DNA of 64,000 nucleotides. Source: Mesostigma viride. Taxonomy: Eukaryota; Streptophyta; Mesostigmatophyceae; Mesostigmatales; Mesostigmataceae. The position numbers were made by a program, and so were the translations under genes. This document shows, piece after piece, positions 1-64,000 of the stretch (position 1 is the first letter of the stretch; the number at the start of each line of letters is the position of its first letter). The stretch covers positions 558,001 to 622,000 of the forward strand of contig RPFO01000264.1 in NCBI GenBank assembly GCA_009746045.1. The letters run 5' to 3'. The notes under the pieces are model-generated. The model was given only the letters and a program-made list of their open reading frames with translations. It was not told where the DNA came from and did no database searches.

Positions 1-1465
1 CGGGTTCGCCCGTCTCGGGGTTGAACTCCAAGGGGGCGGGTGCCATGACACGACCTGGGAAGGTGCTCTTGCGGTAAAGCTTCAGCTGGTCAACGTGGAA
101 AACATTGGACTTCAGCTGCCACGAGTCCGGGATGGCGACAGACACCATCACCTCATTGAACACCTTCTCCACCAGATACGGTCCAAGGAATAAGGGGCGG
201 AGCTTGACCTTCAGGCTGTCCTCGAACTTGTGCGAGAAGCGGCCTTGGTGGGGGCCCTCAATTAAAACCAAGTCACCTGCTTCGATTGCAGGGGTGCGCC
301 TGTCCAGGGTACTTTGGACTCGCGCCATGTACTTGGCACGCGCCTGACGTAGGCCACTTATGGCGCTGGAATGAGCTTGCACCATCCGTTGTACCAGCTC
401 CCGCGCCCCTGCGACTGTGGAGCGTAGCTCCGTTGTCGTGGTGATGGCTGGGGCGGTCAAGAGATCGGTGGGGGTAAGGGGATGCCTGCCTGTATCAAGA
501 AAGAACGGGGTATACCCGTGGGCAGAATGGGGGGCATTATTGAGTGAAAACTCAATGAATCCCAGCACTTCGTCCCAATTCCTCCCGTCTCGATCCAGGT
601 AGTGCCGCAGTGCCTCTTCCACCACCCGATTCACTCTCTCCACCATGTGAGAAGAGCTACTGTGATAGGCCGTACCCATAGACAACTTAGTCCCGACGAC
701 CTGAAAAAATGAGGTCCAAAATTTCGACGTGAACAGCTTGTCCTTGTCGGTGATAAATTGTCGGGGCATGCCATGGAGCCGGAACACATTGTTTAGGAAC
801 AAGTGGGCACACTCTTCCGCCGTCAGGGTGGCCTTGCAGGGGATTAAATGGCATCTCCGCGTGAGCCGGTCCACCACTACCAGGATCTGAGCATTGCCCG
901 CCTTGGTCTCTGGCAAGGGCCCAATGAAATCCATCATCACCGAGTCCCAAGGGAACATGGGGTCTGGAATTTCCTTTGGAACGCCCTGTTTGCCCGTATT
1001 CCGTGGCTTCATGTGCTGGCAGCTGTCACAGGTACTGACATACTCCCGCACATCCCGAGCCATCTTAGGCCAATAGTAGGACCTCCGGGCCCTCGCTAAC
1101 AGCCTGTCCTGGCCTTGGTGTCCCCCCAAGACGGAGTCATGTAACTCAAATAATACCTCAGCGCGGCATATTTGGGGGACATACAAGCGCCATGAGTCTT
1201 GACGGGCCGCCTGGCCACTGACATTCACGTAAAGGAACCCGTTTTGAAACTTGGCTGGGTAGCCGTCCATGCTCTGAGGGCGGGCAGCTATGGCTTCATT
1301 TGCCTTACCCTCAGTGACCGTGAAGCGCGAGATGAGGCGCTCTAGGTCCGAGCTGATGACGACCGTTGTTGCAGTATTTGCCAACGTGAATGCCTCTCCA
1401 ACGGGCTGCATTGGAGGGTAGACTCCTGTCGCCGGCACCATATGGCTGTACGGGGCCGAAGTCCT
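1..1465 (-). pseudogene. Ty3/gypsy integrase, partial at window edge
   Basis: Translating the minus strand in the frame open from about 1465 down to 1 gives a complete gypsy integrase up to the edge. The zinc-binding HHCC region is seen as LGGHQGQDRL followed by CDSCQHMK (about 1125-1010). The DDE core begins with SVMMDFIGPLPETK and ILVVVDRLTRRCHL (940-850), then FITDKDKLF (about 760-730), and GTAYHSSSSHMVERVNR (about 680-630), which holds the catalytic Glu. The C-terminal domain (LVLIEGPHQGRF, LRPLFLGPYLVEKVF) runs to about 150. The product would insert element cDNA into the genome. No stop is seen before position 1. Confidence 0.85.
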
Positions 1466-3194
1466 TCCCCCCCTGCGGCTGCGCACGTGCCCTCACGTGC
1501 AGGGGTGCTGCCGGCGAGGCGCACGGAATGGTCAACAGTGTCAACCTCCGCGGTTGTGGCGCCACAGAAGAGGAAGGGGCTCATCGGGTCGCTCAAGCGG
1601 TCGCCAAAGGGGGCGACGGGACCATGGGAGGGGATCAACGTCGTGGCCAAAACGTCAAGATCCTCATAAAACCAATAGTCGGGGCGACGCGACAGGGCGT
1701 CAGGGACCGTGTTGTCAAGGCCCTTGACATATTCGATCTTGAACGGACCGAACTGTGCCAAATATTCAAGCCAACGGGCTTGGCGTGGCGTAAGCGTGGG
1801 CTGCGTCAACAAGTGCGTGAGGGGCCGATGGTCGGTCTGGATGATCAAGCGGTACGGGTCCGCAGGGTCGGGTTCGGCCATGGCCACGTTGAACTGAGCA
1901 CCCAGAAGATGGTGCCGCCAAGTATGGCAACAGTACACCACGGCCAACAACTCTTGCTGATGGACCGGGTAATTTCTTTCGGCCGGGATCATCGTCCGGG
2001 AGATATACTCGACCGGTTGGAGACCGAGACCATGGTCTTGGAGCAGCACACCGCCAATAGCAACCTTGCTAGAATCGCTATTGACCACGAATGGCTTGGT
2101 GGGATCCGGAAGGATGAGGACAGGCGCAGTGGCGAGCCTGGCCTTCAGCAGGTCAAAGGCCTGTTGACACAGGCCTGACCATTCCCACGGTACGTCCTTC
2201 TTGAGGAGGTGAGTAAGCGGGGCCGCAATGGTCGCGAAACGCGGGATGAAGCGGCGATAATACGATACCAAGCCCAAGAAGCTGCGCAAGGCGCGAACAT
2301 TCGCGGGAACAGGCCACTGTTGGACGGCGGCGACCTTATCGGGGTCCGTGGACACGCCCTTGTCCGAGAGAATGTGGCCTAGAAAGGGGACGCTGCGGCC
2401 TGATTCTACCTTGCTGCGGCGGGCGGACAGTTTATTATCCGCCATGATCTGCAGAACCGCGGCAACATCCTCCAAGTGCTCCTCGAACGTGCGAGAGAAA
2501 ATGAGGATGTCATCCAAGTAGATGGCCACGCAGGTGCGTTTGTACGGCTGCGTCCCCGGGTCCCACGGGATAGTCGGGTCGCGCAGGTCTGCCGAGACCT
2601 GGGGCAGCCGACTAGTGCCCATCACCGACCTAAAGAGGTGGTTCATGAGCATCTGAAAAGAGGCAGGGCTGTTACACAAGCCCATGGCCGCCACGCGGAA
2701 TTGGTAATGGCCAAAAGGCGTGGCAAAGGCTGTTTTATGGCAATCTTCGGGGGCGATCCGAAGTTGCCAAAAACCGTCTGCACAATCGAGCACCGTAAAG
2801 TACTTTGCGCCCTCCACCTTATTAAATATATCATCGATGCGGGGGAGGGGATACTTGGACTTCACGGTGATCGCATTGAGTTTGCGATAATCCGTAACCA
2901 GACGCCACTTCCCATTGGGTTTGGGCACCAGCAACACGCCCGCGCTGTAAGGGCTATTGCTGGGCTCGATCAAGCCGGCCTCCAACAAGCCGACCAAGAT
3001 CTTCTTGAGCTCTGCCAACTCCACGGGCCCATGCGAAAAATGGGTGAGGTGGTAGGTGGGTGCCCCTCCTGCAAATGAATGCGGTGGAGCACCGGTCTGG
3101 CCGGGGGAAACGTAGGTGTTTTCTCCTCAAACACGGCTGAATACTGATCGAGCACTGCGTTGAGTCGTTTCACCTCGTCTTCCGACAAGTCCAT
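1342..3194 (-). pseudogene. pol: Ty3/gypsy reverse transcriptase and RNase H
   Basis: The protein would copy element RNA into DNA. A leader (3194-2970) ends with IFRMGP and is one base out of frame with the main ORF (3024-1342), which opens with ELAELKK; together they match the usual start of a gypsy RT. In the main ORF: VPKPNGKWRLVTDYRKLN at residues 33-50, motif A TVLDCADGFWQ around Asp80, GLCNSP at 115-120 and the catalytic YLDD at 169-172. RNase H follows with VVNSDSSKVAIGGVLLQ, TDHRPL and DALSRRP. The stretch between motif B and YLDD carries a longer loop than usual. The frame then breaks at about 1467, where integrase continues in another frame. Confidence 0.88.
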
Positions 3195-3205
3195 GCCAAG
3201 CGAGT

Positions 3206-3863
3206 TTAACGAAACTCCAGCCTGTGCATGCTGGGCGCTGGGCCCGCGCGCGTGGGCAAGGGCGTCCAGACGAATGGAGTAAACGGGAGGAGGCTGCGGG
3301 CTCTCATCATCCGCTTGAACTCCCTTTTGGACATGAGAATGTCCGCAAGGCGACGACGGTCACTCTTGAGGGCAGGCGTGTCATCGGTGATGGTCATGCC
3401 GTTGGCCGCATACTGCCGCTCAGGTAACCAGAATGACCCATCTGGGAAGTGGGTAACCATGGTACCAAAAGAGACGGTCACCTTGGATGTGCAGCCAGTC
3501 AATCCCTAGGATGATATCAGCCGCTTGTAAGGGAATGACCGTGGCGCGAATGGGCACGCTGGTGCCTTGTACGATAGGGGCCAAGTCCACATAGCCCGGG
3601 GATGGCTGAGTGTAGCCATCCGAGTATCGCACGCGCCGAGCAATGGTATGGGGAGTCGGGGTTACTCCCAGGCGCTGCACTATGGCCTCACTGATGAAGG
3701 TGGTAGCCGCACCACTGTCAATGAGGACCTTGATGCCCTCCAAACAACGCCCAGAGCCCTGGGGGTCTGGTAGGCTTCCAGTGAAGAGGAGTAGTTGCCG
3801 CGGGCCTTCGCTAGGCTCCGCTTGCCATTCCTGGGTCTCTGTCACCACATTACATGGTAACAA
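3206..3863 (-). pseudogene. Ty3/gypsy aspartic protease (retropepsin), frame-broken
   Basis: The protease would cleave the Gag-Pol polyprotein. The first frame (3863-3420) contains the catalytic signature VLIDSGAATTFI and the second conserved strand DIILGIDWL, spaced as in retropepsins. Downstream of DWL the reading continues better in the next frame (3502-3206, TVSFGTMVTHFPDGSFW), so a one-base shift is placed near 3490. The second frame ends at 3206, just before the RT leader segment starting at 3194. No start codon is required because this part is normally made as a fusion. Confidence 0.82.
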
Positions 3864-3922
3864 AACTTGGGCGACTTGTGCATGGCCGGGTAAGGTGTCG
3901 CCCGGAGTGCCCTCCCGGCCTC

Positions 3923-5797
3923 TCAGTCCAACGCCTCTCCTGCAGGCCCCTCGTCCACCGGTGTGCCTCGCAGGTGGCCGGATGCGGCCGCGGAAGAGCC
4001 ATCATCAGGCTCGGCCGCGTCTGCGGCATCCAGTTGGTTGAGGGCATGCCCAGCTTGCTGGTAGGAGCTTGGGGGCGCCTTGGGTTGTTGGTACAGCCGG
4101 GGCTGTTGGCGCGCTTGTTGCAAGCGTCGGGCACGCTCACCCGCACTGGGAGCTGTGCGCATATTTCGCGCCGGTGGTGGCCTCGAGGCCATTTGCGGGG
4201 AGGCCGCTTGGAAATTGTTGCGTTGCACAGGCGGGGCCTGGTCCAGCGGAGGGAGATCAGGGCACTCACGTTTGATGTGCCCCACGCGGTTGCAGTGGTA
4301 GCACTGAATCCGGGAAGTGTCCAAGGCATTAATGTCCAGGACCTCGCACTGTAGCTCATCCACCCACACGGGGGCGAATCCCAGCTCATTGAGTTCCAGT
4401 GCATTCACGCGGGGTTTTGGGGTCCGCTGCACCAAGGGAGCTATCTCCGCTAGGTAGGTCTTGATGTCCTGCAGGTTCCATTGAGCCCAGGAGAGGTGGG
4501 CGAATTTCCGCTTCACCTCATCCCGGAATTCGGGTTGCAAGCCCTCATAGAACCTTGCCAAGGCTTCTGGGCCCATCAGGTCATCAACCCGCCCAGCTAG
4601 AAGCTCGAACTTGGTCATATATTCCCGATAGCTCAGGTTCCCCTGCTTGAACGCCCCAAAAGCCTCCCGGTCCAGCTTGTCTTGGTCGGGTGGCAGGTAC
4701 TTGGCCCGTGCTCGCCGAAATAATTCAGCCAAGCTGCTGGGGAAGCCATTGGCCAGGGCGCTTTCGCAATGGAGAGCTTGTCTCACATCGGGAGCCAGTG
4801 CCTCGCTGGACACCAGCTTGACCTTGATATCCTCGTCCAAGAGCTTGCGATTGTATGTCTCCCAGATGTCGATCTTCTGAGACACTGCAATCTCCCAAGC
4901 CTCAAACTCTTGGTACGAGCAGTCGGGTTTAAACTTGGGAATATCCGACAGCTTGGGCAACGGTGGTAGTCGCCCTGCATTGTGAGTATCATCGTCATGA
5001 TGGCCCATGATACTCGCGGGTCTCCCGGGCCCGGCCACACCTTGCGAGGTGTGCCCACGCGGGTAACCTGCCGGGGGGCTGCACTCATCCTCACCCGGGT
5101 GCTCATACCCATGTGGGTAGTGGGCGCGGCTTGCATAATGATGGGCGGCGGTGGCCGCTGGGTGCTGCGCTCGTGGGTCACCCGGAGCCAGGCGGTCGTA
5201 TGCTGAGTTGGGGAGGGGAATCGCCTCCCCTGCGACCCCGAAGGAAGACCGACCGGTCCGTGCGGTGCCCTGGCCCTGCCCAGCCATATTTGGCGAGGCA
5301 TGGCCGAAGGGGCTAGCCCCAAGGGGTCCAGGCGCATGATAGGACGCCCGATTCGCAGCGCGGCGAGACCGCGATCGGCTATCATACAAGGGTGGCGCCG
5401 GGGCGCTGCTGGGCCAAGTGGCCAATGTAGGTTGCGGCAGCACCGTAGGCAGGGCCCCACTCCTACCGTAGTGCAGGGTAACATTATTCCCCTGCGCCCC
5501 CGCGCCGGCTCCTACACCAAGGGCCGGACCCGCCGACAATCCCGCGATGGATGTTCCACTTGGTGGTCCATTAAGGGGATTCACTACAGGGCTACCAGGT
5601 GGTGCACCGGCAGCCGCCGAGGAATTCCCTCCCAAACGTGGGGTTTGTGCTGGGGATGACCCCCTAGAGCCACGCTCACTACTCGGGCGTGAGTGATTTT
5701 GGGTAGCTCTCTCTGCCGCCTCGAGTGCTGCCACGAGGGAAGGGGCAGGAGAGAAGCGATGGGCCTCTCGTCGCCCTCGCTCAATACCGTCAGCCAT
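3923..5797 (-). CDS. gag: Ty3/gypsy Gag polyprotein
   Basis: This 624-residue ORF would form the particle that packages the element RNA. The first 290 residues or so are a low-complexity Gly/Pro/Ser/His-rich stretch. A helical region follows (about 290-460) that resembles a retrotransposon capsid, containing FDLERAR-like leucine-rich segments and the phrase REAFGAFKQGNLSYREYMTKF. A classical CCHC zinc knuckle (CYHCNRVGHIKREC) lies at about residues 498-511. The tail is Gln/Pro/Ala-rich. The ATG at 5797 is the first in a long open frame. The protease follows about 60 bases after the stop in a different frame, so Gag-Pol expression would need a frame change. Start choice is uncertain because the long Gly/Ser-rich N-terminus is unusual. 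Confidence 0.85.
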   Translation of the reverse strand: MADGIERGRREAHRFSPAPSLVAALEAAERATQNHSRPSSERGSRGSSPAQTPRLGGNSSAAAGAPPGSPVVNPLNGPPSGTSIAGLSAGPALGVGAGAGAQGNNVTLHYGRSGALPTVLPQPTLATWPSSAPAPPLYDSRSRSRRAANRASYHAPGPLGASPFGHASPNMAGQGQGTARTGRSSFGVAGEAIPLPNSAYDRLAPGDPRAQHPAATAAHHYASRAHYPHGYEHPGEDECSPPAGYPRGHTSQGVAGPGRPASIMGHHDDDTHNAGRLPPLPKLSDIPKFKPDCSYQEFEAWEIAVSQKIDIWETYNRKLLDEDIKVKLVSSEALAPDVRQALHCESALANGFPSSLAELFRRARAKYLPPDQDKLDREAFGAFKQGNLSYREYMTKFELLAGRVDDLMGPEALARFYEGLQPEFRDEVKRKFAHLSWAQWNLQDIKTYLAEIAPLVQRTPKPRVNALELNELGFAPVWVDELQCEVLDINALDTSRIQCYHCNRVGHIKRECPDLPPLDQAPPVQRNNFQAASPQMASRPPPARNMRTAPSAGERARRLQQARQQPRLYQQPKAPPSSYQQAGHALNQLDAADAAEPDDGSSAAASGHLRGTPVDEGPAGEALD

Positions 5798-7044
5798 CGC
5801 GTGGTGGCTGGTAAAGTGTGAACAATGTGCCTCTAGTCACCTTGGCGGGATGACAAATTAAGCACAAAAAACGTCAATTAAAGGACGTGAGATATTACTG
5901 CAGCTTGCCGGAGCTGACAGTATGTATCCCAGATATAGGGTGTGAGGCAATGGCCAAGACGCCAACTAATGCGTGAAATTGCAACCCACAAAGCGTTTCC
6001 GTTTAAAGCACGCAATATAAGGAGATTCGTTTCCGGACGAATCCCTTAGGTCAACCGGACAAGGCCAGGTTGGGGCATGCAAGAACCGCAATATGGGTAA
6101 CGGGTATGGGCAGTTAGGATTGTGGGGATCCGACCCCCACAATGAATTACTGCAAGCGGAATTAGTAAGGGTTCCGGCCCTTATATAATTCCGTTGCTGA
6201 TCCGGATCAGATTACAGAAAAACGGGACGGGATAGAGGCCACTAGGAAAGTTTCCTCCGAGTCCAGTTTAACACGTATGGCTATTTAAAATAGCGCCTTA
6301 ATGATTGAGAATGAATGCGAAAGACCTTTGACTTCCTATGCGTCACAGCGCACGATGGTGGCTTAAGAATACTTGTCACACAATACGAATAAGCTCAAAC
6401 CCGGAAAACCGGTTTCGTATATTACAATGTTACCACACAGATTAAAACACTCAATGCGGGAAGACTTACACCCAGTAGGCGAGGGATTCACACTCGAGCC
6501 CACAGGAGATTTACACTCCAGGATTAAGCGATGGTAAATAATCTGTAGAGCAACGTGGTAAATTACGATACAAGGTCCGGATTGCTGGCATAGCTCGTGC
6601 CTTCCTATTTTGTCCCTTCGTCCCCGTTGGTGGCTGCGCCTGGCGCTGCCAACCAGGCATGACGTGAGGTCCGCGGGGACGGGCTTCTCGAACCGTCTAG
6701 AACACATTAAAGACCAGTACGGCTAGAGGCATCTCCTGAAAATATCCAAATGTCCGTAGGTACCATCATAACGCATGTGCAGTGCCACTTGGCTGTCCCG
6801 TAACTCCCGTTCAGGCGCTAGGTCTGCCTACGGCGCAAAGGCCAAGTTCGTCAGCAAATTTTCTACACTTACTTCCACACGGATTGCCTCGGCTGCCAAC
6901 TATACTCAGTATGGCCTCGGCACTGGCGCCGGATTACGGTCGGCGCCGATCGACCGGGACGGATAATTTATATTTACCACAAACGGCATGTTGCATCCGT
7001 GCAACAACAACCTAGTCAGGGTAAAATATCCAATCCAATCCAAT
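5798..7044 (-). other. Untranslated leader and presumed 5' LTR of the gypsy element, plus unassigned DNA
   Basis: No convincing protein is seen. By position this should hold the primer-binding site and 5' LTR of the minus-strand gypsy element, but the partner LTR is outside the window, so the borders cannot be fixed. No initiator-Met primer-binding sequence is recognisable. A near-perfect inverted repeat around GGGGATCCGACCCCC lies at about 6120-6143. A 114-codon ORF at 6363-6707 has no recognisable features and is taken as chance. The gypsy element probably ends before about 6760, and the last part adjoins the PC-esterase 3' end. Confidence 0.45.
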
Positions 7045-8136
7045 TCAATTCAATTTAATGTCAAATGCCCTGAGCAGGTAGAACAAATCGGAAAAATGAG
7101 CATCCCAAAACACAGGGGAGTAGCAGAAATGGGTACAGTCACAGCACTGTTTGAAATTTCTGTTACCGTCTAGGCAGAACTTGCCGATGTGGACATCATA
7201 GCGAGGTTCTGTTAAGTTGTAAAACGGCAAGACTTTGACCTTTTGAAACTGGTGGGAAAGTGCATGCAAAAAGTTGTTCTGCTCTGTCGTCCAAGTGTCC
7301 AGTTGGTATTTGGAACTGGCTGGCCTCTTGGTAAGAGCCTCACATCGACAGTTGTTGATGCCTTTCTTGTACTTATGAAGTTCTGCTCGGTAGCTGCCTG
7401 TATATTGAAAATGTTGCGCTGACACTTCCTGGAAAAAAGCGGCCTTCCCAGGCCCTTGTGCGAATCCAGAAAGCATGCCAAAAATCTGCTTGACCTCACC
7501 CCGAAACATGCGGTGAAGACTGCCAGCACCGTAGTGCAGTCCCAGGCCAACAATGGCTACATCCGCCAGAGAAAGGGCAATCTTAAACTTGGTCACGCAT
7601 TCCCCATGAAACTTAAAGCATTTTAGGAAGGCAAAAGCAACGTTGTGTGGCGGCAGAGCAACGTCAACACGGCCATCCAATAATGAAGCATCGGGTGGCT
7701 GTAGGAGTTCCTTTAACCGTCTTGTTCGTTCGTCATGAGCCGTGTTAGTTTGTATATCCACCCCAGCACCAGCTGCGCTGCACAGCGCTGCGTGGTACGT
7801 CTGCCTGATTATACTGTCACCCGCAAATAAAATAACCTTCCCCTCCAAAAGCCCCACAACTTTGCCGAAATCAAGAATCCTCGATGTCAGGACCACGTGC
7901 GACTCGGACGTTGGCCATTGCTCACGGCTTCGTTCCCGGCAAAACCGATAGTCGTCACGCACGAAGAAGTCTTCGTGTATGCAGGGCATCGAGCGGTCGC
8001 ACTGTATGAGAGGGAAACCGGTGTCCGACAGGACTTGCGTGCAGCTTTCAGCTCCTGCTTCAACTGTCAATATCCATGACAATTGAGGGATCAGCAGTTG
8101 CAAGAAGCCTAGCAGCAGCATGAGCAACGGGGACAT
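7045..8136 (-). CDS. Secreted GDSL/PC-esterase family protein (TBL/NXPE-like acyl esterase or acetyltransferase)
   Basis: This intact 363-residue ORF has no introns. Residues 1-28 form a hydrophobic leader (LLMLLLGFLQLLIPQL) that fits a signal peptide or Golgi anchor. The nucleophile box is FAGDSIIRQ, with GDS at 106-108. The C-terminus has CDCTHFC with Asp333 and His336, the DxxH pair that completes the Ser-Asp-His triad in PC-esterases. Paired cysteines throughout (31, 46, 52, 66, 119 and a CC at 331-332) suggest a disulphide-bonded lumenal or secreted protein. The family includes plant TBL polysaccharide O-acetyltransferases and animal NXPE/CASD1-like proteins, so a role in modifying cell-surface glycans is likely, but the substrate cannot be told. 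The ATG at 8136 directly precedes the leader. It is one of two apparently intact host genes here. Confidence 0.8.
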   Translation of the reverse strand: MSPLLMLLLGFLQLLIPQLSWILTVEAGAESCTQVLSDTGFPLIQCDRSMPCIHEDFFVRDDYRFCRERSREQWPTSESHVVLTSRILDFGKVVGLLEGKVILFAGDSIIRQTYHAALCSAAGAGVDIQTNTAHDERTRRLKELLQPPDASLLDGRVDVALPPHNVAFAFLKCFKFHGECVTKFKIALSLADVAIVGLGLHYGAGSLHRMFRGEVKQIFGMLSGFAQGPGKAAFFQEVSAQHFQYTGSYRAELHKYKKGINNCRCEALTKRPASSKYQLDTWTTEQNNFLHALSHQFQKVKVLPFYNLTEPRYDVHIGKFCLDGNRNFKQCCDCTHFCYSPVFWDAHFSDLFYLLRAFDIKLN

Positions 8137-11100
8137 GGGTGCTACTAAATTACCATTCGCATGTGTTCTCTAAAGCACGCGGCTCACAAGAAGGCAAAGT
8201 GACCTTGCAAAGCTATTCTCCTGCTCTAGCCCATGCCGCAAGTTATCATTTTATAGATTGCGAAGTAAGCTATTCTCCGGCAAGATCAGGCAAGAACCCA
8301 TATATTGAGGAAACGCAAGGACCAAACGCAGTTGCGCAATGGCGGCGGCTATATGACATCACTTACATCAGGGGGGGACGTCACGTTTGGTCCGTATCAT
8401 TCAAAAAAAAAAAAAAAAGCCGTGACCCCTGGCGCTTTCGGGGGACGGGGCACCCAGCTCACGTCTTATAGCTCCACGAGCTGACGACCTCGCCATCATA
8501 TAGTCTCAAAAAAAAAAAATTTACTGCGTAGCTCAGTAGTTCAATTGAAAGCCATCAACGCAGAACTTGTCAGAATTCTCTAATGAAGTGAGTTTTACCC
8601 CGACTAGCCGTGATATTTGACCACTACTGTAATTGTGTGTGTACACAGTACAGTACACCGCCTCACGGGTACGTGGGCTGTTCCCGCACCACGTGGAATT
8701 GGGACGTTTGCGTACTACGTAGCCGTGAAAGTGGGACGGTTCGCGTACCACGTAGCCGTGGAAGTGGGCTGTATGCGCCTGTGGGACGGTCTGAAGGGCG
8801 TGGTGTCTTTTTGGTGTTAAGGGTTTGAGTACAGGCTGGTTAGGCCAAAAGGGTCAAAATTGTGTCAGGTGGCCTTAACTTTTGAAATACTTTTCCGAAA
8901 ATACCGCAAAATAGATCAAAATTCATGGGAAAATATTTTTAAAACATCTACGTTGCGAAAATGCCACTATTGCTGACCAAACTAGGGCTAAACAAGCATA
9001 TTGTGTTTCCCCTGCTTAAGTTAACATGGAGACAAGCCCACAGCTCCAGCCAATAGTGTGGCAGGTAAAAAAAATCCGCAAAAATATTCATCAAATCAGA
9101 AATCAGAAATCAGAAATAAGTTCCTGCGGGACAAGGACAAGATTCCCATGAATCTGGCAGTTATTCACAAAGTAAAGATATAGCTGGAAGTTACAGCCAA
9201 TGAACTAAAGCTGGACATAACTTGACTTCCTGAACAATCTACTTGGAATCTCAAGGATCCGAGACCACTTTTGCCAAGCAGTTTTTCATGCCAGATTCAA
9301 CTGCTGAGAGGGCGGCCGCAAAATATACCGGCTTGTCAGGTAGAAATCCGTATGTTCCTTGCAGAAATCTGAGTTGTTGAGTCAAAGCTGCTACAACTAC
9401 TAGTAGATATAATTTTTTCTGACAGCCCCTTCAGCAGTTGCATCCGTCATGAAAAACTGCCTAGGAGATGTGTTTTCAGAATCTCGAGATTCGGTCACTA
9501 TAGTCCAGGAAATCATGCTGACACAAAAAGGGTCACTATAGCCTAACCAGCCTGTAATGTTAAACATCAGATTCTGGTTTTGGTGTTAAAATGGTGTTAA
9601 AAATGAACCAATCGGCGCGAAGAGACTGAATTCGAGGATTCCGAGTATTAGCCAACGATGTTACAAAATGATTCCGTTCCAAGGTTTCTGAAATTTACTG
9701 AACGAAATGGCTTCGATCAGCTGGCGGTTCAGGCTGAACAAGGTTAGCTTTGTACCGGTGTTCAGTAAAACCGCGTTGACGGTAAACAGAGCCGTTTCCC
9801 GCGCAATTCCGCGTCCCGCTGACTGTTCCGGTGTCGCGGAGTCGAATTAGAGAGGCGGAACATAAACATTTCACTGCGTGCGCGGGCCAAAGACAGCCTG
9901 GCCGGTGATAGTAATGGATAAAGCAGGGATAAGGAAATGAATGGCGCGGCGGTGCTGCACTAGACATCGATTCCGGGGCATATTGAGTGCTTGCCAACAA
10001 TGCTGACAGTGATCGGAGTGTATTTATTTGAAATATCGCGATAATTTTAGCCCTGTAGTAAAAGCCGCAGCCTAATATTTGTGGGAAAAGGTCAGTTCGG
10101 CCTGCATCGGCGCTGTGTGATTTAGCAACTAGATTGCGCGAGCAGCTGGGCGTGTTGATGATTCCTGGTCGAATGTACATAAGTCTTCTTTAGCGCGCCC
10201 GCTCGCTTTTCGGGAAGACTTTGACTTGGCGAGTGGGTAATCCGACGACGTCGCTCATATATATCGAATAGGCGGGGATATCCATGCCTGTTGCCCGAAT
10301 GTGGCGACATGTACTGGCGTCATATTGATCAAGTTTATCCTGCGCACTTACACCCAATTATCTTTCGAGTACTTGTGGTTACACGTTACTGCCGGTGAGC
10401 ATGGTGTTACTTGGACTCGCCACAGGCCTTCAGCAATTGCCCCCTCTGCGCCATTCCACATGATGGCAACTGTCTGCTTGGGGCTATATATAACTCATTG
10501 ATCAGCGCTCGGGAAACATAATGGGGACACACCAGTGCCGACAGGAAGTCGTGGACTATATGCAGGTATTGTGGAGATGCCTATGTCGTTGTTCTTTAGT
10601 TCCCATGTTTGCTTGCCTGCATTTCACATGTTCTTTCCATTGGCCTCAGTCGATCACAGCATGTTGTTGTGCGGCGCCCACGTATAACGTATACACACGT
10701 CATTATACACGTTTAATTTGCCACCGGCTGCGCATGCACTGCCGCCAACTCATTCCTAGTATGCCCACTCTAGTTTATCATAACTGCTTGAATATGGGGT
10801 GCTGTACCATTCATACATTGCCACGTTTCTGCAGGCACACGCGCCCTTCTTGATCTCTAGTTCTTTCAATGAAAAGGAAGAGGTCTCCTTTCTAGATTAT
10901 TTGTCACGGATGCGCAAGGATGGCTCATGGGGTGGCAATCGAGAGCTAGCAGCTGCATCCCTGCTGTACCGCTCCAGTTAACATCAATGTGCAGGTGCGT
11001 GGTCTCACCCATTACATGTTGTTACTAATTTACAAGCTATATGGTCAAAATAATTTGTGTGTTTTAATTTATCCATAACAAGTAGACCCGGTAGGGGCCA

Positions 11101-11534
11101 AGCCCCTACTGGTACAGTTATTCCGCCATTCACGCCTTGATTTGGGTTCAAGGTTTTTTAGGGGTCAACCCAACTTTACGTGTGAATGACTAAACTTAAT
11201 TGTACTAATTTGAACTAATTAAGATACTCAAACATACTGTTCTAAACTACTTTGAACTTGAATGCCGAAAGCCGATGCGACCCAACGGGAGCACGAGTTT
11301 ACTTAATTATTTGACCCAACCTAAGGCGTGAACACAACTTAAGCCAACCCAACTTAAGGCATGAATGACTGTGTACACATACTTTATTATTAGGGTAAAG
11401 AGACATGCTGTTTGCTTTCAATTGGTGGTTGGGTTGTTTGCTCGCTGTTTAGTTTGGTGGGTGAGTGCAGTGTAGGGGCTAGGGCAACTTGGCAGCACCT
11501 GGACACCCTGTGGATGATGGTACTAACCCGGAGT
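8137..11534. other. Intergenic DNA with no supported gene
   Basis: About 3.4 kb of mainly AT-rich DNA. The first few hundred bases lie upstream of the PC-esterase and may hold its promoter, though no clear element is seen. At about 8665-8785 there are degenerate tandem copies of a roughly 36-base unit around the word ACGTAGCCGTG. A short triplicated AATCAGA word occurs near 9100. At about 11088-11110 there is a small inverted repeat (GTAGGGGC/GCCCCTAC). The word CCCAACGGGAGCACGAGTTTA near 11283 matches the foldback repeat at 19453. The ORFs at 9695-10180 and 10521-10853 show no family features. Confidence 0.6.
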
Positions 11535-11775
11535 GCTTTGGTTAGTATGGTGCATCCGTGCGTGGTCAGTGGGTAAAGCGTGTGCTTGGTCAGTGAGTTG
11601 AACGTGTGTTTTTGGTCAGTATAGGGAACCCCTGTTTGGTCATGCAGTGGGTGGAATGTGTGTTTGGTCAGTAGGCGGAACCCGTGTGTGGTCAGTGGGT
11701 GGAACGTGTGCTTGGTCAGTGGGTGGAACATGTGCTTGGTCAGTGGGCTGGACGTGTGCTTGGTGAATAGTGTGG
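11535..11775. repeat. 24-bp minisatellite
   Basis: The unit TTGGTCAGTGGGTGGAACGT plus GTGC is repeated about nine or ten times. The leftmost copies are diverged and the copies from about 11690 to 11765 are nearly perfect. Because 24 is divisible by three and the unit lacks stops in several frames, it reads as an eight-residue peptide repeat on both strands (MCLVSGWN on plus, HTFHPLTK on minus). This is a property of the unit length and not evidence of a gene. Confidence 0.85.
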
Positions 11776-11965
11776 GTGGGAGGATTACCATTGCCATGAT
11801 AGTTCTTAGAAACATGACAAATGTAGAGACACTGTCTCCTTTCATGCATTCATCTACTGATGCCGAAAATGCCCGGTGTTCAAAAGTCCTCTGCAGATTG
11901 ATCATGACAACTTACAAAGCAAAATCGAGCTCCAAATCCAAAGCGTATTTCCCCGGGCGTTTGCA

Positions 11966-12952
11966 CTCCCTCCCTCCCTCCCTCCCTCCCTCCCTCCCTC
12001 CCTCCCTCCCTCCCTCCCTCCCTCCCTCCCTCCCTCCCTCCCTCCCTCCCTCCCTCCCTCCCTCCCTCCCTCCCTCCCTCCCTCCCTCCCTCCCTCCCTC
12101 CCTCCCTCCTCCCTCCTCCCTCCCTCCCTCCCTCCCTCCCTCCTCCCTCCCTCTCCCTCCCTCCCTCCTCCCTCCCTCCCTCCCTCCCTCCCTCCCTCCC
12201 TCCCTCCCTCCCTCCCTCCCTCCCTCCCCCTCCCTCCCTCCCTCCCTCCCTCCCTCCCTCCCTCCCTCCCTCCCTCCCTCCCTCCCTCCCTCCCTCCCTC
12301 CCTCCCTCCCTCCCTCCCTCCCTCCCTCCCTCCCTCCCTCCCTCCCTCCCTCCCTCCCTCCCTCCTCCCTCCTCCCTCCCTCCTCCCTCCCTCCCTCCCT
12401 CCCTCCCTCCCTCCCTCCCTCCCTCCCTCCCTCCCTCCCTCCCTCCCTCCTCCTCCTCCCTCCCTCCCTCCCTCCCTCCTCCCTCCCTCCCTCCCTCCCT
12501 CCTCCCTCCCTCCCTCCCTCCTCCCTCCCTCCTCCCTCCCTCCTCCCTCCCCTCCCTCCCTCCCTCCCTCCCTCCCTCCCTCCCTCCTCCCTCCCTCCCT
12601 CCCTCCCTCCCTCTCCCTCCTCCCTCCTCCCTCCCTCCCTCCCTCCCTCCTCCCTCCCTCCCTCCCTCCCTCCCTCCCTCCTCCCTCCCTCCCTCCTCCC
12701 TCCCTCCCTCCTCCCTCCCTCCCTCCCTCCTCCCTCCCTCCCTCCCTCCCTCCCTCCCTCCCTCCCTCCCTCCCTCCCTCCCTCCCTCCCTCCCTCCCTC
12801 CCTCCCTCCCTCCCTCCCTCCCTCCCTCCCTCCCTCCCTCCCTCCCTCCCTCCCTCCCTCCCTCCCTCCTCCCTCCCTCCCTCCCTCCCTCCCTCACTCA
12901 CTCACTCACTCCCTCCCTCCCTCCCTCCCTCCCTCCCTCACTCACTCACTCA
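11966..12952. repeat. (CCCT)n tetranucleotide satellite, about 1 kb
   Basis: Nearly uninterrupted CCCT repeats with occasional CCT or CCCCT slips and short TCAC runs at the right end. All frames on both strands are open for hundreds of codons (Leu-Pro-Pro-Ser or Arg-Glu-Gly-Gly repeats); these are not genes. The pure purine/pyrimidine strands and the G3-tract complement could adopt triplex or quadruplex structures. Confidence 0.97.
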
Positions 12953-13265
12953 CGGGCAAACTGGCCGGGTTGGGAAAATTTCGCGGGCTGTCCCGCGCCG
13001 ACGGTGGTTACAAATAGAATCAAGTACCTGATACCCTCCTGTAACCGGTCCAGTCTGGTTCCCGCCCGGGATTTTCGCATTCCTGCGGGAAAAATTTTGC
13101 CTGGCGAGGCCGGGAAAAATGCGAAAATCCCGGGCGGGAAACAGAGGTTTTGACGGTTACTTCCGGCACTTCGCCCCCTGGCCTCTCTGATACTATCTGT
13201 AACCGCGCGCCGACCCGTGCCGAGAGGTTTTCCCCGGCCAGTTTTCCCTGTGAGTTTTGCCCGTG
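12951..13265. mobile_element. Foldback/MITE-like element with long imperfect terminal inverted repeats
   Basis: The ends are exact 10-bp inverted repeats, CACGGGCAAA and TTTGCCCGTG. Inside them, imperfect matching continues for about 80 bases per arm, for example GGTTACAAATAGAATCA against GGTTACAGATAGTATCA. A perfect 23-bp inverted repeat sits in the centre (13059-13081 and 13118-13140) with a 36-base loop. There is no ORF. It abuts the (CCCT)n array, so a target-site duplication on the left cannot be recognised. The superfamily is not assigned. Confidence 0.55.
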
Positions 13266-14385
13266 TGGACCCGGCCTAAGTCACACAACATTAACAACAA
13301 CAACAGCAACAACCACGACCACCGGCGCGGGAGATACACCGCCCGCATTGGTAAGAATACTAAATAATTATGAGGCTGGGCGCCGGCCAGCTGCAAACGA
13401 TAAATAAAACAAAAGAATTTTAATTAACTAATTTCCGAGTGTACTGACCTGTAGTTTTTGAAGCTACCAAACAAATAAAGAAAGTGTAAATGAATTGTTT
13501 GACTGCCAAGAGTGCTTCTTTTGCGGTAAAAAACAAAGAAATATTAAATCTCTGGCTGAAAAATGTGCTTTTACTAGCCGTAAGAGCAGTGCATCCGGCT
13601 GGGTTATACAAAACAAACAAAGAATTATTAAATTTCGCAAACGGTTTAACGGTTGTTCGGTAACCAAACAAACAAACTAATAATTAATTAATTGGGCGGA
13701 CACAGTAGCACTTTCAACCAATAAAACGCTAATGTCTAATTCCGAAGGGCCTTTTGGCTGAACTGAATTAGAACTACCAATGCGGGCGGTGTAATCTCAA
13801 CTCAACTCAACTCAACAGCCACGAATTTCTGCCGCGGGAATGATCAGATCAATTACTCTGCTCTAGAGTACGTACTACGTACGACGGTTAGAGCGGGAAG
13901 ACTTCTTTCTCCTGCTTCTCCTGCGCACGTTTACTGTCCACATTGCGAGGAGGCATTCGCGAGGAGGCCATTGCGAGGTCGCTCGCCAGCGGCTGCTATC
14001 ACGTGGCACACGAGCGTGGCACCGCCATAATCAACTACCACGTCAATTAGCACGCCGGGTGAAGCCGCCCCTTCTGGCCTGGTGGGATCCAGTTTCAGCC
14101 GTCTAATGCAGGCCTGGGTTGGAAGGGGCATCAACCGAGGAAATGTCTCAGTGCGCATGGGCGGCAGTCAATTTGAATGCCCCGCGTCGGCTCGATTGCG
14201 TTCAAAGAATAACACCTAGCTGTTCGACAAGGCAGAAGACGCAACTAAGACACTTGAAACCTCGTACCCGTACCTCAGAATTCCGCTGCTTGAGCCCGTT
14301 TACCGATCCTCGCGTGCGACGTGAGTGCGTTTGCCTTGTGTCAAGCGGAGAGACCAGTGCACGTGGGCAGGGACGACGTCGTGGC
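13266..14385. other. Upstream region of the aminoacylase gene, no supported gene
   Basis: About 1.1 kb with short CAA- and CTCAA-type repeats (about 13288-13320 and 13796-13818) and AT-rich stretches. The frame of aminoacylase exon 1 stays open upstream to an ATG at 14119, but the extra residues are basic and low-complexity and match no part of aminoacylase, so this is more likely 5' untranslated leader. No TATA-like or other promoter element stands out. Confidence 0.5.
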
Positions 14386-17300
14386 ATGAAGCCATTTAGT
14401 CAAGGAATAATGGCGCCAAACGGTGTGGATTACGGTGCAAATTTGACGGCATTGCGTGATGGGCTCGCAACGCCTGAGGAACGGCATGCCATCGATTCGT
14501 TCCTGGACTTTCTCGCCATACGTAGTACATCAGCGGAAGGCCCGGCAGGGGCCTATCAAAGCGCCGTCGCCCACCTACAGAAGGAAGCTTGGAGCATTGG
14601 ACTAGAAACGGAGGTGGTAGAGCTGGTGCCTAATAAACCGATCCTTATCTGCACGTTAAGGGGGAAAGACGAAACGTTGCCATCGCTTTTGCTGAATTCT
14701 CATTACGACGTCGTTCCGGCCGACGAAAACATGTGGCTTACGGCACCGTTCCAACCAACGGTACGTTTTCTTGGAGATTGTGGCCTAATTTCACCTCTTA
14801 ACACAGCAGGTTTCCCGTGAGACCTGCATTTGTCTCTAGTATCTGAGGGGTGTAGCGTTTCCACCAGCGAGCGACCTCTGTCCCTGCTGCATCGAAACTC
14901 AAAATTAGGCTGTGGGTGTATATAAAAAGAAGCACAACATGTTCCTAACCCAGCCCCCCTTTCTATTGAAATAGGTTTATCCAGCATGAGAAAGGGGTTG
15001 CCTTGCGAAGCCGTAGCAAAAGTGTGTTTTCCAGAAACGGCCAGGATCAATATGCAGACAGCTTTTGAGTTTGTCTAGCTTGCATCCCAGTGGAGAATCT
15101 CCGTGTATTCGATCAATATCCATCTCGTGTGTGCGTGCTGTTGGGAACTCGCGCACCCGTGCAGAGTGCCTGCCACATAAAAGGCGTACAAAAGTACAGC
15201 TAGTGCCATGTTAGGCTGGCTGCGTGAGACCTGGCATCAGAGGTCCCTCCCTCCCTCCTTCCCTACCTACCTACCTACCTACCTACCTACCCACCCACCC
15301 ACCCACCCACCCACCCACCCACCCACCCACCCACCCACCCACCCACCCACCCACCCACCCACCCACCCACCCACCCACCCACCCACCCACCCACCCACCC
15401 ACCCACCCACCCACCCACCCACCCACCTACCTACCTACCTACCTACCTACCTACCTACCTACCTACCTACCTACCTACCTACCTACCTACCTACCTACCT
15501 ACCTACCTACCCTACCCCCTGCCTTCCCCCCCCTCCTCCCTTCCTCTCTCTCTCTCTCTATATATATATCACACACACACACACACACATGCACACGCAC
15601 ACACACCATCGCCAGGTGTCGGCTACCGGCGACATCATCGCGCGCGGCACGCAGGACATGAAGTGCGTGTGCATCCAGTACCTGGAGGCCATGCGCGCGC
15701 TGGTAGCCAAGGGCTGGCAGCCGGCACGCAGCGTCCACCTGCTCTACGTGCCCGATGAGGAGGTGGGGGGCGAGGACGGCATGGGCGCGTTCGTCGCATC
15801 CGACCGCTTCCGCTCCCTGCATGTGGGCGCCGCGTTGGACGAGGGACTCGCCTCGGAGACCGACACCTTCTCGGTGTTCTACGGGGAGCGCGCCACCTAC
15901 TGGCTCAAGATGAAGGCAGTTGGGCCAACAGGTATATGGGCGGGGTGGGTAGTAGAAGTAGGGGGCGGGGGCGGGGGGGGCGGCCGAACAGATAGGGGGG
16001 GGGGAAAGTGTAGGGTGGTGGTGGTTCAAATTGTAGTCGCTACCGCCTCGCACGGCCACCAGCTTGGTCACTATAGCGAGTGGTGGCCACTCTACGGGAT
16101 GGTTGTTTTGGCCACCGCCTCGGAACGCAAGCCCTAGTAATTGCTCGGTGCTGCCCCTTGTGCTCGTGCCTGTGCTGATGTTGACCCCAGTCTCGCTTGA
16201 CCCTAATCGATATGTTTTGCTGCCACCTCGTCTGCCTTCTGGCCCTCTTGCCCTCTTGCCCTCTTGCCCTCTTGCCCTCTTGCCCTCTGGCCCTCTGGCC
16301 CTCTGGCCCTCTGGCCCTCTGGCCCTCTGGCCCCCTCGCCACCTCGCCACCTCGCCACCTCGCCCCCTTCCCCCTCGCCCCCTCGCCCCCTCGCCCCCTC
16401 GCCCCCTTGCCCCCTTAACCTCTTGCCCTCTGTGCCCTGTCCCGCAGGCCACGGCAGCCGCTTCATCAAGAACACAGCGATGGGCCGCCTCATCAACACG
16501 ATAAACAAGTTCCTCGCCTTCCGAGCCGAGCAGGAGAAGATCTTCGAGGGCGACGCCGGGTGCCGCCACTGCCTGGCCAAGAAGCTGGGCGAGGTGAGGG
16601 GCGATGAATATGTATTACGTGGATAGGGGGCCCTTTGTGCCTGGCCAAGAAGCTGGGCGAGGTGAAGAACAGACTGCACACAGTAGGATAGGGGGCCCAT
16701 ATTGTCTGGCCAAGCAGCTGGGCGAGGTAAGGGGCGATGAACATGTTACAGGAGGTCAGGAGCGGGCTATGTATAGCAGGAAATGAGGAGTTGATGGATG
16801 AGTTGATAACGGGAGATGATGCCCGGCCAAGCAGCTGGGCGAGGTGATGGGGAAACGGGAGCGGAGTGCAGGTGAAGAAGGGGGGAGACGTGGGGCAGGA
16901 AGAAACGAAGGGGGAGCGGGGGGGTGAAGGGAGGCAGGATTGGAGCCCTGTGTGCGCTCAGTACCCGCGATAGCATGCTTCATGTTGGCTGTCCACTGTC
17001 CGCATGTCTGGCACGGCCACGTGGGTAGGCAGCAGTGCAGTAGTTGGGCCATGCACTGAGTACGGAGCCAGTGGATGAACGATGCGGAGAGTTGGGGGCA
17101 CGGGATGTGCTCTCTCGTGCCGGCTCATCACGGGCAGATGGCTTCTTTGGAGCTGAGTTGAGCCACCTGCATGTAATGGCAGCAGCTGTGCGCGTGCATG
17201 TGGCGGGGTGTTCATCGGCCGCCAGTTTTCATGGGGTTTCGCGCGCTTTATCCTTGGTGACAGCTCATGTTGGCGGTGTGGTACAGGGAGCCGGCAAAGT

Positions 17301-18276
17301 CAACCCTGTGCTGCCCCTGGTTATGCTGTCTTCTGCACGCATGCGCTGTGTGCGGCTTGGACTCTCATGGCGTTTTTTTTTTTAGTAATTAGTGGCTTAG
17401 CTGGCCTCATGACCAGTTATTTGGTATATGGCTGTCCATAGATGGCTGCCATAATTTCAATGCACAAGGCTACACATTTCCATATCCATTCATAGTCATC
17501 ATCCTGAATGACTCGAAAACACAGACAAGATAACGGCAGGCTCGAGCTACCATGGTCCGGATTCTCCGGATTTCTGGCCTGCGCTGGTTGTCTCCTTGAT
17601 CGATGGCTGTCCTAGCGCTGTATAGTCACCACTTGTGCTCCTAGCAGACTGCCCTTGCGCTGTTCTCCAACATACTCCAGCAGTCGTTCCATGTTCGAGA
17701 TTCCCTGCACTGAACGCTTTTGTCCCTGTGGTGTACTGCGTGCCCGTAATACGTCACACTGCGTGCCCACCTGGCCGTGCCCTGCACCCCCTGCAGGTGG
17801 CATCTGTCAACCTGACCATGCTTAAGGGCGGCGTAACGGCAGACGGCGTCAACTACGCCATCAACGTGATACCGATGGAGGCCGAAGCCGGCTTCGACAT
17901 CCGCGTGCCGCCGTCGATGCCACTCAAGGACTTCGATGACCTCATCCACAGCTGGGCCAAGGACGATGACGTCACGTTTGAGTGGGTGTACAAGACGCCG
18001 GAGCACTACGTCTCAAGTATCGATGCAGAGAACCCCTGGTGGGGCCGGTTCAAGGCCGGCGCCGCGCAGGCCGGCGTGGCGGTGGAGGCGGAGATCTTTC
18101 CTGCGGGCACCGACTCCAAGTACCTGCGCGAGCTGGGCATCCCCGCGTTTGGCTTCTCGCCGATGAACAACACGCCCATCCTGTTGCACGACCACAACGA
18201 GCGGCTGGCCGCGTCCGTGTTCCTGCGCGGTATCCGCATCTACCAGAGCATCATCACGTCGCTCGCGGGCGTGTGA
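14386..18276 (+). CDS. ACY1: Aminoacylase-1 (N-acyl-L-amino-acid amidohydrolase, M20 family), four exons
   Basis: The enzyme hydrolyses N-acyl amino acids to free amino acid and acid in the cytosol. Exons are 14386-14760, 15616-15931, 16448-16593 and 17797-18276 (stop), with GT-AG introns in phases 0, 1 and 0. The product is 438 residues, against about 400 for the family. The zinc ligands and catalytic residues are all visible: LLNSHYDVVP (exon 1), GTQDMKC, PDEEVGG and LDEGLAS (exon 2), and LLHDHNERL near the end. The dimerisation part (GHGSRF) starts exon 3, and SVNLTMLKGGV with YAINVIP is in exon 4. An alternative start at 14410 is possible. Exon 4 carries an insertion (TADGVN) relative to usual members. 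Intron 1 and intron 2 contain long pyrimidine-rich repeats just before their acceptors. A LINE fragment begins about 80 bases after the stop. Confidence 0.92.
15243..15606. repeat. Compound microsatellite in aminoacylase intron 1
   Basis: CCCT, then CCTA, then about 135 bases of CCCA, then CCTA again, then CT, TA and AC dinucleotide runs. It ends ten bases before the exon 2 acceptor AG at 15614-15615. The C-rich/pyrimidine-rich strand is the sense strand, so the array takes the place of a normal polypyrimidine tract. Confidence 0.95.
16231..16432. repeat. Pyrimidine-rich minisatellite in aminoacylase intron 2
   Basis: About 20 copies of a nine- to ten-base unit that drifts along its length from CCCTCTTGC to CCCTCTGGC to CCCCTCGCC. 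It ends shortly before the exon 3 acceptor AG at 16446-16447. It is open as Leu-Ala-Pro repeats in several frames, which are not counted as genes. Confidence 0.9.
16573..16846 (+). repeat. Fourfold tandem copy of the exon 3 end and its 5' splice site
   Basis: The sequence CTGGCCAAGAAGCTGGGCGA plus GGT, which is the last part of exon 3 and its donor, recurs at 16573, 16641, 16706 and 16823 (the last two with CAGCTGGG). Each copy ends in GAG followed by GT, giving possible donors at 16594, 16662, 16727 and 16844. Surrounding bases (GGGGCGATGAA, GATAGGGGGCCC) are repeated too. Only the first donor keeps the reading frame; reading on past it meets TAG at 16624. Confidence 0.85.
16594..17796 (+). 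other. Aminoacylase intron 3
   Basis: A 1.2-kb intron between GAG|GTGAGG and CTGCAG|GTGG. Apart from the duplicated donor repeats in its first 250 bases it shows no coding or element signature. ORFs here (for example 17044-17385) are taken as chance. Confidence 0.75.
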
Positions 18277-18357
18277 TCGCGGGGGCATGATTTCTTCCAG
18301 TGATATTCTTCCCATTCAAAGAATAAGTGGTCAGGATGACCGCAACCTTCTAAAGGC

Positions 18358-19440
18358 ATGCGTATGTTATACCACTTCGGCATTAGCATCGGTTGTATCA
18401 CTTTGTCAGAGCCCATGCATTTAGTCCATATCATGCATGCATATGTCGACAACCGTTTCTGGCATGGCAGGGCGGAAACAGAGATTCGGCTGGCGGACAT
18501 CATCTATGCAGACGACACCACCCTCTTCGAGGGCACTGAGCACGTGCAGACGTGGCTTGACTGCCTAGCAATCGAGGCCCGTGTGGTGGGGCTTGAGGTC
18601 AGCAAGAAGACCGAGGCTCTGGCGATTGGGCTCACTCAGCCACCGCCCGACCTCTTTCTCCTTGATGGCTCCCGAGTCCTGTATCGGGACCGCGTCAAGC
18701 TGCTGGGTAGCTTACTCCCCAGCTGCGAGGACGATGTGGACCACCGTATCTCCCTTGCCTGGCACGCTTTACACCAATACCGGGCCCGGCCTGTGGCGCA
18801 AGCCCTTGGGCACGATAGAGAAACAGGACCTGTTTAAGGTCCTGGTCCTCCCTGTTCTTACGTACGGGGCCGAGACGTGGACTCTCACCGCCGACCTTGC
18901 CAGCAAGTTGGACGGCGCGGTCACCAACATGCTGCGGTCAATTTTTCGTGTAGGATATGCTGCTCATGTCCGCACAGAGGACTTGTACCTCGGAATGCCA
19001 CTTATCACCAGCACCATCAAGCAGCGACGCCTGCTGCTAGTAGGGCACTAAGCTCGCACCAACCAGGTAGACACCTCACGTGGCCCCTCTGCAGGGCTGC
19101 GCCCCGCCCAGCCGGGCCGGCACCTCCTCACGTGGGCCGGGCCCAGCCAGGTTAGACGCCGCAAGGCCCGCATCTTCAAAGAACAGCTAGTAGAGGACAT
19201 GGGGGGCTTAGGCCTCTCCGTGATTTGGAAAAAGATGATGGACAAGGCCAAGTGGGCCCAGGTCATACATAGAGGACAACAAGCCCCCTGCAGTGGGGAA
19301 GGAGCGTGTTCGCAAACGAGGGAGGCATGCTAGCCACGACCCCTAGGGTGGCGAGCACCATAGATATAGAATAGGATTGTTTTTGTAGATAGCCTGTAGG
19401 TAGCTTCGACCGGTAGGATTGCGCGTGTACCCATCCATCC
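18358..19440 (+). mobile_element. LINE fragment: C-terminal half of a reverse transcriptase ORF
   Basis: The fragment starts within the RT palm: ADIIYADDTTLFEG has the catalytic YADD, followed by WLDCLAIEARVVGLEVS. A one-base frame change near 18790 leads to LTYGAETWTL and the conserved C-terminal tail (RRLLLVGH, then PAQPGRHLLTW and GLSVIWKKMMDKAKW) in further frames with stops. The 3' end is a short (CCAT)n tail at about 19432-19448. It is 5'-truncated, with no endonuclease or upstream RT motifs. The YADD context and tail suggest an L2/CR1/RTE-like non-LTR element, but the clade is not certain. It lies close downstream of aminoacylase and could supply its 3' untranslated region. Confidence 0.8.
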
Positions 19441-19452
19441 ATCCATCCGGGT

Positions 19453-19576
19453 TAATGCTCCGTGACTCCCCAACGGGAGCACGAGTTTAATTAAATAATT
19501 AATGCATGCATTAAAGCCAATTAATTAATTGATTTAACTCGTGCTCCAGTTGGGGAGTCACGGAACAAGCATTAAT
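19453..19576. repeat. Foldback repeat with AT-rich core
   Basis: The left arm CTCCGTGACTCCCCAACGGG continues with AGCACGAGTT. It is mirrored on the right (about 19536-19566) with two small differences. The core is TTAATTAA-type AT-rich DNA including a TTAATGCATGCATTAA palindrome. A related arm occurs near 21975-22010 and a shorter match near 11283, so this is a dispersed family. No TSD could be fixed. Confidence 0.65.
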
Positions 19577-19842
19577 TATGCCAATACATAACGTATGGGT
19601 TAGCTTTGCTTAGCATTTTTGTTTTCCCGATATATCCATTGTGAGGTATCGGATACATTAATTAACCATTGGGATGAGTTCATTATAGCTAGAGCAAGGG
19701 TAGCTTACATTCCCACCCTTGCATGAAGTAGCCTAGAATGTATTAAAAGCCATATGCCCCTTCTCAGGGATTAATTAATTAATTAATTAATAGACACGTG
19801 ACTGCGTCACGTGAGCATAAGTCCTCAGTGGGAGGGGAACAT
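19577..19842. other. Short spacer, no gene
   Basis: AT-rich DNA with several TTAATTAA words. A perfect small inverted repeat, CACGTGAC/GTCACGTG with three bases between, lies at about 19795-19813. Confidence 0.5.
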
Positions 19843-21935
19843 GGGATGGAATGGATGGTATAAGCTATCTAGGTCCTAGTTACAGGGGTGTGGGCACCGC
19901 GGCCCGAATCGCTATGAATGCCATACTTGGTCACACGCGGAGCCCCCACAGGCTTGGGGGTGGTCTCCTTCATCACTACTTGCCATCTATCCTTGCGCAC
20001 CATCTGCCTCCATATTACAGACAAACCAGGAGGCTGCCCGGGGGTGAGCCCGTCACGTCTAGTGTAGCACATGTCCATGCCGAGTCTATCACGAAAAGTC
20101 CACGGGTGGCGGCCCTGCCGCGCGCGGCCGGGGGCACGCCAGGTGAGGACATATCGCCCAGGCTGGGCGGGCTTGGTGCCAGCTAGTCTATCTGATGTAT
20201 CTACCTGATCTGTGCGGGCCAGGTGCCCGGCTAGGCCCAGGCGCCTGTGCCTAATAATGTGGGAAACATAGGGCAAATCAGCGTACAAATCCTCATTACT
20301 AATGTGCAAACCAAAGGGGATGTTAAGGGCCTTGCGCAGCAATTCTTGGTGACGTTGCCGTCGAGTCGTTGCTCCAGCTCCTGCATCAGTGTCCACGTCT
20401 CGGCGCCGTAGGTCAGGATCGTCAGAATGACGACCTTGAAGAGGTCACGCTTGACGATCCGGGGTAGGGCGGGGTTGCTCCACCAGCGGCGGTGGTCATG
20501 GAGTTGCGCCCACGCCATGCATGCCGATCCGTGTCGTCATGTCGTCCTCGCAGTCGGGAAGCCAACTGCCGAGCAGCTTGAAGCGGCCTGAAGGAGGGTA
20601 GTTGACCTCGGCATCGTCTAAGAGGCGGAGTGTGGGTGGGGGCCCTGCCATGCCGAGGGCCAGGGCCTCCGTTCAGTTGGGGCTGATTTCTAGACCAACC
20701 GCCCGAGCCTCGAGCGCCAGGCAGTCCAGCCAAAGTTGGGCAGACTCCGGCTTCTCGATGAGCGTGATGTCGTCGGCATAAATGAGGTCAGCTAGTAAAT
20801 TCTGCTTGTTAGTCGGCCCCCCTTCCCCAAGCTCGTTCGTGATCGCGAGGCCAGGGGCACGGCCTGCAATGCTAGCAAAGCGAGCACGTGCCTGGCGCAT
20901 AACATATTAATCCACTACAATAATAAACAGGTACGACGACAGGACGCAACCCTGCCAGACGCTGGTCTGCAGTGGGCATGGCGGGGTGATGCCGTGTTGA
21001 GTGCGCACCGAAGTGGTCGACCCCTCATACAGCGTGCGGATGACGGTAACCAGGTGAGTGGGGACGCGAGCGCGAGCAAGTACAGCCCATAGAGCGTCCC
21101 AGAGGACAGAATCAAAAGCCTTGATGAAGTCGACGAAGATCAGGATGGCGGGAAACTCACCAGGTTGCAGGAGAGCGATTTCCTCGAAGAGGCGACGCGC
21201 GACGAAGATGGCCATGACGGTGTTGCGCCCAGGACGGAAGCCCATTTGACTTTCCCCAAGGTGACAGTCGAGAGCAGAACGAAGGCGGTTGAGGATCATG
21301 CGCATGAACAACTTAAGTGCGGCGCTCTGGATGCAGACTCCTCTGTAGTTGGCGGGGTCGTCAGGGGAACCTTTGTTTTTGTACAGCATAATAGGTAGCT
21401 GTGAGCACTGCCACTCAGGAATCGGCGGCGCGTCGGCAAGCAGGATCCGGTTGCAGACGTCAAGCAGGAACCCCGTGAGCGCCGTCAGCTTAATCACCGG
21501 GGCTGGGAGCTGGTCAGGTCCAACGGCGGCATAGAAGCGAAGTTGCTTGGCGGCGGTGCTCAGCTCGAGCTCGGTGAACGGCGGGAGCTCGTTGGGGTCG
21601 GCCAGGGGTTCCGTCAGGGCTGGGTACGTGTAGTCCTGCTCAGCGGCGGGCGGCGTGGGCGGCGCAGGGACGTCCGCCGGTGCTACTGCCAGGCGTGCGG
21701 CCGCCAGAGGGCCAAGCGGCGGAGGCGGCGGGGGGGCGCCGAGCAGCCGGGACTGGGAGGAATACCACTGGTCGAGCTGCTGCTGCGGTGAGCCAGAGAG
21801 CGTCTGCGGCGCCGGCTGCGCGCCGCCGGCGGGCCGTTGGGCGTGACGCAGGCGGGTCCAGGCGTGCTTGCCGTGCTGGTCGATCCTTGAGGTGGGCGAA
21901 GTACTCAGGGATATGTGCTACATTTACTCCCAACG
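19843..21935 (-). mobile_element. LINE fragment with most of the reverse transcriptase, minus strand
   Basis: Read on minus, the main ORF (21497-20907) contains MLYKNKGSPDDPANYRGV, GFRPGRNT, ILIFVDFIKAFDSV (motif A) and a QGCVLSS motif B. After a stop in VVD the frame continues (20900-20673) with LIYADDITLIEKPES, where YADD is the catalytic motif. The C-terminal part (20518-19869) has LTYGAETWTL and RRLGLAGHLARTDQVDTS, close to the neighbouring plus-strand LINE. The 3' tail is a degenerate CCAT run at about 19843-19858. Upstream of the RT is an Ala/Arg/Pro-rich linker to about 21935 and no endonuclease, so this copy is also 5'-truncated. Several stops and frame changes make it inactive. Confidence 0.85.
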
Positions 21936-22059
21936 GAGTGATGTTGATAATTAATTAATAAATTAATGAGTTCATTATTAACGTGCTCTCGATGGGGAGT
22001 TACGGAGTATCAACCCCGATGGATGGATGCATGGAGGGAGGCCTGCCAGGCAGCGAGGC
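21936..22059. other. AT-rich junction with half of the foldback repeat
   Basis: The stretch at about 21975-22015 (GTGCTCTCGATGGGGAGTTA and onward) matches an arm of the 19453 repeat in inverted orientation. It is followed by GATGGATGGATG, which is the complement of a (CCAT)n LINE tail. Confidence 0.5.
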
Positions 22060-22740
22060 CACTACTCAAGCGTTGGTAGTGCACTCGGCTCCTGCGGCCT
22101 CGCCATCAGTGCATCGCCTGATCCTATAAACGCAGTCGCCCAGAAGAATCGCGCCCAACAGAACCGCGCTTTCGGCCCCAACCTTTCAAGGTCGACGATC
22201 ACGACTGGACCAACATATCACCGGCCAGTGCTTTGCACTGCATCTTCTTCGGGGACTATGCCTCGCTTTACGACCTGTGCATCCATCTTGACAGCATCCA
22301 TTGCCTCATCACCCCGGACGGCTCCTGGTTTAACCCCAGGTCTCTGTTCGGTTGCCCCCGCCCCCAACTCCAGCACACCGTTCTCAATTCTCTCGATCCT
22401 CATGCGCTCTGACGGCGAGATCTGGGCCCCATCCATCTCTGCATCCACACTCCGTTCCATCCTTACGGACGCCCTCCAGCAGCACGTGACTCCCCTTGCT
22501 GCAGATGTGGTAGCAATGGGCAGCACGCTGGCTACTAAGCTCCCTCAACTTTCCACCACCGTCACCTCCACCTCCACCCTCCTCACCTCCACCTCCGCTG
22601 CCGCCTACACCTCCACCGCCGACCTCAAAGCCCAGCTCCTCGACCTCGACACCCGCCTCCACGACAACGCCATCGCCATTGAGTGCCTGCAACACACCGC
22701 AGGCCTCACCGCCCAAACCGGAGTTATGTTCCTAATTAAT
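22060..22740 (+). pseudogene. Possible coding relic of unknown origin
   Basis: Two plus-strand frames read like protein in succession. From about 22120 to 22400 one frame gives HDWTNISPASALHCIFFGDY, LDSIHCLITPDGSWFNPRSL and QHTVLNSLDPHAL. From about 22400 the next frame gives DGEIWAPSISASTLRSILTD and then a Ser/Thr-rich and helical stretch (ADLKAQLLDLDTRLHDNAI) up to the GGGA array. A single frame change at about 22405 would join them. The composition suggests an ORF1-like or gag-like retroelement protein or an old host exon. The family is not recognised. Confidence 0.35.
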
Positions 22741-22749
22741 TAATTAATT

Positions 22750-23463
22750 GAGGGAGGGAGGGAGGGAGGGAGGGAGGGAGGGAGGGAGGGAGGGAGGGAG
22801 GGAGGGAGGGAGGGAGGGAGGGAGGGAGGGAGGAGGGAGGGAGGGAGGGAGGGAGGGAGGGAGGGAGGGAGGGAGGGAGGGAGGGAGGGAGGGAGGGAGG
22901 GAGGGAGGGAGGAGGGAGGGAGGGGAGGGAGGGAGGGAGGGAGGGAGGGAGGGAGGGAGGGAGGGAGGGAGGGAGGGAGGGAGGGAGGGAGGGAGGGAGG
23001 GAGGGAGGGAGGGAGGGAGGGAGGGAGGGAGGGAGGGAGGGAGGGAGGGAGGGAGGAGGGAGGGAGGGAGGGAGGGAGGGAGGGAGGGAGGGGGAGGGAG
23101 GGAGGGAGGGAGGGAGGGAGGGAGGGAGGGAGGGAGGGAGGGAGGGAGGGAGGGAGGGAGGGAGGGAGGGAGGGAGGGAGGGAGGGAGGGAGGGAGGGAG
23201 GGAGGGAGGGAGGAGGAGGGAGGGAGGGAGGGAGGGAGGGAGGGAGGGAGGGAGGGAGGGAGGAGGGAGGGAGGGAGGGAGGGAGGGAGGGAGGGAGGGA
23301 GGGAGGGAGGGAGGGAGGGAGGGAGGGAGGGAGGGAGGGAGGGAGGAGGGAGGGAGGGAGGGAGGAGGGAGGGAGGAGGGAGGGAGGAGGAGGGAGGAGG
23401 GAGGGAGGAGGAGGGAGGGAGGGAGGGAGGGAGGGAGGGAGGGAGGGAGGGAGGGAGGGAGGG
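22750..23463. repeat. (GGGA)n satellite, about 0.7 kb
   Basis: Nearly pure GGGA repeats with rare GGA slips, preceded by TTAATTAATTAATTG. It is the same motif as the 11966 array but with the purine strand on top. Long Arg-Glu-Gly-Gly or Pro-Pro-Ser-Leu ORFs on either strand are artefacts of the repeat. Confidence 0.97.
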
Positions 23464-23492
23464 CATGACTGACGGAGGGCATGAATGAGGGA

Positions 23493-23740
<248 letters not shown>

Positions 23741-23745
23741 TTATA

Positions 23746-23842
23746 TGGGTGGGTGGGTGGGTGGGTGGGTGGGTGGGTGGGTGGGTGGGTGGGTGGGTGG
23801 GTGGGTGGGTGGGTGGGTGGGTGGGTGGGTGGGTGGGTGGGT
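23746..23842. repeat. (GGGT)n satellite
   Basis: About 24 perfect copies of GGGT after the short linker GGTTATAT. The G3 tracts fit quadruplex formation. Confidence 0.97.
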
Positions 23843-23961
23843 GCATCCCGTTTCGTTTAAGTGGCCAGCCGGAGCGGCTGCTTAGGTTTTAGCGGGCAAG
23901 TGTTCGAAGCGCGTCATTGGTGAATTACTCGGGAACTTGGGTTTCCCCGCGAAACTCCAAC

Positions 23962-24271
23962 CGCACGTTCAGATTTCCAAATCTCAAGTAAAGTTCGGCG
24001 CAACTTTCTGAACGGGGGCAGTTGACGAGCAGCATTCCTCCGGACGAATGAATTGCGTTCCATACTTGCGCAAAATTTTGAAAGGTAGCTTGCGTGCAGC
24101 CCTACTAAAATTTGCGCGCACGTTCAGATTTCCAAATCTCAAGTAAATTTCGGCGGAACATTCTGAACGGGGGTAGTTGGCGGGCAGCGTTCCTCCAGAC
24201 GAATGAAATGCGTTCCATACTAGCGCAAAATTTTGAAAGGTAGCTTGCGTGCAGCCCTACTAAAATTTGCG
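23962..24271. repeat. Tandem duplication of a 155-bp unit
   Basis: Two copies, 23962-24116 and 24117-24271, each starting CGCACGTTCAGATTTCCAAA and ending TACTAAAATTTGCG. They differ at about ten positions. No ORF. Confidence 0.9.
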
Positions 24272-24500
24272 CGAAGTGTGGGACTGAAAATTCGTAACGG
24301 AAACTTTTTGGTAGTTGCCGTCACTTCCTCTTGTGCAAACGTGTGGGAGTGAAAATTCGTAACGGAAACTTTTTGGTAGTTGCCGTCACTTCATTTTGCG
24401 CGAGTGTTGGGCTGAAAATTCGTAACGGAAACTTTTTGGTATAGTTGCCGTCACTTCCTTTGGTTCGACTGAAAATTCGCTGAAATTCGCTGAATTCGTA
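24272..24500. repeat. Three tandem copies of a 62-66-bp unit
   Basis: Each unit carries TGAAAATTCGTAACGGAAAC and ends with TTGCCGTCACTTC. Copies start at about 24276, 24341 and 24403, followed by a partial fourth (GACTGAAAATTCGC). It directly follows the 155-bp tandem repeat, and both contain TTTGCGCGA-like joints. Confidence 0.85.
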
Positions 24501-24628
24501 CCGTAGCCTAATTTTTAGTACCTCGAAGTGACGGGGCACCTAAAAATTTGCCCACAAGTACACTTGGCAGCGCGCTCACTGGGAAAAATTGTACAGCCGC
24601 TCCGGCGGGCCACTTGAACGAATTGTAA

Positions 24629-25070
24629 TGGGGTGGGTGGGTGGGTGGGTGGGTGGGTGGGTGGGTGGGTGGGTGGGTGGTGGGTGGGTGGGTGGGTGGG
24701 TGGGTGGGTGGTGGGGGTGGGTGGGTGGGTGGGGGTGGGTGGGTGGGTGGGTGGGTGGGTGGTGGGTGGGTGGGTGGGTGGGTGGGTGGGTGGGTGGGTG
24801 GGTGGGTGGGTGGGTGGGTGGGTGGGTGGGTGGGTGGGTGGGTGGGTGGGTGGGTGGGTGGGTGGGTGGTGGTGGGTGGTCGGGTGGGTGGGTGGGTGGG
24901 TGGGTGGGTGGGTGGGTGGGTGGGTGGGTGGGTGGGTGGGTGGGTGGGTGGTGGGTGGGTGGGTGGGTGGGTGGGTGGGTGGGTGGGTGGGTGGGTGGGT
25001 GGGTGGTGGGTGGGTGGGTGGGTGGGTGGTGGGTGGGTGGGTGGGTGGGTGGGTGGGTGGGTGGGTTGGG
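24629..25070. repeat. (GGGT)n satellite, about 0.44 kb
   Basis: GGGT repeats with scattered single-base slips. The same motif as at 23746. The long Gly-Trp-Val-Gly ORFs in all three plus frames are repeat artefacts. Confidence 0.97.
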
Positions 25071-25800
25071 AAGGTGTGCTTTTTATTATGATGATTAGCT
25101 AAGTTACATGTGTGTTATTGATGCACATGTTGACGTTGTATCATGGGCGTGTGCCCCTAAGTCTGCCTTCCTGCATTGTCACATGATATATAATCTAGAT
25201 GTGTTGCTGGGAACCTGACTATACCTTCCAAACTGGAATGAAATCTTGACAACTATGTGATGAAACCCTTGAAAAACAATTACTAGGAACTGCATTTTTT
25301 GTGTTATGTTCGCTAGCATCTGTCACCTATTGGTCGTGCAAACAGTCTGAATTTCTTGTGGGCAGTTAACATAGATGTTTTTATGAGCTGTGCAAAGTTC
25401 TAGGCTTAACTGAGTTCATTGATATGTGCACCCATGTGTCGGAACCCTTGGAAAACCATGAAAAACTGCATATTGGGGGGTATTTATGCTAGCATATGTC
25501 ACCATTTTGCCATCCAACCAGCCTGAAACTTTGTGGGCATGCTTCATGGGATGTGTTTAGAACATGTGCAAAGTTCCAGGCCCAACTGAGTTCATTTGGT
25601 GTCATTATATATGCGGCAGGCGGTACCACCATTCCGTGGCAGCTTGGCCCAGTTTGCTACCGGCTGGCACACGTTTTCAGTGAATTTTGGGCTCCAGATT
25701 TAAATGCAACGTGCGGTTTGAGGCAGGGGAAAACATGCGTGGACGATAGGAATTATAGCACCGGCGGGCTTCAAAGTGCCGGACGGCAGGCGGTACCGCG
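25071..25800. repeat. Unassigned DNA with a degenerate 177-bp tandem repeat
   Basis: Two diverged copies begin at about 25312 and 25489 with GCTAGCAT(C/A)TGTCACC and end with AACTGAGTTCATT. A partial upstream match (AACCCTTGAAAAAC / AACCCTTGGAAAACC) extends the unit. No gene is seen. GC content rises sharply after about 25775, where the LINE appears to start. Confidence 0.6.
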
Positions 25801-25813
25801 ACCGCAGCGCGTT

Positions 25814-25861
25814 GGGGGGCTGCCGCCCCCCAAACCCCCCGCGTGGGGGGCTCCGCCCCCC
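25814..25861 (+). other. Paired GC hairpins at the LINE 5' end
   Basis: Two adjacent stem-loops with seven-pair stems: GGGGGGC-TGCC-GCCCCCC (25814-25831) and GGGGGGC-TCC-GCCCCCC (25845-25861). They lie about 45 bases before the first ATG of the LINE ORF, in what should be its 5' untranslated region. Confidence 0.6.
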
Positions 25862-25903
25862 ACCCCCCGCCCCCCCCCTCGGTGGCTGCCACGCCTGCCC
25901 TGA

Positions 25904-27586
25904 TTGTTCATGGACGACCCACGACCCCCTTCACCAAACGGCTCCCCCGCTCCCCGGTTGGCGCCTCGGCGGTCCTCTCGGCTTGCGGCCCTTCTTGCGG
26001 AGGTGGGCGACCCGGCTGCGGGGGGCTCGGGCGCCCCGGTCTCCCCCTCCTTGGTCTGCGAGGTCTGCCGGAGCGGGCACCGCGGGCACCACATGTTAGT
26101 TTGTGATGCTTGCAATTCCGGGTGGCACTTACAGTGTCTTACTCCCCGGCTCTACCGGGTCCCGCCGGGCTCCTGGACGTGCCCGCGCTGTCCCCCCGGC
26201 GGGCCCCCGGGCTGCCCTCCCCGCTGGGTGCTCCGGCCCCCTGCCCCGTGTGCCCCCCTGCCGAGGCCCTCGGGGCGGGCCGTGGCCTGCCCGATGGGGC
26301 CGCCGTTGCTCGGGCCCTGGCGCCCTCGGCCCCGGGGCCCCACCCGTCGCCTGGCCCCGCCGACGGGGGCGCGGCGCTGTCGCCTGGGCTGGGCCCGGCC
26401 GACCCCCGGCGGGCCTGGCGACCCCGGCGCCCGCCCCCGGCCCCTCGCTCCCCGACGCTCTGGCCTCCCTTCCCCCGGCCGCGGTTGGCCACCCAGCCGC
26501 CACCCCCGTCCTTGCCGCGTGGGACGACGGCCCCCGGGCCCACGCGTTCACCTCGTGGCCGCCCTCGCACATTGTCGGCGTGGTGGGCCGCGCCACCTTT
26601 TCTTGGGCGTACTGCCCTTTGTTGCTGGACGCGGTCGGGTTGACGGCCGCCTTCCCCTCGCTCCCTAGGCCCCCGGCCTTCCTGGCCCTAGTTGCGCGGG
26701 TGCGGGCGACATTTCTTTCCGCCGCCCCCCGGTGACGGCCTCGACTCTTTGGGGGTATGTCTTGGAAGGATATCACGCCGGCTGCCGGCTGCCGTGGCAT
26801 CTCCCGGCCGCCCGGCAGGAAGAGCTGCTTTCCCTGGACGAGCGGGTGGGTCAGGAGGTGGTCGAGTTCGTCACGGCGGTGGCTCGAGACGCACAGGTCT
26901 CGGTGCGGGCGGCCTACCTCGCGGGCGGCGCCGACCTGGGCCTCATGTCCCCGCGGCAGCTTCGCCTCTTCTTGGACGCCCAGGCCCCGCCTCCCGGCCC
27001 GGTTGCCAGTGGGGGCTTTCTCATCACCTCCCTCAGCCTGGCGCAGGCCGCCATGCTGCGTGTGGAGTTCGGGGCCCCCATCGCGGTTCAGGGCGGCCAG
27101 GCCATCTTGGTGGACTCGGCCGGGCGCGCCCAGCCCCTAACCGCGGGGACGCCTGTTTCTGCCTTCCTCCACGACATCCTGGAGTTGGCAGGCATCCCGC
27201 ACGAATGGCACCCCGCGGCTGACCAACCGGTCGGCATCCTCTCGCGCGCCCAGATTGCTGCTCTCCCGGGTTGCTGGGAGGCCGGCTGGGACCCGCCCCC
27301 CCCTGACATGTCCGGTCCCTTCTGGAGGGGGACGACCCCGAGTCGGGCTCCTGTGCCATCTGCCTTGAGCCCTTCCGGCCGGGGGATGGCTTGTGTCGCC
27401 TGCCCGCGTGCGGCCACACATTCCATCAAGCGTGCATCGCGCGCAGCTTGCTCCACTCCGTGCCGCGCTGCCCGTTGTGCCGGGCTGTTGTGCCGCCCCC
27501 TGGGACTGCGCTTCCTCTCGGCCCGCCCCCGGTCTCGCTGGGTCCCCTGCCGGGTCCCCACCGGGCCCCGGGGCCAGCTGCCTCCC
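25904..27586 (+). pseudogene. LINE ORF, N-terminal part: PHD finger, unknown domain, RING-H2 finger
   Basis: The first frame (from ATG 25904 or 25910) has the PHD finger at residues about 52-95: CEVCRSGHRGHHMLVCDACN, then GWHLQCL and WTCPRC, all eight Cys/His ligands present. Frame changes in very C/G-rich DNA follow. From about 26540 a protein-like region reads TFSWAYCPLLLDAVGL and then, after a shift near 26720, GQEVVEFVTAVARDAQVSV and MLRVEFGAPIAVQGGQAILV. This has no family I recognise. The RING-H2 finger is at about 27350-27490: CAICLEPF, CRLPACGHTFHQAC, CPLC. The RING frame runs straight into the TRIM insertion and continues in frame after it. A PHD could target the element to particular chromatin marks, and a RING would suggest ubiquitin ligase activity; both are inference. 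Confidence 0.72.
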
Positions 27587-28102
27587 TGTCAAGAATCCTG
27601 TCTTGAATATGCCCATTATGCTGACCGTGCAGAAATCTATAATACGGGCAGTTGTATTCGAGCCCTAATTAACAAATAGATATGCTCGGATAGTAGTACC
27701 TAAGTGGGATTTGTCCTACGTGAACGGACACTATGACTATGTGCCAAGTTGTACAATGGCACTAGGACGATTGGTCACTATCTTCACCAGATTATAGTAT
27801 TGTGTCATGTGCATGTCATACCATGCCGTACCGAGTCATGCATGCGCATGCACCATGTTCCAACATACCAGCTGTCGTTATCGACCCATTGTCGGCCCAT
27901 GCGCATACCAGGGCCGCCGCCACCACTCACCTACCATAATTACCAATGACAGTACACGCTACCTTGAGGTAGCCATGGAAAGCCACACCATATGGACGTA
28001 ATAAATAATTTTCCTGGCTCCTGACGCTTAAGTTGGCAATGATTCACCACTTACAAATTATTAATTTAAGTCCCCATAATAATAACCCCATGCCTTTTAA
28101 CA
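27587..28102 (+). repeat. 5' LTR of the TRIM-like element
   Basis: 516 bp, TG...CA ends; followed by the primer-binding site. Confidence 0.92.
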
Positions 28103-28115
28103 TGGTATCGGAGTC
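28103..28115 (+). promoter_or_regulatory. Primer-binding site of the TRIM-like element
   Basis: TGGTATCGGAGTC immediately after the LTR; the TGGTATC start resembles the initiator-Met tRNA complement used by copia-type elements. Confidence 0.75.
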
Positions 28116-29090
28116 TTTTGTACCGGCACCATTTCGCGTGGCATCAACATTCTTTTGGGCGCATTCTTTTTGAAACCGGAATTCCTTTTTTTTTTTTTTT
28201 TTAACGGTCATCACTTCAAGAGCCCAGAACCTGCCGTGCTCCAAGTTTCCAAGAAAAAGGGGAACATTCCCTGGGTCCTGCTCTCAAGGCCAGCCTGCTG
28301 ACACAGCTGCACACCACACTAAGGAGGGTGCTCACTAGCCCCCACGTTGTTTTCAGCACTAGTTGCAGTTTTATCATTCAGTCCCATCAGCACCATCACA
28401 CTGGCATCAACAAGCACAGCAGGCAACACCAGCAGGAACAGAGTACACTGCATAGTCCATGCAGGCAGCTACCCACACTTGCCTAGCCAGCAAGGAGAAG
28501 TAGTAGCACCCAGCAGCACATGCATGACTCTCCACCACAGGCGTAGAGTAGATAGTAGCTGCAGTCAGCTGCACGCACTTGTCTAGCTAGCAAGTAGCAG
28601 TCCAGCAACCAGCTCTACATCCTCACGTCACAGTTCACCTTGTAGTAGTTGCAGTAAGTTGCACCAAACCCTGTTGGCAAACAAGTCAAAGTAGCACTAC
28701 CAGCACCACACAAGAAACTGTACCCACACACAGCATATAGATCGTGTGTGCACACACAGCAGCTGACGTCACCGGTTTACCAGCAGCTACCAGTACCCAA
28801 CGTTTCCAGCTGCAACCCTGGCATCAACCAGTACCGGCTACAGTCTGCATCCAGCCTCAACACTGAGCAACCAGTCTTTACAGTTTAAGAGCCTGTTTCC
28901 AGTTTGGCTCCACCCTCGTGTGGCGCACTCCATGTGACAATATGGGGCTACACAACCTTGCCCTCATTTTTCTTGCTGTTTTATATCAAGACCAGGGTGT
29001 CGTGTAAGGAGGGAATCCACTTAGGTACCCGACTACCCTCGCCCAGGATCTAGCATTTGTATTTATAGACAGCATCATGTGCAAGGAGGG

Positions 29091-29602
29091 TGTCAAGAAT
29101 CCTGTCTTGAATATGCCCATTATGCTGACCGTGCAGAAATCTATAATACGGGCAGTTGTATTCGAGCCCTAATTAACAAATAGATATGCTCGGATAGTAG
29201 TACCTAAGTGGGATTTGTCCTACGTGAACGGACACTATGACTATGTGCCAAGTTGTACAATGGCACTAGGACGATTGGTCACTATCTTCACCAGATTATA
29301 GTATTGTGTCATGTGCATGTCATACCATGCCGTACCGAGTCATGCATGCGCATGCACCATGTTCCAACATACCAGCTGTCGTTATCGACCCATTGTCGGC
29401 CCATGCGCATACCAGGGCCGCCGCCACCACTCACCTACCATAATTACCAATGTACACGCTACCTTGAGGTAGCCATGGAAAGCCACACCATATGGACGTA
29501 ATAAATAATTTTCCTGGCTCCTGACGCTTAAGTTGGCAATGATTCACCACTTACAAATTATTAATTTAAGTCCCCATAATAATAACCCCATGCCTTTTAA
29601 CA
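29091..29602 (+). repeat. 3' LTR of the TRIM-like element
   Basis: 512 bp, preceded by the purine tract GCAAGGAGGG and followed by the TSD CTCCC. Confidence 0.92.
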
Positions 29603-32347
29603 CTCCCCGACCCCTCGGCCGCCGCCCCCGGCCTCGCTGCCGGGGCCTGGGGTGGTCGCGGGCGCGCTGGCGAGTCCCCCTGGGAGGGGCGCCGGCGTTC
29701 TCGATCCCCCTCCGCTGGGGGTCTCCCCGGTGGGCACTGCCTCCTCCGTGGCCCCGGCGGGCATGCCGGGCGCTGGTCGGGTCGTGGTGCGCGCGCCTGC
29801 CGGCCCGGCTGGGGAGACGCCGCAGGCCCCACGTCCTGCCTTTGCTGGCGCCGCTCCCCGCCACTCAGCGCCCGCCGACGGCCTTCACCGGTGTGCCGTG
29901 CTGCTTCCCACGGGGTCCCCGTGTGCTGGTGTGTTCCACAACCGTAACCTCCTCTGCCAGCACCTTCGCGCTGTGCACCCCGATCTCGGCGCGGCGGATC
30001 TGCAGGCCATGAGCTGTTACCGGTGCCCGGAAGCTCACTGCCAGCGGGTGTACTCCATTCACGGGCGCGCTCAGCACGCGCGCGCCTGTGTTGCTCAACG
30101 GCCCCTCAACCGGCCAGCAGTCCCGGCCCCCTCCCCCCTCCCGCCTCGGCTCCCACCGGCTCCCAGCCCCCGCCGCCCGACTACTCGGCCAGTTGGCGTT
30201 GGCTTGACACGGTTCCCTGGGATGCATGCGCCATCAACCCGACGTCTACCCTGACCGACCTCCCCCACCGCGCGCGTAGCCTTTTCGCGCAATGTGCAAT
30301 CGTTTCTCTCCGGCGCATGCACGCCGCTCCGGACGACCCGCTGGGCTTTAAACTGCACATGGTGACCCCCCGCCTGCTCCTCACCCCTCTCGGGCGTGGT
30401 GTGCGCGGCCTCCAGGGTGCGGTTATTGCCCGTTGCCGACGCTTTCTGCAGGGGGACTGGGAGGGGCTGTTTGGCGTGCCGCCCCCGCGCACGGCCCGGC
30501 TGTCGGGGGAGGTCAACTTCGAGCGGGTGGCCGCCGACGTCATCCGCCTCGTCCGCGAGGGGCAGCTCAGCCGGGCCATGACCCGCTTGGAAATGGCCAA
30601 GCTGGCCCCCGCCAATGCGGCTACCCTGGCGGCCTTGGAGGCTCTTCACCCTGCGGAGCCCGGATTCCAGCTGCCCGTGCCGGACCCCCTGCCGGCCCCC
30701 CTCCGGCTGGACCGCGACTGCTTCCTGGAGGTGATGCGTGCGGTCCCGCGGGCTTCCTCTACCGGGCCGTCGGGCTGGCGCTACGAGCACTTGGAGGTCC
30801 TGGTGGGGCATGGGGGCGAGGACATTCTCTTTGACACCCTCATTGACCTGGCGGCTGGTCGCGTTCCTCCCGCTGCGCGCGAGTGGTTAGCGGGCGCTCG
30901 CCTCCTCGCTCTGCTCAAGGGTGTCTTGCCCCCCCCGAGGGCAAGGTGCGCCCGATCGCCTGCGGTGAGGTGCTCCGCAAGCTCGTGGGCAAAGTGATCT
31001 GCCGCCAAAAGGCGCCCGAGCTCCGTGCCTTTTTCTGCCCGCCCCTCGCAGCGGGTGAGACCTCGGTGGCGGCCCAGCTGGGGGTGACGACTCCAGGCGG
31101 GGCGGATATCCTCATCCATTCGGTGCAGGCCTACCTCGAGGCCCACCCCACCCACGCTGTCGTCAAGGTCGACTGCCACAACGCGTTCAACAGTCTGTCC
31201 CGCGCCAGCATGTTTGCGGCCGTCATGGAGTCCTTCGAGGACTTGTACGCTTGGACAGCCGTGTGCTACGGCCAGCCCGGCCAACTGGTTCACATCATGG
31301 AGGACGGCACTCGCGGCGGCCTGCTGTCGCGGTCGGGCACCCAGCAAGGGGACCCCCTGGGACCCCTGTACTTTGCCGCCCCCCTCCAGGGTTGCCTCCA
31401 AGCGGTCCATGCTGCCCACCCGGCGGTCGCTATTCAGGCCTACTTGGATGATATCTACCTTCTGGGCCCTGTGCCGGACACCACCGCGGCTCTGCTGGCA
31501 CTGCAGACCGCGGTGGCCGACATCAACCTCCAGTTGACCCTGGCCAAGTGCGCGGTGTACTCGCCCCAAGGTGATTGCTCCGGCTTTCCGCCCCAGCTCT
31601 TGGGCCGGGACGAGCGCCTCCATGGGTTGGATGTCCTCGGCGTTCCGGTTGGCGACCCCGAGTTTGTCATCGATGCTCTGCGGGCCGCCCTCGAGGCACG
31701 CACTGAGGTACTGCCCTTGATTGCGCGCCTTCATGATTCGCAGACCAAGGGTCTGCTTCTGTGGTTTTGCGCTCACCCTCGCGTCGTTCACTGGCTCCGG
31801 GGCGCTCTTCCGGCTCAGGTCCGGCTGGCTGCCGAGGGCCACGACGAACGCATCCAATCGGCCTTGGCGCAGCTGGTCCCGGGCCCCGACCTCCCGCCAC
31901 ATGCTATTCGCATTGCCTCCCTGCCTGCACGGATGGGTGGCTGCGGTCTGACTCGTGCCGCCCGGCTGGCCCCAGCAGCATTTTTGGGCTCCGTCGCTCA
32001 GTCGTGGGCGGAAAGCTGCCGGCTCCTGCCCCTTTTGGCAACGGCAGCGCCTGACCTCCTGGACCCCAGCAGCCCTTTGCCCTTCGTCACCGCCATCCAG
32101 GAGGCCTATGCTGAGATCCAGCAGGCCTGTTCTCCCGTCCGTGCCGCTCAGGCGGTACAGCGCCACCTCCCTCGCGGCACTCCCTCGGTCGCCTCCGTTC
32201 AATCTCCCGCCGCATTCCCTGCTCGCGTCATCGATAAACACCAGAAAACCTACGCGGGTATTCTGCACACGGCTGATTGGATTGCTCTTTTCGCGGACCT
32301 CAACGCCCAGGGACGTGCGTGGCTGTTCTCGCTTTCCTTGCGGAGTG
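29603..32347 (+). pseudogene. LINE ORF, central part: C2H2 fingers and reverse transcriptase
   Basis: The part begins in frame with the RING segment. Two zinc-finger-like motifs are at about 29885-30090: HRCAVLLPTGSPCAGVF with HLRAVHPD, and YRCPEAHCQRVYS with HGRAQHARAC. N-terminal C2H2 fingers are typical of R2/NeSL-type LINEs, where they bind DNA. After a frame change near 30170 in a C-rich run the RT starts (STGPSGWRYEHLEVL). A second change occurs at the C8 run near 30935. RT motifs then follow: GKVRPIACGEVLRKLVGK, VVKVDCHNAFNSLSR (motif A), RSGTQQGDPLGPLYF (motif B) and YLDDIYLLG (catalytic DD at about 31446-31451). The thumb and linker run to RAWLFSLSLRS at the TR-GAG insertion. Confidence 0.85.
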
Positions 32348-35161
32348 TGTCAGGATATGCCCCAATATGCCTGACAGTCTTTTTATTGAGTGTGCTAGTT
32401 TCGGGTATACCGGAACTTATATGACTACTTTCTGCTACATTTGACTAAATATATTTCCAATGGTGTTAGCTGACATCCGATTTCCAGCGGTGTTAGCTGA
32501 CATCCGTACCGTACCTAGTGGTACTGTAGCCGCCTGACAAAATTTGCCTGGATCTGCGCTTCGCGCCCACCCTATGTTCACTAAGTGCTGCCCTGGAGGC
32601 GCAATGTCCTTGTACTTGCATACTAGTGACCCGACGCGTCATTTTAGTGTTGATGTAAGCCACCCACTTGTGTGTGGCGGCTGGATGCACTCTAACTTAT
32701 ACCGTAGATTATTTCCAGATCGACGGATACTGTGACAGTGTGTTTTTCCACTTAAGGGGAGGGGATACCCCTAAAGGGCACTTTTCTGGAAACCATACCT
32801 ATGCATGTGCTAAAAATCCAAAGATGATTGGGGACCATAAATATGATTAAAAAAAAAAATTCCAGCCACTTGGGGGTGGTACTAGCCCCCACCATACACC
32901 GGTTACGCGCTAAAAATAGAAAAAGACGCTATTTTAGTCACATTTTTCCTAGGACAATGGGCAAACATATTGGGACCAAATCATATATTCCCGCATAGTT
33001 CCCTGACTTTTGAGAAAGCCTGCCTAATTTTGAGCACAAAATAATGATGTTTAGACACATTGATGGATTTTCCCGCAAAAAGGGTACTTTTTTAATTAAA
33101 AAAAAATAAATCAAATCATAAACACATGGAATAGTGCCAAATCATATATTCCCAAATACTAGAGGTTGGGGGACACGCAGCCCCAAATTTTCAGGTCATT
33201 CTGACAAGCGCAGCCCTATTTGATGGATATTCCTAGATTGCCACCTGTGATGACGCTGACGGAGGTTTTAGCTAGTATTTAACCACACTAACACCCCTTT
33301 ATACATCTAAGCCACGTGAAAACTGGCCAAACCACATACTACCATCCTCTGCACATATGGTACCTCCTATGTTCAAGGTTTGACGACGTTCTGACAAGAA
33401 CTGCCCAAGTTACAACCATTCTAAGACGGCCACCCATGTAGACACTACAAGGAAACTATAGTAACCATTCAGCCACACTGGCACCTCCTTCTTTATCAAA
33501 GACATCTGCAAACTGACCAAAGCACACATAATTGACTCTTGCACGCTGACGGCAACACATGCTCAACGTGGGGGGTCATTGTGACAAGAACTACTCAAGT
33601 TGATGGGTTTCCTATATGACCACCTGACAAGGCGCTAAGGACCACTCAGTAAGTTAGTAACCCCACAGTGCCACTTCATATGCCATCCAACATGCACCAA
33701 AACCATGCTGAGTATGTTTACAATGTACAAAGGGGTGGCCACGCACCTCATATGTCTTCATCATCCCTCCAGCATGGCCAGCCTTGTAAATATGTTCATA
33801 GCCTTGACAATGGTAGCCCTAACATGCCTAAGCAGCATTTCATATGTTTCTCCCAGGTTAGAGAGTAAGGTTGATGCCAACCAAGCTAATCAGCTCAACA
33901 ACACCTCCTAAACTGTCCTCCCCGGCATGAATGACAAACTGGGACTATGGAGGGCAAGGAACCAAGTAGGAACATGGTATATATAGCTTGCATGCAGTCA
34001 TGCATGTCAACCATGGTTGGCTCAGCACATTGTAGTCTTGTCACATCATCATAACAAAGGAAAGCTCAAACAACCATTGGTGCCAGCTATCTACATGCAG
34101 TCACACAAATGCAATATCTCCAACATCATCATCACTATAACACTTCCATCCCTGCACGATAAAATGCAAAGAAACCATTGGCGGCCCTTCACCGCATGAG
34201 CGCTGTGATGCCGCTGCGGCCTGTGAGGAGAGGGTGCGTCACTCTCAAACAACAAGAAGCGTCCATACGCACAACATCCTTGCCAGAACACGTTTTATGA
34301 AATGCCTTATACCTTCCCGAAGAGCTATAGGCTGCGACTGAAGCGGCCCTGATCACGACATCAACGAAAACAATCTAAAGCTGCCAGGTATTCGACAACA
34401 CAACGGCAAGCGACGGCGAGCTAGCTGGCGGAAACTGCCCAAAAAGAACGCAAAAAACCTCGAACGATGAGCTCATAGAAGAAAGCACCGATAGCAGATA
34501 ACGTTCGCGACAAATCTGTACCTTGCCCTCGTAAATCCCTCGCCCAGGCGCGCAACAACAGCCGTTATTCCATGGACAGGTCAGACACGCACTGCGCAGG
34601 TCTGAACAATTACTTACCGATAATGGCCGAAAATCTGGCAAAAAGCACCAGCTCGGTTTAGAATTCGATGCAACCGATATTAATGCCTGCTTCAAGGTCA
34701 GAACAGCCCCCAAAACCGCTATTTTACAGCCGCTATCATGAATTCTATTTCATTCCGCGCGACCAAAAAATTCAGATTACCCCCCATGCCGATGGCATAA
34801 AAAGACAACAGCGATATTGTAAACCAGCTGATTTCCGCCACAAACTAACATCATAAACTCATCTCCTTTTAGATTCGAGTAAAATTTTTGCATTTCGCCT
34901 GCCCTAGTGTGGTAGTTTCGCCTGAACGCAGTCGCCATGGCCACTTCCGCAAGGGGTGCGCGCACCGTGCACGTGAAATTTATTACCTTCGGCTCCGGCG
35001 CGAATTTTTTGGCGCCAAAAAATTCGGGGGTGTCCCGTCCCCTTAATGTTGCCCCTGCAATTGTCATGGCTACCCGTTTGAACGCCGACTCAAAGTCAAT
35101 ATATATAATCAGTAAAGCATTATTCGATCTTTAAGCCTGCCACCTGTCTTACATTCTGACA
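32348..35161 (+). repeat. 5' LTR of the TR-GAG element (interrupted)
   Basis: 523 bp of LTR once the 2287-bp TTAA element at 32756-35042 and one TTAA are removed. Part of the LTR (about 32505-32735) is the reverse complement of part of the LTR of the 41472 array (about 75-80 percent by eye). Confidence 0.9.
32756..35042. mobile_element. TTAA-flanked non-autonomous DNA transposon (piggyBac-like target)
   Basis: A 2287-bp insertion flanked by TTAA on both sides (32752-32755 and 35043-35046). The matching point in LTR2 (37338-37341) has a single TTAA, so this is a clean empty site. Imperfect terminal inverted repeats are GGGGAGGGGATACCCC and GGGGACGGGACACCCC. No transposase is seen on either strand. 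The inside is AT-rich, with a GC-richer right third. A 26-bp perfect palindrome (35001-35026, core TTTTTTGGCGCCAAAAAA) lies 16 bases from the right end. TTAA duplication is characteristic of the piggyBac superfamily, but the termini do not match the usual CCY start, so the assignment rests on the target site only. Confidence 0.75.
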
Positions 35162-35174
35162 TGGTATCGAGCGG
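35162..35174 (+). promoter_or_regulatory. Primer-binding site of the TR-GAG element
   Basis: TGGTATCGAGCGG directly after LTR1; again a TGGTATC-type initiator-Met-like site. Confidence 0.75.
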
Positions 35175-35475
35175 GGTGGCCAACTAAATTGCTGCAACTG
35201 GTCCCATTTATCGGGCAAATTGACTCCCTGAATCCGACGTCGGCACTTTATGCCAGTCGTGCATATCCTTGACGGGCTTCCCTGTATCGAAATTCAAGAA
35301 CTCCAGTATTTAGACGATCGTCTCTATCTCGTATTCGCTGTTCTCAACCATCGTCGCATATTAATATTAATCTTTACCATTACGGATTGAGCGTCTCCGG
35401 TTTTCTCGGTTGTTTCCAGATTTTCACCTTGCTGAGACTCGGTTGTGACCAGATTTTAACCTTGCCGAGACAATC

Positions 35476-36552
35476 ATGTCCGCAGCCGCGACAGCAGCAG
35501 CTACGAAAGCGACGAAAGATCTCAACATCTTACAGGCCTGCAAAAATATTACACAGTTCGACGGCCTCGACCCAGTAAAGTGGGATAACACGAAGATTCC
35601 TTTTCTGGCCGTAGTGACAGCATTCGGGATGCTGTCTGTCCTGCTTGGCACCGAGGTCAATGAGGAACGCGACCTGATTCTTTTTGCGGCCCTTTGTCAG
35701 TGCCTCGTTGGACCGGCACTCAAAGTGGCAAACAGTGTTACTCAGAAAACAGGCAGCGTGGCATATCATCGCATCTGTGAAGAATATGAGCATCTCAAAC
35801 TGCAGATGAGCAACCGGCGAGCACTACGCCGCAAGCTAAACCGAATGAAGCTGGAACACGGCGTCACAATGCGGCAATATATAACCGACGGGGAATTAAC
35901 TTATAACGACCTGATTGCCACCGGCGCCAAAATGGCACCCGAGGATCTGGCCGAGAATCTGCTCGCCGGCGTGACCGAGGAGTTGCTTCCGTCCCTTGCC
36001 CAATTGAACCTTGGGGACGGTATCACCCTACAGGAAACTAAGGCGGCACTTCTTAAGGCCTGGGACCTTGTGCACGGTAACAAAGATTCCGCGGAGGCCA
36101 CCGGGGTGTATCATACCTCCCACTCTGGACGCGGTGGCCGTGGCACCGGCCGTGGCAGGGGGCGTGGCGGTCACAATGGCGGGACCCTGCGGCCCAGCTG
36201 CACCCACTGCGGTCGCACCTCTCATCAGGAGCCCACCTGCTGGTGGAAGTATCCTCACCTACGGAACACTCGCGGCAACACCGGCGGGCCCGCCACCCAC
36301 CACACCACCGACACCCCGGCGCCCTCCCACGAGGCCCCGACCTCCCCCCCGGTTTCTGCTTCTAAACGCCTTATCCAGCTCCCCCGGGACCGGGAACAAG
36401 GGGTAGCAGCCAGCTGGGCCCAGCTAGCACCAGACGTGGGCCCTGGAGCTTTTCAACCTGCACTGCAGCAGGCGACAGCAGCCAGCCCCCCCAACCCGTC
36501 CTCTGGCCCTCCTGCATCGCTAGCGGCTAGTAGCCCGCCCTGCCAGACGTGA
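35476..36552 (+). CDS. gag: Copia-type Gag of the TR-GAG element
   Basis: A 358-residue intact ORF. Residues about 20-200 form the helical copia Gag (UBN2/gag-polypeptide) region, with FDGLDPVKWDNTKIPFLAV, RRALRRKLNRMKLEHGVTM and PEDLAENLLAGVTEELLPSL. An Arg/Gly-rich stretch (residues about 215-235) precedes the CCHC knuckle CTHCGRTSHQEPTCWWKYP. The tail is Pro/Ala/Ser-rich. The ATG at 35476 lies about 310 bases after the primer-binding site. No protease, integrase or RT follows before the polypurine tract. An intact Gag on a pol-less element suggests it may contribute its own particles or compete with autonomous relatives; that is inference. Confidence 0.9.
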   Translation: MSAAATAAATKATKDLNILQACKNITQFDGLDPVKWDNTKIPFLAVVTAFGMLSVLLGTEVNEERDLILFAALCQCLVGPALKVANSVTQKTGSVAYHRICEEYEHLKLQMSNRRALRRKLNRMKLEHGVTMRQYITDGELTYNDLIATGAKMAPEDLAENLLAGVTEELLPSLAQLNLGDGITLQETKAALLKAWDLVHGNKDSAEATGVYHTSHSGRGGRGTGRGRGRGGHNGGTLRPSCTHCGRTSHQEPTCWWKYPHLRNTRGNTGGPATHHTTDTPAPSHEAPTSPPVSASKRLIQLPRDREQGVAASWAQLAPDVGPGAFQPALQQATAASPPNPSSGPPASLAASSPPCQT

Positions 36553-36932
36553 CAGGTGCAGGTCTTCATGCCAGCAGCCAGCAGTGACCAGTACTGCAGT
36601 ACCAGCATCAACCAGTCAACCTGTGTTCTTTTCTCCTGTGGCGCACTCCCAGGGACACCTGGGGGCCACCGGATGTCTTTCCAGGGTCCCAGCATTTTTC
36701 CCAGCAACAGCAGCCACAACCAAGGTTTTCTAGGGTCACCGGCATTCTCCAAGCGACAGCCACTGTGGCGCACTCCCAGGGACACCTGGGGGCTACAGTC
36801 ATCAAGTCTCCTCTCAGCTCCAACCAGATAGCCGTGTAAGGGGGGTGCCATGGGAGTGTACCCGGCTATACCCTCACTAGCTATAGGTCTCTCTGAGCAA
36901 GGGGGGAACAGGCACATTGTATGCAAGGGGGG
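36553..36932 (+). other. TR-GAG 3' untranslated region
   Basis: CAGCA/CAGTA-rich non-coding DNA containing two copies of GTGGCGCACTCCCAGGGACA plus CCTGGGGG (about 36638 and 36763), ending in the polypurine tract before LTR2. The TRIM-like element has a similar CAGCA-rich internal region with GTGTGGCGCACTCC, which suggests a common ancestry. Confidence 0.7.
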
Positions 36933-37405
36933 TGTCAGGATATGCCCCAATATGCCTGACAGTCTTTTTATTGAGTGTGCTAGTTTCGGGTATACCGGAA
37001 CTTATATGACTACTTTCTGCTACATTTGACTAAATATATTTCCAATGGTGTTAGCTGACATCCGATTTCCAGCGGTGTTAGCTGACATCCGTACCGTACC
37101 TAGTGGTACTGTAGCCGCCTGACAAAATTTGCCTGGATCTGCGCTTCGCGCCGACCCTATGTTCACTAAGTGCTGCCCTGGAGGCGCAATGTCCTTGTAC
37201 TTGCATACTAGTGACCCGACGCGTCATTTTAGTGTTGATGTAAGCCACCCACTTGTGTGTGGCGGCTGGATGCACTCTAACTTATACCGTAGATTATTTC
37301 CAGATCGACGGATACTGTGACAGTGTGTTTTTCCACTTAATGTTGCCCCTGCAATTGTCATGGCTACCCGTTTGAACGCCGACTCAAAGTCAATATATAT
37401 AATCA

Positions 37406-38272
37406 CCTTCGTGCTCTTCCCATGGCCCCCCCATTCGCCTTGGCTCCCAGCCACTACTCGGTGGCGCTCCGGCACCAGCTATTTGCCCCGCAGCCTCTTG
37501 TTCCGGCCGGGCGGCCTTGTGGTAGCTGTGGGCAGCCGCTGGATCCCACGGGGACTCACTACCTTGCCTGCATGGGGGGCCAACAGAATCAGAATTGGTA
37601 TTTGTATTTGCACACTGTCCTCCTGACGGTGGTGCTCGCCATGATTCGGTCGGTCTTCCCCCACGCGAACATCCGGTCCGAGGATGCGGATGGCGCTGCC
37701 TTCTATTCCCCCAACCACCGGCCTGACATCGTGGTGCTGGACTTTGAGGGGGGTGGACGGCATCTGCTTATTGACGTTTCGGTGGCGCGGCCCTTGGCTC
37801 TTAGCCACGTGGCTGGGGCCTCCCTCACGGCAGGTTACACGGCGGACCGGGCGGAGCGGGCCAAGCTCCTGGCCTATGGCGACGTCGGGCACCATCGTGT
37901 GGTGCCCTTTGTCCTGGAGGAGTTTGGGGCCATGGGGCCCCTGACCTCCGCCTTCTTCAAGGAGTGTTGCCGGCTCCGGGAGGACCGGCTGGACCTGGAG
38001 GGCCAGCGGGCCCCATGGTCGGCGCGGACCTGGACGTCATATTGGCGTCAGCGCTTGTCGGTGGCGCTGACTCGGGCCATGGCTGACATCATGCTCCGCC
38101 GTACGCGGGCTGATTTTGCGGTGCAGCAGGGCTATTAGGTTCCTCCCGTTAGGCGTTTCCATTGGTCTTATCGTAGTATAGAGCTTTGACATGGCTCTGT
38201 ATATAGGTTTATAGCTGGGCGTTTGCTTTGGTTTGAGTGATTTCACTCTGTTGTAAGTAATTATATTTTTTA
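37406..38272 (+). mobile_element. 5'-truncated copy of the PHD-RING LINE inserted in the TR-GAG 3' LTR
   Basis: The insertion is flanked by a 14-bp TSD (AATATATATAATCA at 37392-37405 and 38273-38286), as expected for target-primed reverse transcription. It matches the host LINE from 38359 on, almost base for base. Unlike the host it carries the intact end of the ORF, a stop at 38136-38138 and about 130 bases of 3' untranslated region ending TTATATTTTTTA. It therefore came from a different, more intact LINE copy. Confidence 0.92.
37422..38138 (+). CDS. LINE C-terminal CCHC and restriction-like endonuclease domain (intact 3' part)
   Basis: The open frame of this truncated copy gives 239 residues. 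CGSCGQPLDPTGTHYLAC is a C-x2-C-x8-H-x3-C knuckle. It is followed by RPDIVVLDFEG and LLIDVSVA, the R-PD...D core of the restriction-like endonuclease found in R2, NeSL and CRE-type LINEs, which nicks the target. A helical tail follows (RAERAKLLAYG, FFKECCRLREDRLDLE, MADIMLRRTRADF) to the stop. The first ATG is only the first Met inside the fragment; no independent start is implied. This is the most intact version of the domain in the window. Confidence 0.82.
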   Translation: MAPPFALAPSHYSVALRHQLFAPQPLVPAGRPCGSCGQPLDPTGTHYLACMGGQQNQNWYLYLHTVLLTVVLAMIRSVFPHANIRSEDADGAAFYSPNHRPDIVVLDFEGGGRHLLIDVSVARPLALSHVAGASLTAGYTADRAERAKLLAYGDVGHHRVVPFVLEEFGAMGPLTSAFFKECCRLREDRLDLEGQRAPWSARTWTSYWRQRLSVALTRAMADIMLRRTRADFAVQQGY

Positions 38273-38345
38273 AATATATATAATCAGTAAAGCATTATTC
38301 GATCTTTATGTAAGCCTGCCACCTGTCTTACATTCTGACAGAGTG

Positions 38346-39066
38346 TGGGCTCGGCGTACCTTCGTGCTCTTCCCATGGCCCCCCCATTCGCCTTGGCTCC
38401 CAGCCACTACTCGGTGGCGCTCCGGCACCAGCTATTTGCCCCGCAGCCTCTTGTTCCGGCCGGGCGGCCTTGTGGTAGCTGTGGGCAGCCGCTGGATCCC
38501 ACGGGGACTCACTACCTTGCCTGCATGGGGGGCCAACAGAATCAGAATTGGTATTTGTATTTGCACACTGTCCTCCTGACGGTGGTGCTCGCCATGATTC
38601 GGTCGGTTTTCCCCCACGCGAACATCCGGTCCGAGGATGCGGATGGCGCTGCCTTCTATTCCCCCAACCACCGGCCTGACATCGTGGTGCTGGACTTTGA
38701 GGGGGTGGCCGGCATCTGCTTATTGACGTTTCGGTGGCGCGGCCCTTGGCTCTTAGCCACGTGGCTGGGGCCTCCCTCACGGCAGGTTACACGGCGGACC
38801 GGGCGGAGCGGGCCAAGCTCCTGGCCTACGGCGACGTCGGGCACCATCGTGTGGTGCCCTTTGTCCTGGAGGAGTTTGGGGCCATGGGGCCCCTGACCTC
38901 CGCCTTCTTCAAGGAGTGTTGCCGGCTCCGGGAGGACCGGCTGGACCTGGAGGGCCAGCGGGCCCCATGGTCGGCGCGGACCTGGACGTCATATTGGCGT
39001 CAGCGCTTGTCGGTGGCGCTGTCAGACTCGGGCCATGGCTGACATCATGCTCCGCCGTACGCGGGC
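38346..39066 (+). pseudogene. LINE ORF, C-terminal part: CCHC and restriction-like endonuclease, damaged
   Basis: The part continues in frame from the RT piece (SLRS|VGSAYLRALPMAPP). It has the same CCHC knuckle and RPDIVVLDFEG core as the 37422 copy. One G is missing at about 38701 (GAGGGGGTGG against GAGGGGGGTGG), which destroys the frame before the second catalytic Asp. Four extra bases (TCAG) occur near 39022. Similarity to the sister copy stops at 39067, where unrelated sequence and the palindrome begin, so the true 3' end is lost. Confidence 0.85.
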
Positions 39067-39096
39067 TGTCTGATGCGAGCGGCTCCGGCGGTAGGG

Positions 39097-39302
39097 AGTT
39101 AGGTTAAATAGTGCCGGAACCTTTTGCCGCCTGAGGCAAATCGGTCCGTCACACTATTTTGCCCGGAATAACCACTTCCGAGCACCCAAGTTGATTCGGC
39201 CGAATTAACTTGGGTGCTCGGAAGTGGTTATTCCGGGCAAAATAGTGTGACGGACCGATTTGCCTCAGGCGGCAAAAGGTTCCGGCACTATTTAACCTAA
39301 CT
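39097..39302. repeat. 206-bp near-perfect palindrome
   Basis: The two arms are exact reverse complements from 39097 to 39302 except for one mismatch (39193/39206), with no loop: the centre ATTCGGCCGAAT is itself palindromic. Ends are AGTTAGGTTAAATAGTG and its complement. It lies exactly between the LINE remnant and the DIRS-like fragment. It could be a hairpin-type MITE, a foldback end or a product of template-switched replication. Confidence 0.95.
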
Positions 39303-39306
39303 TGGG

Positions 39307-39965
39307 GTGGTCTACAGGGACCTGCCTGGGGCTGATTGTGCCCGGCTGGCGACCCGGCGCGAAGCGCGGGGGTGGCGGACGACAGCTTTAACGTCTGGGG
39401 AGGACTGGGTCCTGGAGCGCATGGAGGAGGGGGACTACAGCCTGCTGGATAGTGGCCACTGGCGTACGGCACTGTCCTACCGGTGGCGGGGGCAGCCTAA
39501 CCACATCAACGTCAAGGAGGCGATTGCTGCGACACAGGGGGTCGAGTGGTCGTGCCGGACCAAGGCGCATTGTGCGTGTCGAGGTAAGCGAGTCGTCCGG
39601 CTCGTGGACTCTAGTGCTGTGGTGGGGGCGTTTGTCAGAGGGCGGTCGTCTTCCTACCGCCTCAACCAGCTGGTTCGGCGCAACTGCACTCTGTCACTGG
39701 CTGGCGACATGCCGAGAGCCACTGGGTCTGGGTGGCTACCGACCACAACCCAGCTGACAAGGCCAGTCGGCGTGGCGCTTGGATTCCTGACTTGACCCGG
39801 TGTGGTGACGTGCATCCCAACCCTGGGCCTGAGGGGGCGCGACGCCCTCGGGACTTGGCACTTTTGGAGGGCACAGTCAACCCTGTGTCTACCTTGCCAG
39901 CGTACCGGCGCGCGGGCGGCTGTCTACGTGGCGTGGGCGCCACCTGGCCCTGTCGACCCAGCTGA
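39307..39965 (+). pseudogene. DIRS-like RNase H with a 2A-like motif at its end
   Basis: The frame from 39307 gives GHWRTALSYRW, HINVKEAIAATQGVEW, VVRLVDSSAVVGAFVRGRSS and YRLNQLVRR, the layout of DIRS-family RNase H. The next frame (39732-39965) supplies ATDHNPADKASRRG, the conserved NPAD...SRR end. Immediately after this comes CGDVHPNPGP at 39801-39830, a match to the core of 2A-like ribosome-skipping peptides. This would separate RNase H from the recombinase. Then the frame runs into Arg/Gly-rich sequence and stops. Confidence 0.75.
39801..39830 (+). other. 2A-like ribosome-skipping motif (CGDVHPNPGP)
   Basis: The motif has D-V-x-x-N-P-G-P, with His-Pro in place of the canonical Glu-x. 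Variants of this kind are known from non-LTR and other retroelements. It sits at the RNase H/recombinase boundary, where polyprotein separation would be useful. Confidence 0.6.
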
Positions 39966-40786
39966 CGCGGAAGCCATTTTCTGTGAGTGGATTTCTGCTG
40001 TCTACCATGCCAGAAGCGGGCCGGCGGGGGCGTACCTTATGCCAGCACGCCAAGGCCTGTCTGCACCTGTACTACCCCGACATTGTTCGGAATTGGGTAC
40101 TGGCGAACCGCCTGCTAGCAGGTTGGCAGCGGCTTGTTCCGGCTGTCAGCCCTCCGCCTATCGGCCCTGGCACCTTTGCTATTTCACTGCCCTGTTGCTA
40201 GTTTCACGTCGACAGGTGCATTTGAGTGCGTTGATTATTATTGCTTTCCAGCAGTATTTACGCATTAGCGAGGCGCTATACCTAGGGCTGCGGGTTCGGG
40301 ATGTGGCTCATCCCGGCCACCCCCTTCTCGAGCCAGGGCCCACGGTCGGTGCCCTGGTGCTGCGCAACCCCAAAACTGCGCAGGGGGCGGCCCAGCACGT
40401 CCTCGTCCGAGATCCACTTTCTTTGTGGCTCCTGCGACGCCTGACGGCTGGCCAGCCCCTGGATGCACTTCTCTCTCGGGGTTTAACGTACAGCCAGGCT
40501 ACATAGGCAGCAGTGGGAGGCTGTGCAGGCCCACATGGGCATCCCGGGGATGTTTTCTTTTCACAGCCTCCGGCATGGGGGGGCGACGCACGACGCCATC
40601 GCTGGCGAGTCGCCGGAGGCCATTCTGAGCTGCGCGGCCGGTGGGCTTCTGCCCTCTCGGTCACGCGCTACATTGGCCTCCACCACAGCCTCCTGGGGCG
40701 CGACATCCCGCCCGCCCTCTGGGCTCAGGCCCTGGGTTTCGACCCAGCGGCTTTCCGGCGCCACTTCGGTGGCGTCGAGTTTTGAC
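39860..40786 (+). pseudogene. DIRS-like tyrosine recombinase
   Basis: The enzyme would integrate a circular element DNA intermediate. An N-terminal helical part reads KACLHLYYPDIVRNW and LLAGWQRLVPAVSPPPIGPG (40050-40180). The core follows in another frame: QVHLSALIIIAFQQYLRISEALYL has the first catalytic Arg (about 40262). FSFHSLRHGGATHDAIAG holds the H-x-x-R box (about 40558-40570), and after a shift near 40625 RYIGLHHSLLGRD carries the likely catalytic Tyr. The stop after FGGVEF at 40785 is a natural-looking end. RNase H next to it argues for a DIRS-like retroelement and against a Crypton. Confidence 0.75.
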
Positions 40787-40790
40787 GTCT

Positions 40791-41471
40791 TCCTGTCTTT
40801 ATCTCTCGTCTTTTAGCAATCAACTGACCTCACCCTTGTGTGGGAGGTCAGGGGGGACATGGTTTAACTAACCCGAGGGTGAACCTGGGTTGGGACAAAG
40901 TACCCCCGTAGCTAGGTAGTTTAGGTTTTCTTTTTTGCATGTCCTACGTATTTTCGGCTGTTAGCCATGTAAGGAGATGTGGGTAGAGCAGGGGCACAGC
41001 TGCTGTGGGCTGGCCCTGCACATTCACATAGTGTGCTCACCCTAGCATACAGATGGCCGTGTTGCCATCTGGTAGACATGTCTGTGTTATTCCACCGTAT
41101 AGAGCTAGCACACATATTGTAATAAATTTGATGTTTTGTGGTGATGCATGCAAAGCAAGGCATTGAAGGCCAGAAATGGATTTGGTGAGCTATGCTAATT
41201 TTATCTATGACTAACCTGCTGAGCGGAGAATGCAACGCCGCATAGCACAAAAAGAAAAAATAATTTTGAAAAAAATATTTTTTGTGCTGGCACCCATACC
41301 CCAGCCACCCAGGTAGGGGTTGGCTGGACAGGTGGTTGCTATAAAAGGTGGGCTTCCATTCTAGGGAATCAGGTTGTTTCTTTTGCCTCCCACCCACCCA
41401 CCCTGGTTAAAGGGGTAAAGCAGGGGCACAGCTGGCAGCTGTGGGCTGGCCCTGCACATGCACATAGTGTG
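40791..41471. other. Host DNA with an intact paralogue of the array target site
   Basis: About 0.7 kb with no gene. The segment 40985-41160 (GGGGCACAGCTGCTGTGGG, CACATAGTGTGCTCACC and on) is a paralogue of the sequence split by the LTR array (41413-41471 plus 49427-49570), and so shows the uninterrupted target. ACCCACCCACCC at 41392 is a short GGGT-type run. Confidence 0.7.
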
Positions 41472-42175
41472 TGTCGGGAAAATGACCAAAAACTTCTCCT
41501 AGCTTGCACAATAAAAGCTGGCTATCTGAGGAAAGTTCCGGTACTTGAAGACCTTTGACCTTATGGACAAGAATGAGGCGAATTCATTGGTAATAATCGC
41601 TTAATCATTGATCCAACATAGTCTAGGCTGCGGCCATGGGGCGGCCAGCTGCCATAGCTTAGCATATCAAGGCTTACAGGACAAATTGCCAGAGCAACAT
41701 TATGTGGAAAAAGCACACCGTCCCTATATAGCCGTCGATTTAGGAAAAAATCTACGGCACAGTTAGGGTGCAGGCCAGCCGCCACACAAAACGTGGGTGG
41801 CTTGCATCAACACAGACATGATGCGTTGGGTCACTAGTATGCAAGTACAAGGACATTGCGCCTCCAGGGCAGCACTTAGTGAAAAAGGGTCGGCGCGAGG
41901 CGGGGATCCTGGCAAATTTGTCCGACGGCTACAGTACCGGCAGGACAGTGCTCGGTACGGTACGGATGGCAGCAAACAGTGCTGGAAATATATTGAGTGC
42001 CGATTTATACTACATCGGACTTTGACCAAGTGGACTGAAAATATAAGTATCGTCTGAAAAAGATTCCGTCACACTAGTACAGATTCATCTACGCGTAAGC
42101 GTCTCGGCCATATATTGTAAGTCGGCCGTAACTGTTCAGCGTAAGAAAGCCATCGGACAGAATATAATTCTAACA
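41472..42175 (-). repeat. Array LTR 1
   Basis: 704 bp. On the plus strand it starts TGTCGGGAAAATG, where the others have TGTCAGGAAAATG, and ends TTCTAACA. Confidence 0.93.
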
Positions 42176-42354
42176 CACCCCCTTGGTCGATGGCTGAAGC
42201 TGACGGGCAAAATATAAAACAAACACACCCCCTTGCCCAAAGAGAAGACACGGCAAGTCTATAACTAGGGGGGTACAGGACACCCCGGGGCCCATAAGAC
42301 CATCACAGGTCAGACTCGCCAGATTAACTCAAACAGGACAGAGGAGATAAAACT

Positions 42355-43281
42355 TTACAGCTGGGTAGCTAAGTCATCAGTGGCCTCGGCCATTGTGTTA
42401 ACCCATGGGTTAAAACAGAAACCAGGTGGAACGGCTCCAGCCTCCTGAGTGAGGTGTGCCTTGTCCTGGTTGTCACGCGGCCGGAGGTTGGGATACTTGC
42501 GGTAACAGGTCTCCTGGAGATGCCCAGGCCGACGGCAGAAGGTGCACCGCTTCTTACCACCCCCTGAGGAAGTAGCGTACGCGGTGCCCTCGGTGTGGGT
42601 AGCAGGGTCCACGGGCTTGTTGGTAGGTTTGGCAGAGGGATCCCGGGGCGTCAGCAGGTCGTCAATCTCAAATACTAGGTCGATCACGGATCTGGTGGAG
42701 GGTCATGCCAGGTGTGCGGCGGTCGGCCATGGCCGCGCGGTGCGCGGTCGACAGCCCAGCCAGAAGGCAGTCCTTCCACTCATCCCAGGTAACCATAACG
42801 CCCGCGTCCTCCAGGTCCTGTTTCATCATCATACCACGGGACCAGTACTTCGGTGCAGTCTCATTCTGCAGGATGGCAATCTGGTATAGTTGACGCTTCT
42901 TTTCCAGCTTATACGACTCGGTCAAATACGGCTGGCGAATGGTGGACTTTAAATGCTTATAGACGGCGCTTACAGTAGGGGGGTCAACAGTGCGGGCCTC
43001 GCGGATGGCCTGTCCCTTTTAAGAATAGCAAGCAAGGTGGATCGCAGAAGCTTGTCGGCCGCCTTGACGTGCTCCAGGGACATATCAGCACTACCATCTA
43101 ACACCCCCAGCACCCCCTGGGCATCACAGGACGCCTCCAGTATTGCCTCAAGCTCGACCCAACCCGCAAAGTCGTTGCATGGATCAAAACGTGTCACATT
43201 CCGGAGAGATGGCTGTACGGCTCTGGCACCCACCACCATAGGACGCTCGCCAGGGTCACGAGACGCAGTTGCCCGCGACAT
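42355..43281 (-). pseudogene. Array unit 1 copia-type Gag, two frame breaks
   Basis: Three minus-strand frames join into a Gag: 43281-42970 (DPCNDFAGWVELEAILEAS), 42925-42668 (YKLEKKRQLYQIAILQNE, WDEWKDCLLAGLS) and 42687-42355 with the CCHC knuckle CTFCRRPGHLQETCYRKYP. Shifts lie near 43010 and 42680. The same two breaks are present in all three units, so they predate the array. No pol follows. Confidence 0.82.
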
Positions 43282-43538
43282 GGTTCAGCTCTCCACAAAG
43301 TAGTCGCCACACCAGTACAGTGTAGTTGCAGCAGAAAGGATAGCTCCAGAAAAAGGTGGGACGCAGCAAACGTGACCACAACTCGGATTAAGACCAGTGA
43401 CAGGGCAGGCCAGGCACCAAAAGTCACACTGGATAAGGAAATAGCCGAGTGCTGCACAGTAGCAACGCGTCACTGAGTCGCAAACAGGAGCATGCACAGT
43501 AGGAGTGCTCACAAAATACCAACAAATGGTCTCGTTGC

Positions 43539-43772
43539 TTAGTCGATATCTGCACCCTCACTCTGAAGGTATTGCAGGTAAGAACCAATCAGGGTATTCA
43601 GGATCACAAAATCAAGGGGACACTCCCCCTGTGGTGAATCATACGTATCCCTAATTATCTCAATAATCCAACGCCTTGCCTGTACTGGATTGATGGCCAC
43701 AGTAGCTCTCCTGCCTTGGAATTCAAAAGTTACTATAATCAAGTCTATGCTGGGGTGATCAAGCCCAGACAT
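43539..43772 (-). CDS. Small leader ORF in array unit 1
   Basis: A 77-residue ORF between the primer-binding site and gag, containing LIIVTFEFQGRRATVAIN and CPLDFVILNTLIGSYLQYL. It is open in all three units, with one substitution in unit 3. It matches no family I recognise and may be chance or an upstream ORF. Confidence 0.3.
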   Translation of the reverse strand: MSGLDHPSIDLIIVTFEFQGRRATVAINPVQARRWIIEIIRDTYDSPQGECPLDFVILNTLIGSYLQYLQSEGADID

Positions 43773-43885
43773 GCCTCATCCAAAAATTCCCAAAGAAAGC
43801 AGCAGGAAGAGAAATATGGGCCAGCAAAATTCGCAGAGGGCCGGCTTAAGACTTGTCGAGTGGTCAAAAGCGAATCGTAGCTTAT

Positions 43886-43898
43886 GCAGCCGATACCA
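43886..43898 (-). promoter_or_regulatory. Primer-binding site, array unit 1
   Basis: TGGTATCGGCTGC on the minus strand, directly next to LTR 2. Confidence 0.75.
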
Positions 43899-44600
43899 TG
43901 TCAGGAAAATGACCAAAAACTTCTCCTAGCTTGCACAATAAAAGCTGGCTATCGGAGGAAAGTTCCGGTACTTGAAGACCTTTGACCTTATGGACAAGAA
44001 TGAGGCGAATTCATTGGTAATAATCGCTTAATCATTGATCCAACATAGTCTAGGCTGCGGCCATGGGGCGGCCAGCTGCCATAGCTTAGCATATCAAGGC
44101 TTACAGGACAAATTGCCAGAGCAACATTATGTGGAAAAAGCACACCGTCCCTATAGCCGTCGATTTAGGAAAAAATCTACGGCACAGTTAGGGTGCAGGC
44201 CAGCCGCCACACAAAACGTGGGTGGCTTGCATCAACACAGACATGATGCGTTGGGTCACTAGTATGCAAGTACAAGGACATTGCGCCTCCAGGGCAGCAC
44301 TTAGTGAAAAAGGGTCGGCGCGAAGCGCGGATCCTGGCAAATTTTTCCGACGGCTACAGTACCGGCAGGACAGTGCTCGGTACGGTACGGATGGCAGCAA
44401 ACAGTGCTGGAAATATATTGAGTGCCGATTTATACTACATCGGACTTTGACCAAGTGGACTGAAAATATAAGTATCGTCTGAAAAAGATTCCGTCACACT
44501 AGTACAGATTCATCTACGCGTAAGCGTCTCGGCCATATATTGTAAGTCGGCCGTAACTGTTCAGCGTAAGAAAGCCATCGGACAGAATATAATTCTAACA
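43899..44600 (-). repeat. Array LTR 2
   Basis: 702 bp, TGTCAGGAAAATG...TTCTAACA on the plus strand; shared by units 1 and 2. Confidence 0.94.
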
Positions 44601-44779
44601 CACCCCCTTGGTCGATGGCTGAAGCTGATGGGCAAAATATAAAACAAACACACCCCCTTGCCCAAAGAGAAGACACGGCAAGTCTATAACTAGGGGGGTA
44701 CAGGACACCCCGGGGCCCATAAGACCATCACAGGTCAGACTCGCCAGATTAACTCAAACAGGACAGAGGAGATAAAACT

Positions 44780-45694
44780 TTACAGCTGGGTAGCTAAGTC
44801 ATCAGTGGCCTCGGCCATTGTGTTAAAACAGAAACCAGGTGGAACGGCTCCAGCCTCCTGAGTGAGGTGTGCCTTGTCCTGGTTGTCACGCGGCCGGAGG
44901 TTGGGATACTTGCGGTAACAGGTCTCCTGGAGATGCCCAGGCCGACGGCAGAAGGTGCACCGCTTCTTACCACCCCCTGAGGAAGTAGCGTACGCGGTGC
45001 CCTCGGTGTGGGTAGCAGGGTCCACGGGCTTGTTGGTAGGTTTGGCAGAGGGATCCCGGGGCGTCAGCAGGTCGTCAATCTCAAATACTAGGTCGATCAC
45101 GGATCTGGTGGAGGGTCATGCCAGGTGTGCGGCGGTCGGCCATGGCCGCGCGGTGCGCGGTCGACAGCCCAGCCAGAAGGCAGTCCTTCCACTCATCCCA
45201 GGTAACCATAACGCCCGCGTCCTCCAGGTCCTGTTTCATCATCATACCACGGGACCAGTACTTCGGTGCAGTCTCATTCTGCAGGATGGCAATCTGGTAT
45301 AGTTGACGCTTCTTTTCCAGCTTATACGACTCGGTCAAATACGGCTGGCGAATGGTGGACTTTAAATGCTTATAGACGGCGCTTACAGTAGGGGGGTCAA
45401 CAGTGCGGGCCTCGCGGATGGCCTGTCCCTTTTAAGAATAGCAAGCAAGGTGGATCGCAGAAGCTTGTCGGCCGCCTTGACGTGCTCCAGGGACATATCA
45501 GCACTACCATCTAACACCCCCAGCACCCCCTGGGCATCACAGGACGCCTCCAGTATTGCCTCAAGCTCGACCCAACCCGCAAAGTCGTTGCATGGATCAA
45601 AACGTGTCACATTCCGGAGAGATGGCTGTACGGCTCTGGCACCCACCACCATAGGACGCTCGCCAGGGTCACGAGACGCAGTTGCCCGCGACAT
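44780..45694 (-). pseudogene. Array unit 2 copia-type Gag, same frame breaks
   Basis: Pieces 45694-45383, 45338-45081 and 45100-44780 are equivalent to unit 1, with the same knuckle. It lacks the 12 bases (CCATGGGTTAAC-like) found only in unit 1. Confidence 0.82.
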
Positions 45695-45951
45695 GGTTCA
45701 GCTCTCCACAAAGTAGTCGCCACACCAGTACAGTGTAGTTGCAGCAGAAAGGATAGCTCCAGAAAAAGGTGGGACGCAGCAAACGTGACCACAACTCGGA
45801 TTAAGACCAGTGACAGGGCAGGCCAGGCACCAAAAGTCACACTGGATAAGGAAATAGCCGAGTGCTGCACAGTAGCAACGCGTCACTGAGTCGCAAACAG
45901 GAGCATGCACAGTAGGAGTGCTCACAAAATACCAACAAATGGTCTCGTTGC

Positions 45952-46185
45952 TTAGTCGATATCTGCACCCTCACTCTGAAGGTATTGCAGGTAAGAACCA
46001 ATCAGGGTATTCAGGATCACAAAATCAAGGGGACACTCCCCCTGTGGTGAATCATACGTATCCCTAATTATCTCAATAATCCAACGCCTTGCCTGTACTG
46101 GATTGATGGCCACAGTAGCTCTCCTGCCTTGGAATTCAAAAGTTACTATAATCAAGTCTATGCTGGGGTGATCAAGCCCAGACAT
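45952..46185 (-). CDS. Small leader ORF in array unit 2
   Basis: The same 77-residue product as in unit 1. Function unknown. Confidence 0.3.
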   Translation of the reverse strand: MSGLDHPSIDLIIVTFEFQGRRATVAINPVQARRWIIEIIRDTYDSPQGECPLDFVILNTLIGSYLQYLQSEGADID

Positions 46186-46298
46186 GCCTCATCCAAAAAT
46201 TCCCAAAGAAAGCAGCAGGAAGAGAAATATGGGCCAGCAAAATTCGCAGAGGGCCGGCTTAAGACTTGTCGAGTGGTCAAAAGCGAATCGTAGCTTAT

Positions 46299-46311
46299 GC
46301 AGCCGATACCA
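46299..46311 (-). promoter_or_regulatory. Primer-binding site, array unit 2
   Basis: TGGTATCGGCTGC on the minus strand, next to LTR 3. Confidence 0.75.
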
Positions 46312-47013
46312 TGTCAGGAAAATGACCAAAAACTTCTCCTAGCTTGCACAATAAAAGCTGGCTATCGGAGGAAAGTTCCGGTACTTGAAGACCTTTGACC
46401 TTATGGACAAGAATGAGGCGAATTCATTGGTAATAATCGCTTAATCATTGATCCAACATAGTCTAGGCTGCGGCCATGGGGCGGCCAGCTGCCATAGCTT
46501 AGCATATCAAGGCTTACAGGACAAATTGCCAGAGCAACATTATGTGGAAAAAGCACACCGTCCCTATAGCCGTCGATTTAGGAAAAAATCTACGGCACAG
46601 TTAGGGTGCAGGCCAGCCGCCACACAAAACGTGGGTGGCTTGCATCAACACAGACATGATGCGTTGGGTCACTAGTATGCAAGTACAAGGACATTGCGCC
46701 TCCAGGGCAGCACTTAGTGAAAAAGGGTCGGCGCGAAGCGCGGATCCTGGCAAATTTGTCCGACGGCTACAGTACCGGCAGGACAGTGCTCGGTACGGTA
46801 CGGATGGCAGCAAACAGTGCTGGAAATATATTGAGTGCCGATTTATACTACATCGGACTTTGACCAAGTGGACTGAAAATATAAGTATCGTCTGAAAAAG
46901 ATTCCGTCACACTAGTACAGATTCATCTACGCGTAAGCGTCTCGGCCATATATTGTAAGTCGGCCGTAACTGTTCAGCGTAAGAAAGCCATCGGACAGAA
47001 TATAATTCTAACA
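46312..47013 (-). repeat. Array LTR 3
   Basis: 702 bp, shared by units 2 and 3. Confidence 0.94.
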
Positions 47014-47192
47014 CACCCCCTTGGTCGATGGCTGAAGCTGACGGGCAAAATATAAAACAAACACACCCCCTTGCCCAAAGAGAAGACACGGCAAGTCTAT
47101 AACTAGGGGGGTACAGGACACCCCGGGGCCCATAAGACCATCACAGGTCAGACTCGCCAGATTAACTCAAACAGGACAGAGGAGATAAAACT

Positions 47193-48107
47193 TTACAGCT
47201 GGGTAGCTAAGTCATCAGTGGCCTCGGCCATTGTGTTAAAACAGAAACCAGGTGGAACGGCTCCAGCCTCCTGAGTGAGGTGTGCCTTGTCCTGGTTGTC
47301 ACGCGGCCGGAGGTTGGGATACTTGCGGTAACAGGTCTCCTGGAGATGCCCAGGCCGACGGCAGAAGGTGCACCGCTTCTTACCACCCCCTGAGGAAGTA
47401 GCGTACGCGGTGCCCTCGGTGTGGGTAGCAGGGTCCACGGGCTTGTTGGTAGGTTTGGCAGAGGGATCCCGGGGCGTCAGCAGGTCGTCAATCTCAAATA
47501 CTAGGTCGATCACGGATCTGGTGGAGGGTCATGCCAGGTGTGCGGCGGTCGGCCATGGCCGCGCGGTGCGCGGTCGACAGCCCAGCCAGAAGGCAGTCCT
47601 TCCACTCATCCCAGGTAACCATAACGCCCGCGTCCTCCAGGTCCTGTTTCATCATCATACCACGGGACCAGTACTTCGGTGCAGTCTCATTCTGCAGGAT
47701 GGCAATCTGGTATAGTTGACGCTTCTTTTCCAGCTTATACGACTCGGTCAAATACGGCTGGCGAATGGTGGACTTTAAATGCTTATAGACGGCGCTTACA
47801 GTAGGGGGGTCAACAGTGCGGGCCTCGCGGATGGCCTGTCCCTTTTAAGAATAGCAAGCAAGGTGGATCGCAGAAGCTTGTCGGCCGCCTTGACGTGCTC
47901 CAGGGACATATCAGCACTACCATCTAACACCCCCAGCACCCCCTGGGCATCACAGGACGCCTCCAGTATTGCCTCAAGCTCGACCCAACCCGCAAAGTCG
48001 TTGCATGGATCAAAACGTGTCACATTCCGGAGAGATGGCTGTACGGCTCTGGCACCCACCACCATAGGACGCTCGCCAGGGTCACGAGACGCAGTTGCCC
48101 GCGACAT
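47193..48107 (-). pseudogene. Array unit 3 copia-type Gag, same frame breaks
   Basis: Pieces 48107-47796, 47751-47494 and 47513-47193, equivalent to the other units. Confidence 0.82.
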
Positions 48108-48364
48108 GGTTCAGCTCTCCACAAAGTAGTCGCCACACCAGTACAGTGTAGTTGCAGCAGAAAGGATAGCTCCAGAAAAAGGTGGGACGCAGCAAACGTG
48201 ACCACAACTCGGATTAAGACCAGTGACAGGGCAGGCCAGGCACCAAAAGTCACACTGGATAAGGAAATAGCCGAGTGCTGCACAGTAGCAACGCGTCACT
48301 GAGTCGCAAACAGGAGCATGCACAGTAGGAGTGCTCACAAAATACCAACAAATGGTCTCGTTGC

Positions 48365-48598
48365 TTAGTCGATATCTGCACCCTCACTCTGAAGGTATTG
48401 CAGGTAAGAACCAATCAGGGTATTCAGGATCACAAAATCAAGGGGACACTCCCCCTGTGGTGAATCATACGTATCCCTAATTATCTCAATAATCCAACGC
48501 CTTGCCTGTACTGCATTGATGGCCACAGTAGCTCTCCTGCCTTGGAATTCAAAAGTTACTATAATCAAGTCTATGCTGGGGTGATCAAGCCCAGACAT
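48365..48598 (-). CDS. Small leader ORF in array unit 3
   Basis: A 77-residue product with Pro changed to Ala (INAVQARRW) relative to units 1 and 2. Function unknown. Confidence 0.3.
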   Translation of the reverse strand: MSGLDHPSIDLIIVTFEFQGRRATVAINAVQARRWIIEIIRDTYDSPQGECPLDFVILNTLIGSYLQYLQSEGADID

Positions 48599-48711
48599 GC
48601 CTCATCCAAAAATTCCCAAAGAAAGCAGCAGGAAGAGAAATATGGGCCAGCAAAATTCGCAGAGGGCCGGCTTAAGACTTGTCGAGTGGTCAAAAGCGAA
48701 TCGTAGCTTAT

Positions 48712-48724
48712 GCAGCCGATACCA
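48712..48724 (-). promoter_or_regulatory. Primer-binding site, array unit 3
   Basis: TGGTATCGGCTGC on the minus strand, next to LTR 4. Confidence 0.75.
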
Positions 48725-49426
48725 TGTCAGGAAAATGACCAAAAACTTCTCCTAGCTTGCACAATAAAAGCTGGCTATCGGAGGAAAGTTCCGGTACTTG
48801 AAGACCTTTGACCTTATGGACAAGAATGAGGCGAATTCATTGGTAATAATCGCTTAATCATTGATCCAACATAGTCTAGGCTGCGGCCATGGGGCGGCCA
48901 GCTGCCATAGCTTAGCATATCAAGGCTTACAGGACAAATTGCCAGAGCAACATTATGTGGAAAAAGCACACCGTCCCTATAGCCGTCGATTTAGGAAAAA
49001 ATCTACGGCACAGTTAGGGTGCAGGCCAGCCGCCACACAAAACGTGGGTGGCTTGCATCAACACAGACATGATGCGTTGGGTCACTAGTATGCAAGTACA
49101 AGGACATTGCGCCTCCAGGGCAGCACTTAGTGAAAAAGGGTCGGCGCGAAGCGCGGATCCTGGCAAATTTGTCCGACGGCTACAGTACCGGCAGGACAGT
49201 GCTCGGTACGGTACGGATGGCAGCAAACAGTGCTGGAAATATATTGAGTGCCGATTTATACTACATCGGACTTTGACCAAGTGGACTGAAAATATAAGTA
49301 TCGTCTGAAAAAGATTCCGTCACACTAGTACAGATTCATCTACGCGCAAGCGTCTCGGCCATATATTGTAAGTCGGCCGTAACTGTTCAGCGTAAGAAAG
49401 CCATCGGACAGAATATAATTCTAACA
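48725..49426 (-). repeat. Array LTR 4
   Basis: 702 bp, followed directly by the TSD GTGTG at 49427. Confidence 0.94.
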
Positions 49427-49570
49427 GTGTGCTCACCCTACTAGCATACAGACGGCCGTGTTGCCATCTGGTAGACATGTCTGTGTTATTCCACCGTATA
49501 GAGCTAGCACACATATTGTAATAAATTTGATGTTTTGTGGTGATGCATGCAAAGCAAGGCAAGGCCAGAA

Positions 49571-49818
49571 ATGGATGGATGGATGGATAGATGGATGGAT
49601 GGATGGATGGATGGATGGATGGATGGATGGATGGATGGATGGATGGATGGATGGATGGATGGATGGATGGATGGATGGATGGATGGATGGATGGATGGAT
49701 GGATGGATGGATGGATGGATGGATGGATGGATGGATGGATGGATGGATGGATGGATGGATGGATGGATGGATGGATGGATGGATGGATGGATGGATGGAT
49801 GGATGGATGGATGGATGG

Positions 49819-49854
<36 letters not shown>

Positions 49855-49992
49855 ATGGATGGATGGATGGATGGATGGATGGATGGATGGATGGATGGAT
49901 GGATGGATGGATGGATGGATGGATGGATGGATGGATGGATGGATGGATGGATGGATGGATGGATGGATGGATGGATGGATGGATGGATGGAT
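49571..49992. repeat. (GGAT)n satellite
   Basis: About 105 copies of GGAT with only two interruptions. It starts inside the host sequence CAAGGCCAGAAATGGAT, whose paralogue at about 41160-41180 has a single ATGGAT and no expansion. Met-Asp-Gly-Trp or Ile-His-Pro-Ser ORFs here are repeat artefacts. Confidence 0.97.
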
Positions 49993-50092
49993 ACATTTCT
50001 CGTTTTTGGTCCATTGGAGTTCCTTCCCACCAAGAGAAACATTTATTTTACATTTTTGTGTGCTAGGCTTTATACGGACAGCCTATACCACC

Positions 50093-50440
50093 AGTTAAAG
50101 CCCGACCGGCTCAGCTATGGCGGTCGGTCACGTTGAGCTTGGGATAAGGTGAACACAGAGAACTGCTGTCGGAGCTGACCAACCACTGGTTTATGTCTTA
50201 GCCAGCAAAGCCTATCCGGTTAGCCGTAACCGTAGGACAAGCTAGCCGTCCGTACTGACCCGGATAAGGCCCCGGACTGGGGCCTAGGTGGCGCCGGCCC
50301 TAGTAGGCGCCGCCCTTAGACCGGTCGCCCGCATCGGACCGCCGGATTATAGCCGGCGGCTGAGCGGACGCTAGCGGAAGGCGTGCGGACGGACATGGGG
50401 AACTCAGAGCCAGATCCTAGGGCTCTAGAGTTACTCAACT
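50093..50440 (-). repeat. 3' LTR of AGTT/AACT element copy 1
   Basis: 348 bp; begins AGTTAAAGCCCGACC and ends TTACTCAACT on the plus strand. Confidence 0.93.
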
Positions 50441-50817
50441 CCGACATACTCTTTTGTTCTTTGATTAATTATCAAAATAATTACATCAAATGCAGACCAT
50501 ACAAAACCCTCTAAGGTAGGGAACTCAAGGGGGCCTCAAGGCCGTCAAAATCACCACGGTATCGACCCGCGCCCTTGTGATCACACATGAATAGTGATGT
50601 AATAAGTAGCGAGAAAAAAACAACTATGCCACCAGACAAAAGGTGACCCATTTATTAGGACCAGTGACCCGCCGACGGGCCCAAGGCACCGTCCAACGTG
50701 GCTAGGGTATGGTCAGGACAAGCAAAAAAACTACCACCATGATATTCGTGAATGCTAGCAACACAGGGTGAGTTATGGCTGTATTCATAAAGCGCCCGAG
50801 CCGTAACCCTGTGTGGC
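50441..50817 (-). other. 3' untranslated region of AGTT/AACT element copy 1
   Basis: Non-coding. Conserved with 63601-63978 of copy 2. Contains the purine-rich tract next to the LTR. Confidence 0.75.
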
Positions 50818-53136
50818 TCACGGGTGTTGCATCGTCATGCGCTTGCGCAACACTGCGTACTGCGGGGCAGCCTCCCGCGCCTCCTTGGTGAGTGCATCCG
50901 CGGGATTGAGTTCATCCGCGATGTGCTGGAGACGCGTGACGCAGGAGGCCGCCTCAGCGAGTACGAGGTAATCAACGTCCTGTGACCGCGCATAGGGATT
51001 GTCAAGGAAGGCCAAACAACTTTGTGAGTCAGTGTGCACCGTGCTAGTCCAGTGAAGAGTGAACCCACACGAGCCAAATACCCAACCCAGCAAGTACCGC
51101 AGCCACATGCCATGTGAGATAGCTGAAACAATGCCCCGGCATTCAGCCGTGTTGGGGCTAGTGGCAATGCGGCTGTGCAAGCGCGAGTACCAATCTAACA
51201 ACATGCCAGGCTGTCCCTCATTGCTAATAAAGAACAGTGCCCCCATGCGGGCCCGCACTTGGCTGACTGTGCGCGTCTCTAGATTAGCATCCGTCACTAT
51301 CTCGAGGTGCACCGGCTGTGAGCAATCGAGCCCACGAAGCACAATGCCGGGCGTCATGGCCAGCTGCCGCCGAACATGAATGGACCCTAGTCCTTCCAGC
51401 ACATCATCGGGCAGGCGAGCGAGCACCGCCAAATCAGGTGCCACCGTGTCCGCCAACCACCCGAGCTTGCCCTTAACCGAGGGCCCATGGGTTGCCAACA
51501 GCGGGGACGGGAGGTCGGCCAGCAGGTCAACCACATAGTTGCGGCTATCCTGCATGTGCATGACCCATTCGCCAGAACGCGAATCCCGCTGCAACGTAGA
51601 CTGCACGCCGCAAAACACCACGGGTTTACCCTCCTCATGATCCACCGCCCTGCCCAGGGGAAACTTAGCCGCCACTGCAGCAAGAAACTGGGTAGCAAAG
51701 GTGCGAGGTGCCACCAGCTTGAAGTCATCGCCATGCCACACGAAGAGGGCTGGCTCGCCAGGGACGCCGGTGGGGACCACAAAGAAGTTAGGATCCGCGC
51801 GATGGTACGTGGCCCCTAAGCTCTGCAAGACCTCCTCCGCGGAAATGCGGAAGATGATGGGAGAGCTCTGCAGCCCCTCCACCCCTGTCAACAGCTCGAT
51901 ATACTCGCTGCCAATGGTGCCATCCTGCCAGACCACCGGGACCTTCACCACGTAGCGGGTGCCTTGCCATGTTTGCTGCGCGACCCCAGCGTCGCTGTGG
52001 AGGAATGCCCGCTGAAAGTCACCGCACCACATCCCGTAGTCCTTGCCCGCGTTCCGCTTGCCCAAGTAGATGACCGTCAGTAGCCGATGCGAAACATGGT
52101 TGAGCCCAGGGGTATAAAGATCCTTGGCATCCAGCGGGGAGGACCCCTTCGTCTCCGTGACCACGGGCCTTACCCGGAACACCACCGAAGAGTTGGTCTC
52201 GTCCGGCTTGTAGGTGAGCACGAACTTCAACCGCAACCGCGTGGCCCCGGCTGGCACACTCTCCAATCCTCGGTAGACCTCGCGCTCTCGCCACTGCTCC
52301 TTGGCTCGAATGAACGCGTCGCGCCACAAAGCAAACTTGAGAGGATCTTGACAGTCCAGGACAAGTTGCTCCCACGTCACAGGGCTATCCGCCGCCAGTG
52401 AGTGTGAGTGGAGGCCGAAGCTGCGCGGGTGCCAATCCTGAGGCTGAATGATGGACTGGACGAGCGGCGGTGTGGAAAACGCCGCCATCGGTAAGCGCCG
52501 CACGACGCCGGGCTGCCCGACCACCACCCCCAATGGAGCGTGGTACTCGCGAAGCGGGATGCTGCCCACCCCCGCGACTGACAGCAAGTCAGCGGACACT
52601 GAGAACCCCGGGTATGATACGAAAGGTTCGCCCAGCAAGGCCACATCCTCGTAGCCATCCACGACGTGAAACGGCGTGTCAATGCCCAACACCGGCAGCA
52701 CCACCATCCCGGTAACTTGATATGCCGAAGTGCCTGCAAAGTCGGTCACCGATTTGTACGGCGACTCTAGCACTGGATACAGGGTGGCTGCCCGACGAGA
52801 GATAATAGACACGGATGCTTGCGTGTCCACAGCCACCAGCTGCCACGGTCTACACGTAGGAAACAAGGCTGACTTAACCGGCCTGACCCCCTGTGAGAGA
52901 GTTTTGACCTGAGCCACCCCTGATGCAGCTTTCGCTTTAAGCGCCTGAGCACGCCACAAGGCCGTGACCGTTGAAGCCAGGTCCCTAGGTGGGCGAGGCG
53001 CATGGGCAGGACCCTGACCCTCCGGCGAGGCCACGCTAGGCGGGCCTCCCACATTATCCGTGGCTAGCACAGGAGGTGAGTCACTACGTGCACTAGGTCC
53101 CGTCAAACCCACCCCATCCTCATCCCACCCATCCAC
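50818..53136 (-). CDS. pol: ORF2: retropepsin-like domain, reverse transcriptase, RNase H
   Basis: An intact 772-residue frame. Residues about 98-175 look like a retropepsin: LVAVDTQASVSIIS (Asp104; Gln in place of the usual Gly), a flap-like GTSAYQVTGMVVLPVLG, and VALLGEPFV, the second conserved strand. RT follows: MWCGDFQRAFLHS with Asp373 (motif A), GLQSSP at 421-426, FVWHGDDFKLV with catalytic GDD at 469-471. RNase H has VTDANLETRT, SPNTAECRG, HTDSQSCLAF and LNPADALTK. RT-RNase H at the end is the copia order, but a protease after integrase is not. The Met at 53136 lies after the proposed shift; translation probably enters by -1 frameshifting from ORF1 at the C8 run (53161-53168). Confidence 0.85.
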   Translation of the reverse strand: MDGWDEDGVGLTGPSARSDSPPVLATDNVGGPPSVASPEGQGPAHAPRPPRDLASTVTALWRAQALKAKAASGVAQVKTLSQGVRPVKSALFPTCRPWQLVAVDTQASVSIISRRAATLYPVLESPYKSVTDFAGTSAYQVTGMVVLPVLGIDTPFHVVDGYEDVALLGEPFVSYPGFSVSADLLSVAGVGSIPLREYHAPLGVVVGQPGVVRRLPMAAFSTPPLVQSIIQPQDWHPRSFGLHSHSLAADSPVTWEQLVLDCQDPLKFALWRDAFIRAKEQWREREVYRGLESVPAGATRLRLKFVLTYKPDETNSSVVFRVRPVVTETKGSSPLDAKDLYTPGLNHVSHRLLTVIYLGKRNAGKDYGMWCGDFQRAFLHSDAGVAQQTWQGTRYVVKVPVVWQDGTIGSEYIELLTGVEGLQSSPIIFRISAEEVLQSLGATYHRADPNFFVVPTGVPGEPALFVWHGDDFKLVAPRTFATQFLAAVAAKFPLGRAVDHEEGKPVVFCGVQSTLQRDSRSGEWVMHMQDSRNYVVDLLADLPSPLLATHGPSVKGKLGWLADTVAPDLAVLARLPDDVLEGLGSIHVRRQLAMTPGIVLRGLDCSQPVHLEIVTDANLETRTVSQVRARMGALFFISNEGQPGMLLDWYSRLHSRIATSPNTAECRGIVSAISHGMWLRYLLGWVFGSCGFTLHWTSTVHTDSQSCLAFLDNPYARSQDVDYLVLAEAASCVTRLQHIADELNPADALTKEAREAAPQYAVLRKRMTMQHP

Positions 53137-55885
53137 GGGGTCATATTGGGGCCCAGGGGAGGGGGGGGTGTAGCTGTGTCTGCCCCTGGGAGCGACCCGT
53201 GGGGTACCACCTCAGATGCTACGACAGGCGCATTATCCTTCACTACCCACCCCAGTGCCCTGTTGGCTGCCAGCTCACTCTCCATGCTATCCCCTTGCTT
53301 ATAGCCTGCCACCGATGCCCATGGTACCCTATACACCCGATCATTCCACTCTATGTCTATGACCCGCAGCGGCCAGTCTAACTTTGTGATGGCCCCAGGC
53401 CCCTGCATGGTGCCCCGTTTGCCGCTGGGCGAGCTCTCCTTGTGGAACATGACCAACTGCCCGACCTCAAAAGCGCTAGACAAATCAGGCAGCGTGGCAT
53501 CCTTGAGCCGCAGCTTGGCGGCGGTATCCTGTAGATGCTGTTGGTATGCCTCTACTACCTCGGGTGAGTAGGTGCCCGCTGACAGCCCCCGAGGCGTGAC
53601 TAGCCCAAAGCCCTTGACATCAAGCACGTGCCTATGGTTGCACACATGCATGAGCTCCTTGCACCACGCCGTCTTGACCGCGTAGGATTTGCCATGTGGG
53701 TTATCCTGTCGCTTGGCTGCCACAGTCTTGACATAGCTTACAGTGCGATCTATCATGCCCATATTGCCGTGATCCTCACGCCCCACGATGACCACGGCCT
53801 CCATCCCCGGCAAACCTTGCACACAGCGGAACTGCTGGTCTAGCATGAGCTCCACTACGGGATGAAAGAAAGCCAGGCTGATCTTGATAGCCCTGTGCAG
53901 GTCAGCCTCAAACATGTGAGGCAGCGGCTCAATGTAGGTGGCCTTGCTGAACCTATCCTTGACTATGAAATAGGTGTCCCCCCCTTCCATGTGCATGACA
54001 TCCCCCACAAGGTACCCTCGCTCCAAGGGTGGAGTCTTGGCATGCCGCCTACGCGACTTCTTCCTGATCTTGATGCAGGCAGGACACTGAGCACGCACAT
54101 TCTTCAGCTCGTTGTATAAAGGTGCCCCAACATGTGTGCCCCCTCTACCTCGGCTTGGGCCTCATGCCCGTATGCACGGTGCATCTGGTATGCTAACAGT
54201 TTCAGGGTGACAGCCTGAGGTGCAGTGGCATTGTCAGGATTCTCAACAGGTGGGGTGACTACTGGGGTAGTGACATTGGCTAACTGGGCAGCTTCAGAGG
54301 CTGCACGAAAGGCCGCCCGTGTGAGCACCTTGCCAATGTGAAGATCCACACTAGGGTGGTGTGTACCGAGAACATCTGCCCGCCCAGCATTCTCTTGCAC
54401 TGTCACAACATTCCTCATAGGCCCAACCGCCCCAGTATCTAGCTGGGGTGCTGCAGTAGTGCTTGGTCGCTCGGCGTTGTACACACCCGACCTAGAAGAC
54501 ACCACATTGCTTAGGTCACGCATTGTAGACCCGTGCTCAGGAAGCACGTGATCCTGGCGCGACAGAGCCAGAGCAGCATCAACGGATTGCGTGAGCACAT
54601 CACGGAATGAGACAGAGGATGCAGTCACGTTGCTTTTAGGAACGACGTCAGGCTCTACGACGGCCCGGTTCAGCGTGACGCATTGAGCAAAAGAAGGGGT
54701 ATCGAGCGTGCTCTCACCTGACTTTCGTGCTGCCCGTCGCTCTGCCCACTCCTCGCGTGTGCCGTGGACGACGATGCGCTTGGCCTTGCACGCCTCCACG
54801 CTGTGACCACGCAGAACGTCGTGGCACTTGCGGCAAAGGTTGTCCTCGAGCTCCAGGTCCGGGCGAACTCGGCAGTCATCCCGGACATGGCGACGTCCGA
54901 AGCAGCGCTCACAGCGTTGCTTGCGGTCAGTAGACGCCCCCTGCTGCCGCTTGGCCGGGGGATGATCACCCTGCTTGGCGTCGCCACCATGCCCGCGCTT
55001 GCGCCCTCGCTGGCCCCCGTTGTTGCCGTGGCCGACGACCTTTTTCAGGATGGCCGTAAGCTCCGACCGCGTAATTGGAGCCTCTGCGCCTGAAGAAGAA
55101 GACGCGCCGGCATCCACCTTGCGCAGGGATGGCAGAGCAGCCGAGGCAGCCGGCTTGGACTGCGCACTCTTGAAGCATGAGATCAAATACAGCATGCCCT
55201 CGTCGAAACTGACGGCACTCTTCTTTTTGAGTTCCGTCGCTATGGTCAGATGCACATCCGACGAGAGGTCGCATTTCTTGAGAAATCGATTGCACAGGAA
55301 AATGGGCTTGAGAGTATCTAGCAGCTTGTGCTTGTGCACGAAGACCTGGAAATCACGTGCAGCCCCGGGCAAATTTGCCTTATTAACTGCATAGCCCTCG
55401 AAGTCGTTGAAGGCTTGCTCGTCGGCCTCTTCCTTAGACCGCGACAAGTGGGCATCTAGACCGTTGTAAAAAACTTCCCAGGTTTGTTTGTTGTCGTCCG
55501 CAATGCGAACTAGATTGGCAATGTTTGGGTGCTTTGTTGTACTGCAGAATACTGCACGGAACTTGCCAATCAGCTCCGAATCTTTGTCTGCGCGTCCATC
55601 GCGCAGACGCTTGAGAGCAGCTAGAAAATCTGCTGCGTCGTCCGCCGTATAGTCGGCCGGTAGATCAGCGGGCACCTCCGTTTGCTTGAGAGGGCCGCGA
55701 TTTAGTGCATCGTCAGCAGCAAGCATCAGATGCTTGAACTGCTTGGCCAGTTCAGGTTGCGCCACGAGGGTTTGCATCAACCTCGTGGCCTCGTCCGCAC
55801 TAAAGCGTGGCAGGACGGACCCTGCGGCCTCGCCACTTGGCGTATCTGTGTGTTCGCCCGTGCGGCTCCGTGTACCGGAAGCCAT
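53103..55885 (-). pseudogene. gag-int: ORF1: Gag fused to integrase, one frame break
   Basis: From ATG 55885 the Gag part has a helical region (residues about 25-260), then a basic linker and the CCHC knuckle CERCFGRRHVRDDC (about residue 325), followed by a second Cys/His group CRKCHDVLRGHSVEAC. A Ser/Thr-rich linker leads to the integrase zinc domain, HRAYGH and CPACIK. The core is GDVMHMEGGDTYFIVKDRFS, ELMLDQQFR and GREDHGNMGMIDRTVSYVK. The third acidic residue appears to be Asp (MID) where Glu is usual. The C-terminal part has GQLVMFHKE and RVYRVPWASV. In this copy a G is missing at about 54127, so the ORF splits into 55885-54104 and 54098-53103. Copy 2 keeps that base, so an intact ancestor had Gag and integrase in one frame. 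Confidence 0.85.
53161..53168 (-). promoter_or_regulatory. Candidate -1 ribosomal frameshift site (C8 run), copy 1
   Basis: On the minus strand the integrase frame reads ACA CCC CCC CCT. Slipping back one base gives the frame of ORF2. The ORF1 stop is at 53105-53103, so the overlap is about 60 bases. The same arrangement is kept in copy 2. Confidence 0.55.
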
Positions 55886-55904
55886 CGGGATTTTTATGAA
55901 TACA

Positions 55905-56249
55905 AGTTAAAGCCCGACCGGCTCAGCTATGGCGGTCAGTCACGTTGAGCTTGGGATAAGGTGAACACAGAGAACTGCCGTCGGAGCTGGCCCACCACTG
56001 GTTTATGTCTTAGCCAGCAAAGCCTATCCGGTTAGCCGTAACCGTAGGACAAGCTAGCCGTCCGTACTGACCCGGATAAGGCCGCGGACTGGGGCCTAGG
56101 TGGCGCCGGCCCTAGGCGCCGCCCTTAGACCGGTCGCCCGCATCGGACCGCCGGATTATAGCCGGCGGCTGAGCGGACGCTAGCGGAAGGCGTGCGGACG
56201 GACATGGGGAACTCAGAGCCAGATCCTAGGGCTCTAGAGTTACTCAACT
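55905..56249 (-). repeat. 5' LTR of AGTT/AACT element copy 1
   Basis: 345 bp, followed by TSD CCACC on the plus strand. Confidence 0.93.
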
Positions 56250-56254
56250 CCACC

Positions 56255-57616
56255 CCTTCAAACTCAGTGCACATCATTATCAAGTTGGTTATTGTAGCAC
56301 CATGCTGGGGGCCCAGCATACTCGAACACAAGGTGTTGCCCCTCTTAGCAGCGTGGGCAGGTGGGTGGGAGCTGAAAAGAGGCCTCCCTACGTCCCCTAC
56401 ACCACTCTAAGTACTGACTATCATTCACATTGCGCCACGCAGGCCTGCCGGCTGGCGCAGGTACAACAAGGTGTATTGACTGCCCATCACAGTTGCGCCA
56501 CGCCTGGCGGCTGGCGCAGGTAACAAGGTCTAGTGACGTACGTTAGAAGCTACCTAGGCCTGCACTCCGGAACCACACTCAGCCTCGGCACAAAAAGGGC
56601 CGGCCGGTGCAGCACTTGACCCTCGTGACAAGCGCTAGTCTTACGCTACCTACGGCAGGTCGGTCCCCTTTGAGCCCGTCCACGCGTCATATAAAAAATG
56701 AGCGAAGCTCAGCAAATACATTTCTTGTTTTTGGTCCATTGGAGTTCCTTCCCACCAAGAGAAGCATTTATTTTACATTTTTGTGTGCTAGGCTTTATAC
56801 GGATAGCCTATACCTTACCTTCAAACTCAGTGCACATCATTATCAAGTTGGTTATTGTAGCACCATGCTGGGGTCCCAGCATACTCGAACACAAGCAAGG
56901 TGCATGTTGCCCCCACACCTCCTTCCTGCATGGCCACCAAGGCTGTCGCCAACCTTGGTGCCGAGTTTCTTTCCGCCCATGGCCCCCCTTCTGCACGCTG
57001 CCACGGCTGTACTGCCGCCCCCGTGTGGCCGCTACATACGTTTTCCCGGCGGACGCAGGGCGGCACCCTTGTCGTCCCCCCCGTTAGGGCGGCGGTTTCC
57101 AGCGGCTGCTCATTAGGCCTTACGCCCCCGGACCGTCTCTCACAAGCCCAGGACCCATCACCTGAGCCCCACCCCCGAGGCTGGGATTTCATGGCATTGA
57201 AACCTTTGTGGCGAGACCATGGCATTGAACCCTCTACCCTACCAAGGCCTTGGCTTGGAAACTGCTTATATAGCCAAGGCGCCCTGACCAGGGCTTGTGT
57301 TGTTGTAGGAATTTTTTATGGCATGCATAGATATGCCCCCCTGGCTGAACCGAACTCTTTATTGCTTTTCCTATAATGCATCATACAGGATAAAAACAAA
57401 TGCGGTAAAACAGCCAGAATTGCAGCCTCGCCAGGCGAGCATTCTCTGCTGAAAAAACTGGGCAATGATGAAGAGCGCGCTCCTCCCACCAAGATTTGCT
57501 CCAGCCCCGCATCCTCCCCGAAACTCCCGTCTGGCCACAGGCCGAAAGATCGGGTCCGCTGTCAGGCTCCTGGCAGTTATGGGCTACCCTGGCACCCCGC
57601 GCTAGCCATCCCCACG
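56255..57616. other. Host repeat region, no supported gene
   Basis: Contains the paralogue of the copy 1 target site (56712-56893). A roughly 75-bp segment (CTTCAAACTCAGTGCACATC and on) is present at 56257 and again at 56818. A diverged tandem pair around GCGCCACGC...GGCTGGCGCAGG lies at about 56432-56525. CTCCCTACGTCCCCTACACC at about 56386 is a paralogue of the copy 2 target. ORFs such as 56900-57376 overlap each other in several frames and have no family features. Confidence 0.6.
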
Positions 57617-57624
57617 TTTAAGGC

Positions 57625-58954
57625 CAGTGTATAATCATACTCAATACGCTATCGTACGCGGCCCAGGTGTATAATGTATAATACGCTTCATACGGTGTAT
57701 TATACGCTAATCGTACGCTAACCCCTTAAAAGTCTGTTTTTGCATGGTTTTGATGATCATTCATCAATCTGACCAACCCAACATGTTCTCCAGCATCACA
57801 AGTTTGGCTTTATATGCCACATTATCACATGGCCTTGCCAATGTCGTCACTACCTAGAACAACAAGCGCTGTCCCTAATGAATAGTTACTCAATAAAAGC
57901 ACAACAAAACGTCAAGTTTATATTCAACTAGGGGTACTGAATAAGACATTTTGCCAGAAATAAGACACATTGCCTACTCATCGTAGGCCGGCCATTACTA
58001 ATGGTTCTGCATGAAGCGAGGATACAAAAGGCTTTATGGCTGGCATGCATGCAGGCTAACAAAGTGCACCGGATGGCCCAGCAGTAGTGCGCCCAGAGCC
58101 GGCCATGCCGCAGGAGCTGGCCGGCATGAGCGGACTGCCACTCGGAGGCGTCGGTTTCTACAAGGTCAGTAAGCTTGCCTTTGGCTGCCGCCCGCGCATC
58201 ACGGCCTGCTTCCCGGCGTCACTACCCGCCTTTCTCTTCCTGGCCTTGTCATCCTTCTCCGCCTGCTCCCTCAACAGCTTGAGACGCAATGCCTTGGGCG
58301 GCTTCGAGCATGGGCACACTTTCGCATCCTTGGCATACGTGCCGCCCATGATATGGCACCTTCCTCGGGTAGAAGAACCCTTGAAATGTGCCTTGCATTC
58401 TGAGCACGTCATTTGGTAGTTATTTGTCTGCTGCCCATCCTTGAAGACACGCTCTTTGCTAACATATGTCCAAACATCCTCAGAATCAGCCTCTAACTCG
58501 TCGGCCCCATCATCATCATGGTCCATCTCCTCACTCTCCGTATAGCCATGGCGCCTGTTGATATGCTACGATAGGTACGTGACCACCGCGATCTTGCTGG
58601 CAGACCGCGATCTTGGCACATTTTGTCTTCTTAAACGGTGCCTTGACTGCCTTCCTGTCCTGCCAATACACGCAGCCATATGCATTGATCTTGGCCAAGT
58701 GGCACCTTGCTGCTCACTTGTTTCTACTACTCGGCGCGCCGCAGCCTATAGTCTAGAAACTTCCGCTTCACCCGAGCTGTTAACTGATGCCGGAGCCAAA
58801 AATACGCAAAAAAGGCAAAAAAATACGGGATACGCAAGAAATACCCTAAAAATACGGGGCGCGTACGAAAGTACCCCGTTTTCGTACGCGCTGCTCGCGT
58901 ATCGCATATAATACGCGCGATACGGCGTATAATACGGCGTATGATTATACCCTG
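57625..58954 (-). mobile_element. hAT-like DNA transposon, non-autonomous
   Basis: A perfect 8-bp TSD TTTAAGGC flanks the element (57617-57624 and 58955-58962). Terminal inverted repeats begin CAGTGTATAATCATAC on the left and CAGGGTATAATCATAC on the right (read inward). Subterminal regions are full of TACGC/GCGTA words (GTATAATACGC and similar), as is common in hAT elements. Size is 1330 bp. It encodes a single zinc-finger ORF on the minus strand and no transposase catalytic core, so it is probably a deleted derivative. Confidence 0.88.
58158..58526 (-). pseudogene. BED-like zinc-finger fragment of a hAT transposase
   Basis: A 122-residue ORF with an acidic start (MDHDDDGADELEADSEDVWT), then a Trp/Tyr strand and YQMTCSECKAHFKGSS, CHIMGG and AKVCPCSKPP. 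The aromatic residues before a C-x2-C pair and later His/Cys are like BED-type fingers at the N-terminus of hAT transposases. A coiled basic tail follows (LRLKLLREQAEKDDKARKRK). No catalytic domain follows. Either this is the first exon of a deleted transposase or a small DNA-binding protein; its location inside the hAT ends favours the former. Confidence 0.5.
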
Positions 58955-58962
58955 TTTAAGGC

Positions 58963-59355
58963 AGATTCGCCTCCACCTGTGATTCTTTCCACCGTAGCCG
59001 CTGGCCCTGGCCTGTATGGCTCCTTTCCTGACGTCATCCGACATAAAACGCAGCTTCCCCAGTGTCAGGAAGCTGCTTGCCGCACCCAGGGGTAGAGGGG
59101 AATCGTCAGTGGGCCCAGCGCCGGCAATCACACCCTTTTACCGTCAAATCGTAGAGCCCCCCACCCAACAACCATTACCGTGGCCTGTAACGGTTGGTGG
59201 AGAACATAAAGAAATTTATTGCAGGCCTCTCCACGCCCGGGGAGGCCGATAGCATTGTCTTACATTCAGCGCAGCCGCCATAGCGGCCAGCCGACCTTGC
59301 CAGCAAATGCTGGGATCAAGTTGCGAAGCTGAAAAGGCCGGCCTCCCTACGTCCC
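58963..59355. other. Host DNA between the hAT element and copy 2
   Basis: No gene is seen. The end (AGCTGAAAAGGCCGGCCTCC, CTACGTCCC) is paralogous to about 56375-56396, which shows the uninterrupted target of copy 2. Confidence 0.55.
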
Positions 59356-59700
59356 AGTTGAGTAACTCTAGAGCCCTAGGATCTGGCTCTAAGTTCCCCA
59401 TGTCCGTCCGCACGCCTTCCGCTAGCGTCCGCTAAGCCGCCGGCTATAATCCGGCGGTCCGATGCGGTCGACCGGTCTAAGGGCGGCGCCTAGGGCCGGC
59501 GCCACCTAGGCCCCAGTCCGGGGCCTTATCCGGGTCGGTACGGACAGCTAGCTTGTCCCACGGTTACGGCTAACCGGATAGGGTTTGCTGGCTAAGACAT
59601 AAACCAGTGGTGGGCCAGCTCCGACGGCAGTTCTCTGTGTTCACCTTATCCCAAGCTCAACGTGACCGACCGCCATAGCTGAGCCGGTCGGGCTTTAACT
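59356..59700 (+). repeat. 5' LTR of AGTT/AACT element copy 2
   Basis: 345 bp, AGTTGAGTAACTC...GGGCTTTAACT. Confidence 0.93.
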
Positions 59701-59719
59701 TGTATTCATAAAAATCCCG

Positions 59720-62509
59720 ATGGCTTCCGGTACACGGAGCCGCACAGGGGAACACACAGATACGCCAAGTGGCGAGGCCGCAGGGTCCGTCCTGCCACGC
59801 TTTAGTGCGGACGAGGCCACGAGGTTGATGCAAACCCTCGTGGCGCAACCTGAACTGGCCAAGCAGTTCAAGCATCTGATGCTTGCTGCTGACGATGCAC
59901 TGAATCGCGGCCCTCTCAAGCAAACGGAGGTGCCCGCGGATCTACCTGCCGACTATACGGCGGACGACGCAGCAGATTTTCTAGCTGCTCTCAAGCGTCT
60001 GCGCGATGGACGCGCAGACAAAGATTCGGAGCTGATTGGCAAGTTCCGTGCAGTATTCTGCAGTACAACAAAGCACCCAAACATTGCCAATCTAGTTCGC
60101 ATTGCGGACGGCAACAAACAAACCTGGGAAGTTTTTTACAACGGTCTAGATGCCCACTTGTCGCGGTCTAAGGAAGAGGCCGACGAGCAAGCCTTCAACG
60201 ACTTCGAGGGCTATGCAGTTAATAAGGCAAATTTGCCCGGGGCTGCACGTGATTTCCAGGTCTTCGTGCACAAGCACAAGCTGCTAGGTACTCTCAAGCC
60301 CATTTTCCTGTGCAATCGATTTCTCAAGAAATGCGACCTCTCGTCGGATGTGCATCTGACCATAGCGACGGAACTCAAAAAGAAGAGTGCCGTCAGTTTC
60401 GACGAGGGCATGCTGTATTTGATCTCATGCTTCAAGAGTGCGCAGTCCAAGCCGACTGCCTCGGCCGCTCTGCCATCCCTGCGCAAGGTGGATACCGGGG
60501 CGTCTTCTTCTTCAGGCGCAGAGGCTCCAATCACGCGGTCGGAGCTTACGGCCATCCTGAAAAAGGTCGTCGGCCACGGCAACAACGGGGGCCAGCGAGG
60601 GCGCAAGCGCGGGCATGGTGGCGACGCCAAGCAGGGTGATAATCCCCCGGCCAAGCGGAAGCAGGGGGCGTCTACTGACCGCAAGCAACGCTGTGAGCGC
60701 TGCTTCGGACGTCGCCATGTCCGGGATGACTGCCGAGTTCGCCCGGACCTGGAGCTCGAGGACAACCTTTGCCGCAAGTGCCACGACGTTCTGCGTGGTC
60801 ACAGCGTGGAGGCGTGCAAGGCCAAGCGCATCGTCGTCCACGGCACACGCGAGGAGTGGGCAGAGCGACGCCGGGGCAGCACGAAAGTCAGGTGAGAGCA
60901 CGCTCGATACCCCTTCTTTTGCTCAATGCGTCACGCTGAACCGGGCCGTCGTAGAGCCTGACATCGTTCCTAAAAGCAACGTGACTGCATCCTCTGTCTC
61001 ATTCCGTGATGTGCTCACGCAATCCGTTGATGCTGCTCTGGCTCTGTCGCGCCAGGATCACGTGCTTCCTGAGCACGGGTCTACAATGCGTGACCTAAGC
61101 AATGTGGTGTCTTCTAGGTCGGGTGTGTACAACGCCGAGCGATCAAGCACTACTGCAGCACCCCAGCTAGATACTGGGGCGGTTGGGCCTATGAGGAATG
61201 TTGTGACAGTGCAAGAGAATGCTGGGCGGGCAGATGTTCTCGGTACACACCACCCTATAGTGTGGATCTTCACATTGGCAAGGTGCTCACAAGGGCGGCC
61301 TTTCGTGCAGCTTCTGAAGCTGCCCAGTTAGCCAATGTCACTACCCCAGTAGTCACCCCACCTGTTGAGAATCCTGACAATGCCACTGCACCTCAGGCTG
61401 TCACCCTGAAACTGTTAGCATACCAGATGCACCGTGCATACGGGCATGAGGCCCAAGCCGAGGTAGAGGGGGCACACATGTTGGGGGCACCTTTATACAA
61501 CGAGCTGAAGAATGTGCGTGCTCAGTGTCCTGCCTGCATCAAGATCAGGAAGAAGTCGCGTAGGCGTCATGCCAAGACTCCACCCTTGGAGCGAGGGTAC
61601 CTTGTGGGGGATGTCATGCACATGGAAGGGGGGGACACCTATTTCATAGTCAAGGATAGGTTCAGCAAGGCCACCTACATTGAGCCGCTGCCTCACATGT
61701 TTGAGGCTGACCTGCACAGGGCTATCAAGATCAGCCTGGCTTTCTTTCATCCCGTAGTGGAGCTCATGCTAGACCAGCAGTTCCGCTGTGTGCAAGGTTT
61801 GCCGGGGATGGAGGCCGTGGTCATCGTGGGGCGTGAGGATCACGGCAATATGGGCATGATAGATCGCACTGTAAGCTATGTCAAGACTGTGGCAGCCAAG
61901 CGACAGGATAACCCACATGGCAAATCCTACGCGGTCAAGACGGCGTGGTGCAAGGAGCTCATGCATGTGTGCAACCATAGACACGTGCTCGATGTCAAGG
62001 GCTTTGGGCTAGTCACGCCTCGGGGGCTGTCAGCGGGCACCTACTCACCCGAGGTAGTAGAGGCATACCAACAGCATCTACAGGATACCGCCGCCAAGCT
62101 GCGGCTCAAGGATGCCACGCTGCCTGATTTGTCTAGCGCTTTTGAGGTCGGGCAGTTGGTCATGTTCCACAAGGAGAGCTCGCCCAGCGGCAAACGGGGC
62201 ACCATGCAGGGGCCTGGGGCCATCACAAAGTTAGACTGGCCGCTGCGGGTCATAGACATAGAGTGGAGTGATCGGGTGTATAGGGTACCATGGGCATCGG
62301 TGGCAGGCTATAAGCAAGGGGATAGCATGGAGAGTGAGCTGGCAGCCAACAGGGCACTGGGGTGGGTAGTGAAGGATAATGCGCCTGTCGTAGCATCTGA
62401 GGTGGTACCCCACGGGTCGCTCCCAGGGGCAGACACAGCTACACCCCCCCCTCCCCTGGGCCCCAATATGACCCCGTGGATGGGTGGGATGAGGATGGGG
62501 TGGGTTTGA
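59720..62509 (+). pseudogene. gag-int: ORF1 of copy 2: Gag-integrase, with compensating frame breaks
   Basis: Gag runs from ATG 59720 to 60895 in frame. Four extra bases at about 60875 move translation to the next frame (open 60615-61331), and two extra bases at about 61257 return it to the original frame, which runs through integrase to 62509. Integrase is complete here: HRAYGH, CPACIK, GDVMHMEGGDTYFIV, ELMLDQQFR and GMIDRTVSYVK. The zinc knuckle is as in copy 1. The joint reading of both copies shows a single Gag-IN frame in the ancestor. Differences from copy 1 are few in Gag and almost none in integrase. Confidence 0.85.
62444..62451 (+). promoter_or_regulatory. Candidate -1 ribosomal frameshift site (C8 run), copy 2
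   Basis: The ORF1 frame is ACA CCC CCC CCT; the -1 frame is that of the protease-like ORF. The ORF1 stop is at 62507-62509. The run length (eight C) is the same as in copy 1. Confidence 0.55.
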
Positions 62510-63598
62510 CGGGACCTAGTGCACGTAGTGACTCACCTCCTGTGCTAGCCACGGATAATGTGGGAGGCCCGCCTAGCGTGGCCTCGCCGGAGGGTCAGGG
62601 TCCTGCCCATGCGCCTCGCCCACCTAGGGACCTGGCTTCAACGGTCACGGCCTTGTGGCGTGCTCAGGCGCTTAAAGCGAAAGCTGCATCAGGGGTGGCT
62701 CAGGTCAAAACTCTCTCACAGGGGGTCAGGCCGGTTAAGTCAGCCTTGTTTCCTACGTGTAGACCGTGGCAGCTGGTGGCTGTGGACACGCAAGCATCCG
62801 TGTCTATTATCTCTCGTCGGGCAGCCACCCTGTATCCAGTGCTAGAGTCGCCGTACAAACCGGTGACCGACTTTGCAGGCACTTCGGCATATCAAGTTAC
62901 CGGGATGGTGGTGCTGCCGGTGTTGGGCATTGACACGCCGTTTCACGTCGTGGATGGCTACGAGGATGTGGCCTTGCTGGGCGAACCTTTCGTATCATAC
63001 CCGGGGTTCTCAGTGTCCGCTGACTTGCTGTCGGTCGCGGGGTGGGCAGCATCCCGCTTCGCGAGTACCACGCTCCATTGGGGGTGGTGGTCGGGCAGCC
63101 CGGCGTCGTGCGGCGCTTACCGATGGCGGCGTTTTCCACACCGCCGCTCGTCCAGTCCATCATTCAGCCTCAGGATTGGCACCCGCGCAGCTTCGGCCTC
63201 CACTCACACTCACTGGCGGCGGATAGCCCTGTGACGTGGGAGCAACTTGTCCTGGACTGTCAAGATCCTCTCAAGTTTGCTTTGTGGCGCGACGCGTTCA
63301 TTCGAGCCAAGGAGCAGTGGCGAGAGCGCGAGGTCTACCGAGGATTGGAGAGTGTGCCAGCCAGGGCCACGCGGTTGCGGTTGAAGTTCGTGCTCACCTA
63401 CAAGCCGGACGAGACCAACTCTTCGGTGGTGTTCCGGGACGTTGATTACCTCGTACTCGCTGAGGCGGCCTCCTGCATCACGCGTCTCCAGCACATCGCG
63501 AATTAACTCAATCCCGCGGATGCACTCACCAAGGAGGCGCGGGAGGCTGCCCCGCAGTACGCAGTGTCGCGCAAGCGCATGACGATGCAACACCCGTG
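62476..63598 (+). pseudogene. ORF2 of copy 2: protease-like domain with RT and RNase H mostly deleted
   Basis: The protease-like part is intact (LVAVDTQASVSIIS, VALLGEPFV). One G is missing at about 63040, so the frame continues in 63042-63506. After TNSSVVFR the sequence jumps to DVDYLVLAEAASC, which in copy 1 lies near the end of RNase H. The RT catalytic region is therefore gone. A stop (TAA) follows HIAN at about 63504; the rest (LNPADALTKEAREAAP) is visible in frame to the original stop at about 63598. Confidence 0.85.
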
Positions 63599-63600
63599 AG

Positions 63601-63978
63601 CCACACAGGGTTACGGCTCGGGCGCTTTATGAATACAGCCATAACTCACCCTGTGTTGCTAGCATTCACGAATATCATGGTGGTAGTTTTTTTGGCTTGT
63701 CCTGACCATACCCTAGCCACGTTGGACGGTGCCTTGGGCCCGTCGGCGGGTCACTGGTCCTAATAAATGGGTCACCTTTTGTCTGGTGGCATAGTTGTTT
63801 TTTTTCTCGATACTTATTACATCACTATTCATGTGTGATCACAAGGGCGCGGGTCGATACCGTGGTGATTTTGACGGCCTTGAGGCCCCCTTGAGTTCCC
63901 TACCTTAGAGGGTTTTGTATGGTCTGCATTTGATGTAATTATTTTGATAATTAATCAAAGAACAAAAGAGTATGTCGG
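63601..63978 (+). other. 3' untranslated region of copy 2
   Basis: Conserved with copy 1 (50441-50817). Ends with AAAGAACAAAAGAG and TATGTCGG before the LTR. Confidence 0.75.
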
Positions 63979-64000
63979 AGTTGAGTAACTCTAGAGCCCT
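63979..64000 (+). repeat. 3' LTR of copy 2, first 22 bases
   Basis: AGTTGAGTAACTCTAGAGCC and onward, identical to the start of the 5' LTR; cut by the window end. Confidence 0.85.

Follow-up and report, generated by a model that had tools for sequence, protein, structure and literature searches.

Organization of the element and its nested insertions

A LINE copy with a restriction-like endonuclease (REL) lies on the forward strand at positions 25614..39068 of the window, which is the whole 64,000-nucleotide stretch of Mesostigma viride DNA analysed here. The copy is split by two LTR elements and has lost its 3' end. With both flanks of the inserts compared, it is about 97–99% identical to other genomic copies. 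The 5' region (25614..25797) consists of the last 170-bp tandem unit plus 14 bases, and in 7 of 20 copies fetched from the host genome at least about 11 such units lie further upstream, as far as the fetched sequence extends. The element does not start at 25904, as first proposed; the copy begins near 25614, within this last 5' unit.

All domains are encoded on the forward strand. A PHD finger at 26057..26191 shows the C4HC3 pattern and matches PF00628 with an E-value of 2.4e-10, scoring 40.7 bits where the curated cut-off is 24. The middle region at 26735..27331 matches no Pfam family, including the Ulp1-like proteases; its predicted structure is poor (mean pLDDT 53), and its end part is conserved in the second family described below (dN/dS 0.20 over 63 codons). 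The RING-H2 finger at 27352..27480 has all eight zinc ligands and matches PF13639 with an E-value of 1.5e-12 (48 bits against a cut-off of 27.3), so that profile searches bear out both fingers named in the earlier note. Two C2H2-like zinc fingers at 29922..29978 and 30015..30089 are recognizable by eye; the C2H2 assignment made before has weak Pfam support, with E-values of 0.11 or worse. The reverse transcriptase (RT) and the first part of the linker occupy 30925..32347 (RVT_1, E 2.6e-11; YLDD motif at 31441-31452), and the RT fingers of the window copy start further upstream in a different frame. The zinc knuckle and REL of the main copy lie at 38346..39068, with the knuckle at 38471-38524 and RPD at 38672.

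Both LTR elements are flanked by exact 5-bp duplications. The first, at 27587..29602, has two LTRs of about 516 bp and the duplication CTCCC. The second, at 32348..38340, is a copia-type element with the duplication GAGTG, a gag match (PF14223, E 9.9e-07) and nested inserts inside. One of these inserts, at 37406..38272 on the forward strand, is a separate 5'-truncated LINE copy of the same family, comprising REL and 3' UTR and flanked by the duplication AATATATATAATCA. It sits in the 3' LTR of the copia-type element, and the 5' LTR provides its empty site at 35098-35111. The endonuclease region is accordingly present twice in the window, at 38346-39068 in the main copy and at 37406-38272 in this nested copy.

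Once the LTR inserts are removed, the frames run continuously from RING to C2H2 and from RT to REL, which confirms these joins. The two insertions do not account for every interruption, since further frame breaks lie beyond the LTR sites: between PHD and middle region, between middle region and RING, between C2H2 and RT, within RT and within REL. At least two of them fall in C runs. The PHD finger, middle region, RING-H2 finger, C2H2-like fingers, RT, zinc knuckle and REL are parts of a single element.

Genomic copies and a second family

The 440-Mb host assembly holds at least 86 listed matches to the RT and at least 150 each to the RING and to the PHD. The RING and PHD matches are near-identical, and their number argues against a chance match. 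PHD and RING are joined to RT and REL in 10 of the 20 fetched copies, as the earlier note had supposed, and three more carry the RING without the PHD. The 5' ends vary among these copies. One alternative would make the PHD/RING segment host sequence, or a fragment captured in front of a LINE that is itself truncated; absence of the segment from other copies had been named as its signature. What is found is the RING at the same place in 13 of the 20 copies, and the seven without it are 5'-truncated below the RING at differing breakpoints, which explains the absence and leaves the host-sequence reading with no support. Among the PHD matches listed, 108 of 150 have a RING downstream at near-fixed spacing. 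A second family likewise encodes RING, RT and REL in a single open frame. Because the arrangement recurs in independent copies and in that family, the host-sequence alternative is rejected, and we regard it as extremely improbable.

The second family (family 2) is about 70% identical to the first (family 1). Its RING, RT and REL share one open frame of up to 1797 codons; among the family-2 RING matches listed, 40 of 150 lie in 1336-codon frames and eight in frames of 1351-1797 codons. The 1797-codon frame is on the minus strand of contig C1591, at about 487466-492860. In the five family-2 copies compared, the RT-REL match gives the same frame length as the RING match. The family-2 RING scores 41.1 bits against the RING profile, and its dN/dS of about 0.15 is close to that of REL (0.12); these dN/dS values are rough because dS is near saturation (1.65-1.83). 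Searches of the genome with the PHD query and with the Pfam PHD profile gave at least 150 listed matches each, filled with family 1, and among the matches listed none of the first six Pfam PHD matches off family-1 places adjoins a family-2 match.

The frame breaks of family 1 may reflect decay, assembly error or frameshifting. Programmed frameshifting by slippage on a run of eight C, joining the upstream part to the RT, would fit the presence of this C8 run within the RT in all 20 fetched copies, with different frames on its two sides. However, that break falls inside the RT domain itself, many family-2 copies have a single frame, and one family-1 RING match lies in a 1280-codon open frame, a length that could reach REL. 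A second C run also varies between copies, with six C in 8 of 10 copies read and seven in 2 of 10 (six in the window). The available text of PMC6947507 describes an assembly from PacBio RSII reads with Illumina polishing, and also mentions PacBio transcripts; if that assembly is the one used here, C runs in repeats were possibly misjudged. Programmed frameshifting is accordingly a rather improbable explanation.

Finger domains, endonuclease and target site

The solved PHD structures closest to the element PHD are those of CHD4, WSTF, ATXR5 and KDM5 (E 1e-15 to 1e-10), and several of these read histone H3 unmethylated at K4. By comparison with solved structures, the RING resembles those of the ligases EL5 and Arkadia; it retains the eight zinc ligands and, among the E2-contact residues, the Ile and the C-terminal Arg. 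The Trp that is the usual E2 contact of RING fingers is absent in both families, and its position holds Ser or Leu, depending on the alignment. A codon-usage frame model of the window, at the setting used, did not call the PHD and RING stretches coding. For the RING, this negative result carries less weight than the Pfam match and the finger's conservation in family 2.

The RT is of the non-LTR type, with R2 and L1 as best fold matches. Among named proteins its closest relative comes from Diplonema and is labelled SLACS by its source (76 bits), and the sequence match of the element to R2 is weak (15 bits, E 0.07). REL is recognized by eye from the RPD..D motif and the zinc knuckle; the Pfam search of this part matched no family. 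In a model of RT-REL, R2 proteins fill the seven top fold-match rows and align over 755-789 columns, with low TM-scores of 0.32-0.38 and a low pLDDT in the REL part. The knuckle spacing is CX2CX9HX3C in the window copy, P0001 and P0002, and the His is one place off the CX2-3CX7-8HX4C spacing given for REL LINEs in the available part of PMC5678591. Pfam matches of the pieces searched include no APE or other endonuclease family, and the 3' end is of the REL type. A search for relatives elsewhere with a 767-residue query found none at E <= 0.001, a weak negative since the query frame departs from the RING frame; viral contigs searched held no relative of the element.

Sixty 3' flanks were taken, and TATATA is present at all 58 readable junctions; family 2 ends at TATATA in five of five cases. 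Of 13 copies examined, nine have target duplications of 8-15 bp containing TATA; three of these nine duplications (L023, L030 and L040) are short or AT-only. In the other four copies the flanks share only 5-7 nt. Other copies of these LINEs form 14 of the 58 flanks. Frequent 5' truncation and target duplications are both present, as expected of a REL LINE. We read the family as a young, high-copy, site-specific and recently active REL LINE family, and its insertions directly show a choice of DNA sequence, TATATA.

The endonuclease and the C2H2 fingers could suffice for this choice without the PHD. It is thus possible, if not our favoured view, that PHD and RING have been co-opted as zinc-binding modules that bind nucleic acids or let the protein self-associate, that they neither read histones nor transfer ubiquitin, and that REL and C2H2 alone choose the site. 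The preference for TATATA is a feature of DNA, the Trp through which RING fingers usually contact an E2 is missing, and the available text of PMC5678591 describes nucleic acids being handled by zinc knuckles and fingers in REL LINEs. Against such reuse stand the likeness of the PHD to histone-reader PHDs and of the RING to EL5 and Arkadia, and the family-2 RING, which retains every zinc ligand and the C-terminal Arg. Targeting of TATA-box promoters through H3K4me3 was also considered, prompted by recurring flanks, one with a short open frame downstream. It was dropped, as several of the nearest solved PHDs read H3 that is unmethylated at K4, and as 14 of the 58 3' flanks are themselves copies of these LINEs.

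Proposed insertion mechanism and comparison with known LINEs

Our preferred reading, to which we assign a probability of roughly 0.6, is a site-specific REL LINE that inserts beside TATATA by target-primed reverse transcription and whose RING serves the element. REL, aided by the C2H2 fingers, would nick the DNA beside TATATA, and reverse transcription would be primed at the target by analogy with R2. The RING likely serves the element, because in family 2 the selection acting on it is roughly as strong as on the endonuclease. Histone reading and ubiquitination by the element's own fingers are suggested by their sequences. With less certainty, the PHD may tether the complex to tails of histone H3 in the neighbourhood of accessible TATATA sites, and the RING may bring in an E2, with ubiquitination either of a host protein at the target or of the element's own protein. 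In a more specific and doubtful version, the element would carry its own ubiquitin ligase to the landing site: the PHD would bind H3, perhaps unmethylated at K4, REL would cut TATATA, and the RING would ubiquitinate a local protein, which might open the site or clear the complex after insertion.

The preferred reading can be set beside several known systems. The element resembles the CRE group in its SLACS-labelled nearest RT relative, in being a single-protein REL LINE and in its site specificity, and SLACS also has tandem repeats at the 5' end. The known CRE-group targets are spliced-leader genes and telomeres, which differ from the TATATA used here, and we know of no PHD or RING in that group. 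R2, the best fold match, has N-terminal C2H2 fingers, RT, knuckle and REL, to which the C2H2-like fingers, RT, knuckle and putative REL of the present element would correspond; it targets 28S rDNA and to our knowledge has neither PHD nor RING. NeSL, Utopia and Dualen are likewise REL LINEs with extra N-terminal domains. Dualen carries an OTU-type protease and both APE and REL, whereas no APE match was found in the pieces of the present element searched. NeSL differs in its Ulp1-like protease, for which the middle region gives no Pfam match. According to the available text of PMC4640811, such a protease occurs in NeSL and one Utopia element and RNase H in oomycete Utopia; PHD is unmentioned in that text. 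The modules of NeSL, Utopia and Dualen remove ubiquitin-like tags or cut RNA, whereas a RING would add ubiquitin.

A PHD in LINEs is already known from CR1/L2, where it lies in ORF1 and a chromatin-targeting role was proposed (PMC4120745). In the part available, the authors of that paper are aware of no functional study of the role of a LINE PHD, and RING is unmentioned. CR1/L2 elements are of the APE type and belong to the Jockey superfamily, in contrast to the present element with REL and RING. In agreement with the earlier note, which knew of no described LINE with the full set, our literature search found no REL LINE with RING or with PHD and RING.

REL LINEs, which write at fixed genomic positions, attract interest as tools. 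The present element combines a short, defined target with two additional fingers, one of the histone-reader type and one of the ligase type. Its many near-identical copies, together with the related second family and empty sites that occur naturally, make two questions testable, namely whether a LINE PHD steers insertion through chromatin and whether any LINE uses ubiquitin ligation. A ligase of its own, if the element has one, would mirror the Ulp1-like and OTU-type proteases found in other REL LINEs. Among host proteins, UHRF1 and UHRF2 combine PHD and RING in one protein and link histone reading with ubiquitin transfer. They have other domains and no RT, and we do not claim a common origin; in PDB comparisons with the element PHD, theirs score among the weaker matches.

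Domain layout of the LINE copy and the insertions in it

The LINE copy in the window occupies 25614-39068 (+). It carries, in this order, a PHD finger, a middle region, a RING-H2 finger, C2H2-like fingers, reverse transcriptase (RT), a zinc knuckle and the restriction-like endonuclease (REL). The PHD finger lies at 26057-26191 (PF00628, E 2.4e-10) and the RING-H2 at 27352-27480 (PF13639, E 1.5e-12), while the middle region between them has no Pfam match. Two C2H2-like fingers at 29922-30089 were recognised by eye. The RT (RVT_1, E 2.6e-11) has its YLDD motif at 31441, and the zinc knuckle at 38471 is placed between the RT and the REL motif RPD at 38672. All of these are on the plus strand. Two LTR elements are found inside the copy, one at 27587-29602 (duplication CTCCC) and one of copia type at 32348-38340 (duplication GAGTG; gag PF14223, E 9.9e-07). 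The 3' LTR of the latter contains a second, 5'-truncated copy of the same LINE at 37406-38272 with the duplication AATATATATAATCA, and for this reason the endonuclease occurs twice in the window. The empty counterpart of this insertion site is visible in the 5' LTR. The protein match P0004 (99% identity, 21% of the RT query) is continuous across the copia insertion site, without the insertion. The 5' LTR also holds an insert of about 2.3 kb (32751-35041). It has TTAA at each edge and CCCC/GGGG at its ends, and looks like a TTAA-targeting DNA transposon.

Directly beyond the LINE's cut 3' end there is a 206-bp palindrome at 39097-39302 (103-nt arms, 99%, no spacer), and related pieces are present in genomic copies L033 and L040. 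By eye, frames at 39301-40816 look like part of a DIRS/Ngaro-type element, namely its RNase H and its tyrosine recombinase; a Pfam search of 39796-40503 gave no match. Repeats spaced by 2413-2427 bp follow at 41684-49240, where a stretch akin to the copia-type LTR occurs four times; an (ATGG)n array occupies 49571-49992. On the other side, the RT of a different retroelement (RVT_1, E 1.8e-17) at 20907-21917 (-) marks a second LINE-like element, and long short-unit tandem arrays at 22740-23888 and 24508-25114 are free of stops in several reading frames of both strands.

PHD and RING fingers across genomic copies

The search covered the 440 Mb assembly in which the window is part of contig C1978. 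Family 1, to which the window copy belongs, gives at least 86 RT, 150 RING and 150 PHD matches, and it fills the matches listed for both the window PHD query and the Pfam PHD. Among the RT matches listed, 71 of 86 have the same 748-codon RT-REL frame, and at least 48 of 86 are preceded by a same-strand RING match no more than 4 kb away (RING places chosen by eye). Among the PHD matches listed, 108 of 150 have a same-strand RING match downstream, the distance being 1.27-1.39 kb in 107 and 2.06 kb in the other. Twenty of the 86 RT copies were read in detail, over 8.7-9.8 kb each. PHD and RING are both present in 10, RING without PHD in three more (L028, L029 and L033), and the 5' end of the remaining seven lies below the RING. 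The upstream part is 97-99% identical to the window copy, and in seven copies about 11 tandem 170-bp units stand upstream, reaching the end of the stretch read. Truncation of the 5' end at many points is a hallmark of LINEs. The earlier note had assigned PHD, RING-H2, C2H2, RT and endonuclease at 25904..39066 to one LINE, and this assignment stands. Copies lacking PHD and RING otherwise than by such truncation, which would have refuted it, did not turn up among the 20 read; the arrangement is real and carried by the element. Separately, 38 places in the assembly (e.g. C69:378277 and C113:1282007) match a PHD-like motif pattern, four printed strings being identical (CDHCNCGWHLHC), and may belong to another repeated element bearing a PHD-like finger.

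PHD, middle region, RING-C2H2 and RT of family 1 are in differing frames; among the matches listed, one RING match is within a 1280-codon open frame. An 8-C run within the RT is identical in all 20 copies read, and another C run, read in 10 copies, is six long in eight of them and seven long in two. Should PMC6947507, whose accessible text describes PacBio RSII reads with Illumina polishing, be the source of the assembly, errors at C runs in repeats would be no surprise and could account for the breaks. The alternative is programmed slippage at a C run.

Insertion at TATATA

We examined 60 3' flanks, 20 from the copies read in detail and 40 others, of which 58 were automatically readable. ATATA or TATAT begins 6-11 bases past the anchor ..GTAAGTAATTAT, i.e. 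at the element end ATTTTTAA, in 58 of 58, including L070, where the element end itself is altered. Away from the junction it starts at 0.4% of positions (68/16546). The first 25 bases contain TATATA in 44 flanks and ATATAT in 54. As to the two flanks unread automatically, visual inspection shows the same TATA pattern in L078, on the opposite strand, and no element end in L065. The 5' junction is readable in 13 copies. Nine show an identical string of 8-15 nt in both flanks, always containing TATA (ATATATATTCCCGAC in L038, ATATATGTGCT in L039, ATGTATATAAT in L036), those of L023, L030 and L040 being short or AT-only and weak individually; the flanks of the other four share only 5-7 nt. In the repeat found immediately upstream of the window copy, copy L041 is inserted at the same CATATATAATG in reverse orientation. 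Because TATA is present in this target repeat and in the empty LTR site, it is part of the target and not merely the element tail. Fourteen of the 58 flanks are themselves LINE copies, of family 1, of family 2 or of a relative, that point in either direction, as expected if every insertion leaves TATATA behind. Family 2 likewise ends at TATATAT in five of five observed cases, two of which meet family 1 tail-to-tail. Open frames beginning MS.KR.ST.RSL..A lie downstream of two insertion sites, in L024 from 7535 and in the L038 3' flank; they mark a repeated gene or element having TATATA upstream.

A second family, putative roles and affinities

EukProt Mesvir1 gene models matching the RT query are P0003 (85% over 33%) and P0005 (68% over 29%). 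The label is taken to denote Mesostigma viride, and this streptophyte alga is very probably the host. P0005, with 105 genome matches shown at 100%, represents family 2, whose RT-REL protein is about 70% identical to that of family 1. A 611-base stretch of family 2, L081, taken at the expected RING place, has a single open frame that covers the last part of the middle region as well as a RING-H2 (PF13639, E 2.1e-10). It has at least 150 genome matches; among those listed, the open frame is exactly 1336 codons long for 40 of 150 and 1351-1797 codons long for eight. The RT-REL and RING frames are equal in length in the five copies compared (C1 265640, C1591, C1513, C1580 2612323 and C224 2700597), so both are in one frame. 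Other matches listed range from 80% down to 57%, with family 1 at 53-58%, and point to further related families. Comparison of family 1 with family 2 gives a Nei-Gojobori dN/dS of 0.15 over 46 RING codons, 0.20 over 63 codons at the middle-region end and 0.12 over 128 codons in part of the REL, rough values as dS of 1.65-1.83 is close to saturation; constraint on the RING is nevertheless about equal to that on its neighbours. Conservation of the RING in family 2 and identification of the target site take the finding beyond the earlier claim. One further match to the L081 stretch, at C1602:1673028, falls within an open frame 5717 codons long.

Domain order, copy structure and site choice are direct observations; the histone and ubiquitin roles of PHD and RING are putative. 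The protein of REL LINEs nicks its target DNA and starts reverse transcription from that site. Here REL and the C2H2 fingers would recognise TATATA. The window PHD resembles those of CHD4, WSTF, ATXR5 and KDM5, several of which bind H3 tails unmethylated at K4. From this likeness, a first guess is that it would tether the element to nucleosomes with K4-unmethylated H3, not to H3K4me3 promoters. The RING resembles EL5 and Arkadia. It keeps the eight ligands and the final Arg, yet neither family has the usual E2-contact Trp (Ser or Leu takes its place, depending on the alignment), which makes ligase activity plausible but unproven.

In the accessible text of the papers, REL LINEs have one protein with RT, CCHC knuckle and REL (PMC5678591), the domains named for them are zinc fingers, Ulp1-like protease and RNase H (PMC4640811), and a PHD is already known in CR1/L2 ORF1 (PMC4120745). 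A literature search for a PHD finger in REL LINEs, whose coverage is without most subscription papers and Repbase, found no paper, and among the papers listed for LINEs with a RING finger or ubiquitin ligase, titles and abstract openings named no PHD and RING LINE, which leaves its absence unproven. Of the named RTs, the closest (76 bits) is from Diplonema, in a protein that its source labels SLACS; for the same RT query the PDB sequence of R2 reaches 15 bits. We therefore suspect from these scores that the LINE belongs to the CRE group, despite R2 giving the best fold matches of the RT-REL model (TM-scores 0.32-0.38).
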